Shown here: positions 1 through 53,995 of the stretch, in pieces
How the letters are laid out: every line of letters starts with the position of its first letter
How positions within the stretch are numbered: the first letter of the stretch is position 1
Virus record (IMG/VR): IMGVR_UViG_3300013101_000012
Location: 1-53,995 of that record
Length of the DNA stretch: 53,995 nt
Origin: a virus
Reading direction: 5' to 3' (one strand)
The notes under the pieces: model-generated
The model's input: only the letters and a program-made list of their open reading frames with translations
What the model was told of the DNA's origin: nothing
Databases searched by the model: none
Translations under genes and position numbers: made by a program

Positions 1-1
1 A

Positions 2-223
2 TATGGCCTAAAGTTTAAGTACCCTAATATGGATACTTTGGTGGTTAATTCAATTACTAAAAGTGGAAAGTATAAAGTTACAACAGTTGACGAGTATAAT
101 AAAAAGTCTAAAAACGGTATTTGGGAAAGTGACAAATTTTTTGAGTTTGTTGAATCTAATTATTATAACTTTCTAATCATTTTAGATTCAGCAACAGAAT
201 CAACAACAGCAGAGGGGGCATAA
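2..223 (+). CDS. Hypothetical protein, 5' end outside the window
   Basis: The reading frame is open from the left edge, so the gene probably begins upstream. An internal ATG at 29 has no ribosome site in front of it (the preceding bases are CCCTAAT), which makes it a poor start. The visible part is about 73 residues, rich in Lys, Tyr and Asn, with a Thr/Ser/Glu-rich tail after a short hydrophobic stretch (FLIIL). No family is recognised. Its stop overlaps the ATG of the next gene as TAATG, so the two are probably translationally coupled and belong to one operon. Confidence 0.6.
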   Translation, partial: YGLKFKYPNMDTLVVNSITKSGKYKVTTVDEYNKKSKNGIWESDKFFEFVESNYYNFLIILDSATESTTAEGA

Positions 224-729
224 TGAGCGACACTTATAAGATGAAATTTGAGATGAAGAAAAATGCTGAAAATGCTATCCTTGTTATTATTGAAAATAAT
301 GAATTTTGGTTACCTAAGAGTCAAGTTACTTTTGAAGACGATATTGTGGAGATTCCAGAATGGTTGGTAAGGGCCAAAGGATTAATTAACTTACCACCTA
401 AAGCAGATACCACAGAGATTTTTGAGCATAAATTAAAAGGTAAGGTAGTAAAAGTGGCCCCTTGGTTTTTAAAACAAAATGATTACAATACTAAATTTAA
501 TCACATAAATATTTTAAGAGTTAAGAGAGAAGCCAAAAGTGGAAAAGCTTTGCATATTGTTTTTTCTTTTAATACCAGATTGTTTGAACCTGAATTGAAA
601 GCAGAAGCAGAAGCACTAGGGGAGATAACTTCATGGATTCCACATTTTTGTCTCAAATGGGTTGAAGAAGAAAGTGGATTAGTAAAATATGATAAATATG
701 AATACGAATTTAACCAGAAGGAGGGATAA
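223..729 (+). CDS. Hypothetical protein, 168 aa
   Basis: The ATG shares its A with the previous stop (TAATG). The protein is soluble, mixed alpha/beta in appearance, with no signal peptide or membrane segment. It contains alternating hydrophobic stretches such as AILVIIENNEFWLP that suggest beta strands, a central Lys-rich part, and an acidic C-terminus. I do not recognise the family. It sits in a chain of five overlapping small genes (1-1863) upstream of the virion genes, which in large phages usually holds uncharacterised accessory functions. Confidence 0.75.
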   Translation: MSDTYKMKFEMKKNAENAILVIIENNEFWLPKSQVTFEDDIVEIPEWLVRAKGLINLPPKADTTEIFEHKLKGKVVKVAPWFLKQNDYNTKFNHINILRVKREAKSGKALHIVFSFNTRLFEPELKAEAEALGEITSWIPHFCLKWVEEESGLVKYDKYEYEFNQKEG

Positions 730-1020
730 TTGAGAAATATTGAAAAAGTAATCGAGATTGAAAATTTACGCTTAACTTTAGACGTAGAAGTAGAATTAGA
801 TGGCCCCGAGATTATGGTTAATGATTTTGTTATCGAAGGCATAGCTTTTTTTGGGGAAGAGTTAAGAAAAGTTGATAAAGACTTTGAAGAGGCCCCTTAT
901 GAGTTACCAGTAGAAAAAAATATGCTAGATAATTTTAAAGAGTTTTTGTATTCGACTTTAGCTAATGAGATTTTAGAAAAGATTGAAGTTAGGTACGACG
1001 AAATAGTGGGAGAAGAATAA
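730..1020 (+). CDS. Hypothetical acidic protein, 96 aa, TTG start
   Basis: The start is TTG at 730. It is supported by an AGGAGG ribosome site at about 717-722, seven bases upstream, and it begins directly after the previous stop. The protein is acidic (many Glu/Asp) with an N-terminal beta-like part (EIENLRLTLDVEVELDG) and a C-terminal amphipathic helix (ANEILEKIEVRYDEIV). No signal peptide or known motif is visible. The stop overlaps the following ATG as TAATG. Confidence 0.7.
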   Translation: MRNIEKVIEIENLRLTLDVEVELDGPEIMVNDFVIEGIAFFGEELRKVDKDFEEAPYELPVEKNMLDNFKEFLYSTLANEILEKIEVRYDEIVGEE

Positions 1021-1256
1021 TGGAGGGGAGTTTTGGGTTTTTGTCAGTAGCAAAAGCTAGCACAGAAATGATTAACTATTTGTACGAAGCAGAATACCGA
1101 CATTTTTCAGAGTACGTTGAAGAATTAGGTGTAGATACAGCTCTTGATATATTAAACCAAGGCGATCATATTTTCTTATTTGTTTTAATCGCAAAGAATA
1201 ATGGAAATATTAAAAAAGTTTTAAAAGAGATAGAAGATTATATGGAGGAAAAGTGA
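1020..1256 (+). CDS. Hypothetical helical protein, 78 aa
   Basis: The start overlaps the previous stop by one base and the end overlaps the next start by four. The sequence looks fully helical with several aromatic residues, for example NYLYEAEYRHFSEYVEELG, and ends in a charged helix. No catalytic or binding motif is visible. Coupling on both sides supports it as a real gene of the same transcription unit. Function unknown. Confidence 0.7.
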   Translation: MEGSFGFLSVAKASTEMINYLYEAEYRHFSEYVEELGVDTALDILNQGDHIFLFVLIAKNNGNIKKVLKEIEDYMEEK

Positions 1257-1774
1257 AAAACAAAGATAGGATTACAAAAGTCAATCACCCTAAGCTTATT
1301 TGTGCCATTGATAATCTTTTAGAGAGAGACTTGATAAGAGAAGAGAAAGCTTTTACTAAATGGTGTAGCGTCAATAGCGTTACAAATCTATTCCAGTACG
1401 ACAACACTACAGAACGTCACCCGTATGAAGACCTTTGCCTTTTGTCCGCTAGAGGGAATCAAGCTAGTGTTAATGCAATGTTAAACAAGGCAATAAAACT
1501 TGCAGATGAAAATGCTTTGCAGGTTATAGACGTGGCCCTTAACAAAATTCAGTTTGATGAATTACATGATTTACTTAAAGAAGCTTGCAGAATTTGGGAC
1601 GATGAAGACCATAGAGGATTGTTAAGACTTTTTGGGCAGTATGCCAGAGGGGAGTTTGACACTTTTACCGAGTATGAGAATGGTTATTACGATATTGAAG
1701 AGATAACAGAAGAAGAAAAACTTAAAGAGTTATCAGATGAAGACCGCCAAGCTTTAGCAGAAGAGTGGTTATGA
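1253..1774 (+). CDS. Hypothetical protein, 173 aa, GTG start
   Basis: The GTG start lies inside the end of the preceding gene (GTGA overlap) with a GGAGG ribosome site just upstream (TATGGAGGAAAAGTG). The protein looks all-helical, with ankyrin-like spacing around NQASVNAMLNKAIKLADEN, but no convincing repeat can be shown by eye. The C-terminal third is very acidic. No enzyme motif is seen. The stop overlaps the ATG of a 30-residue hydrophobic peptide. Confidence 0.7.
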   Translation: MKNKDRITKVNHPKLICAIDNLLERDLIREEKAFTKWCSVNSVTNLFQYDNTTERHPYEDLCLLSARGNQASVNAMLNKAIKLADENALQVIDVALNKIQFDELHDLLKEACRIWDDEDHRGLLRLFGQYARGEFDTFTEYENGYYDIEEITEEEKLKELSDEDRQALAEEWL

Positions 1775-1863
1775 AAACAATTATTGCCGTAGCGTTAACC
1801 TTACTATTTACCTATTATATTAATGCGCTTACTTTTGGATTTACTTTTTTTCCCCTATTTTAA
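1771..1863 (+). CDS. Small hydrophobic peptide, 30 aa
   Basis: ATG at 1771 overlaps the TGA of the upstream gene as ATGA. The 30 residues begin with MKTIIAVALTLLFTYY and are almost all hydrophobic, forming one transmembrane helix or an uncleaved signal sequence followed by a Phe/Pro-rich end. Coupled overlap and the Lys after Met favour a real small membrane peptide. Chance origin cannot be excluded at this length. Function unknown; small phage membrane peptides often act on the host envelope. Confidence 0.4.
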   Translation: MKTIIAVALTLLFTYYINALTFGFTFFPLF

Positions 1864-1892
1864 TTGTCACAAATATCATTTATCCTAGATAG

Positions 1893-3404
1893 ATGATAAC
1901 TACAAAAACTCCCCCAAAGTATAAAGAGAAAGATTTAAAGAAGAGATTCCCTGATAAAGGCACGGCCCCAGAATTAGGCACACCTGAATATCAAGAGTGG
2001 GAGACAGGCCAAAGAGATAGATTCCAAAATGCTATGGATTTTGGCCACGACTTGTCAGACTACATGGCCCGGTTACAAAACTTAAACCAACAATTAAAAT
2101 CAGATTTATCAGGTATTAGCCTTGATGATTTTGACGATTTCGCTGGACCGGGAATTGAACCCCCAACAGAAGCAGAAGCAGAAGCAGATATTTATAATAC
2201 TAATTTTCCTTCCCAAGATTTAGACGACGCCGAACTAGACCTTGAAGACGAGATGGCCAATGGTGCAGAAGCACAAGTTGATGATTTAGTTAGTTCTATT
2301 TTTCCTCTTAGTGGCGAAGAAAGGATGTTAAAACTTGATGATTTCCCCCCAAGTAATCAGGGCCTTCAAACTTTCCCAGACTCAGATAAACCAGAATTCA
2401 CAAATGAAACTCCCGGCCATCTTTGGGGTTTAGAAAAGCAATTGAATACAGACGATGAAGACGATTTTGAAAATATTGATTTAGCCCCTGGCCCAGAGTT
2501 TGACGACGACGACGGGCCAGAGGTTTTTCCTTTCGATGATAACGAATATGATTTACCAGACGATGAGGAATACGAAGACGATTTAGGCCCAGACTTAAGG
2601 CCCCCAGAAGTAGAAAGACCAGAAGACATAATAACAGAAGTACCCGACGAAGAAAGTCTATTAGACGACGCATCAGAGCCTTTAGAACCATCAGAGATGG
2701 ATTTAATCCCAGTAGAACCAGAAGCAGAAGACAATTGGCCATACCCGATCCCAGAAACTCCTGGCCTTGAACCACAACAAGATAAGGAAAAAATAGATAA
2801 TTTATTAGATAATTTATTTCCCGATTCTTTAGAAGAACCAGAAGCAGACTACGACTACTACTACGACGACGACGAAAATGAAACAGAAACGCCACGACAA
2901 CAACTTGAACTAGAACCAGAAAAAATTAATTTTGATGATTACAACCAAGACGACATGGACGATTTTGAAAAAGAATTAGACTTCAGGCCAGCAGAAGTTA
3001 TTGAACCTGGCCCGTATTCACAAGATGATTTAGATGATTTAGGGGTAGACGATCAGTCAATGGACGATACTATTGCTCAGAATCACCCTAAGTCTTTTTC
3101 TATGTATCATAAGGGCCAACATATCCCTAAGTGGGGATTTAGCTCTACAGACTGGAAAGATAGATTCAATAAAGGTTACGACAAGGCCAAGACAAAAGCA
3201 GATGCTATTTTACAACGCATGTCTAATGAAGAAGAAGCAGAAAAGAAAAGAAAAGAAATAGAAGCAGAAATGCAGAAGCAAAAGGCCCCCAGAGATATTG
3301 GCCCCTATAGAGGCAGGAAAGGCCCACGGCCACACTTAAACGAACCTAAAAGGAAATGGTGGAATCATAATAACTCACCACAATGGGTTAATACCAAGGA
3401 GTAA
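1893..3404 (+). CDS. Very acidic Asp/Glu/Pro-rich protein, 503 aa
   Basis: The N-terminal 60 residues are charged and ordinary. About residues 70-400 are dominated by Asp, Glu and Pro with recurring DDxDDF/DDLDDL patterns, and the last 110 residues (from about 395) are strongly basic, including runs such as KKRKEIEAEMQKQK and KGPRPHLNEPKRKWW. It has no membrane segment or catalytic motif, and most of it must be disordered. The charge layout is that of a DNA-mimic or a scaffold/chaperone-like protein, but neither can be shown. The ribosome site is weak (CTAGATAG). This stretch has an unusually high density of GGCC tetranucleotides. Confidence 0.75.
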   Translation: MITTKTPPKYKEKDLKKRFPDKGTAPELGTPEYQEWETGQRDRFQNAMDFGHDLSDYMARLQNLNQQLKSDLSGISLDDFDDFAGPGIEPPTEAEAEADIYNTNFPSQDLDDAELDLEDEMANGAEAQVDDLVSSIFPLSGEERMLKLDDFPPSNQGLQTFPDSDKPEFTNETPGHLWGLEKQLNTDDEDDFENIDLAPGPEFDDDDGPEVFPFDDNEYDLPDDEEYEDDLGPDLRPPEVERPEDIITEVPDEESLLDDASEPLEPSEMDLIPVEPEAEDNWPYPIPETPGLEPQQDKEKIDNLLDNLFPDSLEEPEADYDYYYDDDENETETPRQQLELEPEKINFDDYNQDDMDDFEKELDFRPAEVIEPGPYSQDDLDDLGVDDQSMDDTIAQNHPKSFSMYHKGQHIPKWGFSSTDWKDRFNKGYDKAKTKADAILQRMSNEEEAEKKRKEIEAEMQKQKAPRDIGPYRGRKGPRPHLNEPKRKWWNHNNSPQWVNTKE

Positions 3405-3407
3405 ATA

Positions 3408-3650
3408 TTGATACCCGACTATCCCAAATATTCACTTAAAGAGTTACAAGACTTTCCCCCTGGCCGAGTACTCTTTAGGCCAAACGACAAAGAGAAGGTA
3501 AAGATTTATAGGCCACGAAAGAAGAATTGTGACTTATGCCACAGGCCCCACGCAGATAAGGCCATTAAACATGAAATTAAGCCCAACAGAACATTATTAA
3601 GTGAGTGTTTCCTTTGCTTTATTATTCGTTCGACAATTACTCATCACTAA
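3408..3650 (+). CDS. Zinc-ribbon protein, 80 aa, TTG start
   Basis: The TTG start at 3408 is chosen because AAGGAG lies seven bases upstream and no ATG is available. Two CxxC pairs (CDLC near residue 41 and CFLC near residue 67), with a His/Lys-rich loop between them, form a plausible four-Cys zinc ribbon. The N-terminus contains a PGRVLFRPNDKEKVKIY stretch resembling a small beta domain. It lies four bases after the acidic protein gene. Such ribbons in phages are common in nucleic-acid-binding or protein-interaction adaptors; the exact role is unknown. Confidence 0.65.
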   Translation: MIPDYPKYSLKELQDFPPGRVLFRPNDKEKVKIYRPRKKNCDLCHRPHADKAIKHEIKPNRTLLSECFLCFIIRSTITHH

Positions 3651-3748
3651 TACTATGTAATCTTTATAGACCTATAAGAATACCCTTTACCCTTTAGCCT
3701 ACTATGTTAAGTTTCCCCTAGATAACAATTAATAACAGGAGGGCAAAA

Positions 3749-4138
3749 ATGAGAAAAGCTAAAACGTGTTCAGACTTAAATAACAAAAAAATGTCCAATG
3801 AAATTTATCTTCTAAGAAGAAAAGTAATCAACTTAATTTATGAGGCCAAAGAAGTGGCAAATCTTCCAAGGATTGACGTCAGAGTGACAGATACCCCAAG
3901 AAATTCAATCTTAGGAGTTGCCGGATTAAACGATAATATTATTTGGATTACAGAAAAAGCTATCTCTTACGGCGAAGCAAGATTACGCCACGTTGTTTAT
4001 CACGAAATAGTTCATGCCGTTACAGGGTTTAGGCACGACTCAGATTGCCCTTTAATGGCCCCAGTGATCCCAGAGTCTGTTAAGGGAAAGGCATTTTACC
4101 AAAGAGTTTTACTAGGGTATCTAGGAAGGAAACAATAA
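3749..4138 (+). CDS. HExxH zinc metallopeptidase-like protein, 129 aa
   Basis: The clear ribosome site AGGAGG (about 3738) fixes the ATG. The central motif YHEIVHAVTG gives the zincin HExxH, and a downstream His in GFRHDSDCPLM is in the right place for a third zinc ligand. An N-terminal beta-rich part (RIDVRVTDTPRNS, GLNDNIIWIT) precedes the active-site helix, as in minimal SprT/gluzincin-like peptidases. The length is that of a bare catalytic domain. There is no signal peptide, so it acts in the host cytoplasm or in the virion. Substrate unknown. Confidence 0.7.
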   Translation: MRKAKTCSDLNNKKMSNEIYLLRRKVINLIYEAKEVANLPRIDVRVTDTPRNSILGVAGLNDNIIWITEKAISYGEARLRHVVYHEIVHAVTGFRHDSDCPLMAPVIPESVKGKAFYQRVLLGYLGRKQ

Positions 4139-4386
4139 TGAACGATTCTTATATCAAAAATAGTCTCAACAAGGCCCTTTGTAATCTCGGTTATTCTATT
4201 AAAGAATATTATCAAGATAACCAACTACTTTGCTTTTATGTATCTGTACCAACTTTAAACGTAGCAAATCATATTTCAAGACAAGTAGATTATTTTCTAA
4301 AGACATATAACTGGTATGTTGTTAAAACATTAAAAACTAAAGACGGTTATCGTATTGATGCCAGACCACAAATGCAAATTGCATAA
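4138..4386 (+). CDS. Hypothetical protein, 82 aa
   Basis: ATG overlaps the stop of the metallopeptidase gene by one base (TAATG). The protein is a small alpha/beta domain: helix (NSLNKALCNLGYSIKEYYQ), strand (QLLCFYVSVPTL), helix (HISRQVDYFLKTYNW), strand (YVVKTLKT). This helix-strand order resembles a ferredoxin-like fold, but sequence alone does not prove it. No active-site motif is visible. Overlap with the peptidase suggests co-expression. Confidence 0.7.
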   Translation: MNDSYIKNSLNKALCNLGYSIKEYYQDNQLLCFYVSVPTLNVANHISRQVDYFLKTYNWYVVKTLKTKDGYRIDARPQMQIA

Positions 4387-4403
4387 TTATTTTAAGGATG
4401 GAA

Positions 4404-4607
4404 ATGGATTTACTTTATTTTAATTTACTCTTTAAACATAACACAACACATAAACCTATCTCTGTTACTTATCAGGCCTACACACAAAAAGAAGCATTAC
4501 TTGAAGGCCTTAAGTCTTATGGAGATACTCATAAACTCCAAACTATCACGCAAATTACTTTAGAAGATTATCGTTGTATTATAAACAAACAACCTATTAA
4601 TTCTTAA
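4404..4607 (+). CDS. Hypothetical protein, 67 aa
   Basis: Two in-frame ATGs exist, at 4398 and 4404. AAGGA at 4394-4398 would overlap the first but is five bases from the second, so 4404 (MDLLYFNLLF) is preferred. The protein begins with beta-like hydrophobic residues and then a helix (YTQKEALLEGLKSYG). No known family is recognised. It is the last gene before a 466-base stretch without a recognised large gene. Confidence 0.6.
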   Translation: MDLLYFNLLFKHNTTHKPISVTYQAYTQKEALLEGLKSYGDTHKLQTITQITLEDYRCIINKQPINS

Positions 4608-4679
4608 TTCCCTACTAAACTGTTTCTATCTGTTACTACACACTGCATAGTTTATCTTATTGAGAGAGAGGTAATCCAT

Positions 4680-4760
4680 ATGACAAATTTACAATTATAT
4701 ATATTTATCTGTTTTTACAATTTGCTATTACTTTTATTGATTTACTTAATCAGCTTCTAG
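4680..4760 (+). CDS. Possible 26-aa membrane peptide
   Basis: ATG at 4680 follows GAGAGAGAGG, a fair ribosome site about nine bases upstream. The peptide (MTNLQLYIFICFYNLL, then eleven more mainly hydrophobic residues) would form one transmembrane helix. It stands alone in an AT-rich region where hydrophobic codons arise easily, so it may be chance. Confidence 0.3.
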   Translation: MTNLQLYIFICFYNLLLLLLIYLISF

Positions 4761-4860
4761 CTCTAGCTAGTATGTTATATTATCTAGTATTTGATTTCAG
4801 ATGATTCCTAGATTTTGATTTTAGCAAGGTTTTAGATTATACAGATTTTAGATTTTGATT

Positions 4861-4996
4861 AAATTTATTAACCTTATATCCAAGTAGCGACTATAGATTT
4901 AGTTTTATCTAAAATTTATTAACCTTATATCCGACTATAGATTTAGTTTTATTTAAAATTTATTAACCTTATATTTAAAATTTATTAACCTTATAT
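4861..4996. repeat. Four perfect 19-bp iterons
   Basis: AAATTTATTAACCTTATAT occurs without mismatch at 4861-4879, 4912-4930, 4956-4974 and 4978-4996. Start-to-start distances are 51, 44 and 22 bases, the last two being multiples of about two helical turns. All copies have the same orientation. This is the appearance of a multi-site protein binding array such as an origin, a packaging site or an operator. Confidence 0.85.
4875..4902. repeat. 28-bp direct repeat, copy 1
   Basis: A 28-base sequence beginning TATATCCAAGTAGCG and ending ATAGATTTAG is repeated perfectly at 5680-5707. A shortened copy at 4926-4946 lacks seven bases (AAGTAGC) from the middle. Flanks are also similar: AACCTTA lies just before and TTTTATCT just after both full copies. 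Copy 1 overlaps the end of iteron 1. Confidence 0.85.
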
Positions 4997-5073
4997 TTAA
5001 ATCTCTATTTTATGCTATTGTATTTAAATCAGTAGGTTATATCTTTTTACCACCCTTACTATGGAGAGTTATT

Positions 5074-5535
5074 ATGAAAGAGGCCCCTAATCTTAAAGAT
5101 CTTCAAGACGAAATGATTAAAGGCATTGTAGCGACTCAAAATGCCCTATTCAGACAGGCAGGAAAAGAGACTAAGAGACTTGACCGCCTTTCTAATGCTA
5201 TTAACAGTGTAGAAAATGTCTTATTCGACGAAGACTTTATGGGCCAACTCCCGGCCCACCAGAAAGTTAAGCTCTATCAGTTAATGACAAATAACCAAGG
5301 ACAAACTCTAGATTTCCTTTCTAAGTTATCTAATAATCTCAGTACGTCGTTAGAGGCCCTTAATCATGTCCGTAAACTAGACAAAGCTACTGGTACTACT
5401 ACAGACCTACCCCTTGATAACTTTAAGGCCCAGATCAAGTCTCTTATCGACCTTAAAGGCAAAGAGACAATAGTTATTGATTTACAGTCAGCAAAAAAGC
5501 ATGAAGATTCTACCGATTCAACAGAAGCAGTTTGA
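5074..5535 (+). CDS. Helical protein between repeats, 153 aa
   Basis: ATG follows GGAGAG by about eight bases. The protein is almost entirely helical with heptad-like spacing (KRLDRLSNAINSVENVLF, TLDFLSKLSNNLSTSLEALN) and a hydrophilic tail. It stands alone, with the iteron array immediately upstream and a second copy of the 28-bp repeat 145 bases downstream. Size, helical content and position next to repeated DNA would fit a small terminase subunit or a DNA-binding regulator acting on the flanking repeats. No sequence signature proves either. The large terminase is nine kilobases away. Confidence 0.7.
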   Translation: MKEAPNLKDLQDEMIKGIVATQNALFRQAGKETKRLDRLSNAINSVENVLFDEDFMGQLPAHQKVKLYQLMTNNQGQTLDFLSKLSNNLSTSLEALNHVRKLDKATGTTTDLPLDNFKAQIKSLIDLKGKETIVIDLQSAKKHEDSTDSTEAV

Positions 5536-5560
5536 CTTTTATCTATTTGACGCATAAAAA
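5532..5560 (+). promoter_or_regulatory. Candidate sigma70-type promoter
   Basis: TTGACT (5532-5537), a 17-base spacer and TAAAAA (5555-5560) resemble a -35/-10 pair. The -35 overlaps the stop codon of the preceding gene. The -10 matches only four of six consensus bases, and no gene starts within 600 bases downstream, so it might drive a leader or non-coding RNA. Confidence 0.3.
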
Positions 5561-5579
5561 TCAAGGACATTTGATTTTT
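5556..5579. repeat. AT-rich inverted repeat after the 153-aa gene
   Basis: AAAAATCAA (5556-5564) and TTGATTTTT (5571-5579) are perfect 9-base arms around the loop GGACAT. In RNA this gives a weak hairpin ending in U residues, which could act as a modest terminator for the gene ending at 5535, or as an operator for the promoter it overlaps. Confidence 0.4.
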
Positions 5580-5679
5580 CACACACGTGCTAATCTATCT
5601 ATTTAGTAGCATAAATCACTAGCACAATTCCTAATGTATCACCACAAGACCCCTAGAGGCATCTGAATAAACCTTAGTG

Positions 5680-5707
5680 TATATCCAAGTAGCGACTATA
5701 GATTTAG
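5680..5707. repeat. 28-bp direct repeat, copy 2
   Basis: Identical over all 28 bases to 4875-4902, and 805 bases from it. Together the copies bracket the 153-residue gene. Recombination between them would delete that gene and the iterons. Confidence 0.85.
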
Positions 5708-5749
5708 AGAGGTTTTATCTTATAATTGTGGTGGAGGTTAAAAGAGGTT

Positions 5750-5767
5750 AAAGAAGTGTACTTCTTT
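5750..5767 (+). terminator. Small terminator-like hairpin
   Basis: AAAGAAG (5750-5756), loop TGTA and CTTCTTT (5761-5767) form a 7-bp stem followed by ATTTTAATT. The stem is weak and the U tract broken, so this is only a candidate for a factor-independent terminator. Confidence 0.35.
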
Positions 5768-5853
5768 ATTTTAATTACTCCACACTTTATGTCAACAACG
5801 CAGTAGCACATGATAAAATAGATTCCCCACCAATAGAAAAGCTTTCTCCCTGA

Positions 5854-5890
5854 ATAGTAGACAGTAGTACCCTACTACTACTACTACTAT
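5854..5890. repeat. Triplet-rich two-part hairpin
   Basis: Inner arms AGTAGTA (5863-5869) and TACTACT (5873-5879) enclose CCC. After a small internal loop, outer arms ATAGTAG (5854-5860) and CTACTAT (5884-5890) pair again. The right arm includes six tandem CTA triplets (5872-5889). It could be a structured RNA element or a DNA cruciform. Confidence 0.55.
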
Positions 5891-6089
5891 TTACTGCTGC
5901 TGGTAATAGGATGCTGTTACTGATGATGCTGATGCGACTCCCCGCATGTCATGTCTCCACGTGTGAGTATATATATATGATGGGGAAGCAGTAGCAGGGA
6001 GGGGAATCTCTAGTTACTCTTGGGAGGGAAGACGGGCCAGGGGCAGACAGCGAGCATAATATATCGGTGAGACACTTTTTAAATAATTG

Positions 6090-6118
6090 TTGACCGTTTC
6101 TATCTGGTATCTTATTTT
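6090..6118 (+). promoter_or_regulatory. Probable promoter of the late gene block
   Basis: TTGACC (6090-6095), a spacer of exactly 17 bases and TATTTT (6113-6118) lie about 52 bases upstream of the first gene of the large co-oriented block. The -35 matches five of six consensus bases and the -10 four of six. The spacer sequence GTTTCTATCTG also occurs at about 4621-4631, in front of the 26-residue peptide. Confidence 0.5.
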
Positions 6119-6170
6119 ATGGGCTCAAAAAAAAATGGCCTCATAGGGAGAAACACAGGGAGAAACTACA

Positions 6171-6476
6171 ATGTCCGATGAATACTACAGCACTTATTTA
6201 CGCAGGTGGCTTAAAAAAGACCTAGACGCAAAATCACGAGATAAATTATATGGCCGAGAAAGGGCCCAACGAGAAAAAACACAGGTAAAAGAAATAAGGG
6301 CCCAGGAGAAAAAGGCCTTAAGATCAAGTTTCTTTAGCGACTTAGGAAAACTAATTAAGCTATTTACCCCCAGAAAACAACGCAGTGGTGTTTGGAAAGG
6401 TTTAGGTAAAGGTATGGGGGGAAATTTATATCGTTCTCATGCTAAAGGCTACAAAAAGCCACCTCACAGTTTTTAA
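6171..6476 (+). CDS. Strongly basic protein, 101 aa
   Basis: The first gene after the promoter candidate, with GGGAG upstream of ATG. The protein is rich in Lys and Arg throughout (YLRRWLKKDLDAKSRDKLYG, then RERAQREKTQVKEIRAQEKK) and ends in a Gly/Lys-rich tail. It has no Cys, no membrane helix and no known motif. It is likely to bind nucleic acid or to be an internal head protein. The shared N-terminal tag seen in later genes is absent. Confidence 0.65.
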   Translation: MSDEYYSTYLRRWLKKDLDAKSRDKLYGRERAQREKTQVKEIRAQEKKALRSSFFSDLGKLIKLFTPRKQRSGVWKGLGKGMGGNLYRSHAKGYKKPPHSF

Positions 6477-6562
6477 ACAAAATTCCTTTTTTTATCAGTT
6501 AAGTCACTTTAAGTTACTAATTTCGCATTAAATTAATATTTTTCTTTTCTCACGGAGGAGAT

Positions 6563-6736
6563 ATGAAAATACTTATTGCCGCATTGTTTCTAATGTCTTG
6601 TGGTGGTTTTGACAGTTACGACTTTAAATACTGTGTAGATCGGCGTTACAAAGACATAAATGGTTATCAAATTTCTTATTGCCACGAGTATAAAACTGAT
6701 CGAGAGAGGGTTATGCATTTCTATGAGCGGAAATAG
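6563..6736 (+). CDS. Small phage lipoprotein, 57 aa
   Basis: ATG at 6563 is preceded by a strong GGAGGAG. The N-terminus MKILIAALFLMSCGG is a short signal peptide with a lipobox (LMSC), so the mature protein would start at Cys13 and be anchored to a membrane by lipid. The mature part is about 45 residues with two further Cys. This size and type match small phage lipoproteins such as outer-membrane spanin subunits or superinfection-exclusion lipoproteins. Which of these is not clear, and no lysis gene is adjacent. Confidence 0.65.
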   Translation: MKILIAALFLMSCGGFDSYDFKYCVDRRYKDINGYQISYCHEYKTDRERVMHFYERK

Positions 6737-6771
6737 TAGTCTTAAATTTGTCTCTGAGGCATACTTTATAC

Positions 6772-7785
6772 ATGACTAGGGCCATTGAAATATTAGAAGA
6801 TTCTGCAAGAGAAGATTTACCAATTAGGCGAGGTCTGGCAACTGGTGGTATCTCGGAAGTAGTTTATGCTTATCTAGTAAAAACTGAGGGCCAACCTATT
6901 AGGCGGGAAGATTTGGTGGCATTGGGTTTGAATTTTAATTCTGTTAAGTCCACCTTGGCCCGCCTAAAAAAACGGGGATATATTGAACCTGTTGAAAGTG
7001 TGACTGGAAAAGACGGGTATTTTAAAGTTAAGATTACAGGAAGACCGCCTCCTTCTTATACTTCTTATACTTCTTATACTTCTTATAACGACAAAAATGA
7101 CACAGCAAGGATTCCAAGTACTGAGGTAGATAACGATAACGACTACAATGGTTGGTTACTTTATATTTTAAAACTACATAGTGGTTGGTATCTAGGTATT
7201 ACTTCCGATTATGCCAATAGAATGAGGGCCCATCGGAGAAAGTACCGTGATGACTATATAAATACTGATGTTTTGTTTGATGGCCTTACTGAGCAAGAGG
7301 CCAATGATTTAGAAACTTCTTTAGTGCATCAATATACTAAGGAACGTCTTGGTTTTAAAAATAAAGTGAAGCGTTACCGGGATAGGTCAGACTGGGAAAT
7401 TGAGAGATACCCGGACGCTGTGTATAGAAATTTTTTAAAAAAAGACTCACATGGAGAATCTCTAGACATTCTAGAAGACCTTCTTCCCTTCCCTATAGAT
7501 ACCGAAAAAAAGTCCCGATTAGGAATCGAACCTTCTTCTAGAGAAGAAGTTGAGATGCAAGCTCGGGATTTTTTACGAGACATTAAAATCATTTTTCCTG
7601 ACCATACAATTTTTCCTACTGATCCTGAACTTGGAGTGGGGATAAGACTTGGTGATAGGTATTTGGAATGGCAAGAAGAGGCAACTCGTGGAGTGATGGT
7701 TAACCTTGAAGAAATACTAGGCGAGTACCCTTTTCTTCATTATACTTTTAAAGAAGACTCTAATTATATTATTTATAGCGAGTAG
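6772..7785 (+). CDS. Tagged winged-helix plus GIY-YIG nuclease, 337 aa
   Basis: An in-frame TTG at 6748 would add eight residues. ATG at 6772 is preferred because it gives MTRAIEILE, the signature shared by many genes here; neither start has a good ribosome site. A winged-helix part (about nt 6840-7010) contains SVKSTLARLKKRGYIEP. After a Thr-Ser-Tyr linker encoded by a 9-base repeat comes a GIY-YIG domain (about nt 7150-7350). It has LLYILKL, WYLGIT and RMRAH, and a distal Glu in EANDLETSLVHQ, supplying the Tyr, Arg/His and metal-binding Glu of that nuclease family. The C-terminal third is unrecognised. If the tag is a capsid-targeting sequence, this nuclease is packaged and injected. Confidence 0.75.
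   Translation: MTRAIEILEDSAREDLPIRRGLATGGISEVVYAYLVKTEGQPIRREDLVALGLNFNSVKSTLARLKKRGYIEPVESVTGKDGYFKVKITGRPPPSYTSYTSYTSYNDKNDTARIPSTEVDNDNDYNGWLLYILKLHSGWYLGITSDYANRMRAHRRKYRDDYINTDVLFDGLTEQEANDLETSLVHQYTKERLGFKNKVKRYRDRSDWEIERYPDAVYRNFLKKDSHGESLDILEDLLPFPIDTEKKSRLGIEPSSREEVEMQARDFLRDIKIIFPDHTIFPTDPELGVGIRLGDRYLEWQEEATRGVMVNLEEILGEYPFLHYTFKEDSNYIIYSE
7054..7086 (+). repeat. In-frame 9-base tandem repeat
   Basis: TCTTATACT is repeated three times plus six bases, encoding (Ser-Tyr-Thr) units that link the winged-helix and nuclease parts of the tagged nuclease. Copy number could vary without breaking the frame. Confidence 0.8.
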
Positions 7786-7821
7786 CGTAACTTTTTAAAT
7801 TAAGCGGTAAGAGGGTTAAAT

Positions 7822-8244
7822 ATGAGTACATACCTAAAAGCAAAAATGAGGTCCATGTTTGGTGATGCTTTTAAGGATGACCGAGTAGATGAGGGTGACA
7901 ATTGGGTTGACTATGACGAGGATTCTGGAATGGAGTCTGGGGAACCTGCTGAGAACAGCAATATGCAGAATTTTGTAACTGCTGTAAACGATAAATGGCC
8001 CACAGGAAGAAGAGATAGTCATTTGGCGGGTATTTGGCCTGATGGCCAAGGATATATTACAGCGGAAGATTATTATAATTTTAGAGATCCTCAGACTGGC
8101 GAAAAGGTAATAGGTAAATTAGCAGATGCTTACGATCCCGAACCTCAGTGGATTGATCCAGAGTTAAAAGCATTGGCCCAAGAGTTTAACATCTTTATAG
8201 ATTGGCAAGATGCCGGGACATTGGTTTTATATGACGAGAGCTAA
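7822..8244 (+). CDS. Hypothetical acidic protein, 140 aa
   Basis: ATG is preceded by GAGGG. The first 20 residues (MSTYLKAKMRSMFGDAFKD) are helical, then come a very acidic segment (DEGDNWVDYDEDSG) and a Trp/Tyr-rich part. The short N-terminal helix does not match the LLE-type tag. It ends 14 bases inside the next gene. Function unknown; the position suggests another internal head or accessory protein. Confidence 0.65.
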   Translation: MSTYLKAKMRSMFGDAFKDDRVDEGDNWVDYDEDSGMESGEPAENSNMQNFVTAVNDKWPTGRRDSHLAGIWPDGQGYITAEDYYNFRDPQTGEKVIGKLADAYDPEPQWIDPELKALAQEFNIFIDWQDAGTLVLYDES

Positions 8245-8944
8245 TAAAATATTAGAGGCGGGTAAAGGAAGATCTAATTGGATTTCTAAAAAATGGCGTG
8301 ACCTTGAAGATGAACCCTTACCAGACACCAGAGACATAGATACATACTATCGTTATGATCAGGATCAGGGTTTAAGTTTCCAGGGGGTCGACCCCGAATA
8401 TTTTTCAGTATCTGAGATACCTCAAGGGCCTGAAGGAAGTTACTACCCAGCAGAACCTAAATATAATAATCGTCGTGGACCTCTAGATAGGGAAGAGGAG
8501 ATAGAAGACATCCCAAAAGAAAAACCTGCTACGGCCTTGGAGCTTGAAAAAATAGGTAGGTGGTTTAAAAAAGCTAAAACTAAAAAGCCCCCTACGAAAG
8601 CTGCTGTCTCTGCTAATACTAGGGAGATTAGAAGCTTAACTAGTTGGTATAAAAATACAGTAGATAATGAATCAGATCCCCAAGCTAGAAAATTGATTAG
8701 AGCTAAATATTTAAGGGGATTGAAGGCATTGACTGGTGTGCGAGAGGGTAGGGCGAAAAATATGTTAGGGTATGGTTGGAGAGATCAGCAATTACTCTTC
8801 GACTCAGTCGAAGATGCCTGGAAAAATGGTCATCGAGATGTTTCAGATATTTTCAACATAGTTTACCCTATGCTAAAGAGGGAAGGGCTTGAACTGAGTG
8901 AAGAAGGCATAAGATTTGCCGTGCAACATATAATGAACAAATAA
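8231..8944 (+). CDS. Tagged protein of unknown function, 237 aa
   Basis: An ATG at 8210 is in frame, but the ATG at 8231 gives MTRANKILE, the same tag as its neighbours, and is chosen for that reason. It overlaps the previous gene by 14 bases. After the tag comes an acidic, Tyr-rich disordered segment, then a basic helical domain from about residue 100 (GRWFKKAKTKKPPTKAAV) and a compact helical C-terminus with conserved-looking aromatic residues (MLGYGWRDQQLLF). No family is recognised. The predicted cut is after Glu9. Confidence 0.65.
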   Translation: MTRANKILEAGKGRSNWISKKWRDLEDEPLPDTRDIDTYYRYDQDQGLSFQGVDPEYFSVSEIPQGPEGSYYPAEPKYNNRRGPLDREEEIEDIPKEKPATALELEKIGRWFKKAKTKKPPTKAAVSANTREIRSLTSWYKNTVDNESDPQARKLIRAKYLRGLKALTGVREGRAKNMLGYGWRDQQLLFDSVEDAWKNGHRDVSDIFNIVYPMLKREGLELSEEGIRFAVQHIMNK

Positions 8945-8954
8945 AGGATTATGG

Positions 8955-9167
8955 ATGAGCCGAGCACAAGAAATTTTGAATTTTGAAGAGGGGAAAGAAC
9001 ATGGTGGCAAGTTCCGCAGAGATCAGGCCAATAAACATCACGATGATGACCACCCACCAGTTTCAGGAAAAAAGAAAAGTAAAAAAGATGACCAAAAAGA
9101 TAAAAAAGCAAAAGAACTCCTAAAGAAATTCAAATATAAGCACCAAGAAGAGGAAGAGACAGTATGA
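8955..9167 (+). CDS. Tagged Lys-rich protein, 70 aa
   Basis: AAGGA lies upstream of ATG at 8955. The N-terminus MSRAQEILNFEE follows the tag pattern but has Asn where others have Glu, so cleavage might occur at the next Glu or not at all. The rest is nearly all Lys, Asp, His and Glu (KKKSKKDDQKDKKAKELLKK), like the small basic internal proteins packed with T4 DNA. The end overlaps the next gene by ATGA. Confidence 0.65.
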   Translation: MSRAQEILNFEEGKEHGGKFRRDQANKHHDDDHPPVSGKKKSKKDDQKDKKAKELLKKFKYKHQEEEETV

Positions 9168-9364
9168 GTTGGGCCCAAGATATTCTTGAGAAGATGATGG
9201 GCAGAAAGATGCCTCTCAGGAAAAAAGGTATCAAATTAAGTCCTGCTCAAGTTAATCAGATTAAAAAGCTGCATAAAAGTGGTAGTGGTGTAACTGATTT
9301 GGCCAAAAAATTTAAAGTAAACAAAAGTACCGTGAGTCGTATCCTAGATAACAAGTTATGGTGA
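9164..9364 (+). CDS. Tagged helix-turn-helix protein, 66 aa
   Basis: ATG overlaps the previous stop as ATGA. The tag is MSWAQDILE. The rest is a single DNA-binding domain of the resolvase/Hin C-terminal type: LSPAQVNQIKKLHKSGSG, then VTDLAKKFKVNKSTVSRIL, with the typical Gly turn and the Ser-Thr-Val start of the recognition helix. A basic linker (GRKMPLRKKGIK) precedes it. It would be a DNA-binding protein carried in the head and delivered with the genome, or a regulator made late. No catalytic domain is present. Confidence 0.7.
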   Translation: MSWAQDILEKMMGRKMPLRKKGIKLSPAQVNQIKKLHKSGSGVTDLAKKFKVNKSTVSRILDNKLW

Positions 9365-9933
9365 GAGCTTTAAAAATTCTTGAAGATGCACAGGTTTTTG
9401 ATCTCCGTTCAGGGGAAGACATTACAGGCATTGAAACGCCTGAGAATAGACTTGGCCGCATTTATAAGGAATTTGAGAGTTTTACGGGGCAATCAATAGG
9501 TCAGATACCTCCAAATAATGCAAAGGCATTTGATGGTTATTTGTTAAGGATGTGGGATGACCCCGAAGTAAAAAGTGCTTTAAAATGGTTGATTGATGAA
9601 GAAGAACCTTATGCTTTTACTCGGACATTTCCTATAGTTAATCCTTATTACTATGTTCAAAATGCTGTTATAGGGTCAAGAGGCGAACTCGAACCCCTAC
9701 CAGCGATGGACAATAAATATCGTTTTACTTATAATGCTATTTTGGAAACTGGTTATAACGAGTTAGTAATTTATACAGGATACGATTTAGTCGCACATGA
9801 AGACTATATGGAGATTATACCAGAAGGTAGTACTGTTTATTTTGAAGATCTTGGTCAGTGTAGTTTCTTGAGACTACAAAGAGCAGCGGCCAAGTTAGAA
9901 CAAAACTCAATCCAAGCAAAAATAATAAAATGA
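9358..9933 (+). CDS. Tagged protein of unknown function, 191 aa
   Basis: The start overlaps the end of the helix-turn-helix gene by seven bases. The tag is MVRALKILE, with a predicted cut after Glu9. The rest looks like a globular alpha/beta protein with many aromatic residues (TFPIVNPYYYVQNAVIG, NELVIYTGYDLVAHEDYMEI). The mix of beta strands and an acidic loop resembles small enzymes such as ADP-ribosyltransferases, but no diagnostic triad can be assigned, so the function is left open. Confidence 0.65.
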   Translation: MVRALKILEDAQVFDLRSGEDITGIETPENRLGRIYKEFESFTGQSIGQIPPNNAKAFDGYLLRMWDDPEVKSALKWLIDEEEPYAFTRTFPIVNPYYYVQNAVIGSRGELEPLPAMDNKYRFTYNAILETGYNELVIYTGYDLVAHEDYMEIIPEGSTVYFEDLGQCSFLRLQRAAAKLEQNSIQAKIIK

Positions 9934-10172
9934 TTAGATTACTTGAGGCCATTACTCTTACTGATTTCCGAAATGAGCGAGAAACAGGTAATGTATCTCT
10001 TGAGGGATTGTTTAATCTATTGGATTTTTATTTTACTAACGGAGATCAAATGGTTAACTGGGTTGAGGCTGCAACTAAGAGCGAAGTTTTTAAATGGGCC
10101 AAACTACTAGGCGTAGAAAACAAAGACCTATATAATTTCTATAACGATAGGATAAAACATGAACAGGTCTAA
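9930..10172 (+). CDS. Small helical protein with short tag, 80 aa
   Basis: ATG overlaps the previous stop as ATGA. The N-terminus MIRLLEAI contains L-L-E only six residues from the start, a shortened form of the tag seen around it. The rest is helical with acidic and aromatic residues and ends in KDLYNFYNDRIKHEQV. The end overlaps the next gene by 14 bases. Unknown function. Confidence 0.6.
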   Translation: MIRLLEAITLTDFRNERETGNVSLEGLFNLLDFYFTNGDQMVNWVEAATKSEVFKWAKLLGVENKDLYNFYNDRIKHEQV

Positions 10173-10707
10173 ACAGCTATTAGAAGGTGAAGAAGATATA
10201 TATAGATATGGTGTTCAAGATAATCTTATGGGCGATCTGGAGAGAGAATTAGATTCCCCAGAAGACCGTTGGGTTAAAGGTGCTGTCTCTGTAGGCCCTG
10301 AAGTATTTTGGAAAGTTATTTTTTCTGTTTTCAGTGACGAAGAAATAGATTCTCTTCTTAATATGAGAGAGAGTTTTCGGGCCACCAGTATCTTAGAAGA
10401 TGATGATGGCGATATTTTATGGAGGGATCGGGAACAGGTTCCTAGGAGAAGAACAAATCCTAAGGCAGGTAGGCACACCGGGACACCCTCAAGCAGTTCT
10501 CATCAAAAAAGACATTCTGCTAGAAGGCATATCAAAAAAGCAATGGACCATGGCCGTAAGTACGCCGATCCTAACGATTTTAAAGGTGTCATGGAAGAAG
10601 GCATGAAATATCTGGCAAAACAGATTGTCCAGGTTTCTGAATACAGGGATAAATTTACTAAAGGTCTTCAGGGAGAAGAGGATAGAGGGTTGGAAGATGA
10701 CAACTAA
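10159..10707 (+). CDS. Tagged protein, 182 aa
   Basis: The tag is MNRSKQLLE, with a predicted cut after Glu9. Residues 10-90 form an acidic, partly helical domain. They are followed by an Arg/Ser/His-rich basic stretch (VPRRRTNPKAGRHTG, SSSHQKRHSARRHIKKAMDH) suited to binding DNA, then a helical end. The alternation of acidic and basic parts is like processed internal head proteins. No family was recognised. Confidence 0.65.
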   Translation: MNRSKQLLEGEEDIYRYGVQDNLMGDLERELDSPEDRWVKGAVSVGPEVFWKVIFSVFSDEEIDSLLNMRESFRATSILEDDDGDILWRDREQVPRRRTNPKAGRHTGTPSSSSHQKRHSARRHIKKAMDHGRKYADPNDFKGVMEEGMKYLAKQIVQVSEYRDKFTKGLQGEEDRGLEDDN

Positions 10708-11152
10708 CTACTGGCTTCGAGTTGGAATACAAATAGAAAAAGAAAATGGTAATATAAATAATGCTTACGAAATTGCTCTTGATAATTTACGGCAAGACCC
10801 TGATTATTATAAAGGACAAGAAAAACAAGCACCTAATGTAATATTTCAAGGAACGGCTAAGGCCGAGGGAGTAACGATGAAGAAGAAAAATAGTTTGGCC
10901 AGAGATTTATTAGCGGATTCTGTAGAGGTTTTATTCGAAGGGGTTGGTGAAATGGGTCTTGGGAGTATGACACAAGGACAAACCATTATTCTTGGTAAAG
11001 GTGCTTCCAGTACTGCGATGGGTTCTCTTGAAGGAAATCCTGCAAAATGGATTGGGGTAAATTCTGACGGCACTAATAAAGTTAAAATGGGATCAGTTTA
11101 TATGGATCTTCCAGCTTCTGTAAGTTTAGCTAAAGCTTCTGGGCAAAACTAA
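10697..11152 (+). CDS. Two-part hypothetical protein, 151 aa
   Basis: The open frame reaches back to 10625, but ATG at 10697 (MTTNYWLRVG), overlapping the previous stop, is the sensible start. The first 60 residues (NNAYEIALDNLRQDPDYY) resemble a short helical module common in large phages. The remainder is Gly/Ser/Thr-rich and beta-like (GSMTQGQTIILGKG). An internal ATG at 10877 has GAGGGAG six bases upstream and would give a 91-residue product starting MKKKNSLARDLLADSVEVL, somewhat like the local tag. Both products may be made. Confidence 0.6.
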   Translation: MTTNYWLRVGIQIEKENGNINNAYEIALDNLRQDPDYYKGQEKQAPNVIFQGTAKAEGVTMKKKNSLARDLLADSVEVLFEGVGEMGLGSMTQGQTIILGKGASSTAMGSLEGNPAKWIGVNSDGTNKVKMGSVYMDLPASVSLAKASGQN

Positions 11153-11154
11153 AA

Positions 11155-11685
11155 ATGAAGACAGCAAAAGAGTTGCTGGCAAAATATAGTGTTGAAGAAG
11201 ATATAGACTATAACCAGCCTAATATGACACCGAATCCTATGCATAAAGAACAGCCAGCAGGGAGAAACCCCGCTAGTCAGATTGGGGCCATACAAAAATG
11301 GCAGAGATATAAACTGAATCGAGATGACTTAGAACAAATCATTGCCCATTATGGTGATGAGCAAGCTATTTATGATGAAGAAATTATAGATGGTTACGCC
11401 CAAGATATCGCAGCAGGTACTCCAGGCCAGGGCACTCCTAATTATTCGGGTCACTTTGCTGATAACTCTTCTGAGGTAACAGGACACTCAACGGATAATT
11501 ATGGGCCCATTAACTCCCCAACTAACACTTATGGGAATTATCCGCCGGAAAATGAAGAAGAGTCAGAAGAGGGTGATATAGACAGAGACAGAGATAGAGA
11601 TAGAGATAGAGATAGAGCCCACAACGACCCAAGACGGGCAGATAGTTATTATGAAGACCCTAACCGAAGACGGAGAAGAAGATAA
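11155..11685 (+). CDS. Tagged disordered protein with Asp-Arg repeat, 176 aa
   Basis: The N-terminus MKTAKELLAKYSVEE is tag-like, but the nearest Glu after the Leu pair lies several residues on, so cleavage is uncertain. Its opening MKT and helical pattern resemble the T4 internal-protein leader. Most of the rest is Gly/Asn/Pro-rich and disordered. Near residue 142 a six-fold Asp-Arg alternation is encoded by AGAGAT hexamers, and the end is RRRRRR. The Arg-rich tail suggests packing against DNA. The stop overlaps the next ATG. Confidence 0.65.
   Translation: MKTAKELLAKYSVEEDIDYNQPNMTPNPMHKEQPAGRNPASQIGAIQKWQRYKLNRDDLEQIIAHYGDEQAIYDEEIIDGYAQDIAAGTPGQGTPNYSGHFADNSSEVTGHSTDNYGPINSPTNTYGNYPPENEEESEEGDIDRDRDRDRDRDRAHNDPRRADSYYEDPNRRRRRR
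11581..11617 (+). repeat. In-frame hexanucleotide microsatellite
   Basis: Four perfect AGAGAT units from 11590, preceded by related GACAGA bases, encode alternating Asp and Arg. Slippage would add or remove Asp-Arg pairs without a frame change. Confidence 0.8.
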
Positions 11686-11891
11686 TGGACAAAAAAGTGA
11701 AAGAAACCCATGTTAATGAGGCCCAAAGGCTATTACACCTAATTGAAGATGATTACGCTTTTCATTTTAACACGGGCGGCGACTCAGTAGCAGAAACTCC
11801 TACTAGTACAACAGATACCACGGATACTGATATTACAGCAGATGCTGTAGAAACGGATTCGGAAGATACTTCTACTACTGATAGTGAGTAG
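11685..11891 (+). CDS. Tagged Thr/Asp-rich protein, 68 aa
   Basis: Starts by TAATG overlap. The tag is slightly further in: NEAQRLLHLIE at residues 11-21. The part that would remain after cleavage is very acidic and low-complexity (TPTSTTDTTDTDITADAV), with no fold expected. It contrasts with the basic cargo proteins beside it. The end overlaps the following GTG start. Confidence 0.6.
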   Translation: MDKKVKETHVNEAQRLLHLIEDDYAFHFNTGGDSVAETPTSTTDTTDTDITADAVETDSEDTSTTDSE

Positions 11892-12171
11892 ATCGGATAA
11901 AATTTTAGAGGGGATGCCACAAAGACGGATGAGTTTAATGCAGCCGCAAGAGAAGAAGATCCTTTTAAGGATAGTAGACGACTTGATGAAGCTTAAGGCC
12001 AGAGGAGTCGTCTACCCTGAAAATGAACAACAGTATGGGAGTCTTATTCGAGCGTTTATGGAATTTGCTGATACCCTAATGGAAACTGGTGAAGGTAACC
12101 CTGCTGATAATTACCCTGTAGATCCACCCAAACCCCCACCAATGGCGGGTCCAGATGATGGAATGTACTAG
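11884..12171 (+). CDS. Tagged helical protein, 95 aa, GTG start
   Basis: GTG at 11884 overlaps the previous gene by eight bases and gives the tag MSRSDKILE. The body is a helical hairpin (KKILLRIVDDLMKLKARG, then SLIRAFMEFADTLM) followed by a Pro-rich tail. The predicted cut is after Glu9. No family is recognised. Confidence 0.65.
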   Translation: MSRSDKILEGMPQRRMSLMQPQEKKILLRIVDDLMKLKARGVVYPENEQQYGSLIRAFMEFADTLMETGEGNPADNYPVDPPKPPPMAGPDDGMY

Positions 12172-12190
12172 CTGAACCATGGTTTTTGTT

Positions 12191-12346
12191 ATGCGTTTAA
12201 GAGGGATTCAAATTAAATCTTGGATAAGGTGTACTGATAAAGATTACACATGTTTATTTCCTTATATAGAGAATGATAAAATTTATAACTTTAAAGACCT
12301 AGAAGATCTTAAACAGCAGGTGAGAAATGAAGAGTCTAATAAATAA
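12191..12346 (+). CDS. Small basic protein, 51 aa
   Basis: It fills the gap between the tagged helical gene and the papain-like gene and overlaps the latter by 20 bases. Another in-frame ATG at 12179 would add four residues; neither has a good ribosome site. The sequence (MRLRGIQIKSWIRCTDKDYT) suggests a small beta domain with two Cys. Overlap and composition support it moderately. Confidence 0.45.
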   Translation: MRLRGIQIKSWIRCTDKDYTCLFPYIENDKIYNFKDLEDLKQQVRNEESNK

Positions 12347-12908
12347 GTTTTTATATAGCAGGTTTTACCAAAGATATATTTTTCCTTTTATATTATGGAT
12401 GGAAAATCCTTTTGTTGAAACATTTAATGCTAAAGATGTGTTACAGGTAAGAAGTGCTTTAACCCAAGATGGGATGTTAATTTTTGGTAATAAGAAAGGA
12501 ACTTTAATGGGCCTTTGTGTACCTGGTGAATATTCGCACGTTGGAGTATATGACAGGAGACTTGGTCTTATTTACGAAATGGTTTCCTCTGGGTTCCAGA
12601 CCACGACAGTTGCTTCTTTTGTAACTAGATATTCCAGTGTGGCGGTAACTCGATGTTCTGGGTTTACTAGTGCTTATGCCTTTAAGTTCATCAGAAACAT
12701 TATGGTATATAAAGGCGTACCTTATGATAGTGCCTTTAACTTCTCTGTTGAGAGCTTATACTGTAGTGAATTGGTGTACCGAGCAGATGTTAACCATGTT
12801 ATTAAATGTTCAACTGAGGATTTATTAGGGCTAGGGAAAAAGTACATTAGTCCTATGGGCATTTTTAATGCTGCAAATATGTTATTGGTATTGAAGGTAG
12901 ATAAATAA
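12327..12908 (+). CDS. YiiX/NlpC-P60-type papain-like hydrolase, 193 aa
   Basis: After a basic/hydrophobic N-terminal region (about 30 residues, one possible membrane-associated segment FPFILW) the protein shows the permuted papain-like pattern. The His comes first in YSHVGVYDRR, then a YEMVSSG strand, and the Cys comes later in YCSELVYRAD after GVPYDSAFNF. This order of His before Cys fits the YaeF/YiiX group, whose members are amidases or peptidases, some acting on cell-wall peptides or lipids. It lacks the shared tag. It might act on the envelope at entry or lysis. Substrate is unknown. Confidence 0.65.
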   Translation: MKSLINKFLYSRFYQRYIFPFILWMENPFVETFNAKDVLQVRSALTQDGMLIFGNKKGTLMGLCVPGEYSHVGVYDRRLGLIYEMVSSGFQTTTVASFVTRYSSVAVTRCSGFTSAYAFKFIRNIMVYKGVPYDSAFNFSVESLYCSELVYRADVNHVIKCSTEDLLGLGKKYISPMGIFNAANMLLVLKVDK

Positions 12909-13186
12909 TGAGTGAGAGCAGATCAAAAGATATACTGGAATTTGCACCGCCATTGGCGGTGCCTCAGGGACAGCCTCAGGGACAGCCTCAAGAACTAGAT
13001 TTAAACCAAATAGAAGCAGATATGATTGGGCCCAAACCATTAGATATAATGATGATTTTGGATCATGTCCGTTATTTACGAGAACTCATTAGATATGGGC
13101 AGGTAATTAATGATTTAGAAAGCCAAACAATGAACATGGTGCAATCATTAAACACAATAGAAGATACTTTAAATAGGCGAGGGTAA
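12908..13186 (+). CDS. Tagged helical protein, 92 aa
   Basis: ATG overlaps the previous stop (TAATG). The tag is MSESRSKDILE, with a predicted cut after Glu11. A short tandem Pro-Gln-Gly-Gln segment (encoded by repeated CTCAGGGACAGC) follows. The C-terminal half is one long helix with coiled-coil character (HVRYLRELIRYGQVINDLES). It may form oligomers in the head. Function unknown. Confidence 0.65.
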   Translation: MSESRSKDILEFAPPLAVPQGQPQGQPQELDLNQIEADMIGPKPLDIMMILDHVRYLRELIRYGQVINDLESQTMNMVQSLNTIEDTLNRRG

Positions 13187-13188
13187 TT

Positions 13189-13710
13189 ATGCCACAAGGA
13201 TATAATTCTACAGTACTAAAAGGCAGAGAAGGCGAGTTAGATACTGATAATACCTGGCGGGACGCTGATTCCAAACGGCACGGTGTTTTAGTAAACCCTA
13301 AAAAGAAAGTAAAAAAGTCCCGAAAGAGGAGATTAAAGTCTCCTGTTAGCCCAGATATTAATTATAAAATGAATAAAGGTGGGTTGACTCCTGGGGATAA
13401 TGAATATTCTACCCATACAGGTAAGCCAACAGCACCATTTAACGCGAGTAAGGAATTTTATATGCCAGCAAAACATTTACTTAATTTACTAGAAATGACT
13501 GATCCACCAAAGCTTCCGGCAGGTAGGAAGGTGACACCTGAGGAACAGGCCAAGATAGATAAGATGAAAGCACGGAAAAGACCACCTCCAGTTATTAAAG
13601 ATAAAAGAAAAGACTCTAGAAGGGCCGAAAAAGTAGAAAATGAACACCCTATCGACACTATGGATAGAGGTGTTGGTATCAGTAAGCGAAAGGGCGACAG
13701 ACGCAAGTAG
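13189..13710 (+). CDS. Basic protein with internal tag, 173 aa
   Basis: ATG is preceded by GAGGG. The N-terminal part is Lys/Arg-rich (NPKKKVKKSRKRRLKSP) and the C-terminal part again basic (ARKRPPPVIKDKRKDSRR). Between them lies MPAKHLLNLLE, the head tag found at the N-terminus of other proteins, starting at Met92. Either the upstream part is a separate module removed by protease, or the shorter nested product is the packaged one. No known domain. Confidence 0.6.
   Translation: MPQGYNSTVLKGREGELDTDNTWRDADSKRHGVLVNPKKKVKKSRKRRLKSPVSPDINYKMNKGGLTPGDNEYSTHTGKPTAPFNASKEFYMPAKHLLNLLEMTDPPKLPAGRKVTPEEQAKIDKMKARKRPPPVIKDKRKDSRRAEKVENEHPIDTMDRGVGISKRKGDRRK
13462..13710 (+). CDS. Nested tagged protein, 82 aa
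   Basis: An in-frame ATG at 13462 has AAGGA (13450-13454) seven bases upstream and begins MPAKHLLNLLE, placing the shared tag exactly at an N-terminus. The product is the basic C-terminal half of the 173-residue protein. The combination of good ribosome site and tag makes independent initiation likely. Confidence 0.5.
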   Translation: MPAKHLLNLLEMTDPPKLPAGRKVTPEEQAKIDKMKARKRPPPVIKDKRKDSRRAEKVENEHPIDTMDRGVGISKRKGDRRK

Positions 13711-13776
13711 CCCCAAACTTCGATTATCAAAACAGCAGGACTTTACTTCAGGCCTCCAAAGATACATCTTTTAGAG

Positions 13777-13971
13777 ATGAAACCAGAAACTAAACAACAG
13801 TTAGCGGCAATGAGATATTTGGCCGATAAAAAACCTAAACAATATAAACTTGAACATGGAACTCTTTGTATCGTCTTGTACGAGTTGTACGAGTTATACG
13901 AGGCCGGGGACTATTTCGAATTTCACAGGGTAGACTGGGAGAACGATGAATTACAAAGAGTATGTCACTAA
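13777..13971 (+). CDS. Hypothetical protein, 64 aa
   Basis: ATG is preceded by TTTAGAG, a modest ribosome site. The protein is small and charged, with a Tyr/Glu/Leu run (YELYELYEAGDYFEFHRV) encoded by imperfect TACGAG repeats. No motif known. It overlaps the next gene by 26 bases. Confidence 0.55.
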   Translation: MKPETKQQLAAMRYLADKKPKQYKLEHGTLCIVLYELYELYEAGDYFEFHRVDWENDELQRVCH

Positions 13972-14227
13972 ATGCCACGAGTTATTTGATGAGGTAGAGG
14001 GAGCTTCCCCTGACCTATTTATTGAGCTTCACACCAAGATGCTCCTTAATGCTGTTGATGTTGTGTCCAGAGAAGGTAAAGATAATGATTTTGTTAGCTG
14101 GTTTGTTACGAAACTCATGCGTGAACTTTCCGAGATTACTCCTAATGTAATTTTCAGGGAAGGTGAGACTGCTATAAATTCTGCTACTTTTGATAAAATT
14201 AACGCAATTATAGAGGGAAAAGTTTAG
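13946..14227 (+). CDS. Hypothetical helical protein, 93 aa
   Basis: Starts inside the preceding gene (MNYKEYVTKCHELFDE). It looks all-helical and acidic, without known motifs. It is the last recognised gene before the terminase. Small terminase subunits often sit here, and size and helicity would allow that, but there is no helix-turn-helix visible, so this remains speculation. Confidence 0.6.
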   Translation: MNYKEYVTKCHELFDEVEGASPDLFIELHTKMLLNAVDVVSREGKDNDFVSWFVTKLMRELSEITPNVIFREGETAINSATFDKINAIIEGKV

Positions 14228-14314
14228 GCAAGATAGAACAATATGCTGTGACCCTTGAATTGCTACTAGATGAAACCTATTCTCTTTATGTACTTAGATA
14301 TTTAAGGAGACAAC

Positions 14315-14365
14315 ATGAAACTAAAAGAAGAGTCGGAAGAGTCAACTAATGCTCTCTTGGCATAG
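14315..14365 (+). CDS. 16-aa leader peptide before terminase
   Basis: A strong AAGGAG (14304-14309) lies five bases before ATG at 14315. The peptide MKLKEESEESTNALLA ends with TAG three bases before the terminase ATG. The terminase itself has no ribosome site, so ribosomes finishing this leader probably start it by coupling. Confidence 0.5.
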   Translation: MKLKEESEESTNALLA

Positions 14366-14368
14366 CTC

Positions 14369-17300
14369 ATGGATTTAGATGAGCTATCAGAAGATCAACT
14401 AAAAGGACTTTTAAGCTCTCTTGAGCATTATCAAAGTATTCCTGTTGATATGGATACTTTTCTTGATGACAAGTACTACTTAGGTGCATATTTTGGTGAA
14501 AAAGGAATTCAACCTTATTGGCGAGAATTTCTTAAAAAAGTTTTTGACTCTCCATTTAATTCAGAACAATGGTTAATTTGTTTGCGTGGTGCGATAGGCC
14601 AGGGAAAATGCTTACAAAAAGACTCAACTATTATTAAGTATGATGGGACTGTTGTAAAAGTTCAAGATTTAGTTCCTGGTGATCTTATAATGGGGCCAGA
14701 TTCTAAATCTAGAACTATTTTATCTACCCATGCTGATACAGGCCCTATGTTTGAAATAAACCCTATTAAGGGTGATCCATGGGTTTGTAATGATGTCCAT
14801 GTATTAACACTTAAAAAAACTCCACAAGGCTTAAATAGGTATGGAAATACTAGGGGGTCAACTAAACCAGAGATTATAGATGTTGCTCTTGATGAGTACC
14901 TTAATTGGTCTAAAAGTCAAAAGAACTTATATAAGTTATTTAGAGTCCCTGTTGATTTTCCTGAGCAACATCCAAGAGAGCTAGACCCTTACTTTCTAGG
15001 TGTTTGGTTAGGTGATGGTACTTTAGGGGAAGCCCAAATTACTAACTCAGATCAGGAGATATTATCTTTCTTATCTGATTTTACTCTTAAAGAAAATTTT
15101 AGTTCACACACTCTTTTAGACAAACGTACGGAGTGTCCAAGAGTAAACATCACTACAGAAAAAGGACAACCAAACCACCTTAGACGATATTTAAGAGACA
15201 CCTTTTCAGTGGGCAAACATATCCCACAACTTAATAAAACGGGTAGTAGGGAAGAAAGACTCCAGCTTCTTGCGGGATTACTTGATACTGATGGCCACCT
15301 TGTAGATAATGTTTTTGAACTTACCCTTAAAGAAGAAGATTTTATTGATGATGTTCTTTTTGTTGCTAGAAGTCTTGGTTTTGGTACCTCAAAAAAATTA
15401 AAACAAGTTAAATTAAAAACATGGGATAAACCTAGAGATTATTTTAGGATAAAGATATTTGGGGATTTAGATAAAATCCCTACGAAAGTAAAAAGAAAAC
15501 AAGCAAGTCCAAGAAGGCAGAAAAAAGACCCTTTAAAAACAGGGTTTTCTGTTATTCCTAAAGGCCCAGGGGAATATTTTGGTTTTGAGCTTGACGGAGA
15601 TGGGAGGTTTTTACTTGAAGATTTCACAGTCACACATAATACTACAATTGCCTGTGTTGGAATTTCTTACGATATACACAGATTACTATGCTTATATAAT
15701 CCTCAGGGTGCTTTCGGTCTGCTTCCAGACACAATAATTCTTTTTGCTATCTTCAATGTAACGATGGCACTAGCACAGGATGTTGTTTGGCAGACTCTTT
15801 CAGGAATGTTTGCTAGAAGTCCTTATTTCACTGAAATAATAAAAAAGTTACCTAAACAAAAACCAGAATCTAATCCTATGTTTCCTAAAAATATCGGTTT
15901 ATTTATTGGTTCACGGCTAGGCCACACACTAGGAAAAGCTGTTTTCTCTTGTCTTCCTGGTAGTGTTCCAATTCCTACGATACACGGAGAAGTGCCTCTA
16001 ATAGAGATTGTTCGGAATCCAGGGGATCATAAGGTTTTTTCTTATGATACGGCTCTTGAAAAAGCTGTGCTAGGTGAAGTTACTCATGGCCAGAGTATGG
16101 GAACAAAAGAAGTCTGGAAAATATTTTTGTCCAACGGCCATTTTATAGAAGCCACTCAAGATCATAAGTTCTTATTGAGTAATAATTCATATAAAACACT
16201 AGCAGAATTAGATTATTTAGATGCTTTGACTTTTTTCGTACCCCCCACTGCTCTACAAGTATCTAGCTCTCCCGTTTTAGTTGTTTCTAAAGAGATTGTT
16301 GGAATGAGACAGGTGTACGATATTTCAGTAGAACCACATCATAACTTTGCTACTAGTGCTGGTATCTTTGCTCACAACTGCTTTGCTGGTGATACTGAGA
16401 TTCCCTTATTAGATGGGTCTGTTGTTAAAATAAAAGACTTAGTAGGTAACTATAAAGACAAATATACAATATCAGTTGATCTCACAAGAAAAAGTGTAGT
16501 CCCAGGTAAAATTATAGCCGCAGCCAAAACAGGAACTAGAAAAGTTTATAAAGTTACTTTTGATAATGGTAAATCTTTTAAATGTACTGCTGATCATAAA
16601 ATATTACATAGAAGTGGTAAATATAAAGAACTCAGATATTTTGAAGTAGGTGACGCAGTATTTTCAATTAATAGTCACACAGGGAAATCGGGACACACTA
16701 AAATAAGGAACCCTTACACAGGAGAGTATGAGGCCTTACACCATCATATTATGGCCTGGAAGTTAGGTAATAAACTAGGTTACAATATTCACCATAAAGA
16801 TTTAGATAAATTAAACAACAACCCTGAAAACTTGTGCCTGTTATCAAAGTCTAAGGCCATGTCTAAATTTTATTCTGAGGATAATAGAGAAGAGGTTTTA
16901 AGAGTTAGGAAAGCTGGTTGGAGAACTAGAATACTTAAGAAGTCCTATAGAGAGTACTCAGATACTGGCTTCATCCCTGATATAAATGTTAATGTATTAA
17001 GAAAATATTTTAATGATGATATTACTGAGTATCTTGAGTGTGTTAAAGAATACAATCATAAAATTGTTAGTATTGAATATGTGGGTGTTGAAGATGTCTA
17101 TGATATTACTGTGGATAAATACCATAACTTCACTACTCAAACAAATGTCGTAGTTTCAAATTGTTTAATTGATGAAGCAAACTTTGAAATTGTCCATGGC
17201 CAGGTGTACGAGTCTTTTCTATCTATCTTAAGAAGGATGGAATCACGATTTTCTTCTAATGCTCCTGTAGGAACTGGTAGGGTCTGGTTGGTTTCCTCAG

Positions 17301-19501
17301 AATCACAAAAGAATTCTACTCTAAATAGAATTATCAACTCTTATAAAGGTAAAAGTGGTTGTTTAGTATCACAAGCATCTTTATGGGAAGTTTATCCAGA
17401 AAGGTATGGTACTACTACATTTCAAGTTTTCACTGGTGTAGATACTAGGGCCCCAGAAGTTATTACTGAAGCCACTGAAGATTTGGTGGATTTGTACCCA
17501 GAAAAGATTATAGAGGTTCCTACTGAGCATAAAGAGTCTTTTGAAGCTGACATTTACGCAGCGTTAAAAGATTTAGCAGGGATAGAAGTTGGTGGAGGGG
17601 CAAGACTCTTCAGACTCAAAGATAAACTTAATAAAATGTTAATTGGTCCCACGTTCTTTCCAGATGTAGTTACACTGGATTTTGATGGACCTGACCAAAT
17701 ACAAAATTTTTCTAGTATTCCTTTTGATTTTAAGCGAATACCACGTTGTATTCATCTCGATTTGGCCCTAACAGGGGATAGATTAGGGATTGCTTCTTCT
17801 TATATTGTTGATTTTGCTATTAGAACTACTCGTGATCCTATTCGTTTAATTGATGTTCGGGAGTCTAGACCCAAGATTCAGGTAGATTTTGCCTTTGCAA
17901 TATCTCCCGTCAAAGGAAAACAAATTCCTTTGTATAAAATTAGGTCGTTTATTAGTTGGCTATCGTCAATCGGATACCCTATTCACTGTATCACGGCAGA
18001 TAGTTTTCAATGCTTTTTGTCAACTACTCTTGTCCCCACAGATTCTGGTTACAAAGAAATTAAAGATATTGAGGTAGGTGATTTAATCCAATCAAGATCA
18101 GGGCCTAAAAAGGTTCTTAACAAGTGGGGGTTTGGGGAACAAGAAACTTTAAAAATTACTACTCAAGAAGGTTTGACTGTTGAAGGGACTGGAAAACACA
18201 AAATAGAGGTGGCCAAAAATCTCAGAAATTATAAGGCTAAAAGGGCATCAGATGCTAGATGGGAGTGGTTAAGACTTGATGAAATTCAAATAGGTGATGT
18301 TGTAAGAACTATGTCCGCTAATGAAACCCTTGTTAAATGTCCTGTAGTTCCTTTAGAACCCCCTGCGATTAATACAGATATAGGTAAGTTTAAGGATTTT
18401 CATTACCCAGAAACTCTAGATGAAGAGTTAGCTGAGTTTTTAGGTTACTTCTCTGGTGATGGTTGTGCGGATACATATTGTATTAGATTGACTTGTAATA
18501 GAGATGACTCTTTAGACTATAAACAGGTTGTTGGGAACCTTGTAGGTGATAGATACTTATTTTCAGAGTGTAATGACCGCTATGCGGATGTCATATATTT
18601 ACATTCTAAAACATTTATTACTTGGTTAAACCATTATAAATTATTAGATAAGTCCTCTATCCCAGAACTTATTTGGAAATCTCCTGTGAGTGTTCAAGCG
18701 GCATTTTTAAGAGGTTTATTCTCTTCGGATGGAACTTGTTCTAAAGAAGATGGGAGAGTTTCTATTAATACTGCTACTCCCCAAATAGCTGAAGATGTTC
18801 AATTAATGCTCCAATGCTCTTTTGGTATTAGATCAAATAGATCAGAACATTTTAGGGAAGGTTTTGGGAAAACTATTTATTTTGTGACTCTATCTGGCCC
18901 TCGACAGAATTTTTATACCCAGATAGGTTTTTCCACGAAGCGAAAGATTGAGATTTTAGAAAAGCACTTAAATATCAAAGGAAGAAATCTTTTATATAAA
19001 GTTCAGTCTATAGAAGGCTCAAAAGGTCTTGTTTTTGATATTGAGGTAGAAGATGACCCTTCTTATGTGGCCAATGGGTTTGTTTCACATAACTCTGCCG
19101 ACCTACTACAACAACTAAAAAGACAAGGATTTAAGACTTTCGTTCAATCTGTCGATAAAACAACTGATGCTTATGTGGCATTAAGAAATACCATATATGA
19201 AGGTGACTGTGTTCTTCCAAACAACAAGATTTTAAAAAGAGAGTTAGAAGAATTAGAGTTCATTAAAGATGGTAAAAAAGTAGATCACCCCGTAGTGTTT
19301 GGCGATGGTATTCCTGGGTCTAAAGATGTTGCCGATGCAGTAGCAGGTAGTGTTTGGACTTGTGTTAATGAAGCAGATACTTTTAGGGCAATTCGCTCTG
19401 CTGAAGAGTTGGCATATAAGATGGAGGCGATGGAACAACAATCACATGATATAAAGGATCAATTATGGCCACAGTTAGCAAGAAAACAAGGACGAGAATA
19501 A
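14369..19501 (+). CDS. Terminase large subunit with four inteins, 1710 aa
   Basis: The exteins total 601 residues (80, 103, 283 and 135), a normal size for a packaging ATPase-nuclease. Joined exteins give Walker A GAIGQGK-TT, Walker B VFS-CLIDEANF and the RNase H-like nuclease acids HLDLALTGD, ADSFQ-SADLL and SKDVADAVAG. It cuts concatemeric DNA and pumps it into proheads at the portal. Inteins occupy residues 81-424, 528-670, 671-931 and 1215-1575, about 65% of the precursor. Each interrupts a catalytic motif, so the enzyme should be inactive until spliced. ATG at 14369 is the first start after an in-frame stop and lacks a ribosome site. Confidence 0.95.
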   Translation: MDLDELSEDQLKGLLSSLEHYQSIPVDMDTFLDDKYYLGAYFGEKGIQPYWREFLKKVFDSPFNSEQWLICLRGAIGQGKCLQKDSTIIKYDGTVVKVQDLVPGDLIMGPDSKSRTILSTHADTGPMFEINPIKGDPWVCNDVHVLTLKKTPQGLNRYGNTRGSTKPEIIDVALDEYLNWSKSQKNLYKLFRVPVDFPEQHPRELDPYFLGVWLGDGTLGEAQITNSDQEILSFLSDFTLKENFSSHTLLDKRTECPRVNITTEKGQPNHLRRYLRDTFSVGKHIPQLNKTGSREERLQLLAGLLDTDGHLVDNVFELTLKEEDFIDDVLFVARSLGFGTSKKLKQVKLKTWDKPRDYFRIKIFGDLDKIPTKVKRKQASPRRQKKDPLKTGFSVIPKGPGEYFGFELDGDGRFLLEDFTVTHNTTIACVGISYDIHRLLCLYNPQGAFGLLPDTIILFAIFNVTMALAQDVVWQTLSGMFARSPYFTEIIKKLPKQKPESNPMFPKNIGLFIGSRLGHTLGKAVFSCLPGSVPIPTIHGEVPLIEIVRNPGDHKVFSYDTALEKAVLGEVTHGQSMGTKEVWKIFLSNGHFIEATQDHKFLLSNNSYKTLAELDYLDALTFFVPPTALQVSSSPVLVVSKEIVGMRQVYDISVEPHHNFATSAGIFAHNCFAGDTEIPLLDGSVVKIKDLVGNYKDKYTISVDLTRKSVVPGKIIAAAKTGTRKVYKVTFDNGKSFKCTADHKILHRSGKYKELRYFEVGDAVFSINSHTGKSGHTKIRNPYTGEYEALHHHIMAWKLGNKLGYNIHHKDLDKLNNNPENLCLLSKSKAMSKFYSEDNREEVLRVRKAGWRTRILKKSYREYSDTGFIPDINVNVLRKYFNDDITEYLECVKEYNHKIVSIEYVGVEDVYDITVDKYHNFTTQTNVVVSNCLIDEANFEIVHGQVYESFLSILRRMESRFSSNAPVGTGRVWLVSSESQKNSTLNRIINSYKGKSGCLVSQASLWEVYPERYGTTTFQVFTGVDTRAPEVITEATEDLVDLYPEKIIEVPTEHKESFEADIYAALKDLAGIEVGGGARLFRLKDKLNKMLIGPTFFPDVVTLDFDGPDQIQNFSSIPFDFKRIPRCIHLDLALTGDRLGIASSYIVDFAIRTTRDPIRLIDVRESRPKIQVDFAFAISPVKGKQIPLYKIRSFISWLSSIGYPIHCITADSFQCFLSTTLVPTDSGYKEIKDIEVGDLIQSRSGPKKVLNKWGFGEQETLKITTQEGLTVEGTGKHKIEVAKNLRNYKAKRASDARWEWLRLDEIQIGDVVRTMSANETLVKCPVVPLEPPAINTDIGKFKDFHYPETLDEELAEFLGYFSGDGCADTYCIRLTCNRDDSLDYKQVVGNLVGDRYLFSECNDRYADVIYLHSKTFITWLNHYKLLDKSSIPELIWKSPVSVQAAFLRGLFSSDGTCSKEDGRVSINTATPQIAEDVQLMLQCSFGIRSNRSEHFREGFGKTIYFVTLSGPRQNFYTQIGFSTKRKIEILEKHLNIKGRNLLYKVQSIEGSKGLVFDIEVEDDPSYVANGFVSHNSADLLQQLKRQGFKTFVQSVDKTTDAYVALRNTIYEGDCVLPNNKILKRELEELEFIKDGKKVDHPVVFGDGIPGSKDVADAVAGSVWTCVNEADTFRAIRSAEELAYKMEAMEQQSHDIKDQLWPQLARKQGRE
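14609..15640 (+). mobile_element. Intein 1 (Walker A site), LAGLIDADG type, 344 aa
   Basis: It begins with Cys (CLQKDSTIIKYDGT, block A) directly after the Walker A Lys and ends VTHN before extein Thr-Thr, so the +1 nucleophile is Thr. Blocks C and E of a LAGLIDADG homing endonuclease are visible: LGVWLGDGTL (about 14998) and LLAGLLDTDGHLV (about 15267). Both motifs keep their acidic residues, so the endonuclease may be active. P-loops of ATPases are a known favoured intein site. Confidence 0.92.
15950..16378 (+). mobile_element. Intein 2 (Walker B site), mini-intein, 143 aa
   Basis: It starts CLPGSVPIPT after AVFS, has block B as IEATQDHKFLL (Thr-x-x-His), block F VYDISVEPHHNF and ends GIFAHN. 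All splicing blocks are present in 143 residues with no endonuclease domain. The following residue is Cys1 of intein 3, not an extein residue, so intein 3 supplies the +1 nucleophile unless it has already spliced out. Confidence 0.9.
16379..17161 (+). mobile_element. Intein 3 (Walker B site), HNH type, 261 aa
   Basis: It starts CFAGDTEIPLLDGS immediately after the Asn of intein 2. Block B is FKCTADHKILH. An HNH endonuclease segment lies at about 16740-16863 with NIHHKDLDKLNNNPENL. Block F is VYDITVDKYHNF and the end is VVVSN, with Ser instead of the usual penultimate His. The +1 residue is the Cys of the Walker B strand (CLIDEANF). Confidence 0.9.
18011..19093 (+). mobile_element. Intein 4 (nuclease site), LAGLIDADG type, 361 aa
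   Basis: Starts CFLSTTLVPTDSG after ADSFQ and ends FVSHN before extein SADLL, so +1 is Ser. Block B is LTVEGTGKHKIEV. LAGLIDADG motifs FLGYFSGDGCAD (about 18437) and FLRGLFSSDGTC (about 18703) keep their acidic residues. Block F is VFDIEVEDDPSYVANG. It interrupts the second acidic motif of the terminase nuclease domain. Confidence 0.92.
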
Positions 19502-19635
19502 CTTCGATAATACCCAGAAATAAGTGTAGTAAATGTGGCAGGTATAGACTGCAAACTTATTCTTCTACTATCTTGGGTTTAAGTATTATAAATTTACTTT
19601 TACTTGGTATAATAATTTATAAAATGGGTGCTTAG
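19465..19635 (+). CDS. Small zinc-site membrane protein, 56 aa
   Basis: ATG at 19465 lies inside the end of the terminase gene, with AAAGGA six bases upstream. The N-terminus is basic (MATVSKKTRTRITSIIPRNK), a CSKCG pair follows, and residues 36-53 form one transmembrane helix (ILGLSIINLLLLGIIIY). The strong ribosome site and clear membrane layout support a real gene. A single CxxC would need a partner or dimer to bind zinc. Function unknown. Confidence 0.55.
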   Translation: MATVSKKTRTRITSIIPRNKCSKCGRYRLQTYSSTILGLSIINLLLLGIIIYKMGA

Positions 19636-19718
19636 GGGAGTCTTATTAACTATATAATTATTGAGATAAACTGCCTACCTCCAAGTTCGCTTCCTCTAAG
19701 TGCCTGATTTGAGGTTTC

Positions 19719-19928
19719 TTGAAAAAACATAAACCAATGCTGATAGCTGATATAGATATTTATGCTCTCGAATTTATCGGTTCCTCATGTCAAATGTGTA
19801 ATAAAGTTATTACCAGAGGGTACAAGGGGATAACTGCGATGAGTTTGTTTTGTCCAAAATGTTATAAGAAGCGTTCTTGGGGGGATGACTTAGTGGTTTG
19901 TGCTGATAAAGATAAGAATTCTTTTTAA
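19719..19928 (+). CDS. Zinc-ribbon protein, 69 aa
   Basis: The longest frame starts at TTG 19719 close behind GAGG; ATG at 19737 is the alternative. CQMC and CPKC pairs 22 residues apart, with a Thr/Gly-rich loop (NKVITRGYKGITAMSLF), form a four-Cys ribbon; a further Cys follows. Such small ribbons are common in phage genomes and usually bind nucleic acid or protein. Specific role unknown. Confidence 0.55.
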   Translation: MKKHKPMLIADIDIYALEFIGSSCQMCNKVITRGYKGITAMSLFCPKCYKKRSWGDDLVVCADKDKNSF

Positions 19929-20018
19929 CAGATGTAGTTTTTTTCTTTGTTTCTTATTTAATGGAAATATGAGTAGAATTAAAAGAAAAAGGTAATAAGG
20001 TAATAAAGAGAGACAACA

Positions 20019-20288
20019 ATGAATGTAACAGGATATTTAATCTCCAGGGATGAGGCAGTTCAAGAAGGACAGTACCGACTTTCGTACCTCGAAATGGGTC
20101 AAAGTAGGGACTTAGGGACGTTTGAATTAGCTATGATAACTCAAGCCATTCAATCAGATATGAGTCAGTCCCAACAAGCGAATACAAACCCATATACCCA
20201 AAATGATCAGGCTGCCGCTGCAAGTGGTGCTAGTGATAGTTTTGGTGAATCTTTTGCAGTAAAGATACTAGACCAAATAGGCAAATAA
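20019..20288 (+). CDS. Hypothetical protein, 89 aa
   Basis: ATG follows AAAGAGAG by a short gap. The first half looks globular (GYLISRDEAVQEGQYRLSYL), while the second half is Gln/Asn/Ser/Ala-rich and probably disordered before a short C-terminal helix (FAVKILDQIGK). It overlaps the next gene by one base and precedes the portal, so a structural or accessory head role is likely. Confidence 0.6.
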   Translation: MNVTGYLISRDEAVQEGQYRLSYLEMGQSRDLGTFELAMITQAIQSDMSQSQQANTNPYTQNDQAAAASGASDSFGESFAVKILDQIGK

Positions 20289-20875
20289 TGTCCGCCCTAT
20301 ATTTAAATTCCCTTTTAGAGAGTTTAATTTTAACAGACTACACTGAGTATCTTGAAAAAGTAGGAGAGGCATATCTCGCAAGACCTGTTGTCGAAGAACA
20401 ATATGTTTCTTCTTGGATGATTTTAATTGCTCACATAGAAAAACTTTTTGAGCAGATTAAAAACTCAATTGAGTTTACGGAGGATGATCCCTACGAGTCA
20501 TCTGTCTCCATGATTAAAGATTATAAAACAACAGGAAAGATGAAAATTTTCACTGGCGCGTCAGAACATCCTGTTTGGACACCTGAGCAGAATTGGAGGT
20601 TTAGGGCAGTACATGATTGGTATGGTCATTTGTTGGGCGCGAAGAGTGGGGGCCATACATTTTCAAGGCGTGGTGAGCTGAATACGTATAATCGTCACGC
20701 AAAAATGGCCCCGCCAAAGGCCCGGTTAGCTTTATTCACAGAAATTGTAGGTCAGTTAGGTGCTTATTATAATGCAGGTGCAAACGCAGAACAAAAAGTA
20801 ACTAAGCTTTGGGGTTTTGACTATGATAAGGTCGGGGCTATTGATCTTCAAGAATACGAAAGGAACTTCAAGTGA
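20288..20875 (+). CDS. Tagged protein with HDWYGH motif, 195 aa
   Basis: TAATG overlap. The N-terminus MSALYLNSLLE fits the head tag. The body has conserved-looking polar motifs typical of an enzyme or metal protein: FRAVHDWYGHLLG, RRGELNTYNRHAKM and ARLALFTEIVGQLGAYYN, with three His and two Glu that could form a metal centre. I recall similar uncharacterised proteins in large phages but know no function. It lies directly upstream of the portal and overlaps it by four bases (GTGA). Confidence 0.65.
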   Translation: MSALYLNSLLESLILTDYTEYLEKVGEAYLARPVVEEQYVSSWMILIAHIEKLFEQIKNSIEFTEDDPYESSVSMIKDYKTTGKMKIFTGASEHPVWTPEQNWRFRAVHDWYGHLLGAKSGGHTFSRRGELNTYNRHAKMAPPKARLALFTEIVGQLGAYYNAGANAEQKVTKLWGFDYDKVGAIDLQEYERNFK

Positions 20876-22698
20876 AAAAAGAAACAGGAAATGAGTTCAC
20901 AGAACGGGTAAGTCGCTTATTGGATAATGAACAAAAGCATTTTACTGAGCCCTATAGACGAATGCTTAAAGAAGCGATGACCTTTGGAACGGATAATACT
21001 TTTGATTATCATACAAGTGCTTCACTAGCGTCTATCTACACCCGTGTTTCTACAATACGAAAAGAAATTTATGTAAAGATAGATCGAATTAAACGATATT
21101 ATATCGTCGATTTAATGCTCTCTCAGTTGGTTGATGATTCTTTGACACCTCAGGTGGGAACTAATTTAGTTGTCGAGCTTGGCTCTGACGAAGAGATGAT
21201 TGATGAAGAGATGAAGGCCCTGTCAGATAGGATTGATTTAAACGCAATGGTAAAGGATATTGCTGCTGATCTTTTCTCTTATGGTGAATATTATTTATCA
21301 ACTGTAATAAGACCTAAATCACAAGTTAAATCGGCCCCTGTTGTTATTCCAGGGCATAACCCAGGCCTTTTCCATGAGGCGGTACAGAAAAGTATCATAC
21401 ATGAAGATATGATAATTAGAAAACGTATCAAAACTAAGATACCTAATTATCAAGTTTCTCATTACGGATTAATTAATGTTTTAGATAATGTCGATCAAGG
21501 AAAAATTGTTACTCTCACTTACCATGGAGAGGTAGCAACATACTTAATGGTAAATGGAAAAGGAGATTTAGAGGTTAGAGAGCCTGCCGATTTTATTCGG
21601 TTTTCTCTCCCAGGCCACAGGGTCAGAATTGACCTTCATAAAGAGATAGAATATTTAACTCAAAATTCTAAGATGTTAAAGAATCCAGAAATCTTAGAAA
21701 AAATTCCAAGATACTTAAGAGTTGGCAAGTCACTTATTTGGCCAATTATTGATAAGCTTGGAGAGCTTGAGATACTAGAAGCCCTTGTACCTGCTACTAA
21801 ACTAAACAAGATTACTACAGGTTCTATCGTAGGATTTAATGTTCCTGCAGGTATGGATGTAGATAGAGCGTTAGAAGCATCAAAAAGGCTAGAAGGTATT
21901 TTAAACAGAAAACAAGGGGTTGATCCTACTACTGGTGAAATGACCGTAACAGAAATCATGTCGGCAGCAGGGAGAATTAAAACAGTCCCAATCTTTGGTG
22001 AAAAGGGGACATTGGGCCCACTTAATTTTCACACAAATGATCCAGAAGACCTGCTCAGCTCTATTCAGGATTTGAGAAGAACTATTTGTGAGTCTATTGG
22101 GATTCCATATGAACTTATCTTTAAGTCTGAAGAACAGTCAAAAGGTCAGATTTTAAAGAAATACGCTAGATACTTAAGAAAATTAAAAGGTATCCAGTTG
22201 GCTTTAGAAGAAGGTTTAAGGCAAATGGCCTATATCCATTTATCAAATGCAGACTTAAAATTTGATGAAGATAAACTCTATGTTAAATTTTTCACCCCCT
22301 TAGTAGATGTTGATAACTTAGATCAACTAGAATTTACTGATGCTAGTGTTGGTATTTTGGCAAACCTTTTAGGATTTATTCAAACACTACAAGAGATTCC
22401 TTTTATGACAAAACGGGTTAATCCCAAAGCAGTTACTGAGTATATCAATGCTCAGTTGGGTACAGTGGGTTTAGATAATATTCTTTACACAGATGAAGAA
22501 CTTAAGAAGATGGGGATCGACCCTAATGAGGTGAATAAAGCCCCACCAACACCGACAGATATGCCGCCCCCAGCGGGTGGAGTACCTCCATTAGCAAATG
22601 CACCTATGCCTCCTGCAGGAGGGGGGCCTATAGCCCCCCCAATCCCGCCTGCAGGTCCTGGAGGAATCCAAGGCCCAGTGGCCCCCCCGGTAACTTAA
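20872..22698 (+). CDS. Portal protein, T4 gp20-like, 608 aa
   Basis: The GTG start overlaps the previous stop, with AAAGGA upstream. The length and features match contractile-phage portals: an N-terminal DNTFDYHTSASLASIYTRV segment, a central beta-rich wing, a clip/stem region around ESIGIPYELIFKSEEQSKGQ, and the following helix KYARYLRKLKGIQLALEEG. It forms the dodecameric ring at one vertex, nucleates head assembly and docks the terminase. The last 60 residues are a Pro/Gly-rich tail, unusual for T4 gp20. Position between terminase and protease is the usual one. Confidence 0.88.
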   Translation: MKKETGNEFTERVSRLLDNEQKHFTEPYRRMLKEAMTFGTDNTFDYHTSASLASIYTRVSTIRKEIYVKIDRIKRYYIVDLMLSQLVDDSLTPQVGTNLVVELGSDEEMIDEEMKALSDRIDLNAMVKDIAADLFSYGEYYLSTVIRPKSQVKSAPVVIPGHNPGLFHEAVQKSIIHEDMIIRKRIKTKIPNYQVSHYGLINVLDNVDQGKIVTLTYHGEVATYLMVNGKGDLEVREPADFIRFSLPGHRVRIDLHKEIEYLTQNSKMLKNPEILEKIPRYLRVGKSLIWPIIDKLGELEILEALVPATKLNKITTGSIVGFNVPAGMDVDRALEASKRLEGILNRKQGVDPTTGEMTVTEIMSAAGRIKTVPIFGEKGTLGPLNFHTNDPEDLLSSIQDLRRTICESIGIPYELIFKSEEQSKGQILKKYARYLRKLKGIQLALEEGLRQMAYIHLSNADLKFDEDKLYVKFFTPLVDVDNLDQLEFTDASVGILANLLGFIQTLQEIPFMTKRVNPKAVTEYINAQLGTVGLDNILYTDEELKKMGIDPNEVNKAPPTPTDMPPPAGGVPPLANAPMPPAGGGPIAPPIPPAGPGGIQGPVAPPVT

Positions 22699-22937
22699 TG
22701 GTTGAGCAGATTAAAGGTGAGGATATTTGGTGCAATAAATGTGAACAATATCTTCCAATGGATCAGTTTGCTAAAAACTGGAGGAATGTTAACAGAAGAT
22801 GTTATTGTTATAAGTGTAGAGACTGTCAAAGATCCGATTATTTGGATCGTAAAAGAAAAAATAAAGGTGTGCTAAGAAAAAGAAAAAACAAAAGGGATGA
22901 GGTTTTTATAACTTATGGAGACGAAATTTTTTGCTAA
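22698..22937 (+). CDS. Basic zinc-finger protein, 79 aa
   Basis: TAATG overlap with the portal gene. WCNKCEQYLP is followed by CYCYKCRDCQ, giving at least four Cys for a zinc site like that of HNH-type or DNA-binding ribbons; no HNH catalytic residues are visible. A Lys/Arg-rich tail follows (RKRKNKGVLRKRKNKR). It probably binds nucleic acid. Confidence 0.6.
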   Translation: MVEQIKGEDIWCNKCEQYLPMDQFAKNWRNVNRRCYCYKCRDCQRSDYLDRKRKNKGVLRKRKNKRDEVFITYGDEIFC

Positions 22938-22967
22938 GTGTAGACTCTTAGTAGAAGATTAAACAAG

Positions 22968-23756
22968 ATGACAAGAAAATATGGAATGGGGCCTATGCGG
23001 TCCTCTGATTTTGTTACTACTAATGAACTTAATTATTTAAGGCAAGAAGCAAAAAAATTAGATATCCCAATAGATGACATGGACTTTGAAGAAGAATTTG
23101 AAGGTCTGACCCCTGCGAGAAAACAGTGGATGGCAAAACGTGCTGAAATAAGTTTTTTGCAGAAGATATTTGGTGGGGTTGAGGTTGAGGAAGATGCGTC
23201 AACTAATGGCCTTGGGGCCATGCCAATGCCAGTTATTACTGGGGGAAAACCTCAAGCTAGGCCAGGCGAAATTATTAAACGTAAGCATAAGAAAAAGAAG
23301 AAGAAGAAAGGGGATCGTTACCATTACAAGGAGAGTACTGTGGGCAAAGCGAATCAATTATTAAATTTAATCGAGAAATCTACGGCTCCAGACAGCTTTA
23401 GCGTTTCTCAAACAATTCCTTCTATTGAAGAAGCACCAGAAACTTTAGGAAGAAGCACTTCTGGTGGGCCATCTTTGGCCAAGAATCAAATTTCCACGAG
23501 TCACTATGGAAGAACTAGTGGTTTGGGTTTAGCGAAGCCACAAGCTGCGAGCTATAAAGCATCAAGCCCAACTATTTCAGAAGAACCTTCATTGATAGGT
23601 GGTAGTGCTTCTACTGAACTATCAAACCCAGTACAAGAACCTAAAACTTCTCATGGCCAATGGTCTGCAAAGAATCCTTCTTTAGATTATGAAGGGGAGA
23701 TACAGACGAGCCCAAGAGGTTTAGGTAAAAATCAAGTACCCGGATCTTCATACTAG
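22968..23756 (+). CDS. Protein with internal head tag, 262 aa
   Basis: ATG at 22968 lacks a good ribosome site. Residues 1-110 are charged with one helical region and end in a run of Lys (KRKHKKKKKKKG). The shared tag appears at about residue 127 (KANQLLNLIE), followed by a Ser/Pro-rich disordered segment with repeated SLxKNQ/GLGK-type units. Like the gene at 13189, a nested start lies just before the tag. Confidence 0.55.
   Translation: MTRKYGMGPMRSSDFVTTNELNYLRQEAKKLDIPIDDMDFEEEFEGLTPARKQWMAKRAEISFLQKIFGGVEVEEDASTNGLGAMPMPVITGGKPQARPGEIIKRKHKKKKKKKGDRYHYKESTVGKANQLLNLIEKSTAPDSFSVSQTIPSIEEAPETLGRSTSGGPSLAKNQISTSHYGRTSGLGLAKPQAASYKASSPTISEEPSLIGGSASTELSNPVQEPKTSHGQWSAKNPSLDYEGEIQTSPRGLGKNQVPGSSY
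23340..23756 (+). CDS. Nested tagged protein, 138 aa, GTG start
   Basis: GTG at 23340 is in frame with the longer gene and has AAGGAG (23328-23333) exactly six bases upstream. Initiation there gives MGKANQLLNLIE at the N-terminus. The body is low-complexity Ser/Pro/Gly. The ribosome site is better than that of the full-length start, so this is probably a main product. Confidence 0.5.
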   Translation: MGKANQLLNLIEKSTAPDSFSVSQTIPSIEEAPETLGRSTSGGPSLAKNQISTSHYGRTSGLGLAKPQAASYKASSPTISEEPSLIGGSASTELSNPVQEPKTSHGQWSAKNPSLDYEGEIQTSPRGLGKNQVPGSSY

Positions 23757-23764
23757 AGGTAATT

Positions 23765-24322
23765 ATGAACGCAAATCGTTTGTTAAAATTGCTCGAGGAA
23801 GCTGACTTTGAGTTATGGTCGCCAGATAATACTGTTCCAAAAGGATCAAATATTATGATGGGGAATGAGGAAGTTAAACACTTTGAACACTCTTATGCCA
23901 CAAACCCTGTGACTATCAAAAATCACATGGACAGTCATTTGATTGCTTCTTATTACCCTCATGTATCTGTAGAGAGCAGTAGCTATAGTAAAAAGGGCCT
24001 AAAAATAAAGTTTATGGATGAACGGGCCGGAAGCTCCTGCACCTACACCTTCTCAGTGGATTCAGCCACTATGCGAAGTTATGTTGAAGGTGAAGGTAGA
24101 AAGCTGGATATTACCAAGTGGTATGTTCCTCATTCATTAGATGAAAATGGGGACAGATTTCCTAGTTTTCAAAAATTAGATTGGATCGAACCTGTTCTAT
24201 TAAGTTCTTTGTTTGGGACACCTGCGCAGAATTGGCCATCAAAAGTAGGCCCACAAGGTTATGGCCCAAATTCATCAAGAACTTACGATGCCTATGGCAA
24301 TGTAAAAACTAGGGAAAGATGA
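23765..24322 (+). CDS. Tagged protein, 185 aa
   Basis: GAGG lies upstream of the ATG. The tag is MNANRLLKLLEE. The rest looks like a globular beta-rich domain (SYYPHVSVESSSYSKKG, LKIKFMDERAGSSCTYTFSV) of the wedge/adapter kind and a Pro/Asn-rich end. No family recognised. Cleavage after Glu11 or Glu12 is predicted. It overlaps the next gene by four bases. Confidence 0.65.
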   Translation: MNANRLLKLLEEADFELWSPDNTVPKGSNIMMGNEEVKHFEHSYATNPVTIKNHMDSHLIASYYPHVSVESSSYSKKGLKIKFMDERAGSSCTYTFSVDSATMRSYVEGEGRKLDITKWYVPHSLDENGDRFPSFQKLDWIEPVLLSSLFGTPAQNWPSKVGPQGYGPNSSRTYDAYGNVKTRER

Positions 24323-24537
24323 AGCAAGCTGATACTTTGAACTCACTTATTGAGGTCATAGAAGACCGAAGAAGTGAAGAAGAACGAAGAGAGGGCCCAG
24401 ATTCTAGGCGGGCTAACCCGATGCCTGATCATATTTCACCAAGCGAGAGAGATAGAAGGGTAAAAGTCAGGCGGGTTAAAGACCAAATAAAAAAAGCTGG
24501 GCGGGATGATTTTAAGAAAAAACATAGAGAAGAGTAA
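24319..24537 (+). CDS. Charged protein with tag-like start, 72 aa
   Basis: ATGA overlap. The N-terminus MKQADTLNSLIEVIE has L-I-E and V-I-E, compatible with the tag. The rest is nearly all charged (DRRSEEERREGPDSRR, RRVKVRRVKDQIKKAG), similar to DNA-associated internal head proteins. TAATG overlap with the next gene. Confidence 0.6.
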   Translation: MKQADTLNSLIEVIEDRRSEEERREGPDSRRANPMPDHISPSERDRRVKVRRVKDQIKKAGRDDFKKKHREE

Positions 24538-25340
24538 TGTTTCCATGGCAAGAAATAGCAAAAGAACAGTTGGAAAGAACACTAGGCCCTCTAGATGTAC
24601 GGGAATATGATCAACACTATGTAGCTCTTACTGATGCTGGTGGCTATGCTTATGAAGTCTATAAAGACATGCAAACAGCAGAAGGTATCGCAATAAACAA
24701 TATTTACCTAGCTTGGAGATCAGATTCCCAAAAATACGATGGTATGTTTAAGAGCCACCCAGAACTCTTCAGTATTCCTGACGGGAATTTAGATGGGATA
24801 GCTGCTGATATGTCTAAGGTTGTTACCCACTTTAAAGTAGATGCCCTTATAACCTCTTATGATTTAGAGAGTTCTCAGGAATATAAGAAGTATGATTTGG
24901 CAAAAAAGAGAAAGGCCCAGAATAAAGATAACCAAAAAGATATTAAAATCTCTTATTCACAATCAAATTCTAGCGTTGAAAAAGACTTCTTAAGAAACAA
25001 TTTACTCTCCTTAAAAGCACAACAAGGTTCTATAGATGATGATTTAGATGCATCAGAAGATATTCTGTACGAATTGGCAGCAAAAATTCATCACGAGGAT
25101 ATTATACATCAGATAAAAGGTGATCCCATGGAGTTTATCCAGACGGAACTTGGATTTGATGACGTGATGGATTCTCCTTGGGTTAATTTCGATTTTTGGG
25201 AGATGGCCCGTGTGATTTTAAAAGATGAGGGACTTGGGAATATCCTTTCAGGGAACATAGAGACTATGCAAGGTGGTCGAGTTTTGAATACAGTGAAGGG
25301 AAAATCAAATGAGTCTCGGAGAAATTATGAAGTTCCATGA
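24537..25340 (+). CDS. Hypothetical virion-region protein, 267 aa
   Basis: Starts with MFPWQEIAKEQLERTLG. The N-terminal half has an alpha/beta look (HYVALTDAGGYAYEVYKDMQ); a Lys-rich linker separates it from an acidic helical C-terminal half. No catalytic motif. It lies between tagged cargo genes and the prohead protease, so a head-assembly role is possible. It overlaps the next gene. Confidence 0.6.
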   Translation: MFPWQEIAKEQLERTLGPLDVREYDQHYVALTDAGGYAYEVYKDMQTAEGIAINNIYLAWRSDSQKYDGMFKSHPELFSIPDGNLDGIAADMSKVVTHFKVDALITSYDLESSQEYKKYDLAKKRKAQNKDNQKDIKISYSQSNSSVEKDFLRNNLLSLKAQQGSIDDDLDASEDILYELAAKIHHEDIIHQIKGDPMEFIQTELGFDDVMDSPWVNFDFWEMARVILKDEGLGNILSGNIETMQGGRVLNTVKGKSNESRRNYEVP

Positions 25341-25941
25341 TACAATATCTTTACAAATGTTTTTAGTAGAATGTGGAAGGTTCGATTTACTATCAAAAGT
25401 ATCTGAGGATTTTACTCCAGATGATGATCTTATTGAGGTGCTTGTTAAATCAAGAAATAAACTTATTCCCAAGAAACCAGATTTTGCCAAGAGTCAGGAG
25501 ATGAAAAGTAAATGGAACACTATAAAAGGTAAACTTATGAAGGGAATCCAAACCTTTCATAGCTCTACAGCAGGGAAAAGATTTCACCGGGCCTTGAATA
25601 GGTTTTTGGCCACGAGAATGGGCCGGATAAAAAGAGATGATGTAGATACTAAAGGTCATAGAAACCATAATGATCCTGAAGAGGAAGGGGGATTAAGGAA
25701 TAAAGATAGGAAAGAGGAGTCCTATAATGAAAAAGTGGAGTTTCTTAAAGCAGTATCTTCATATATCACTCATCTTCATATTGAAAATGAGTATTTCCAC
25801 CCATTAAGTGAAGAGGTGTCTTTTACAGAGTTTTTCAATGTTGCAATTCCTCTACTCCGCCATATAGAATTGAAGGTACTTAATGAAGAAGCTTTGGATA
25901 GCATTGAGATGGACTTTATAGAAACCGTCACATTGAATTAA
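25309..25941 (+). CDS. Hypothetical protein, 210 aa
   Basis: Two starts are possible: ATG 25309 (AAGGG eight bases upstream) and ATG 25327 (GGAG five bases upstream, MKFHDTISLQ). Both lie within the previous gene. The protein is helical with a basic middle (FHRALNRFLATRMGRIKRDD) and acidic end. It directly precedes the protease/scaffold gene. Function unknown. Confidence 0.6.
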   Translation: MSLGEIMKFHDTISLQMFLVECGRFDLLSKVSEDFTPDDDLIEVLVKSRNKLIPKKPDFAKSQEMKSKWNTIKGKLMKGIQTFHSSTAGKRFHRALNRFLATRMGRIKRDDVDTKGHRNHNDPEEEGGLRNKDRKEESYNEKVEFLKAVSSYITHLHIENEYFHPLSEEVSFTEFFNVAIPLLRHIELKVLNEEALDSIEMDFIETVTLN

Positions 25942-25949
25942 GAGATATT

Positions 25950-27317
25950 ATGAAAATAAAAATTAACGATTCTTTTAAACCCGACACTAAGTTCTCTCTG
26001 GAAGAGAATAATGGGTCTTTAGGAAATGGTATTCTTGGAAAAATAAAAGGCGAGTTCTTTGTCCCTGATGGGAAATCAAGGAATGATCGTTATTATTCTA
26101 AGAATTTGTGGCAAACAACCTTAGGTAAAACCGCAGTTCAAGAAAAGCTCCAAAACCGAGGGATGTTTGGTACTATTAGTCATGAGCAAGAAATAAACGA
26201 TACCGCGTTATTAGAGGGGAAAATATCCCACGTGATAACCAATCTGTGGATAGATGAGTCCAATAGCAAAGGGATGGGAGAAGCACTTATTCTCGACACC
26301 CCCGCAGGGAAGATCTTAAACACAGTAATGAGGGCAAACGCTCAACTCTACACTTCTTCAAGGGCCTTCGGTTCTTTGGGGGAAAATGGGATGAATGGAG
26401 TGCCACGAGTTAATGAAGCAGATTATGAATTGGAGACTTTTGATTTTGTGTTGAATCCAGGTTTTTTACAGGCAAGGCCAAAAATTGCTGAGTCGCTACA
26501 AAAAATTATTGATCAGGGAAAAGAACAGTATAATAATAATATAGATAATAAGGAGATTACTATGTCCGAAAAATTGATTGAAAAATTGTCGGGTGAAATC
26601 TCTCAGGCGAAAGAAAGTTTGGGGGCTATTACCGAGTCATTAGAGAATGAGAAAGCTAAAAATAAAGTTTTAGTTTCTGAAAATGGGGAATTCCAAAAGA
26701 AATATGACTTTCTAAGAAAGAGAGTTGATGGACTTACGGAATATAAAAAGCTTGGGACACCTCAAGAAATTTCGAAGGTATTTGATCTAACAGAGTCAAA
26801 CCAAGACGTTTTGGGAACTTATAAAGAATTAGGTACTCCTGAAGAGATTGGACAGGTTTTTGAGAGGTTTGAAAACACTTTAGAAGCTATTGATGAGTTA
26901 GGGGGCCTTCCAGCGGTTCAAAAAAGCATTGATGGTTCCATCAAAGTTCTTACTGAGTATTTAGAACTAGGTACTCCAAAAGAAATTGAGAAGGTTTTTG
27001 AGCACACAGAAAAAGCTATTCTTGATAAAAAAGACCTTGATAGAAGAGTAATGGTTGAAAAAATCTCCCAAAAAATCGGAGTTCCTGCTGCTAAAATTGC
27101 AAAACTTTATCCGCACATGAATGAAGAAGAAATTACAGAGTTTTTTGTGGACCAAGAAGTTAAAAGAAGAAGAACTCCTAAGCAGGAAATCTATAAGAAA
27201 AGAAATGCTAGTTTAACTGAGAGTTTATCTAATATGAATAATAAAGAGTCTTCAGGTATCGGCACGGTTCTAAATGAATCAAGAGGTCGGGCCCTTATGG
27301 ACTTTTTTAGTAAATAA
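25950..27317 (+). CDS. Prohead protease fused to scaffold, 455 aa
   Basis: Residues 1-195 are a head-maturation protease of the T4 gp21/HK97 gp4 type. His78 in GTISHEQE, Ser136/137 in LYTSSRAFGSL and an acidic residue in ETFDFVLNPGF fit the catalytic set. Residues 205-455 are a scaffold/core domain rich in Glu and Lys, with about four units of the form LGTPxEIxxVFE, coiled-coil stretches and a short Arg-rich end (RGRALMDFFSK). The protease would cut the scaffold, the capsid protein and the tagged internal proteins after (L/I)xE. T4 encodes these functions separately, whereas lambda C/Nu3 is arranged like this. Confidence 0.82.
   Translation: MKIKINDSFKPDTKFSLEENNGSLGNGILGKIKGEFFVPDGKSRNDRYYSKNLWQTTLGKTAVQEKLQNRGMFGTISHEQEINDTALLEGKISHVITNLWIDESNSKGMGEALILDTPAGKILNTVMRANAQLYTSSRAFGSLGENGMNGVPRVNEADYELETFDFVLNPGFLQARPKIAESLQKIIDQGKEQYNNNIDNKEITMSEKLIEKLSGEISQAKESLGAITESLENEKAKNKVLVSENGEFQKKYDFLRKRVDGLTEYKKLGTPQEISKVFDLTESNQDVLGTYKELGTPEEIGQVFERFENTLEAIDELGGLPAVQKSIDGSIKVLTEYLELGTPKEIEKVFEHTEKAILDKKDLDRRVMVEKISQKIGVPAAKIAKLYPHMNEEEITEFFVDQEVKRRRTPKQEIYKKRNASLTESLSNMNNKESSGIGTVLNESRGRALMDFFSK
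26562..27317 (+). CDS. Nested scaffold protein, 251 aa
   Basis: In-frame ATG at codon 205 has a perfect AAGGAG (26550-26555) six bases upstream, and begins MSEKLIEKLSGE. Independent initiation would make scaffold alone in excess over the protease fusion, as in lambda C/Nu3. The GTPxEI repeats lie entirely in this part. Confidence 0.65.
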   Translation: MSEKLIEKLSGEISQAKESLGAITESLENEKAKNKVLVSENGEFQKKYDFLRKRVDGLTEYKKLGTPQEISKVFDLTESNQDVLGTYKELGTPEEIGQVFERFENTLEAIDELGGLPAVQKSIDGSIKVLTEYLELGTPKEIEKVFEHTEKAILDKKDLDRRVMVEKISQKIGVPAAKIAKLYPHMNEEEITEFFVDQEVKRRRTPKQEIYKKRNASLTESLSNMNNKESSGIGTVLNESRGRALMDFFSK

Positions 27318-27434
27318 TTAATAGTGCTGTTGGTTAGGTTATGTTCGGAAGGACATAGACAAACCACTGGCCTTAAACAGTTTTTACCCCTGCACTTCAG
27401 GGAATGAAACGATAACAAAAAATACGGAGATAAA
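27318..27434 (+). promoter_or_regulatory. Structured leader before the capsid gene
   Basis: The 117-base gap can form TATGTTC/GGACATA (loop GGAA, one G-U pair) near 27339-27358 and CCCTG/CAGGG near 27388-27402, with a TTTTT run between. It also holds GGAG before the capsid ATG. These hairpins could stabilise the capsid mRNA or mark a processing site. No convincing promoter was found. Confidence 0.35.
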
Positions 27435-28877
27435 ATGAGCAAGGAAAGACTCGTTGAGGCTAAAACTGCGAAAGCAAAAGACCAAGCCTTAATTTATTAT
27501 GACCGTTATCGTGATCAAATTGATCTTTTAGAACATTCCACTTTAGCAAAGATTAAAGGGAAAGTAGATATTTATGATGTCTATGCTCTAGGAAAACAAT
27601 TAGAGCAATATGATACGATGACAGCAATTTGTGAAGAAGTTGGTAATACTGCCTTACTAGGTGTTATTCCTAACATCGCTTATGATGTTATCACAGCAGT
27701 ACATGGTGCTTCTGTAATTCCTATCATGGCCTCGGTTCAACCAATCGAAGATGAACAAGGGATTGTTTACTTCAAGACTGTTAGAACAACTGACGTTAGA
27801 GGTTCACAGACCACCGCAGGTGACGTGGTAACTGATCCTAGAGTACCTATCAAATATCAAGAAGGTTATGCTTCTAATAGCTTAACACATACTGAGGTTG
27901 GTACTGGTGCTACTACTATGACTATTAACCTACCTATCGCACCTATCAGAGGACAAACTTTGAGGATTAATGGTGTGGTAACCGCTACACAACTTTCAAA
28001 TGGTGTTCAAGGTGCTGATCAAGGGCCAAGAGACATGACGGATACCAGCGTAGGTATCATTTGGGGTGACGGCGTTTCTGGTAATGTTGATTATGATAGT
28101 GGTATTGTAAGTTTAACTTTTGCTGTTGCACTCCCTGCTACAGAAGAAGCACAAGTTACTTACCAACAAAACTTTGAAGCGAATCAAGATTTGCCTCAAG
28201 TTGACATGTACTTCGATTCTCAAGCAATCCATGCAAAAATGTATGCATTAAAAGGGACCATTGGACTCTTACAATCGTACGGAATGCAAAAAAGGTTCGG
28301 AAAGATTGCAGAAGATGAGATGTCTAAAGATCTAGTTCAAGAGATCAACAAAGAGATTGGTGGAGATATCATTAGGATGTTAGCTGCTGCTGCTGTTGGT
28401 ACTACTACTTTTAGTAGAACTCTTCCTGCTGGAACTTCAGACTTTGATCACAGACAGTCTTATAAATTCAAGCTTGCTGATTCTGAAGCATTACTTGCCC
28501 AGAACTCAGGTAGAGGGACTATCTCTCTCTTGATTGTGGGATCAACTCATGCGTCTTTAATTCAAACTCTTCCTGGGTTTGAAAGAATTTCTGATGGTAA
28601 TACTCTAGGTATGCACATTTTTGGTACACTTGATGGTATTCCTGTCATTAGAGTTGTTCAGCAAAACTTACTTGGCCCTGAAGATGGGATTGCCTTATGG
28701 AAAGGCACTTCTCCTTGGGAAGCCGCTGTTGTATATTCTCCTTTCATGCCTTTAACTATGACTGATCTGTTGCCGATGGCTCCAAATCCATTGTTAAAAA
28801 TGAGAGCTGCTGCTGTTTGGGCAGGGGTGGACGTTATCGTTCCACAATATGCCACTCGTTTTAATGTAATTCCTTAA
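27435..28877 (+). CDS. Major capsid protein, 480 aa
   Basis: Position after the protease/scaffold, a GGAG site, a private terminator and an HK97-fold-like sequence identify the main shell protein. Examples are the long N-terminal helix, ASVIPIMASVQPIEDEQG, the axial part RMLAAAAVGTTTF and the C-terminal KMRAAAVWAGVDVIVPQYA. Residues 1-33 end in D-L-L-E, a candidate site for the prohead protease, so mature protein would start near His34. A beta-rich insert around residues 155-245 may be an insertion domain exposed on the shell. Confidence 0.88.
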   Translation: MSKERLVEAKTAKAKDQALIYYDRYRDQIDLLEHSTLAKIKGKVDIYDVYALGKQLEQYDTMTAICEEVGNTALLGVIPNIAYDVITAVHGASVIPIMASVQPIEDEQGIVYFKTVRTTDVRGSQTTAGDVVTDPRVPIKYQEGYASNSLTHTEVGTGATTMTINLPIAPIRGQTLRINGVVTATQLSNGVQGADQGPRDMTDTSVGIIWGDGVSGNVDYDSGIVSLTFAVALPATEEAQVTYQQNFEANQDLPQVDMYFDSQAIHAKMYALKGTIGLLQSYGMQKRFGKIAEDEMSKDLVQEINKEIGGDIIRMLAAAAVGTTTFSRTLPAGTSDFDHRQSYKFKLADSEALLAQNSGRGTISLLIVGSTHASLIQTLPGFERISDGNTLGMHIFGTLDGIPVIRVVQQNLLGPEDGIALWKGTSPWEAAVVYSPFMPLTMTDLLPMAPNPLLKMRAAAVWAGVDVIVPQYATRFNVIP

Positions 28878-28885
28878 TAAGATTT

Positions 28886-28917
28886 GGGGGTCGGAACTCC
28901 GACCCCCTTCTTTTTTT
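28886..28917 (+). terminator. Factor-independent terminator after the capsid gene
   Basis: GGGGGTCGG (28886-28894), loop AACT and CCGACCCCC (28899-28907) form a perfect 9-bp GC-rich stem followed by TTCTTTTTTT. This is the strongest terminator in the window and sets capsid mRNA apart from the tail genes. Confidence 0.93.
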
Positions 28918-28980
28918 CAGAGGATTAGTTACTTGTGGGAAAAAGTAATGTTATTCTTGGAATATTAATAAGGAGATTTC

Positions 28981-29361
28981 ATGTACAAAGTTACAAATGC
29001 CACGAAAACAACAGTTAGTCTAAACGCCTTAAATAAAGACAGAGTTCTTTTTGGTATAGGTGAATCCGTCCTCATGGAGGAATCCAAGTATATAGCTTAT
29101 AAGAAAGGCATAGATAATTATGTGAAGCTTAAAATTTTAAGTATCGAAGTAGATACCCCTGTGAAAGTTAAAACAATTCCTGAAAATATGGCAGAAGACA
29201 ATTTACCGAAAGGAATTGATAATAGTCTTATCCAAGAGGATATAAATGGAAAGATGGAAGAAGTTGCAAAAGAAGGGAAAGCAAAAGACCAAGAAGCAAA
29301 AAAATCTAGAAAGATTGCTAAAGGCAAAAAGAAAGGCAGTTCTGAATCCACGTCTGCTTGA
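28981..29361 (+). CDS. Hypothetical Lys-rich protein, 126 aa
   Basis: AAGGAG lies before the ATG. Residues 1-65 look like a small beta domain (DRVLFGIGESVLMEESKYI); the rest is charged and Lys-rich (KARKIAKG-like repeats of Ala/Lys), probably disordered. It is the first gene after the capsid terminator, where decoration or neck proteins are common. No family is assigned. Confidence 0.6.
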   Translation: MYKVTNATKTTVSLNALNKDRVLFGIGESVLMEESKYIAYKKGIDNYVKLKILSIEVDTPVKVKTIPENMAEDNLPKGIDNSLIQEDINGKMEEVAKEGKAKDQEAKKSRKIAKGKKKGSSESTSA

Positions 29362-29411
29362 AGTTACGAGAGAAGATTTAATTAGATGGCATAATGAATA
29401 GTAGGTGATTT

Positions 29412-30116
29412 GTGAAACTGCAGGAGATCTTTGAAAGGGTAGTAGTAGAATCTGGACAGTTTCTTTTAAACTCTGGCGAATTAGAGTTAAACGAAGATAA
29501 CTTTGCTATCTTAGTAAGGGCCACTCTTTCTGTTTACTCCAGATACTCCCCAGTATCCCATATGTTCTATGTTGATATGACTAGTGTTAGAAATTTTAGT
29601 TTCACTCTAGGGAACACTAGATGGGAAAAATTCCCGAATGGGAAAATCCCTGATAGTGTTTTCGATTGCATCCCAGTGCGAGGTGCTTGGATTCTTCCTT
29701 CTTACTACTACCAGTACTATCAATATTTTAATTTCAGAAATCATATGAGCGCTCAGTCTGATAGTAGAATCAAACAACCTTATCCTTTCATTTATAGAAA
29801 ACCTAAGATCACTATCGGTATCTCTTCTTTCGCAGAAGTTCATGTACTACTGAGACAAGAGGTTAGGATGGAGGAAGAAGGTGGTGTGACTAAATACTAT
29901 GTAGATTCAATAGATGATTTAACAGATAGTCTTTTCTTTGACTTATTAACTGCTAAATTCATGAAAGCTATAGGTAGACAGAGAAGGGCCTTCACACTAT
30001 CAGATGTTTCTTTATTATTAGATGCCCCCCAGTTAGTTGCAGAGGGGGATGCTATGGAAAAAGATGCCCTGCAGTTATTAACTGATAACAATAAATGGTA
30101 TTTAGCCTGGGGATAG
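29412..30116 (+). CDS. Probable neck/head-completion protein, 234 aa
   Basis: GTG start. The protein has a helical N-terminus, many aromatic residues (SYYYQYYQYFNFRNHM) and a helical C-terminus (LTAKFMKAIGRQRRAFTLSD). It occupies the place of head-tail connector proteins between capsid and sheath genes. Sequence similarity to T4 gp13 or other connectors is not obvious by eye, so the role is inferred from position. Confidence 0.5.
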   Translation: MKLQEIFERVVVESGQFLLNSGELELNEDNFAILVRATLSVYSRYSPVSHMFYVDMTSVRNFSFTLGNTRWEKFPNGKIPDSVFDCIPVRGAWILPSYYYQYYQYFNFRNHMSAQSDSRIKQPYPFIYRKPKITIGISSFAEVHVLLRQEVRMEEEGGVTKYYVDSIDDLTDSLFFDLLTAKFMKAIGRQRRAFTLSDVSLLLDAPQLVAEGDAMEKDALQLLTDNNKWYLAWG

Positions 30117-30171
30117 TGGTCAGGTATTTTACAAAAACATATTAATAAACAAATTACTGGAAGCACGCCTT

Positions 30172-30744
30172 ATGAAATCAGCACATCATTTACTTCATTT
30201 ATTAGAAAATATTTACGCTGATCTTGTTAAGTTTGGTAAAGAGGGGACTCCTCAAGAAAAAGCAGCTAAACAACAAGATGACGAATATTGGAAACAAAGG
30301 AATATCCAAGATGGTACTGCTGAAGTCCCTTATGTTAAAGAAATGAAAAATATGGCCGAGCAAATAAGACAGCTTAGAGATCAAGTTAAAAAGGTTATGC
30401 CTACTGGTGGTAAAAACGGAGATATTAAAAAAGATAGGCACAGATTTGCTAGATCAATGGGCGACAAATTTTCTTTTTCTGGAAGACTTACTAAGGTGAT
30501 GAAGGGAATTCAAAACGATCAAATGATTCAAGATAAGCAAAGATGGGTAGAAATGATTACACTAGCTGCTCATGCATACAGACACCTCGATGGTAGCAGT
30601 GAAAGTTTGGAAACCCTTAATAGAATGTTAAATGGTGGTGGTAGTGATGATTCAAGCGGGGATGCGTTAGGAAGCGGTTACCTCTCTAGTGGTGGTGGCG
30701 GTGGCGCACCTCCAGCAGCACAAACAATGTCACGAACAATGTAA
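30172..30744 (+). CDS. Tagged protein, 190 aa
   Basis: The tag is MKSAHHLLHLLE, with a predicted cut after Glu12. The body is charged and helical (MAEQIRQLRDQVKKVMP, FARSMGDKFSFSGRLTKVM), followed by a Gly/Ser-rich tail with GGGGGAPPAA. No SD-like sequence is very strong. It sits among neck genes, far from the main cluster of tagged genes, which shows that the tag is not confined to one cassette. Confidence 0.6.
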   Translation: MKSAHHLLHLLENIYADLVKFGKEGTPQEKAAKQQDDEYWKQRNIQDGTAEVPYVKEMKNMAEQIRQLRDQVKKVMPTGGKNGDIKKDRHRFARSMGDKFSFSGRLTKVMKGIQNDQMIQDKQRWVEMITLAAHAYRHLDGSSESLETLNRMLNGGGSDDSSGDALGSGYLSSGGGGGAPPAAQTMSRTM

Positions 30745-30747
30745 TGT

Positions 30748-31440
30748 ATGGCGACGTTAGAACAAATAACTTATGATTTAGGACTATATAGACCTGGGGC
30801 CCAGGTACATTACCCCCCATTGGCAGTTAAAACACCTTATAAAATAGAGTTTCACCCTACCTCTAATGTTAAACATATCTCTACACTTAGTTTTGATTCT
30901 ACTGTGCGTTCTCAAAAGAACCCTAGAGGTGGAGATTACTCAGTGGCAGTTAGGTTTGAAGGTGTTTCTTTTATTGAAGATAAACCAGACTTAGATCATA
31001 TACTCCCCTTTAACCCAACTAAGTTACCTGGGGCCATGAACTTAGCAGACCTCTATTATGTTAAACCCCCATCTTTTCAGGTAGAAAATTGTTTACTTTT
31101 TTGTGGGTGTAAATCTTTTCAGTTTGAATACGAGTTTCAACTTTATAAAAAAGGATCAACACCTGCTGTGTTTAGGCCTTATCACCCAATTGATTTTAGG
31201 GGGACTAGAGGGCCCCCAGGAAGGCAGTATAAAACAAGGATAACTCCATCTACACCTAGTAGTTATGCAAGACCTCCTAATCCAAGTAATCCTAACTTGA
31301 CAACATATATTGACCAAGCAACAGGGGCCAGGAGAGTAGCTAAGGATTTTGTAAACCCGAACAACTTCATGGGTTACTGTAAGCATGTTCATAATTTTAT
31401 TAATGCCCTTATAAGGGCAAGCTATCTTAAAATGAGGTAA
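30748..31440 (+). CDS. Virion-region protein, possible neck component, 230 aa
   Basis: Beta-rich sequence with several Cys (VENCLLFCGCKSF, GYCKHVHNF) and a Pro-rich central part. It begins four bases after the previous stop. No family is recognised; the position among neck genes suggests a connector or head-closure role. The Cys pattern could bind a metal or form disulphides. Confidence 0.5.
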   Translation: MATLEQITYDLGLYRPGAQVHYPPLAVKTPYKIEFHPTSNVKHISTLSFDSTVRSQKNPRGGDYSVAVRFEGVSFIEDKPDLDHILPFNPTKLPGAMNLADLYYVKPPSFQVENCLLFCGCKSFQFEYEFQLYKKGSTPAVFRPYHPIDFRGTRGPPGRQYKTRITPSTPSSYARPPNPSNPNLTTYIDQATGARRVAKDFVNPNNFMGYCKHVHNFINALIRASYLKMR

Positions 31441-31442
31441 TC

Positions 31443-31859
31443 ATGTCTAGAAACTTCTTCACCAAAGCTGAAAATATATTGGCCTTATACCTCCCAAGGT
31501 TTCTTAGGGTGGCACAATACTACCAAGGTTTGGAGATTAGATTACACAGATTTAAAGAGTCAGTGTACTCAGATGTTTATGGTAGACACTCACAAAAAGA
31601 GTGGAGAGAGCCTGAAGAACTGATCGGTGTGGTTACTGCTACAGGTTCTTACCCAGTATCGCCCTCATTTGCCCCCACATTTGAAGAAGGATATTTTTAT
31701 ACTACTGACAAAAGAGCTAATGTTGGTGATATAATCTCTATAAAGAGATTAGATTCCAAAGGAAGGAAGTTTACATTAGAATCAAAAGAAGCGGTTGGAT
31801 CAACCCAACAAGTTTGGGTGAAGTTTAGAATCACTCAAACAGAAGAATCTCTGATGTAA
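31443..31859 (+). CDS. Possible head-closure protein, 138 aa
   Basis: Starts two bases after the previous stop, with GAGG upstream. A helical, basic N-terminus (ENILALYLPRFLRVAQYYQG) is followed by a small beta domain (GDIISIKRLDSKGRKFTLES, TQQVWVKFRITQT). The size and fold type fit head-closure or adaptor proteins. Inference from position only. Confidence 0.5.
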   Translation: MSRNFFTKAENILALYLPRFLRVAQYYQGLEIRLHRFKESVYSDVYGRHSQKEWREPEELIGVVTATGSYPVSPSFAPTFEEGYFYTTDKRANVGDIISIKRLDSKGRKFTLESKEAVGSTQQVWVKFRITQTEESLM

Positions 31860-31869
31860 AAGGTTGGTT

Positions 31870-31923
31870 ATGAAGATAATTTGGAAATATAAGGTTGGTG
31901 CTTTGTTTAAGGTTTTTAGATGA
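31870..31923 (+). CDS. Possible 17-aa leader peptide
   Basis: ATG at 31870 follows AAAAGG; the peptide MKIIWKYKVGALFKVFR ends in TGA overlapping the ATG of the next tagged gene. It might couple translation. At this length chance is possible. Confidence 0.3.
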   Translation: MKIIWKYKVGALFKVFR

Positions 31924-32102
31924 GCGCGAGAGTTTTACTTAACCTGTTGGAAAACAACTATAAAAGAATAGAAATGCAAATAATTCAGAGGTTAGAGACT
32001 TTAAAAGGACGAGAACCACATCCTGATGATGCTCAAGAAGTGGAAAGATTAGAGAGAGAGTTATTTAAGATTAGAAAGATATTAGGAGATAATGTCATTT
32101 AA
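31920..32102 (+). CDS. Tagged coiled-coil protein, 60 aa
   Basis: The tag is MSARVLLNLLE, with a predicted cut after Glu11. The remaining 49 residues form two charged helices with heptad spacing (MQIIQRLETLKG, EVERLERELFKIRKIL). AAGG lies upstream. The start region TTTGTTTAAGG...ATGAGC is nearly duplicated before the next gene. Confidence 0.6.
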   Translation: MSARVLLNLLENNYKRIEMQIIQRLETLKGREPHPDDAQEVERLERELFKIRKILGDNVI

Positions 32103-32120
32103 TTTGTTTAAGGTGTTTGG

Positions 32121-32792
32121 ATGAGCTTAACAGATAAGTTTACCGTTGCGAATACTACTGTACTTGTCTTAGATGAGTTCATAAAAGTATTTAGAACAGA
32201 AATACCCCAGCTTCGGTTTGTTTATTCTCAAGACCCAGCAATTGGAAATACTTTAATCAAGTATATGGATGATAATCAGTTAAAAGAAAATGAAGAACCT
32301 AATATTTTTCCTCTCTTTTCTTTTAGAAGGGGACCATTAAGATGGACAGATATTGGGGGGCCTGGAAGAAGGCACTCAACCCAGATAGCGACAATGGTTC
32401 AAGAAGAGGAAAATCAGAGTTATGTCTATAGGACTCTTCATGGAGAATTTGATATTGATTTTGTTTATCTTGATTCAGGGGTTAACAGGTTAGAGGAATT
32501 TGAGATATTATATTTAGGTAACAAGGGAATGTCGCAAGAAAATGAGATTACTGTTCATATTAATGATGATTTAGAAGATTTTAAATATTATGCTAGATAT
32601 AATGAGTTAAGTGATTTTTTTCTCTCTAGAGAGAACCACCACTATCAGGGTGTTTCTGGAACAGTAACAGTTATGGGTTTCTACTTTATATTCCTACAAG
32701 CTGCTCCTTTTATCACTGAGATAAATCTTAGAGTAGAAAATTTCTGGAGCGAAGTCCTAGCTAAAACGACAATAAGGGGAATAATAAAATGA
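32121..32792 (+). CDS. Probable tail-completion/terminator protein, 223 aa
   Basis: It directly precedes the sheath gene. Alternating beta strands (LHGEFDIDFVYLDSG) and helices (TTVLVLDEFIKVFRTEIPQL) fit the fold of tail-terminator proteins such as T4 gp15, and the location between neck and sheath is the usual one. Proposed from position and fold impression; no diagnostic motif. Confidence 0.5.
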   Translation: MSLTDKFTVANTTVLVLDEFIKVFRTEIPQLRFVYSQDPAIGNTLIKYMDDNQLKENEEPNIFPLFSFRRGPLRWTDIGGPGRRHSTQIATMVQEEENQSYVYRTLHGEFDIDFVYLDSGVNRLEEFEILYLGNKGMSQENEITVHINDDLEDFKYYARYNELSDFFLSRENHHYQGVSGTVTVMGFYFIFLQAAPFITEINLRVENFWSEVLAKTTIRGIIK

Positions 32793-33037
32793 AAACAATT
32801 AGAACCAAAACAAAGTTGCGGGAGTATTACCAGGGTTCAGATAATGGTAAACGTAGAGTAGCTAAAAAAGTACCCAGGGGTTACTATATTACAAGCAGAT
32901 TAGATTACCCTGTTCGGATCAGTTATGGAGATAATACAATTATGATCCCTCCTAGATGCCGTAGGGGGTTAGTCAAAATAAAATCCATTAAAAAACTTGG
33001 GCCAATGCCTAAGAATGTCTTTGCGGTAGGAGAATAA
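32789..33037 (+). CDS. Small basic protein, 82 aa
   Basis: ATGA overlap with the previous gene, three bases before the sheath gene. The sequence is very basic and beta-like (KKVPRGYYITSRLDYPVRIS, NTIMIPPRCRRGLVKIKS), resembling a small barrel. Probably a neck or tail accessory; not recognised. Confidence 0.55.
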   Translation: MKTIRTKTKLREYYQGSDNGKRRVAKKVPRGYYITSRLDYPVRISYGDNTIMIPPRCRRGLVKIKSIKKLGPMPKNVFAVGE

Positions 33038-33040
33038 AAT

Positions 33041-36000
33041 ATGTCACAATCAGCAAAAGTAAATGTCAAAGAGATTGACCAAAGTGTTCGGGTAGCTAGT
33101 TTTCCGGGTCTTTACAACGCTATTGTAATTCCTGCATATAAAGGCCCAATAAATAAACCTGTGATGGTGACTTCGGAAAATCAGTTTTTACGGAATTTTA
33201 CTCCAAATAATACTGTTGAGGTGGGATATGATTTATCTTATTATTCTGCATTAACTGTCTTAGAAAACACAAATAGATTATGGGTAGTTCGTGCTGCTAA
33301 TGAAGCAATAGCTTCTGGGGCAACAATAAGATCAATTGATTCTTCTGTAGAGTCTTCCACTTGGGAAACTGGGATGGAAGATCCCGAAGATTATTTATTT
33401 GATCTTGCACCAGACACAGTAGCTACTACACAGCAAACAACTATTAAAACCCATGCAGATATCGTCATTCCAGCAGAGGCTGAGGTTACAAATATTGCGA
33501 CAACGCCAGATTTTGTAACACCAGCAACTTCAGAAATATGTACGCTAACCTGCCCCCCTGACACATCTAATAACTTAAATAGTAAGTATTTTAACATGGA
33601 GATTTTAACTCCGGGCCTGACCCTAGAAACTCTTGAGATTTTCTTTGATACAGATGGATCTGGGGTAGCTGTCGGGATTGCTGATAGGGCAATTAAAGTT
33701 GTTACTACTACTGATGCTACTGCTCCAGCCGTAGCCGCCGCTTTGGAAGCGGCATTAAACTCGGACAATGGCGGATTATCATTTAATGTAACTAGATCTG
33801 GTAGTGTCTGTACTGTTTTATACAACGAAGCAGGTAATGTTAAAGATGCTATAGACGTGGACTCAACAGTTGCCGTAATAGTTACCCAACAAGGTGTGGA
33901 CGATATTTCATCACTTGATGGGGGATTTTTCATTCTTCAGGAAAACGCTGGAACTGTAGGTTGTTGGTATAATATCTCAGGAAGTACTATTCCTCCCACA
34001 GGCGCGACTTCTACAAATAGGCAAATTGAGATAACTACAGTTAATGCAGGATCTTCTGCTGCTGAAATTTCTCAAGATACTGCTTCTGCTATCTTGTTAG
34101 ATGGGTCGTTTGAGGCCACAGGGTTTTCTAATATTATAACTATAACCAATCAAGATGTTGGTGATCTACCAAATGCGGTAGATGGGAACACAGGATTTAC
34201 CTTTACAATTCCCGTAGAAGGTAAAAATGCAGAGTCATCTCTTCAAGGGAAGGGTTTTGAAATTCAAGACAAAGATGGGTCTGTAGGTATCTGGATTGAT
34301 ATTTATCAAGAACAACAAATTACTAGAATCCAAACAGTAGCAGATATCCCTGGAGGTCCACCAGTACCAGAAGTTACTGACTTTAGTGTCACAGGGACTC
34401 CAGTGGCGGGGGAGTACTTTACTCTTTATGAATCTGGATTAGCCCCTAGAGATATTTATTATGCTGTTGACGGTGGAGTTATAACCCCACCTGCTACAGG
34501 CACAAGCACACCACTTAAAGTAGATGTTATGTCTTGGGATAACTCTGCGGATGTTGCTGCTAAAACTGCTGCTGTGATTGGTGCTGACGGTAGTTTTTCT
34601 GCTACTAACACAGCAGGGACGGCACAAGTAGATACTCTACAGGTAACTTTAAATGCTACTGCTTTATCTAACCTTTATTTTGTTTTAAACAATGGAACAG
34701 ACGATATTACTTTTTGGTATGACCTAGATGGAACAGGGACTGCCCCTGCTGTTAATGCCACAGAGGTAGCAATCGCAGTAGTTACAGGTGAAACTATAGC
34801 TCAAGTATTAGTATTAACGACAAGTGCGGTTGATGGTATGGCCCAGTTTGGTTGTACTGATGATGCTGTGAGTATTCTAACTATCACAATGACTCCAACA
34901 GGACCAGTTACTCACTCTATAGGTAATTCAACCTTTACATTAGCTAATACACTTCTCGGTGTTGCAGGCTCTACTACTCTTGAGGTCACTAATGCAATTG
35001 CCGGAGATGTTCCCGACGCTCTTGATGGTATCGGAGTAAATGGTACTGGTTTTATAATTACAGTCACTATTCAAGGCCAAAATACAACTTCACCAGCATC
35101 TCTAGAAGGTAGTTTTTTCTACCTTTATCAGGCAGCCACTGAGACTACACTGGAAGAAAAAATAGCTGTGTGGTTTCAATTTGGGACAACACCTACTCCT
35201 GCATTTGATGTAGATGTAAATAGACAAATTATTGTAACAACAGTTGCCCCTGGGGACTCTGATGTTGTTGTAGCCAACAAGCTGCAATCTACTCTAAACG
35301 CTGACAACTTTTTCAGTGCAAGTGTTCTCGGAAGCACTCTTCTTTGTACAAGTGATAATATTGGTAAAACTCTTGATGCCACAGATGTATCTACAGGGTT
35401 CACTATTGAAACTCAACAAGAGGGCGTAGAAACACCTCCTGCAATGCTTTTACTCGATAGATATATCGTTGTGAGAACATTAGCTGCAGGAGCTTCTGCA
35501 GATGAGGTAGCCGCAGGGATAGCCGTATCTATTCAAGCAGACGATGAATACACTGCTAGTTCAATATTAGATATCACAACTGTTTTAGATAATGTTGCTG
35601 GGCTTCGCCCAGGAGAAACTCTAGATATTGATTCTGGTTTTATTGTTTTAGTAGCAGTAGAAGGTCTAGATGATGTCACAGCAATAGACGAAGTATTTAT
35701 TCTTTACTCTAGCTCCCCTGGTAAGTGGGGTGACTCTGTTTCTTTTACCTTATTGAATTACCTTGATGATCCAGACCAAGTAAAAATCGAAGGGGCATTC
35801 CAGATAGATGTTTATTACGATATGGTTTTACTTGAGTCCTTTATTTGTTCTAGAGATATTGCTGCCATTGATGGGTTTGGTAGATCAATGTTCATTGAAA
35901 ATGTGCTTGAAGCATCCGGCTTCATCAGGGCCATGAACAATGAAGGGATTGATTATTCCATTACACCTAGAAGTCAAAGTGAAATAACACCTCTTGGAGG

Positions 36001-36709
36001 GGGTGATAATGGTTTTGCTGTAACTGATGGTGATATGATGATTGCCCTTGAATCTCTACAAAATCCAGATGATATCACTGTTAATGTTATTGTTGATGGT
36101 GGGAGAGCAACACCTGCTTGGGGCCAAGCTTTAAATACTTTTGCATCCAATAGGACAGATTGTATTGCAATGCTTTCTGTAGATTACGCTGCTGAAAACT
36201 CTACTGAGTATGTCACCGAGATTGTGAACTATAGAAAACTTGACCTTGCAATTAACTCTTCATACGCGGCTTTATATTCTTCTCATCTTTTAACTTACGA
36301 TAAGTTTAATGGCAGAGAACTTTATGTCTCTCCTGAGGCCTACGCTGCCCAGAGGTTAAATTTTACTGCTCAAATATTTGATCCTTGGTATCCTGCTGCT
36401 GGTAACACTAGAGGTGTTATTAATGTCTTGGACACTAAAATTAGATTCACAGAAGGTGAAAGAGATACTCTATATAATGTTAATATTAACCCAATAAAGT
36501 TTGACACTACTGGCGGGATTATTATTTGGGGACAAAAGACTCTTCAAACTAAACCATCGTCTCTTGATAGGGTTAACGTAAGGATGCTTTTAATTGTTAT
36601 TGAACCAGCGATTAAACGAGTTCTTCAAGACTTTTTATTTGAACTTAATGATATAACAACAAGAACAATTGTGTCTCTCTTATTTCTAATTACATGGACA
36701 CCATTCTAG
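33041..36709 (+). CDS. Tail sheath protein, enlarged, 3' frame broken
   Basis: The N-terminus (residues 1-125) matches gp18-type sheaths: VRVASFPGLYNAIVIPAYKG and LWVVRAANEAI. Core sheath sequence resumes near residue 887 (SSSPGKWGDSVSF) and includes PAAGNTRGVINVLD and FDTTGGIIIWGQKTL. Between them are about 760 residues of five to six tandem beta-rich domains of about 100 residues each, probably displayed outside the tail. The frame ends ITWTPF, out of register. The true C-terminus lies in the -1 frame (36685-36885). Losing one T at TTT (36683-36685) explains this; restored length is 1281. Confidence 0.88.
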   Translation: MSQSAKVNVKEIDQSVRVASFPGLYNAIVIPAYKGPINKPVMVTSENQFLRNFTPNNTVEVGYDLSYYSALTVLENTNRLWVVRAANEAIASGATIRSIDSSVESSTWETGMEDPEDYLFDLAPDTVATTQQTTIKTHADIVIPAEAEVTNIATTPDFVTPATSEICTLTCPPDTSNNLNSKYFNMEILTPGLTLETLEIFFDTDGSGVAVGIADRAIKVVTTTDATAPAVAAALEAALNSDNGGLSFNVTRSGSVCTVLYNEAGNVKDAIDVDSTVAVIVTQQGVDDISSLDGGFFILQENAGTVGCWYNISGSTIPPTGATSTNRQIEITTVNAGSSAAEISQDTASAILLDGSFEATGFSNIITITNQDVGDLPNAVDGNTGFTFTIPVEGKNAESSLQGKGFEIQDKDGSVGIWIDIYQEQQITRIQTVADIPGGPPVPEVTDFSVTGTPVAGEYFTLYESGLAPRDIYYAVDGGVITPPATGTSTPLKVDVMSWDNSADVAAKTAAVIGADGSFSATNTAGTAQVDTLQVTLNATALSNLYFVLNNGTDDITFWYDLDGTGTAPAVNATEVAIAVVTGETIAQVLVLTTSAVDGMAQFGCTDDAVSILTITMTPTGPVTHSIGNSTFTLANTLLGVAGSTTLEVTNAIAGDVPDALDGIGVNGTGFIITVTIQGQNTTSPASLEGSFFYLYQAATETTLEEKIAVWFQFGTTPTPAFDVDVNRQIIVTTVAPGDSDVVVANKLQSTLNADNFFSASVLGSTLLCTSDNIGKTLDATDVSTGFTIETQQEGVETPPAMLLLDRYIVVRTLAAGASADEVAAGIAVSIQADDEYTASSILDITTVLDNVAGLRPGETLDIDSGFIVLVAVEGLDDVTAIDEVFILYSSSPGKWGDSVSFTLLNYLDDPDQVKIEGAFQIDVYYDMVLLESFICSRDIAAIDGFGRSMFIENVLEASGFIRAMNNEGIDYSITPRSQSEITPLGGGDNGFAVTDGDMMIALESLQNPDDITVNVIVDGGRATPAWGQALNTFASNRTDCIAMLSVDYAAENSTEYVTEIVNYRKLDLAINSSYAALYSSHLLTYDKFNGRELYVSPEAYAAQRLNFTAQIFDPWYPAAGNTRGVINVLDTKIRFTEGERDTLYNVNINPIKFDTTGGIIIWGQKTLQTKPSSLDRVNVRMLLIVIEPAIKRVLQDFLFELNDITTRTIVSLLFLITWTPF

Positions 36710-36885
36710 CAAGAAGAGGTGTTGTTAATTATAAAGTTGTTTCAGATGAGACTAATAATCTTCCAACAGATGTTGATAATGGCATTTTAAATGTAGATTT
36801 ATTTGTCCAGCCCACTACCTCATTAGAGGAGATTAATTTGAGAGTCATTATAACTAATGCATCCATTGCGGTAGAGTCAACGTAA
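36685..36885 (+). CDS. C-terminal end of tail sheath, displaced frame
   Basis: Read from 36685, the -1 frame continues with SNYMDTILARRGVVNYKVV and SDETNNLPTDVDNG, the classic last domain of gp18-like sheaths (ARRG...DETNN...). A separate start at ATG 36694 has no ribosome site. It is therefore part of the sheath gene, separated by a one-base deletion, an assembly error or frameshifting. No canonical slippery heptamer is present at the joint. Confidence 0.85.
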   Translation, partial: SNYMDTILARRGVVNYKVVSDETNNLPTDVDNGILNVDLFVQPTTSLEEINLRVIITNASIAVEST

Positions 36886-36938
36886 TGAGCATAGGAGTTA
36901 AATATGCAAAAGAATAAGCAAATAACAGGAGTTAACTC

Positions 36939-37481
36939 ATGAGCCCTCGTCCGTCTATCACAGATGTCCGTAATATATCTAACTACACTGATATATACCG
37001 TTGGAACTTAATAATTTCATCTTTCCCTTTGTTAGGGAGTTTGGGTGGTGTTTTACCTTTTCCCAGTTCTAATGAGATTAATTTACGATGTGAGAGTCTT
37101 GTTATTCCAAAGATGCAAAACACAAAGATCGAAGTTAATATCAGAGGTCATAAAGTTTTCCAATCAGGAACAGCACAGTACACAAATACCATGCTATTGA
37201 CTATGGTTGATACTGTAGATCAAGTTGTGATGAATTTCATTAAAACTTGGCGTGAACTTGTTTGGCAGACTAGGACAGGGATTTCACAACCAAAATTACA
37301 GCAAGAAGCTACTATAATTCTTCACCAGTTGAACTCTCTAGATCAGCCGATTTATCAGTACACTTTGATAGGTTGTTTTCTAGAAGACTTCGATAATGGA
37401 TCGTTAACTAATGAGTCTAACGTAAGAAGACCTACTGTAACACTCAGCTATGATTATTATGATGACGGCCCTATCAGATAG
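36939..37481 (+). CDS. Tail tube protein, gp19-like, 180 aa
   Basis: AGGAG lies before the ATG. Size and position just after the sheath, the N-terminal YTDIYRWNLIIS strand, NEINLRCESLVIPKM, the GHKVFQSGTAQYTNTMLLT segment, and a final VTLSYDYYDDG identify the inner tube protein. It would form stacked hexamers through which DNA passes. It ends in Asp/Gly-rich residues as in related tubes. Confidence 0.82.
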   Translation: MSPRPSITDVRNISNYTDIYRWNLIISSFPLLGSLGGVLPFPSSNEINLRCESLVIPKMQNTKIEVNIRGHKVFQSGTAQYTNTMLLTMVDTVDQVVMNFIKTWRELVWQTRTGISQPKLQQEATIILHQLNSLDQPIYQYTLIGCFLEDFDNGSLTNESNVRRPTVTLSYDYYDDGPIR

Positions 37482-37524
37482 TGTGACTTTATTTTTTAAG
37501 ACCTATTAACATGGAGGTTATTTA

Positions 37525-38229
37525 ATGTCTTTACTACCTTCTTTTGGTGGGGCTGCAGCCGTTGGTTTGGCTCCAGTACTTAAACCAATAGGCAACTTAG
37601 ATGCTGGTAGGCTCCTCCGTAAAACTTTAGGCCTTGATAGATTCGGTATAGATCAAGTCAGAGAGATAGAATGGAGAAAGAGTTACCTCTGGAATTTTAA
37701 GTTTATTCAAACACCAAATAACCCAGTACCCACTAAACCTTTTGTTAACTTTATCCCAGCAGACACTATCAGAGAAACTGTGGCTACTTTAAGAGAAGAA
37801 ACTTTTGAGGTTCCTGGTGGGGTTATTGCTATTCCTAGAAAGGCGGACTTAAGAACTATAAGTCTTACTTATTATGATGATGAACCTAACACCTTATTTA
37901 ATTTTTTTAGATCTTGGTATAATAGCATACTGGGGGCGGGAGTAGTTGTCCCTTTATCCAGTGCTGTTAAGATGGTGACAATTAATAGATTAAATTCTTA
38001 TCAAGAAGTAATTGGAACTTCAGCTTATTGGGTGTTTCCAAAAGGTAATTTAGAGTGGGAAGGGAATTCTGCTTCTGAAGCTTCGAAGTATTCAGTGGAA
38101 TTGATAATTTGTTCTGAAGTTAAATGGACAGAAACATCCTCAGGAACAAACTGGAAAGCTGCACTTCAGGCCGGATACAGTTTTTTGAGTAATGCGTCTG
38201 GTAGTTTGTATCCAAAGATAATAAAGTAG
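37525..38229 (+). CDS. Second tail-tube-like protein, 234 aa
   Basis: GGAGG lies before the ATG. The body has the same plan as the tube protein (RKSYLWNFKFIQTPN, TFEVPGGVIAIPRKA, LRTISLTYYDDEPNTLFNFF) with an extra N-terminal hydrophobic segment. It could be a tube variant, a gp54-like tube initiator or a tube/baseplate adaptor. T4 gp54 is larger, so the exact assignment is open. Confidence 0.65.
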   Translation: MSLLPSFGGAAAVGLAPVLKPIGNLDAGRLLRKTLGLDRFGIDQVREIEWRKSYLWNFKFIQTPNNPVPTKPFVNFIPADTIRETVATLREETFEVPGGVIAIPRKADLRTISLTYYDDEPNTLFNFFRSWYNSILGAGVVVPLSSAVKMVTINRLNSYQEVIGTSAYWVFPKGNLEWEGNSASEASKYSVELIICSEVKWTETSSGTNWKAALQAGYSFLSNASGSLYPKIIK

Positions 38230-38233
38230 TTAC

Positions 38234-39019
38234 ATGAGCTTTCAACCTATAGTAGATCAAAAACAACAAATACAATCCCAAGCTCTCTCGAGTATTAATT
38301 TGACTTTAGAGGGCCTCCCAAGCAAGGGTAGAGCTTATCCTGATGGGGCAGAGGTTTCATATACTCCCTACACTTTTGGGGAAATAAAGAAAATCTCCCA
38401 ATCTAATGTATCAGAGCGAGAATATTTAGAGTTTGTTGTCTCTGGAATAAAGACCAATTTTGATCAACTATTAATTACAATCTCAGACCTTATGTATATA
38501 GGTCTTTTGAGAAAGATTTCATCTTTAGGAAAATCTAAGTTCAGTCTTAAGTCCAATTGTGTAAGTTGTAAGAAAGAAAATTCCATTGACTTCACTCTTG
38601 CTAATCTAGATTTTGATGATCTTGAAGTAGAGCTTCCTCTGATTTTTGATTTAGAAAGAGATAGTGGTCAAACCTATGAATTTCACTTTTCACCAGTAAC
38701 ATTAGGTGATTTTTATCATTTGATAGAGACAGACTTAAGTAGTGATATAATTGCTGTGTTGGCCAGTTGCTGTAGAAACATGGATTTTCAAGACTCTTAC
38801 GATATCTTTTCCAGCTTCACGTTAGCAGAAGCCGAGTACATGAACGAAGTTGACAAGTATTTATATCATGGGGTTAAGCCCTTACCCACAACCTGTGCTT
38901 TCTGCAAGAAAGAATTCAAAATAAACCTGGAGGTGGGCCAAACTTTGGTCTTACCGTTTCGTGGAGATAAAGAACCTCCTAAAGGCAGAATTCGCTTTGG
39001 CATACAAGCTAGGAATTAG
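38234..39019 (+). CDS. T4 gp26/gp51-type baseplate or tail assembly protein, 261 aa
   Basis: Two CxxC pairs (NCVSCKKENSIDF near residue 110 and TCAFCKKEFKINL near residue 219) make a zinc site as in the T4 base-plate assembly family. An N-terminal LTLEGLPSKGRAYPDGAEV segment is also typical. It precedes the tape measure, where tail-assembly chaperones lie. The last 31 codons overlap another open frame that runs on to 39122 (+1), which suggests a frameshifted longer form. Confidence 0.65.
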   Translation: MSFQPIVDQKQQIQSQALSSINLTLEGLPSKGRAYPDGAEVSYTPYTFGEIKKISQSNVSEREYLEFVVSGIKTNFDQLLITISDLMYIGLLRKISSLGKSKFSLKSNCVSCKKENSIDFTLANLDFDDLEVELPLIFDLERDSGQTYEFHFSPVTLGDFYHLIETDLSSDIIAVLASCCRNMDFQDSYDIFSSFTLAEAEYMNEVDKYLYHGVKPLPTTCAFCKKEFKINLEVGQTLVLPFRGDKEPPKGRIRFGIQARN

Positions 39020-39122
39020 CCCGTACCATTTAAATTTTTTAGACTTTCAAGAAGTTAATTATCTATGCGATGCTTTAAGTACAGCGTTAGAGAAAGAAAA
39101 GGAAGCTATATCTGGGAGATAG
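38925..39122 (+). CDS. Overlapping frame, possible frameshift extension of the chaperone
   Basis: In the +1 (equivalently -2) frame an open stretch overlaps the end of the 261-residue gene and ends three bases before the tape-measure ATG. Its visible part, AEFALAYKLGISPYHLNFL then DFQEVNYLCDALSTALEKEK, has the helical pattern of tail-chaperone T domains. There is no start codon with a ribosome site, so translation would need a shift within 38925-39016. CCTCCTAAAGG (38976-38986) is one candidate site. Confidence 0.45.
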   Translation, partial: TWRWAKLWSYRFVEIKNLLKAEFALAYKLGISPYHLNFLDFQEVNYLCDALSTALEKEKEAISGR

Positions 39123-39125
39123 TCG

Positions 39126-40982
39126 ATGGCATTACAAGGAAGAGTACATGGGACTGTTGGTGGCGGGGGCAAGGGTAGAGATGCATCCGCTAAAGGTATA
39201 GAGAAAGCTCTTTTCAAAAAACTCAGTGAAATTCAAAAAAATACTAGTGTGCTATCTACAGATGCCAAGGCACGGAAAAAAAGTGAAGACAGACAAATAG
39301 CTATAGAGAAAGAACAAAATAAAGCTACCCATGGTGTTGGAGTTAAACAACTTGAGATGCTTCAAAGTATGTTTGGGTCTGAAACAAATAGGAAGAAGTT
39401 AGAAGAAAAATGGGAGAAAGATGGGGATGAAAGAGCTAAGGCCATATTAGATGAATTGACACAAAGTAATGTTGATCTTGGAAAAGAGTTAAGTCAAACT
39501 TTTATGCGTGAGGGGAAGTTAGATAATAAACAACAATCATTATTGAATGAGAAACTAGAGATCCTTAGTCAGAATTCCAAGTCTTTAGGAATAATATTTG
39601 AGGTAAACCTTAGCACTCAAGCACAATATTTAAATGACATATTAGATGATCAATCAGTAGATACTAAGGAGAAGAGAAAAGAGTTCAAGCAGTTTGTCCA
39701 ACAGTTACGAGAAAATAAAGATTTGATGACCGACGATATGAAAAATCAACATGGGTCTTTAGAAGAGTTGGATGAGCATTTAGTAACCTTGATAGATAGA
39801 GCAGACAAAGATAACTTCGATGAAAATTCTCCTGTCATAGAAGCTTTTAAGCCACTAACAAAAGAGATGATAACTAGTAATGTAATCTTGTCAAAGACCT
39901 CTGAGCAGATGGGAAGAGTCACTGAAAACAGCTTCAAAACTGCTTTTGAGGTATCTCTTCTTGGAGACATCCTTAAGGACTTAGGTTCTGAGATGTGGGA
40001 AGTTTCCCAAAAAGGATACTTAGATTTTTTCCTTCCAGGGATGGGTAATTTATCAAAACAGTTGTCTGTAGTTTGGAATGATCTTAAAGGTCTTTTTAAT
40101 GCGCTAAAAGCTACCTTTAAATTTTTGGGGAAGATGATGGGTGGTCTTCTTAAGGGGATGGGGGGTCTTATTAAAAAAGGTTTTGGGAAAATGATGGGGG
40201 CGTTTGAAAAATATTTCCCCAAGATGACAGCTATGTTAAAGAAGGGTTTTAAGGGTATGTGGAAAGGCCTTCTAAAAGTGTGGCCTTTCCTTGCAGGTCT
40301 TTGGAGTATGATTTCAACCCCTCTAATGCTTTTAGGTTTAGGGGCCATTATCTTTGGAGCGGCCTATTGGTTAGGCGGAAAACTTAGAGAGTGGTTTCCC
40401 TCAATAGATGAGTTCACCCAGGCTATCTTTGAAGGCATAGGAAAGATTGTCCAATGGTTTGAAGACCTCTGGCAAAAGATGCCAGAATGGATCGGTGGGG
40501 GAGGTGGAAAAGAAACAGACGAAGATAAACAAAAAAGAGAAGGTAATGAACATCGTGACTCAAAAAGAGTAGAGAATTTAAAAAATAATTTTAGTTCAGC
40601 TACGGAAGAAAAAAGCCAGAGGAAAGCATCCTTTGCAATTAGAAATTATGATAAGAGACTAAAAGCTGGGGAAGAGGTTCCAAATATTACCAAAAAACAG
40701 TTAGAAGAAACTAGGGCTTTAGCAAGAGGTGAGGGAGCAACACCAGCAGGTGGCACTGATAAACATTTGGCCTCCACAGGTATATCAGGTCTTAAACCTA
40801 AGGCCCTCCCAAGAGTAGATACTGACCCACCTAAGAAAGATGCTAGACAAGGATCTGGGCCCGGAGGTGGACCAATTGTATCTCCTGCTGTTGGAGGTTC
40901 TTCCCCCAAACAGTCGGGTAGAATGCCTCAAATCCCAAATGACATGAGTTTATCTATGCTAAACTTAGGATACGCAGATTAG
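39126..40982 (+). CDS. Tape measure / tail length protein, 618 aa
   Basis: Long helical protein of about the length of T4 gp29 (590). Residues 1-270 are coiled-coil and charged, residues 305-420 are Gly/Met-rich and hydrophobic (GKMMGGLLKGMGGLIKKGFG, LLGLGAIIFGAAYWLGG) with membrane-like helices, and the end is Pro/Gly-rich. It fixes tail length inside the tube and probably inserts into the host membrane on ejection. Using the usual 0.15 nm per residue, the tail would be about 90 nm. Confidence 0.75.
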   Translation: MALQGRVHGTVGGGGKGRDASAKGIEKALFKKLSEIQKNTSVLSTDAKARKKSEDRQIAIEKEQNKATHGVGVKQLEMLQSMFGSETNRKKLEEKWEKDGDERAKAILDELTQSNVDLGKELSQTFMREGKLDNKQQSLLNEKLEILSQNSKSLGIIFEVNLSTQAQYLNDILDDQSVDTKEKRKEFKQFVQQLRENKDLMTDDMKNQHGSLEELDEHLVTLIDRADKDNFDENSPVIEAFKPLTKEMITSNVILSKTSEQMGRVTENSFKTAFEVSLLGDILKDLGSEMWEVSQKGYLDFFLPGMGNLSKQLSVVWNDLKGLFNALKATFKFLGKMMGGLLKGMGGLIKKGFGKMMGAFEKYFPKMTAMLKKGFKGMWKGLLKVWPFLAGLWSMISTPLMLLGLGAIIFGAAYWLGGKLREWFPSIDEFTQAIFEGIGKIVQWFEDLWQKMPEWIGGGGGKETDEDKQKREGNEHRDSKRVENLKNNFSSATEEKSQRKASFAIRNYDKRLKAGEEVPNITKKQLEETRALARGEGATPAGGTDKHLASTGISGLKPKALPRVDTDPPKKDARQGSGPGGGPIVSPAVGGSSPKQSGRMPQIPNDMSLSMLNLGYAD

Positions 40983-40990
40983 GAGTTTTA

Positions 40991-42013
40991 ATGGGTTTTA
41001 ATTTAATAGGTGGTATAGGCGATAAAGTAGGTGGTTTAGTAAGTTCTGCTACAGATGCTTTAGAGTCAATAGGGGCAGAAATTGCTACTTCTTTAGGTTT
41101 TGAGACAGGAGGGGAGCCTGATAGCAAGGTATTCTTAGCAGACTATTATATAAATAACCCTTTTTCTAAAGTTAAGATTATCTTTAATAAACAGGTTTTA
41201 GCATCTGGTATCTTTATGAACGAGTTTTCTATGTCTGCTTCAAACGAATGGTCTAATCCTTTTGACTGGGGGCTGAGTCAAACCATATCAGATATTGCTA
41301 ACTACTCTAAATTTTTAGGTGCAAAAACAGGGGCGGCGGAGGGGGTAGGGCAAGATTCTAAGTCGTTTACTTGGAACTCTTATATGTCACCAACACAGAC
41401 TCTTCTTGGATGGAGTGGACCACAAGCACCAGGATTTACCTTTGATATTCTACTGCTGACATTAAGGCCAGGGGATAACATTCCTAAAATGGTTGGAAAC
41501 CTCTACTCTACTGTTATGCCAACTCCTGCGAAGTTTATTGATGTCCAGACAACGGATAAAAAGGGAGGTAAAGAGATTGGTAAAAAAAAAGATGGTTCAC
41601 CCGACTTTGGTAAAAATGAATTTAAAGCGGGGGAAGTTTATGGCCCACCTTTAGGTTATTTTCCTGGGTTTTATGGGAAAGGTACTTTCACTGTGCAAAT
41701 AGGTGATTGGTTTTATGGTACTTCCATGGTCATGGAGAACGTATCAGTCACTTTCTCTCCAGAAGTCACGAATAAACAACAACCAATTTTTGCAAAAGTA
41801 AGTATTCAGTTTAGACCTAACTTCTCTCCAAAATTCGATGAATTTATTGCTTGGTTTCCCATAATACAAAAACAAACTACTGGGAAAGATACTACAGCAG
41901 GTCAACGAGCTAAATCACCAACCTTCAACACTAACCCAGGAAAGCAGCATGGATCTAAACTAAAGAAAAATTCTTCTAAGAACAGCCGCTTGCCGCCAAC
42001 CCCAGGAAGATAA
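40991..42013 (+). CDS. Baseplate-tube junction protein, gp48/gp54-like, 340 aa
   Basis: Position after the tape measure, a Gly-rich hydrophobic N-terminus (MGFNLIGGIGDKVGG) and tube-like strands (SKVKIIFNKQVLASGIFMNE, TFTVQIGDWFYGTSMVMENV, VTFSPEV) fit the tube-cap proteins gp48/gp54 of T4, which link hub and tube. The C-terminus is Lys/Asn-rich. Which of the two T4 proteins it matches cannot be told. Confidence 0.65.
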   Translation: MGFNLIGGIGDKVGGLVSSATDALESIGAEIATSLGFETGGEPDSKVFLADYYINNPFSKVKIIFNKQVLASGIFMNEFSMSASNEWSNPFDWGLSQTISDIANYSKFLGAKTGAAEGVGQDSKSFTWNSYMSPTQTLLGWSGPQAPGFTFDILLLTLRPGDNIPKMVGNLYSTVMPTPAKFIDVQTTDKKGGKEIGKKKDGSPDFGKNEFKAGEVYGPPLGYFPGFYGKGTFTVQIGDWFYGTSMVMENVSVTFSPEVTNKQQPIFAKVSIQFRPNFSPKFDEFIAWFPIIQKQTTGKDTTAGQRAKSPTFNTNPGKQHGSKLKKNSSKNSRLPPTPGR

Positions 42014-42014
42014 T

Positions 42015-42365
42015 ATGAGTGCATTCTTTATAGATACTGAAGGGGATTATGAAACAAGATATCAAGCTGGTAAGTTCATGGAGTTCTCAGATAACTCAGA
42101 TCCTTTAACATCATATTTTTTTAATGAACTGGTAAGTTTACCAGAAGCAGGAATCTGGTATGTCCAAGGAAATGAAGGAAGGCCAGAGATTCTTTCTTTT
42201 AAAATTTTTGGGGATACACAATACTGGTGGGTTTTATTATTATATAACGGAATAGTTTTTCCTTGGTATCTACCTAGTAAAACTATTTTGTCTTACCCCT
42301 CTCTAAACGCATTAGAATCTCTTTATTTTTCTTTAAAGGCATCTAACTCAAGAGTCAATGGATGA
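42015..42365 (+). CDS. Baseplate wedge protein, gp53-like, 116 aa
   Basis: The motif DTQYWWVLLLYNGIVFPWYL is characteristic of the LysM-like part of gp53, which joins wedges in the contractile baseplate. It is shorter than T4 gp53 (about 196), probably lacking the C-terminal extension. The stop overlaps a tiny downstream frame. Confidence 0.72.
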   Translation: MSAFFIDTEGDYETRYQAGKFMEFSDNSDPLTSYFFNELVSLPEAGIWYVQGNEGRPEILSFKIFGDTQYWWVLLLYNGIVFPWYLPSKTILSYPSLNALESLYFSLKASNSRVNG

Positions 42366-42418
42366 GAAAATATATCTTCCTTAATACGAAGCATAACAAG
42401 TGGGTATCTTTATCATAG
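42362..42418 (+). CDS. Possible 18-aa coupling peptide
   Basis: ATG at 42362 overlaps the gp53-like stop (ATGA). The peptide MRKYIFLNTKHNKWVSLS ends after the GTG start of the next gene, which lacks a ribosome site of its own. It may pass ribosomes on to that gene; it may also be chance. Confidence 0.25.
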   Translation: MRKYIFLNTKHNKWVSLS

Positions 42419-43533
42419 GGATAGATGGACAGTTTCTACTCCGAATTGACTTGGATGGAAATGAAGACTTTATTACAGAAGCGGACTTAATAAATTTTGT
42501 CATCCAAGAAGAGGCAGGGGGCACACTACCAACTTTTAATTTAGCTTTCAGGAGCGAGAACGAGAGTTTGGTTTATAAGTTTCAAGAAGGTGTTTCTTTA
42601 AGTATCTCCCTTGGAGCGACAAATAATAATATGGTCGATTATGAGCTTCAAATAGTTAATGTCTCATTACAAAAATCCCAGATTAATTATACTGTTGAGT
42701 TGGTCGGGATGTTAGATTCTCTTGATTACTTGTCACAAGGTAATACTAAAATTTTTCCAGAAACTGACGCGATATCCACTTTAAAAGAGATTTCAAGTAA
42801 ATATTTTACTTGGGCAAAAGGTAATATCACCAAGAGTATGGATAGACAGAAATGGATACAGTACGGGTTAACAGATAAGAAAATGGTTCATAATCTTTGG
42901 CTTAGGTGCGATATAGGTGATAACGATGTACCCCTGCTAGGTATCTCTGGTAATAAAGAAATTATTGTAAAATCTTTGAGGCAGTCATTAACTAGTTTTA
43001 GCTGGAATTTCACTACAAGAGAAGATGATCATAATAACACAATTCAAATTACCCCAGATTATGGGGTAGAAAACTTGGGTGCTTTTATAAATGGTTGGCT
43101 AGGATATGGCAGAAAAAAACCAATATATATGTTTGAGGAAGGTGAAGAAACAGAGAACCTGTTTAAAGCTACACCTTTTATCGCTATTGCTAGTGAGATA
43201 AAGAGGGCCCAGGGAATAGAATATAAAACTACAGAGGTAGGAATTATAGGGGAAAATACACACAAAAAATACTGGGAAAGTTACTATAGTAACTTGACTA
43301 ATTTGGCTACCATGTCAACATTGAATATAAATATATCTTTTATAAACGAATTTAAAGAACTTGGACTTTTAGACTATGTTAGCTTTTTCGATAAGACAGT
43401 TAAGTCTGACGAAGGAGTATTAAGTCCCTATTCTGGTGGGTACTTTATCACCCGGATAACCAGGCAAGTAAGGGACAGAACTTTGTACACGCAGGTTCAA
43501 TTAACTAGAGACGGATTAAATAAAGGAAGTTAA
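42400..43533 (+). CDS. Baseplate hub protein, gp27/gpD-like, 377 aa
   Basis: The GTG start follows an in-frame TAA (42394). Beta-rich sequence with ELQIVNVSLQKSQINYTVEL and the final PYSGGYFITRITRQVRDRTL, TQVQLTRDGLN pattern is that of hub proteins of the gp27/P2 gpD family, which form the trimeric hub around the tail tip. It is followed, with one small gene between, by the spike protein, as expected. Confidence 0.7.
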   Translation: MGIFIIGIDGQFLLRIDLDGNEDFITEADLINFVIQEEAGGTLPTFNLAFRSENESLVYKFQEGVSLSISLGATNNNMVDYELQIVNVSLQKSQINYTVELVGMLDSLDYLSQGNTKIFPETDAISTLKEISSKYFTWAKGNITKSMDRQKWIQYGLTDKKMVHNLWLRCDIGDNDVPLLGISGNKEIIVKSLRQSLTSFSWNFTTREDDHNNTIQITPDYGVENLGAFINGWLGYGRKKPIYMFEEGEETENLFKATPFIAIASEIKRAQGIEYKTTEVGIIGENTHKKYWESYYSNLTNLATMSTLNINISFINEFKELGLLDYVSFFDKTVKSDEGVLSPYSGGYFITRITRQVRDRTLYTQVQLTRDGLNKGS

Positions 43534-43805
43534 TGGACCTCAAGAGAGGGTTTATGAAAATATTCTTATTAATAATGCTTATGTTTTGGTTTCTTTCAAT
43601 CCTAAAATCAGATGCGTATGTTCTTGATAGTTATTATATTGATAACTACTATAAAGATGCAGGTACTAATACCTGGGAGTGTGATGATTACTGTTACTTA
43701 GAAGATCAAGATGACTTAATTTATAGGCAAATAGTAAGTGAAGATATAAGGCATTTACAAGAGATGGAAGATGAACCTTTCTCTGAATTGGAGATTTACT
43801 ACTAG
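43533..43805 (+). CDS. Small exported protein, 90 aa
   Basis: TAATG overlap gives Met at 43533, but ATG 43554 with AGAGAGGG upstream gives MKIFLLIMLMFWFLSILKSDA, a typical signal peptide, and is preferred (83 residues). The mature part is acidic and Tyr-rich with two Cys (WECDDYCYLEDQDD). It would be exported to the periplasm or stay in the inner membrane. Its place between hub and spike genes is odd; perhaps a chaperone or an envelope effector. Confidence 0.6.
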   Translation: MDLKRGFMKIFLLIMLMFWFLSILKSDAYVLDSYYIDNYYKDAGTNTWECDDYCYLEDQDDLIYRQIVSEDIRHLQEMEDEPFSELEIYY

Positions 43806-44620
43806 TGTTTTTAAAAATGACAGGTAACTTATCTCGTTCTAATTTTTTGGGGGTTCCTTGGAAGGGGAAGGTTGTTGACAACAAAGACCCCGAAATGCTT
43901 GGCAGAGTTAAAGTTGAGATAAAAGATTTAATAATGGCAGACAATCCAGAAGATTTGCCATGGGTCTACCCCCTAAATCCTTATGGTCTTGGAGGGAAGC
44001 CTGATAGTGGGTCTTTCTCAGTACCTGAGCTGGAATCTTTTTTAGAAATCACATTTCCATTCCACGATATTTATGCACCTTTTTATAAAGGTTATTGGCA
44101 AGATAAGAAGACACATCAACTTGTTTTTGATGAAGACTACCCAGAATCTTTTGGGTTTATAGCATCATCAGGACTTGAGTTTTTTCATAATAAGAAAACT
44201 TTGGAAACTAGATTTAAGTTTCCTGGTGATTTTTTGTGGGAAATAAAAGGTGACAGAAACACTGTCTATGAAGGGGATGTGAATACAACTGTCACAGGTG
44301 ATTATAACTTTGCAGTAGAGGGAGATTCCACATATAGCTATGAGGGTGATGTAACTACTAGTGTTGGTGGTGATTGGACTTTAGATGTTGATGGAGGAGT
44401 TACTATCACGTCTGGTGGAAAAGCAGAGTTTTCTGGGAAAGGTGGCACTGATATAGGTACTGGGTCATCTATTACTAATGTAGATGGGAGTATTGTTAAC
44501 TTAGGTGGTGGTGGAAAACCTGTGGCCTTAATAGGTAGTCAGGCAATAGGAACTGGAAACATGGGAAGTCCTGTTATGAGTCAAATTATTGACGGTAGCT
44601 CGAAGGTATTTGCTGGATAG
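43805..44620 (+). CDS. Baseplate spike, gp5/VgrG-like without lysozyme, 271 aa
   Basis: GTG 43805 overlaps the previous stop; ATG 43817 is an alternative. The N-terminal OB-fold region reads GVPWKGKVVDNKDPEMLGRV. The C-terminal part is a beta-helix made of short repeats (NTTVTGDYNFAVEGDSTYSY, VTTSVGGDWTLDVDGG), then a Gly-rich end. This is the trimeric spike below the hub. The lysozyme domain present in T4 gp5 is absent. Confidence 0.8.
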   Translation: MFLKMTGNLSRSNFLGVPWKGKVVDNKDPEMLGRVKVEIKDLIMADNPEDLPWVYPLNPYGLGGKPDSGSFSVPELESFLEITFPFHDIYAPFYKGYWQDKKTHQLVFDEDYPESFGFIASSGLEFFHNKKTLETRFKFPGDFLWEIKGDRNTVYEGDVNTTVTGDYNFAVEGDSTYSYEGDVTTSVGGDWTLDVDGGVTITSGGKAEFSGKGGTDIGTGSSITNVDGSIVNLGGGGKPVALIGSQAIGTGNMGSPVMSQIIDGSSKVFAG

Positions 44621-44663
44621 CGTTATGAAAGTTTTGAAACTAGGAAACGAAAGGAATTAGGTT

Positions 44664-45908
44664 TTGGCACGTACTGATATAGATTTACAGTATCTTTCGT
44701 TAAAACAGGTAATGTCACCTGATATCATCAACGCCCTTCAACAATCTTTAACCTTAACTCTTGACGAACAAGTAGATTTTTTAGCTTTGGATAATTCCTA
44801 TGCTTGGTACACTGATAAGTACTACGCAATTATAGATGAGTATTACACAGAACTTACTATCCTAGATGGAACATATACCCGATATGATCGGGGCCAAATA
44901 GATAAGGCAGCAAGATTGGCCCCGGACTCTTTACATTTTCCCTTCGCCCCAGATGTTTGGGTTTACTTTAACCCAAAACAATTAGCGAGTAACACAGGTA
45001 GTCCTTATACCCCCACTCCCACTACACAATCAGATTTAGTCAATTCTGCTATCTCTGTTATGAGTAACATAAAAAGTAATTACTCGGAACAATGGAGGAC
45101 AGACGCTTCTAGTATTCCATCCCCCATAGTGACCGATCCCGGCCCACCACCAATCTTTGGCCCAGATTATCGCCAAGAAGTGGCTGATGCTAAAGTAAGT
45201 GTGAACGCTGCTGTACAATCTGTTGAAACCAATTTGTATGAGTCTTTAACTGCAGTTAACCATAATACCACTACAGACAACGTAGAGATAGTAGCATTAG
45301 GATTAGAGCGAGACTCAATTCAATCATGTATAGACGCGATTGATTTATGGCAGAGTTTTCCCTCAGATTCTCCTGGTGACCCAGATAATAGTAGATTTGG
45401 TGATTTACAATTAGACACTTTAATTGCTGCCTTTAACCTGAGGTTAGCAGATATACCACCAAGAATTACCCAGATAAAAAGTTATTTGGGTTCATTGACC
45501 CAGAATGGTGATGATTTTTCAGGGCATGGATATTGGTGGATTTATTTTCTATGGCTTTGTCAGAGGGTATCAAAAGGAAAAGGAGCATTATCAAAATACT
45601 ATTCTGCTCAACTATCTATAGATTATTTTAATTTTGCTATTAAAACTGAGCAGAACTTAGCTGTAGAACAAACTAAAGATTTAAATTCCACTAAAATTTT
45701 AGTTGATGTATTGCCTGTAGATACCATGATAGAGGTATTAGATGTCACAGGGTTTACTGTCCTTGATATTATCAAAATAGCAGATAATGAAAGCATAGTT
45801 AACACACGGACTATAATAGATATTACAGGTCTTAAAGTAACTTTAGACTCTGCTGTAGGTCTAACTTTAACAACAAACGAGGTAGCTAGAATGTTTGTGG
45901 AGATTTAG
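44664..45908 (+). CDS. Structural protein of unknown role, 414 aa
   Basis: TTG start with AAGGA eight bases upstream. N-terminal helical region with Tyr-rich LDNSYAWYTDKYYAIIDEYY, central disordered Pro-rich part, long coiled segment, then a C-terminal beta domain of a type seen in phage fibres (VDTMIEVLDVTGFTVLDIIK, ITGLKVTLDSAVGLTLTTNE). Probably a baseplate or tail accessory. Family not recognised. Confidence 0.6.
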   Translation: MARTDIDLQYLSLKQVMSPDIINALQQSLTLTLDEQVDFLALDNSYAWYTDKYYAIIDEYYTELTILDGTYTRYDRGQIDKAARLAPDSLHFPFAPDVWVYFNPKQLASNTGSPYTPTPTTQSDLVNSAISVMSNIKSNYSEQWRTDASSIPSPIVTDPGPPPIFGPDYRQEVADAKVSVNAAVQSVETNLYESLTAVNHNTTTDNVEIVALGLERDSIQSCIDAIDLWQSFPSDSPGDPDNSRFGDLQLDTLIAAFNLRLADIPPRITQIKSYLGSLTQNGDDFSGHGYWWIYFLWLCQRVSKGKGALSKYYSAQLSIDYFNFAIKTEQNLAVEQTKDLNSTKILVDVLPVDTMIEVLDVTGFTVLDIIKIADNESIVNTRTIIDITGLKVTLDSAVGLTLTTNEVARMFVEI

Positions 45909-45963
45909 GGATGGCACGATAAAGATAAAATGAATATAATAAGTTATTCAATATGGAGGAATA

Positions 45964-46266
45964 ATGTCAAAAGCAAAAGACCTATTAGAAGAACTGGGGA
46001 GAGTACTCCCTGAGCTTTTTAAAGAACCTATTCAAGAGTTTGAAGAAGAAGAGGAAGAAGTAGATAATGATGCTATGGATTTAAAACCAGGTGATACTGC
46101 TGTCATTGATCTTGAAGTCAAAGTTACTATGAATAAAGAGAGTGACATGGGTGATGATGATGAAGAAGATACAGATGAGTTAGATGATCTGTTAGGTGGT
46201 GCTGGTGAAATGGCCCCTCCGATGCCAGGAGAAGGTGAAGGTCCAGGGCCTGCCTTTAATATGTAA
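45964..46266 (+). CDS. Tagged acidic protein, 100 aa
   Basis: GGAGG lies before the ATG. The N-terminus MSKAKDLLEE matches the head tag, even though the gene lies among baseplate genes. The rest is very acidic (EFEEEEEEVDNDAMD, DDDEEDTDELDDLLGG) with a Pro/Gly end. The tag and the acidic body are like those of the 11685 gene. Confidence 0.6.
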   Translation: MSKAKDLLEELGRVLPELFKEPIQEFEEEEEEVDNDAMDLKPGDTAVIDLEVKVTMNKESDMGDDDEEDTDELDDLLGGAGEMAPPMPGEGEGPGPAFNM

Positions 46267-46269
46267 CCT

Positions 46270-46632
46270 ATGGCCCTCAGTGACTTAAACCAGTTTACTC
46301 CTCTTGAAAGTCAAATTGTAGAGGACTCTGAAGTGATATATCAGAGTATTTATAATTTGCTATCCACTAAACCAGGCGAGCGGTTGTTTCGCCCACATTT
46401 GGGTTTAGACTTAGATGACTGGTTATTTGAAATAATGAATGAAGATGCGATAAGCATTATTAAAAACCAGTTAATCAACTCTTTAAAAAGATTTGAGCCG
46501 AGGGTTGTTTTAGACATTCCAAATACTAAAATAGTCCCCCACCCAGAAAAACATAGTTATGAGATAGATATATCTTTTTCTATAATTGGGCTTGGGGGAG
46601 AATTTAACTTAACAGGTGAGCTAACAAGATGA
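46270..46632 (+). CDS. Baseplate wedge protein, gp25-like, 120 aa
   Basis: STKPGERLFRPHLGLDLDDW and the following helix LFEIMNED give the gp25 signature, a lysozyme-like fold that fastens sheath to baseplate. Length is standard. It is followed by the gp6-like wedge gene with a four-base overlap, the usual order in contractile systems. Confidence 0.9.
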   Translation: MALSDLNQFTPLESQIVEDSEVIYQSIYNLLSTKPGERLFRPHLGLDLDDWLFEIMNEDAISIIKNQLINSLKRFEPRVVLDIPNTKIVPHPEKHSYEIDISFSIIGLGGEFNLTGELTR

Positions 46633-48926
46633 AGGATACTTGGGTAATCAATCCAAATTCAGTTGATTTTAGATCTATATTAAGCGATATCAATTCGTAT
46701 GTTGGCACACACCCAGACTCAAGTAAGTGGGATAATTATTTCTCTACTGGCGTTGGTCAGACGATGCTTGAACTCATCGCGGGGATGGCATCATATTTCG
46801 AATATCAATCTATTGTCGGGAGAAGAGAAGCATATTTTCAGTATGCCCAGAACAGATCATCCTTGATAGGAGCGTCCCAGTATTTGGGATATTCAGTATT
46901 TCGTGGTGATAACCCTAAATTACGATTAACTGTCCTAGCTAATACAACTATATCATTAGAAAGATTTGATCTTATAGGTACTATTTCTAACTATGATCTT
47001 CTTTTATTAAACGACATAACTTTAGTGGCAGGAACGCCAATAACTTTTGATGTTGTTGTAGGTCTTATTAAAACAGAATCTCTTTTAGCCTCTTCTAGCT
47101 CTTTAGGGATCTTTAGATTTATTCAGGTGGGCGTTTCTGAAGAGTTGTCAGTTAAAATTGATGATCAAGTTGTCACAGTGTCAAAGCAAATAAAAGACCT
47201 TGATACTTCTCAGTTTATAGTTATTACTAACCCTTATGAGTCTGTGGACTTATTTTCTCTAAACCCAATAACATCAGAAAACAAATACATAGCAAATTCT
47301 GTTATTGAGTTAAGCTATGTTGAATTACAGAATGTAGAAATTGATTCCTCCAAAGTTACCTTCAATTATGGGTCTATTATAGATACTGAGATCCTTAGTC
47401 TGTTTTTAACGGAGGAAAAAAATGATTCGATAAAGCTTCATGCGCCTCTTTACTTTGAGACTCAGTTTATTATTAGAGCTAGAAATGATGTAGAAAAAAT
47501 CGTAATCCTATCGTCTCCAAAATATATTGATGCTAAAGGAGTAGATGTAAGTCTCGGCGTTATTGACGTTTCCATACTAAAAGCTGATTTATCTACCCTT
47601 AATTATTTAGAGGTAGGTGAGTTAACTGTATTTTTTGAGTCAATTCGACAATTTGGAATGATGCCGCCTTCTTGGTCAAACGCTTTAAGAGTTCCCGTAA
47701 CTGTGGGCATAGATATTGTGCTACTTCCACCAACGCCAGGAACACTAGCGCAGGAAGTTTCAGATATTATTCAAAGTTATTCTAAGCAACTAGATTTAGT
47801 TTTAGACTTTGAGGAAATTGAGATGCGGATAGAAGACCTTGGTGGTGTAAAAGTTGCCAGGGCATTTTTTAGTGGGAATTCTTGGTCAAATGATTTTCGT
47901 TACCAGATGGGTGAAACCCTAGATACAGGTGATTCTACTTTTATTCAACAGTGTGGTCACCTCTTATATAAATCAGGCACAACAGAACCTGTTTGGGCTT
48001 TAACTCTGGGCCAAAATGTAGAAGATAATAGAGTTATCTGGGTTACTGAAGCTCGTGATAATGATGAGGTTCTACCTGCTTGGGAATTTGGGAAACATTA
48101 TAATGTCGGCGACTACGTTATCCCGGTAAACCCTGGGGTGAATTCTGACGACACTATTGCTCTTATTGATGACTCCCCACCTAACTTTTTAGATCAAAAA
48201 TATTTCGTCTTGGATGTTGGAGATGGTGTAACTCTTGGAGTTATCTTTGATACAGGAGCAGGAAACCCTGCGGTCCCTACTGGGGCCACACGAGATGTAA
48301 CAATACCAATATCCTCTGGGGAATTTGCTCCGAACATCGCAGTAATCCTGGGCCCTCTTTTAGAAGCAGACCCTGGAATTGCTTTAGCTGTTATAAATAT
48401 AAACGATGTTAAAATAACACAAGAAACTTCTGGCCCACGAGTACATGACTCAGGAACCTCGACGATGACTATTACCAATAATATTCCTGGGGATGCTGGT
48501 GATACTTTTATGTATAAATGTATTAATAATGTAAATTTGTCGGGAGCAACAGAACCTATTTGGCCGAAAGTTCAAGGAAGAGGATTGGGGGATATGGTAG
48601 GGGTAACTTTTCAAGATAACGATCTTCTGTGGACTACTGTGTTAAAGGAAGGGGTTCCTACAACATGGACAGCTAATGTAGATTATAGCCTTGGAGATAT
48701 AGTAGAGCCCTCAGACCCTATTATCTCAGATACCGAAGGGCTGATGTTTCAAGTAGCTAACTTTCTAGGACTTTCAGGGGCAACAGAACCTACTTGGCCG
48801 AGTGCCGAGGGAGCAGAATCTCCTGACTATCAAGTTATGTGGGTAACAAAAGGAAAAAGTGTTGCTGCACCTTTAGACTATAATCAATATTATTTAATAA
48901 ATGAAAAAATTACTACGAGGACTTAA
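46629..48926 (+). CDS. Baseplate wedge protein, gp6/gpJ-like, with added domains, 765 aa
   Basis: The first 430 residues match the gp6/P2 gpJ plan: GVGQTMLELIAGMASYFEYQ, AQNRSSLIGASQYLGYSV, and a later GIDIVLLPPTPGTLAQEVSD. The C-terminal 330 residues are additions. They are three SGxTEPxW-type repeats (about 47970, 48535, 48770), each ending in a VxWxT strand, and one beta domain (about 48190-48500) similar to those inserted in the sheath. The core builds the wedge ring; the extras are probably exposed at the baseplate edge. Confidence 0.82.
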   Translation: MKDTWVINPNSVDFRSILSDINSYVGTHPDSSKWDNYFSTGVGQTMLELIAGMASYFEYQSIVGRREAYFQYAQNRSSLIGASQYLGYSVFRGDNPKLRLTVLANTTISLERFDLIGTISNYDLLLLNDITLVAGTPITFDVVVGLIKTESLLASSSSLGIFRFIQVGVSEELSVKIDDQVVTVSKQIKDLDTSQFIVITNPYESVDLFSLNPITSENKYIANSVIELSYVELQNVEIDSSKVTFNYGSIIDTEILSLFLTEEKNDSIKLHAPLYFETQFIIRARNDVEKIVILSSPKYIDAKGVDVSLGVIDVSILKADLSTLNYLEVGELTVFFESIRQFGMMPPSWSNALRVPVTVGIDIVLLPPTPGTLAQEVSDIIQSYSKQLDLVLDFEEIEMRIEDLGGVKVARAFFSGNSWSNDFRYQMGETLDTGDSTFIQQCGHLLYKSGTTEPVWALTLGQNVEDNRVIWVTEARDNDEVLPAWEFGKHYNVGDYVIPVNPGVNSDDTIALIDDSPPNFLDQKYFVLDVGDGVTLGVIFDTGAGNPAVPTGATRDVTIPISSGEFAPNIAVILGPLLEADPGIALAVININDVKITQETSGPRVHDSGTSTMTITNNIPGDAGDTFMYKCINNVNLSGATEPIWPKVQGRGLGDMVGVTFQDNDLLWTTVLKEGVPTTWTANVDYSLGDIVEPSDPIISDTEGLMFQVANFLGLSGATEPTWPSAEGAESPDYQVMWVTKGKSVAAPLDYNQYYLINEKITTRT

Positions 48927-49600
48927 TGGGCCCGGAACTTTCAGATTCTAAATCATTTTTACCTGAAGCACTCCAAAAGTATGACTTCTGGACTATGGTT
49001 TGTGATCTTATAGATTATGGAATAGCTCCAGGCTTATCTGCTAATGAAGATGTAGTTTATAAATATATAAGACCAGAAATAGTTCGAGAAGAAGTTATTA
49101 AAGAAATACTTATTGAGATGGGTTATGGGTATCTCGTTGATTTAATGGATACCATAACAAATTACTCGTTTAATGATCTTTTATCCTTCTTTGCTTGGGT
49201 TCAACAGATGAAGGGTTCAAAGTTAGGTTATCAACTAACCTTAAAATTACTTGGACTAGATGTAGCACTTCAGGAATGGTGGGAATCTGGTGAGCCCACT
49301 CCTTGGACACATGATATTGTTATTTTAATTGATACTTCTTATATAAAAGATATTGATTTAACATTACAGAAAGTTAGGGATTTTTCTCGTAACTATGTTT
49401 ACTCACATTTAGATACTATTAGATTAACATACACGCCAGATATTTTTGCTTCAAATAAAGCAGTTATGGGTGGTTTTAGTATGAGTTTAAGCAAGGGTAA
49501 CTGGTTTGCTAGAACGGATAGAAATCCAATATACTGTGGGTACAGATGTACTAGCACCACCTGCTCAACAAATGTGCCACTTGTGCCTTTAATGGAGTGA
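48926..49600 (+). CDS. Baseplate protein, P2 gpI-like, 224 aa
   Basis: TAATG overlap. The middle, MKGSKLGYQLTLKLLGLD followed by VALQEWWESGEPTPWTHDIV, is the pattern of gpI/gp7-type wedge proteins that attach fibres. The C-terminus has Cys-containing SYRC-like residues (YCGYRCTSTTCSTN). Gene order gp25-gp6-gpI supports the call. Confidence 0.7.
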   Translation: MGPELSDSKSFLPEALQKYDFWTMVCDLIDYGIAPGLSANEDVVYKYIRPEIVREEVIKEILIEMGYGYLVDLMDTITNYSFNDLLSFFAWVQQMKGSKLGYQLTLKLLGLDVALQEWWESGEPTPWTHDIVILIDTSYIKDIDLTLQKVRDFSRNYVYSHLDTIRLTYTPDIFASNKAVMGGFSMSLSKGNWFARTDRNPIYCGYRCTSTTCSTNVPLVPLME

Positions 49601-49604
49601 TAAC

Positions 49605-50354
49605 ATGGCGATAATTATTTGTAAAATTTGTGACCATACTTGCTCTAAAAGCAGTTTTGGGGCTCACCTGAGAAGCTTACATAATATTTCTAAAAAACTT
49701 TATTTTGATAAGTATCTAGGAAATCCTAACCGTTGTAGGACTTGTGGAGAAGAGACTAATTGGAATGACCAAAAATTTTCATACCGAAAGTATTGTTCTA
49801 ATGCTTGTGTAGGCAAAGACCCAAAAAATAGAAAAATAAACTCAGAAAAGATGAAAGCTAATCATAAAAATCCTGTTTTTAAAAAAGCTCATGCAGCTTG
49901 GACAAGTAAGTACCTTAAAAAAGCTCATCAAGATTCAACAGTACACTCTAAAAGATTATCTGGGATAGATAAGGCAAGAAATACAAAAAAATATAAAGAA
50001 ATGCTTTCTAATAATGGTCTTAAAGCACATAAGAATTTTAATATCAATACGCCTTACCCTTATAAAAATACTATTATGCGTTCATTGTATGAAGTTAGAT
50101 TTGCTACCCTCTGTGATAAGAATAATGTTGAATGGGAGTATGAAACTAAAATTTTTAAGGGGCCTTTTGGGGCATACGTTTTGGATTTTTTTCTTCCAGA
50201 AGCAGAGGAGTATGTGGAAATTAAAGGAAAAGATAGAAGTAAAAGGTATGGTAAAAAAATTTTGAGCGTTAAAAAATTTATGAAAGAAGAAGACAAAGAA
50301 TTACATATCCTCACGCATGATGATGTAATTCCTTTCCTTGAAAGGAGGGTTTGA
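49605..50354 (+). CDS. Free-standing homing-type endonuclease, 249 aa
   Basis: An N-terminal C2H2-like finger (CKICDHTCSKSSFGAHLRSL with HN after it) and a second four-Cys ribbon (CRTCGEETNWND, KYCSNAC) precede a Lys-rich linker. The C-terminal domain, EVRFATLCDKNNVEWEYETK then YVLDFFLPEAEEYVEIKG, has the PD-(D/E)xK/Vsr-like acidic pair and ExK. Such zinc-finger endonucleases are mobile genes in phages. It fits between the gpI-like and fibre genes with four and two bases to spare. No intron is evident. Confidence 0.75.
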   Translation: MAIIICKICDHTCSKSSFGAHLRSLHNISKKLYFDKYLGNPNRCRTCGEETNWNDQKFSYRKYCSNACVGKDPKNRKINSEKMKANHKNPVFKKAHAAWTSKYLKKAHQDSTVHSKRLSGIDKARNTKKYKEMLSNNGLKAHKNFNINTPYPYKNTIMRSLYEVRFATLCDKNNVEWEYETKIFKGPFGAYVLDFFLPEAEEYVEIKGKDRSKRYGKKILSVKKFMKEEDKELHILTHDDVIPFLERRV

Positions 50355-50356
50355 CA

Positions 50357-53300
50357 ATGGCCATCATAGGACTTTGGACTGATTCTGGAATTGGTAAAAC
50401 AATGGAAGCCGCAGGCAATGAGGGTTGGAATATTATTCCAACGGAATTTGGTGTTAGTAATGCCGCTGGTCTTTTAGACACAAGTAGAACTGACCCAAAT
50501 GCAGGTGAGTGGTTTAGGGGGTTAATATCTTCTAGGGTTGTTGTAGATACAAATACAATAAAAATTATCTGTACGATACCCCTTGGAGCAATACCTACAG
50601 GTATTGAGGTTATTAAAGAAATTTATATCTATGCTTATCTTGACCAAGGATCTGGGGTAACAGAAACCTTCTTAATTTCTCTAGGCCAACCAACAGAGAA
50701 TATACAATATGACCCTACGACCTCGATAACTTTTGAACTCCAGATGGCTATAGTCGATATAGACATCACACAGAACTATGTCTTCAATTCCACCCAAGCT
50801 ACAGAGTTAGAAGAACATCGTTATGACCCTGATTCTCACCCAGAAATAATAAAAGAGATGAAATATGCTGGGATGTTTCCAGCAGCAGGATATTTTCCAC
50901 AAGATTGGAATGGTCAAAATTATATAAAGGATGTTCAATTTGGTGGTACAAAGGCCACGACATCATATAACACCCTACAGTGGACAGCTAGGTATAACGG
51001 CACAGAAGGTAACTCCATCAATGTTATCGCCGATGGGGTTAAAACAGCTGATGAGCTACAACAAAATTGGAATAATGAAAACCCAGATAACTTAGTAGAC
51101 CATAACGGTGTAGGAACAGAAGTTCCCTCTGATGGAATTATCTCTTTAACTAGCGGTACATACTCCGTTTCAGACAGGGATATTGTTTATAGAGACGATG
51201 ATGGTTTATATAAGGCTGCACTTGCAGATAATACTTTAAAAACAAAGTTAACAGGTCAAGCAAGACTCGCAGATAGATTAGTTGTCGCACAAGGTTTTAT
51301 TAAAACTCCAGATATCTGGCCTAATGGACAACTTCTATATCTCTCAGACACAGTTCCTGGTGCTTTCACAAACACGGATACTAATGTTTTAGTTGCTTTA
51401 TCTCTCAGTGAAGGGGTGGCATTTTTAGCAGGATTCGGTGCTGCCTTTGGTGGCGGTGAAGCCACAGGATATGATGCCGTTGTAACTGATGTTCCTGGTG
51501 CTGGTCATTATCCCTCTACTCAAGAAGCTATAGATGCAGTAGCACCTGGATCTTCTATTTTAATTGATAAAACAGAATTAGTTTCATTTACTATTGAGCC
51601 CGCTGGCGAACAATATGATATTACGTTTAATGGCCCAAACACTGGATGGATGCGGGCCGCAGGTTCTAATCAAGTAAATTTAGTTACTTTCTCGTCTATC
51701 CCAGACAGTGGTACTTGGCGTATTGAGTGGAATAGTCAGGCAACAAGAGATATGCCTTTTGATGCAGATGCTACCACTGTGGCCTCTGAGATGAATTTAC
51801 TTGCAGGACATAATGGTATTGTTGTTACAGGTGATTACACTGCTGGATTCGTTATTGAATTTTTGGGGTTCTTATTCCCCTCCCAACCCCTAACATTTAC
51901 CGCTTCTGGCGTTAACGAGATTCAAAAATTTGTATTTAGTAATGTACCGACCGATGGAACATTAAGACTTAGGTTTAGGGGTGACACTTCTCCATTTATT
52001 GCCTTCAATGATTCCAATGCGGAAATAGATGTAGATATTGAGAGGATTGCATCCATTACAGAAGTTGATTTTTCTGGTGGTTTTTCTAATCAAAACTTTA
52101 CTATTGAATGGGTTGGAGTTGACGGGAATACCCCCTGGTCTATTGTTACCCCACTAATTACAAACACAGATTCTGCTGATTTTATGGAGGTTATCTATTC
52201 AAATTTAGCAGTAATTTTACCTTTTGATCCTACTTTTATTAATTCCCTTGATCCTGAGGCCAGTGCTGGGAATCTCCCGATTGATGCAACAGTAATTCAA
52301 GCAGGTAGTTACCCTGCTGCGAACCTCAAGCAGGGGGCAAATACTGTATTCATTGTTTCTACTCAAAGTCAGCAGGTAACTGCTGTCGGCCCTGATATCT
52401 GTTTTAATGTGGACGTTCCTAATATGCAGATTACAGGTAGAGGAGTAATTGAAAACTTTGAAATAGGTATTGAGTTAAACGAAATAAAAGGAACTCACCT
52501 AGAAGTAGACTTTTTAAATACAGTGATACCTATATCTTCAGGTGGTCTACGTTCCGAGGTAGATTTCCAGTCCACCTCCTCCGTAGGTTTCAGTAATGAA
52601 TTATCTGGATTAACAAAACTATCAGAACACCCAACAAATCCCTTTAGGGTAGTCCTAAGCTCTGCGGAAACCCCACTAATAACAGGGGCAAATTTAGGCA
52701 GGACTTTAGAGAACCTTCTTGTTGATTTTAAAGGTGCTGAGATTGACTTCAGTGATGGGAATATTTATGACGTAGATGGTGTGACGATAATTAGTACGTT
52801 TACCAAACCAATCATTACCAATAGTAATTGGAAGTGGTTTTCAGTGGCCTTACCAGAAACAGGCCCCACTGCAGATAACCGAGTAGGTTTGACTGTGGCC
52901 ATAGGCGAAGGGGCAGTTCAAGATCTAGACCCGGAGCTGGCAACAAGACCAGAAATCCAAGATGGTATTAGCGCAGGGTATCTTAAAATAAAGGGTGCTT
53001 TTGGTTTGAACGAAGTATCAACGGTTCAAACGATAGATGATACTAATGATATTTTAGATGGTCGTTATTTTATAATTTTTGATAGTGGTTTAGTTGTAGC
53101 AGAAGCTACAGATGCTGGTGTTAACTTTACCGCAGATGTTCCGGGCCCTATTGGAAATAGTATTTCGTTAGTTTTTACCCCTTCGGTTACTGAGGTAACT
53201 GATGTTACTTGTATTGATGCTCCATCGTTAGCAGGTACTGGGTTTACTTTATATGATTCAAGCTATTGGTATTCTGTGGATTCTGGCGGTGGTCCAGTAG

Positions 53301-53995
53301 GGACTGATCCAACCCCAGGTGGTACTGAGATATCTTTATTTTCATCAGACCTCGCAAGTGTTGTTACAACTAAAACCCAACTTAAAACGGGAGGTAGTGT
53401 AACAGGCTCAACTATTACAGTTACCGATCCCTTAGGCCCAAGAGAAAATGTTACTACTCCTGTAGACTTTGGGACTAACTTCACTATTGCAATCACTACT
53501 GCTGGAAACCTAGATACTATAAGTAAAGTTACAGGTGCTTGGAATGCAATCAATACAACTAATACAGTTAGCCATGATGGTGTTGGTACAGAAGTTCCTA
53601 CGCCCAAAACAATATCTTTATCAGGAGGTGGGAGTCTTCCAGGTACAACCTCTGTTGCTATCTGGCTTGATTTCACAGGATCAACCCCCGAACCTGCTCA
53701 TGGGGCCAGTAGATCTATTAAAATAGATTTAGTCTCTAATGACGACTCTATTACTATAGCAACTAAATTATCGGCAGCTATAAATGCTGATGCTTCTTTT
53801 AGTGCATCTAATATAAATAATAAGACCACAATTACTTGTTTAATCATTGGCCCCACCTCAGATGTCCAAGTTGGTACTTCTGCTTTCTTTGTTGCAGTAG
53901 AACAACAAGGTAAATTGCCTGACTCTATAGGGTTAGAACCTATAATAAACCCTAACATTATTCAGTTTGGAGCTGGGGGTGGCGGAGGCGGAGGC
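50357..53995 (+). CDS. Long tail appendage/fibre protein, 3' end outside window
   Basis: AAAGGAGGG lies seven bases before the ATG. The frame stays open for 1213 codons to the right edge. The N-terminal MAIIGLWTDSGIGKTMEAAG begins a domain likely to bind the baseplate. A parallel beta-helix-like part is suggested around 52260-52750 (repeated ITGRGVIENFEIGIEL types), and later come beta domains of about 100 residues similar to those in the sheath, ending in a Gly-rich stretch at the window edge. Most likely a receptor-binding or side-fibre protein. Confidence 0.8.
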   Translation, partial: MAIIGLWTDSGIGKTMEAAGNEGWNIIPTEFGVSNAAGLLDTSRTDPNAGEWFRGLISSRVVVDTNTIKIICTIPLGAIPTGIEVIKEIYIYAYLDQGSGVTETFLISLGQPTENIQYDPTTSITFELQMAIVDIDITQNYVFNSTQATELEEHRYDPDSHPEIIKEMKYAGMFPAAGYFPQDWNGQNYIKDVQFGGTKATTSYNTLQWTARYNGTEGNSINVIADGVKTADELQQNWNNENPDNLVDHNGVGTEVPSDGIISLTSGTYSVSDRDIVYRDDDGLYKAALADNTLKTKLTGQARLADRLVVAQGFIKTPDIWPNGQLLYLSDTVPGAFTNTDTNVLVALSLSEGVAFLAGFGAAFGGGEATGYDAVVTDVPGAGHYPSTQEAIDAVAPGSSILIDKTELVSFTIEPAGEQYDITFNGPNTGWMRAAGSNQVNLVTFSSIPDSGTWRIEWNSQATRDMPFDADATTVASEMNLLAGHNGIVVTGDYTAGFVIEFLGFLFPSQPLTFTASGVNEIQKFVFSNVPTDGTLRLRFRGDTSPFIAFNDSNAEIDVDIERIASITEVDFSGGFSNQNFTIEWVGVDGNTPWSIVTPLITNTDSADFMEVIYSNLAVILPFDPTFINSLDPEASAGNLPIDATVIQAGSYPAANLKQGANTVFIVSTQSQQVTAVGPDICFNVDVPNMQITGRGVIENFEIGIELNEIKGTHLEVDFLNTVIPISSGGLRSEVDFQSTSSVGFSNELSGLTKLSEHPTNPFRVVLSSAETPLITGANLGRTLENLLVDFKGAEIDFSDGNIYDVDGVTIISTFTKPIITNSNWKWFSVALPETGPTADNRVGLTVAIGEGAVQDLDPELATRPEIQDGISAGYLKIKGAFGLNEVSTVQTIDDTNDILDGRYFIIFDSGLVVAEATDAGVNFTADVPGPIGNSISLVFTPSVTEVTDVTCIDAPSLAGTGFTLYDSSYWYSVDSGGGPVGTDPTPGGTEISLFSSDLASVVTTKTQLKTGGSVTGSTITVTDPLGPRENVTTPVDFGTNFTIAITTAGNLDTISKVTGAWNAINTTNTVSHDGVGTEVPTPKTISLSGGGSLPGTTSVAIWLDFTGSTPEPAHGASRSIKIDLVSNDDSITIATKLSAAINADASFSASNINNKTTITCLIIGPTSDVQVGTSAFFVAVEQQGKLPDSIGLEPIINPNIIQFGAGGGGGGG

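Follow-up and report, generated by a model that had tools for sequence, protein, structure and literature searches.

A phage terminase gene with four inteins

The window, by which we mean the whole stretch of 53,995 bases analysed here, is a single virus record classed as linear, a metagenomic contig. It carries a terminase large subunit gene whose one open frame encodes a precursor of 1710 aa, in which extein accounts for about 601 aa and four inteins, a, b1, b2 and c, for 1109 aa (Table 1). The extein sequence left when the inteins are taken out is that of a terminase large subunit in which the Walker A, Walker B and nuclease motifs are all kept. Its closest relative is found on the IMG/VR contig L013 (49% identity over 581 aligned positions), and it is 31-36% identical to the terminases of seven phages (SP-15, phiLo, RHph_TM21B, IME392, Colly_1, Ab1-TPeters and RcZahn); close relatives of the extein were obtained with an alignment as query, a single-protein query giving none.

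Intein a sits in the P-loop between Lys and Thr (GQGK/TT, the slash marking the insertion point; +1 Thr), a position also occupied in the contigs L026 and L119. The P-loop mini-intein of L026 (5561-5995) starts with Ala, not Cys (GAGK/ALSINEL...FTHN/TSF). Intein c interrupts the conserved D-x-[YF]-Q/S motif of the nuclease domain (DxFQS; +1 Ser). The original prediction dealt with the Walker B site, which it described completely, but the same gene also holds inteins a and c, which it had left out.

Table 1. Position of the terminase gene, its inteins and two other genes in the window
Feature	Position	Strand	Description
Terminase large subunit precursor	14369..19501	+	One open frame; PHROG terminase large subunit matches; extein alignment
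Intein a	14609..15640	+	344 aa, LAGLIDADG; Pfam Hom_end_hint and LAGLIDADG_3
Intein b1	15950..16378	+	Mini-intein, 143 aa, CLPGSV...GIFAHN, without endonuclease, ends His-Asn
Shared junction cysteine	16379..16381	+	Cys1 of b2 and +1 residue of b1
Intein b2	16379..17161	+	261 aa, CFAGDT...VVVSN, HNH domain, ends Ser-Asn
Walker B remainder CLIDEANF	17162..17185	+	True start of the C-extein; its Cys serves b2 as +1
Intein c	18011..19093	+	361 aa, LAGLIDADG; profile matches and extein alignment
Tail sheath protein	33041-36709		Very large (1222 aa); sheath families match part of its length only
Baseplate-wedge-like protein	46629-48926		765 aa; C-terminal stretch matches a head-decoration family

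Two inteins abut in the Walker B strand

The Walker B strand had been predicted to be interrupted by two complete, abutting inteins, and both the profile boundaries and the AlphaFold/PDB alignment bear this out at the positions of Table 1. The NCBIfam intein_Nterm match begins at residue 1 in b1 as in b2, and the intein_Cterm match stops in both at the last Asn, position 23 of the 24 of the model, position 24 being the +1 residue. Together with the alignment of the b2 model, these profile ends place Cys1 of b2 directly after Asn143 of b1, with no extein residue between them. The same boundaries support the further proposal that the +1 residue of b1 is Cys1 of b2 unless b2 leaves first. A nested intein is ruled out, b1 and b2 being each contiguous and lying end to end.

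A chance reading frame is ruled out as well, by 404 stop-free codons (chance probability about 5e-15 at the local base composition) and by the 21-66 stops present in each of the remaining five frames of b1 and b2. The 23-base core encoding HN/C[LF]xGDT occurs once in the window and in none of 100 shuffles. It could be argued that the assembler chained b1-only and b2-only alleles from a mixed population, as the tandem comes from a lone metagenomic contig, classed linear, and no second contig with it was found. However, b1 joins b2 exactly, in frame and without a gap; the two have no 12-base word in common and no 13-base word of either recurs elsewhere in the gene, so that a graph assembly would have had no overlap through which to chain two single-intein alleles. 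We thus regard an assembly artefact as improbable.

Splicing residues and fold of b1 and b2

Both inteins match the Pfam Intein_splicing profile (46.9 bits for b1 and 60.1 bits for b2, with a cut-off of 35.8). In b1, blocks A, B, F and G are CLPGSV, ATQDH, VYDISVEPHHNF and FAHN, and the class 1 residues are all present: Cys1, the T-x-x-H of block B, the Asp/His of block F (VYD...HHNF), the terminal His-Asn and a +1 Cys. The corresponding residues of b2 are Cys1, the block B CTADH, the block F VYD...YHNF, the terminal Asn and a +1 Cys (SN/C). Between blocks B and F, residues 119-160 of b2 match Pfam HNH_3 with 35.5 bits (cut-off 24.8). By its domain content, b2 would therefore be an HNH homing-endonuclease intein, and homing activity is predicted for it.

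Two blocks depart from the consensus, block A of b1 (CLPGSV) and block G of b2 (QTNVVVSN). These atypical blocks, and the missing endonuclease of b1, would fit a scenario in which one of the inteins is a decaying remnant, the phage lineage being defective or the insertion very recent. Yet the nucleophiles, the block B TxxH, the block F Asp/His and the terminal Asn are intact in both, without any stop or frameshift, and decay of either intein therefore seems very unlikely. Nor is the penultimate Ser of b2 a bar to function, since about 5% of functional inteins have a penultimate residue other than His (PMC4031507), and a Ser-Asn ending is also found in Npu DnaE and in L149, a relative of b2. 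The exteins are open and conserved, and a terminase is presumably indispensable to the phage, so that failure to splice should be lethal.

In an AlphaFold model of the segment with its flanks, b2 (residues 169-429) spans PDB inteins from first to last residue, with Z up to 23.7, whereas b1 shows an intein-like strand order at a pLDDT of about 60-75, obtained without any aligned row covering it. A single-sequence AlphaFold prediction gave a pLDDT of 32. As the VIA-align structure matches cover mainly b2 (165-432), the fold of b1 rests on its sequence matches, the closest of which in the PDB are DnaE inteins, and on the secondary structure of the model.

The Walker B site in other phages

Pattern searches for Asn-Cys ahead of Walker B recovered lone inteins at the exact codon of the b site in L116 and L119 (contiguous mini-inteins) and in L117/L120 and L128 (split), with C-terminal pieces in L118 and L126. 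Others lie one codon upstream, in SP-15, L133 and L138 (split) and L137 (contiguous), with C-terminal pieces in L135 and L136. At least 12 phage contigs thus have a single intein, intact or split, at the b site or one codon upstream of it, and none has two. The Walker B site is therefore an intein hotspot, used in two insertion phases one codon apart (h/C-h-h-D-E and [FY]/C-G-h-h-D-E), and many of its occupants split their genes. The Walker B inteins of SP-15, L116, L117/L120, L119, L128, L133, L137 and L138 resemble those of the window in lying in a homologous terminase, at the same or the adjacent codon, with an HN/C junction; they differ in that each site holds one intein and that many of the genes are split.

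The b site is empty in L013, the closest relative, and the 80 closest terminases retrieved are all uninterrupted across it, in a sample picked by similarity to the spliced sequence and hence biased towards intein-free genes. L119 has an extein 27-29% identical to that of the window gene and, with a P-loop intein as well as its lone Walker B intein, looks like the window gene minus b2.

Two of these loci have further features. The terminase of Bacillus phage SP-15 is in pieces (KT624200.1, 9000-20000; positions 3316-8870 of that segment), with an HNH intein near Walker A and, at Walker B, a split intein whose site precedes that of the window by one codon; a further interruption, possibly an intron, contains an endonuclease-like ORF. 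The pieces are annotated as hypothetical proteins and a truncated terminase. In L128 (8600-10605, minus strand), the split intein lies at the exact Walker B site, and the ORF of its N-half is fused to a GIY-YIG/NUMOD3-like endonuclease (SegE_GIY-YIG E 0.006, below the cut-off; NUMOD3 just above the cut-off), while its C-half has its own ORF, which overlaps that of the N-half. A GIY-YIG enzyme within an intein is unusual.

Ancestry of the two inteins

The HINT (splicing) parts of b1 and b2 are 34% identical. In a tree of 27 rows, b1 pairs with L119_b (bootstrap 83/SH-aLRT 80, under the strict cut-off), and b2 falls with phage HNH inteins of many genes and with the SP-15 intein near Walker A (84/88). 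The putative kinship of b1 and L119_b is moderately supported, and the support for neither grouping is strong. The 34% identity and the different tree positions indicate that neither intein is a recent copy of the other, and a recent tandem duplication is thereby ruled out.

We consider b1 to be probably the older element, a mini-intein without endonuclease, and b2 to be probably an HNH intein that arrived later and inserted directly next to it. The simplest history would be that b2 invaded a site already holding b1, which is plausible since the HNH domain is present in b2 and missing from b1, and since b1 resembles the lone resident of L119. The reverse order, with b1 arriving after b2, is possible. 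The G+C content (0.385 in b1, 0.319 in b2 and 0.34-0.38 in the exteins) does not separate old from new. A scan for promoters and terminators gave nothing above chance, and a tRNA scan found none.

Order of splicing

In class 1 inteins, the N-extein is first held by Cys1 as a thioester and then transferred to the +1 residue; cyclisation of Asn comes next, and an acyl shift forms the peptide bond (PMC4031507). At the b1-b2 junction, one cysteine cannot serve as the acceptor of b1 and the donor of b2 at the same instant, and the two reactions must therefore be ordered. We think it probable that b1 and b2 act as two distinct class 1 inteins in series, removed by two successive cis-splicings of which that of b1 most likely comes first, and that b2 is the later arrival. 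The N-terminal thioester of b1 would be handed to the thiol of Cys1 of b2; Asn143 of b1 would then cyclise, and an S-N shift would join the extein Ser to Cys1 of b2. What is left would be an ordinary single-intein b2 precursor with Ser at -1, and b2 would in turn splice onto the extein Cys, giving the intact Walker B strand KAVFS-CLIDEANF. The mature terminase is the same whether b1 leaves first, b2 leaves first or both are removed jointly.

If b2 went first, Asn143 of b1 would be joined to the extein Cys, and b1 would then splice with a true +1 Cys. This would return b1 to its ancestral context if L119_b is its relative (HN/C-h-h-DE), and the phage HNH-intein family to which b2 is assigned occurs in many genes and junction contexts. 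But b2 would then form its thioester on the carbonyl of Asn143, and class 1 chemistry (PMC4031507) suggests that the side chain of this residue can attack it, a premature succinimide cleavage that could free b1 unligated; this risk favours departure of b1 first. Moreover, the penultimate His is present in b1 and absent in b2. We consider it unlikely that b2 leads.

Excision of b1 and b2 as one 404-aa unit, started by Cys1 of b1, accepted by the extein Cys and completed by cyclisation of Asn261 of b2, would imply either a domain-swapped HINT, the N-half of b1 pairing with the C-half of b2, or that one intein is inactive. The ends are compatible with it, domain-swapped intein structures are on record (PMC8175363, in its accessible text; PDB 5bkh), and an alignment without the C-exteins does pair the N-half of b1 with the C-half of b2, which may be an aligner artefact as much as evidence. 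However, each intein has its full set of blocks, cross-pairing is not expected at 34% identity, and the model pairs the two halves of b2 with each other at high confidence (pLDDT about 90 for its HINT regions, the alignment used favouring this pairing). Joint excision is thus very improbable.

Returning to a first step by b1, folding or splicing could be impeded by the Asn at -1 of b2, or by two active sites having to share a single peptide bond. It is conceivable, and we put it forward tentatively, that b1 and b2 have become an interdependent unit, b1 needing the thiol of Cys1 of b2, in an obligatory relay of fixed order through one shared cysteine.

Implications

The usual view is that an intein keeps rivals out of the site it occupies, since its presence interrupts the target sequence and since every intein needs an extein nucleophile at +1. 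The zero-spacer pair suggests that occupancy does not bar a second invasion and that one intein may use the catalytic cysteine of another as its +1 residue. If the relay exists, it would amount to protein splicing in a natural cascade of two stages, and would offer a homing intein a route into an occupied site. The tandem makes three ideas testable: relay splicing, two active sites on one peptide bond, and an HNH endonuclease that needs a half-site only. It might also find use in engineering as an ordered two-step splicing element without a residual linker.

Rarity and comparison with known systems

A search of IMG/VR and of 84,980 prokaryote genomes with the motif HN/C[LF]xGDT returned no further zero-spacer pair, at a recall of roughly a quarter to a third; every hit was either a frame arising by chance or an intein preceded by an HN that belongs to the extein. 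The motif fits about one third of the inteins gathered, and with this low recall the scan bounds the rarity of the arrangement and does not prove it unique. The shortest non-zero spacing that we saw is in L153 and L154 (from 6001), which have two inteins per ORF with only 18 extein residues between them (SMDNDAIIASALDIYADE). In the literature searched, we found no natural abutting intein pair, so that the view that no such tandem had been described holds within that literature, where the sole comparable case is engineered (PMC4339811). As far as this can be tested, the components are known in kind and the arrangement is new.

The nearest natural parallels in terms of site are the TerL inteins of mycobacteriophages, five representatives of which have been shown to splice (PMC5050341). 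According to the accessible text of that study, TerL1-a and TerL1-e resemble the window inteins in their insertions at the P-loop Lys/Thr and at Walker B of phage terminases, and the sites of TerL1-a and TerL1-b are one residue apart; unlike our case, no abutting pair at one site is reported there, and TerL1-c and TerL1-e are class 3. The MCM inteins (PMC10643990) are likewise two in one gene, near enough to influence each other's homing, but they have separate insertion sites with extein in between. The engineered dual-intein (DI) domain, Ssp DnaE(N159A) with Ssp DnaB(C1A) (PMC4339811), also has two serial HINT domains in one chain; in contrast to the window pair, it is artificial, joined by a linker and mutated so that cleavage replaces splicing. 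Finally, the Npu and Ssp DnaE inteins (2keq, 4kl5), the nearest solved relatives of b1, have the same class 1 HINT fold and +1 Cys, with a Ser-Asn end as in b2, but are single and naturally split.
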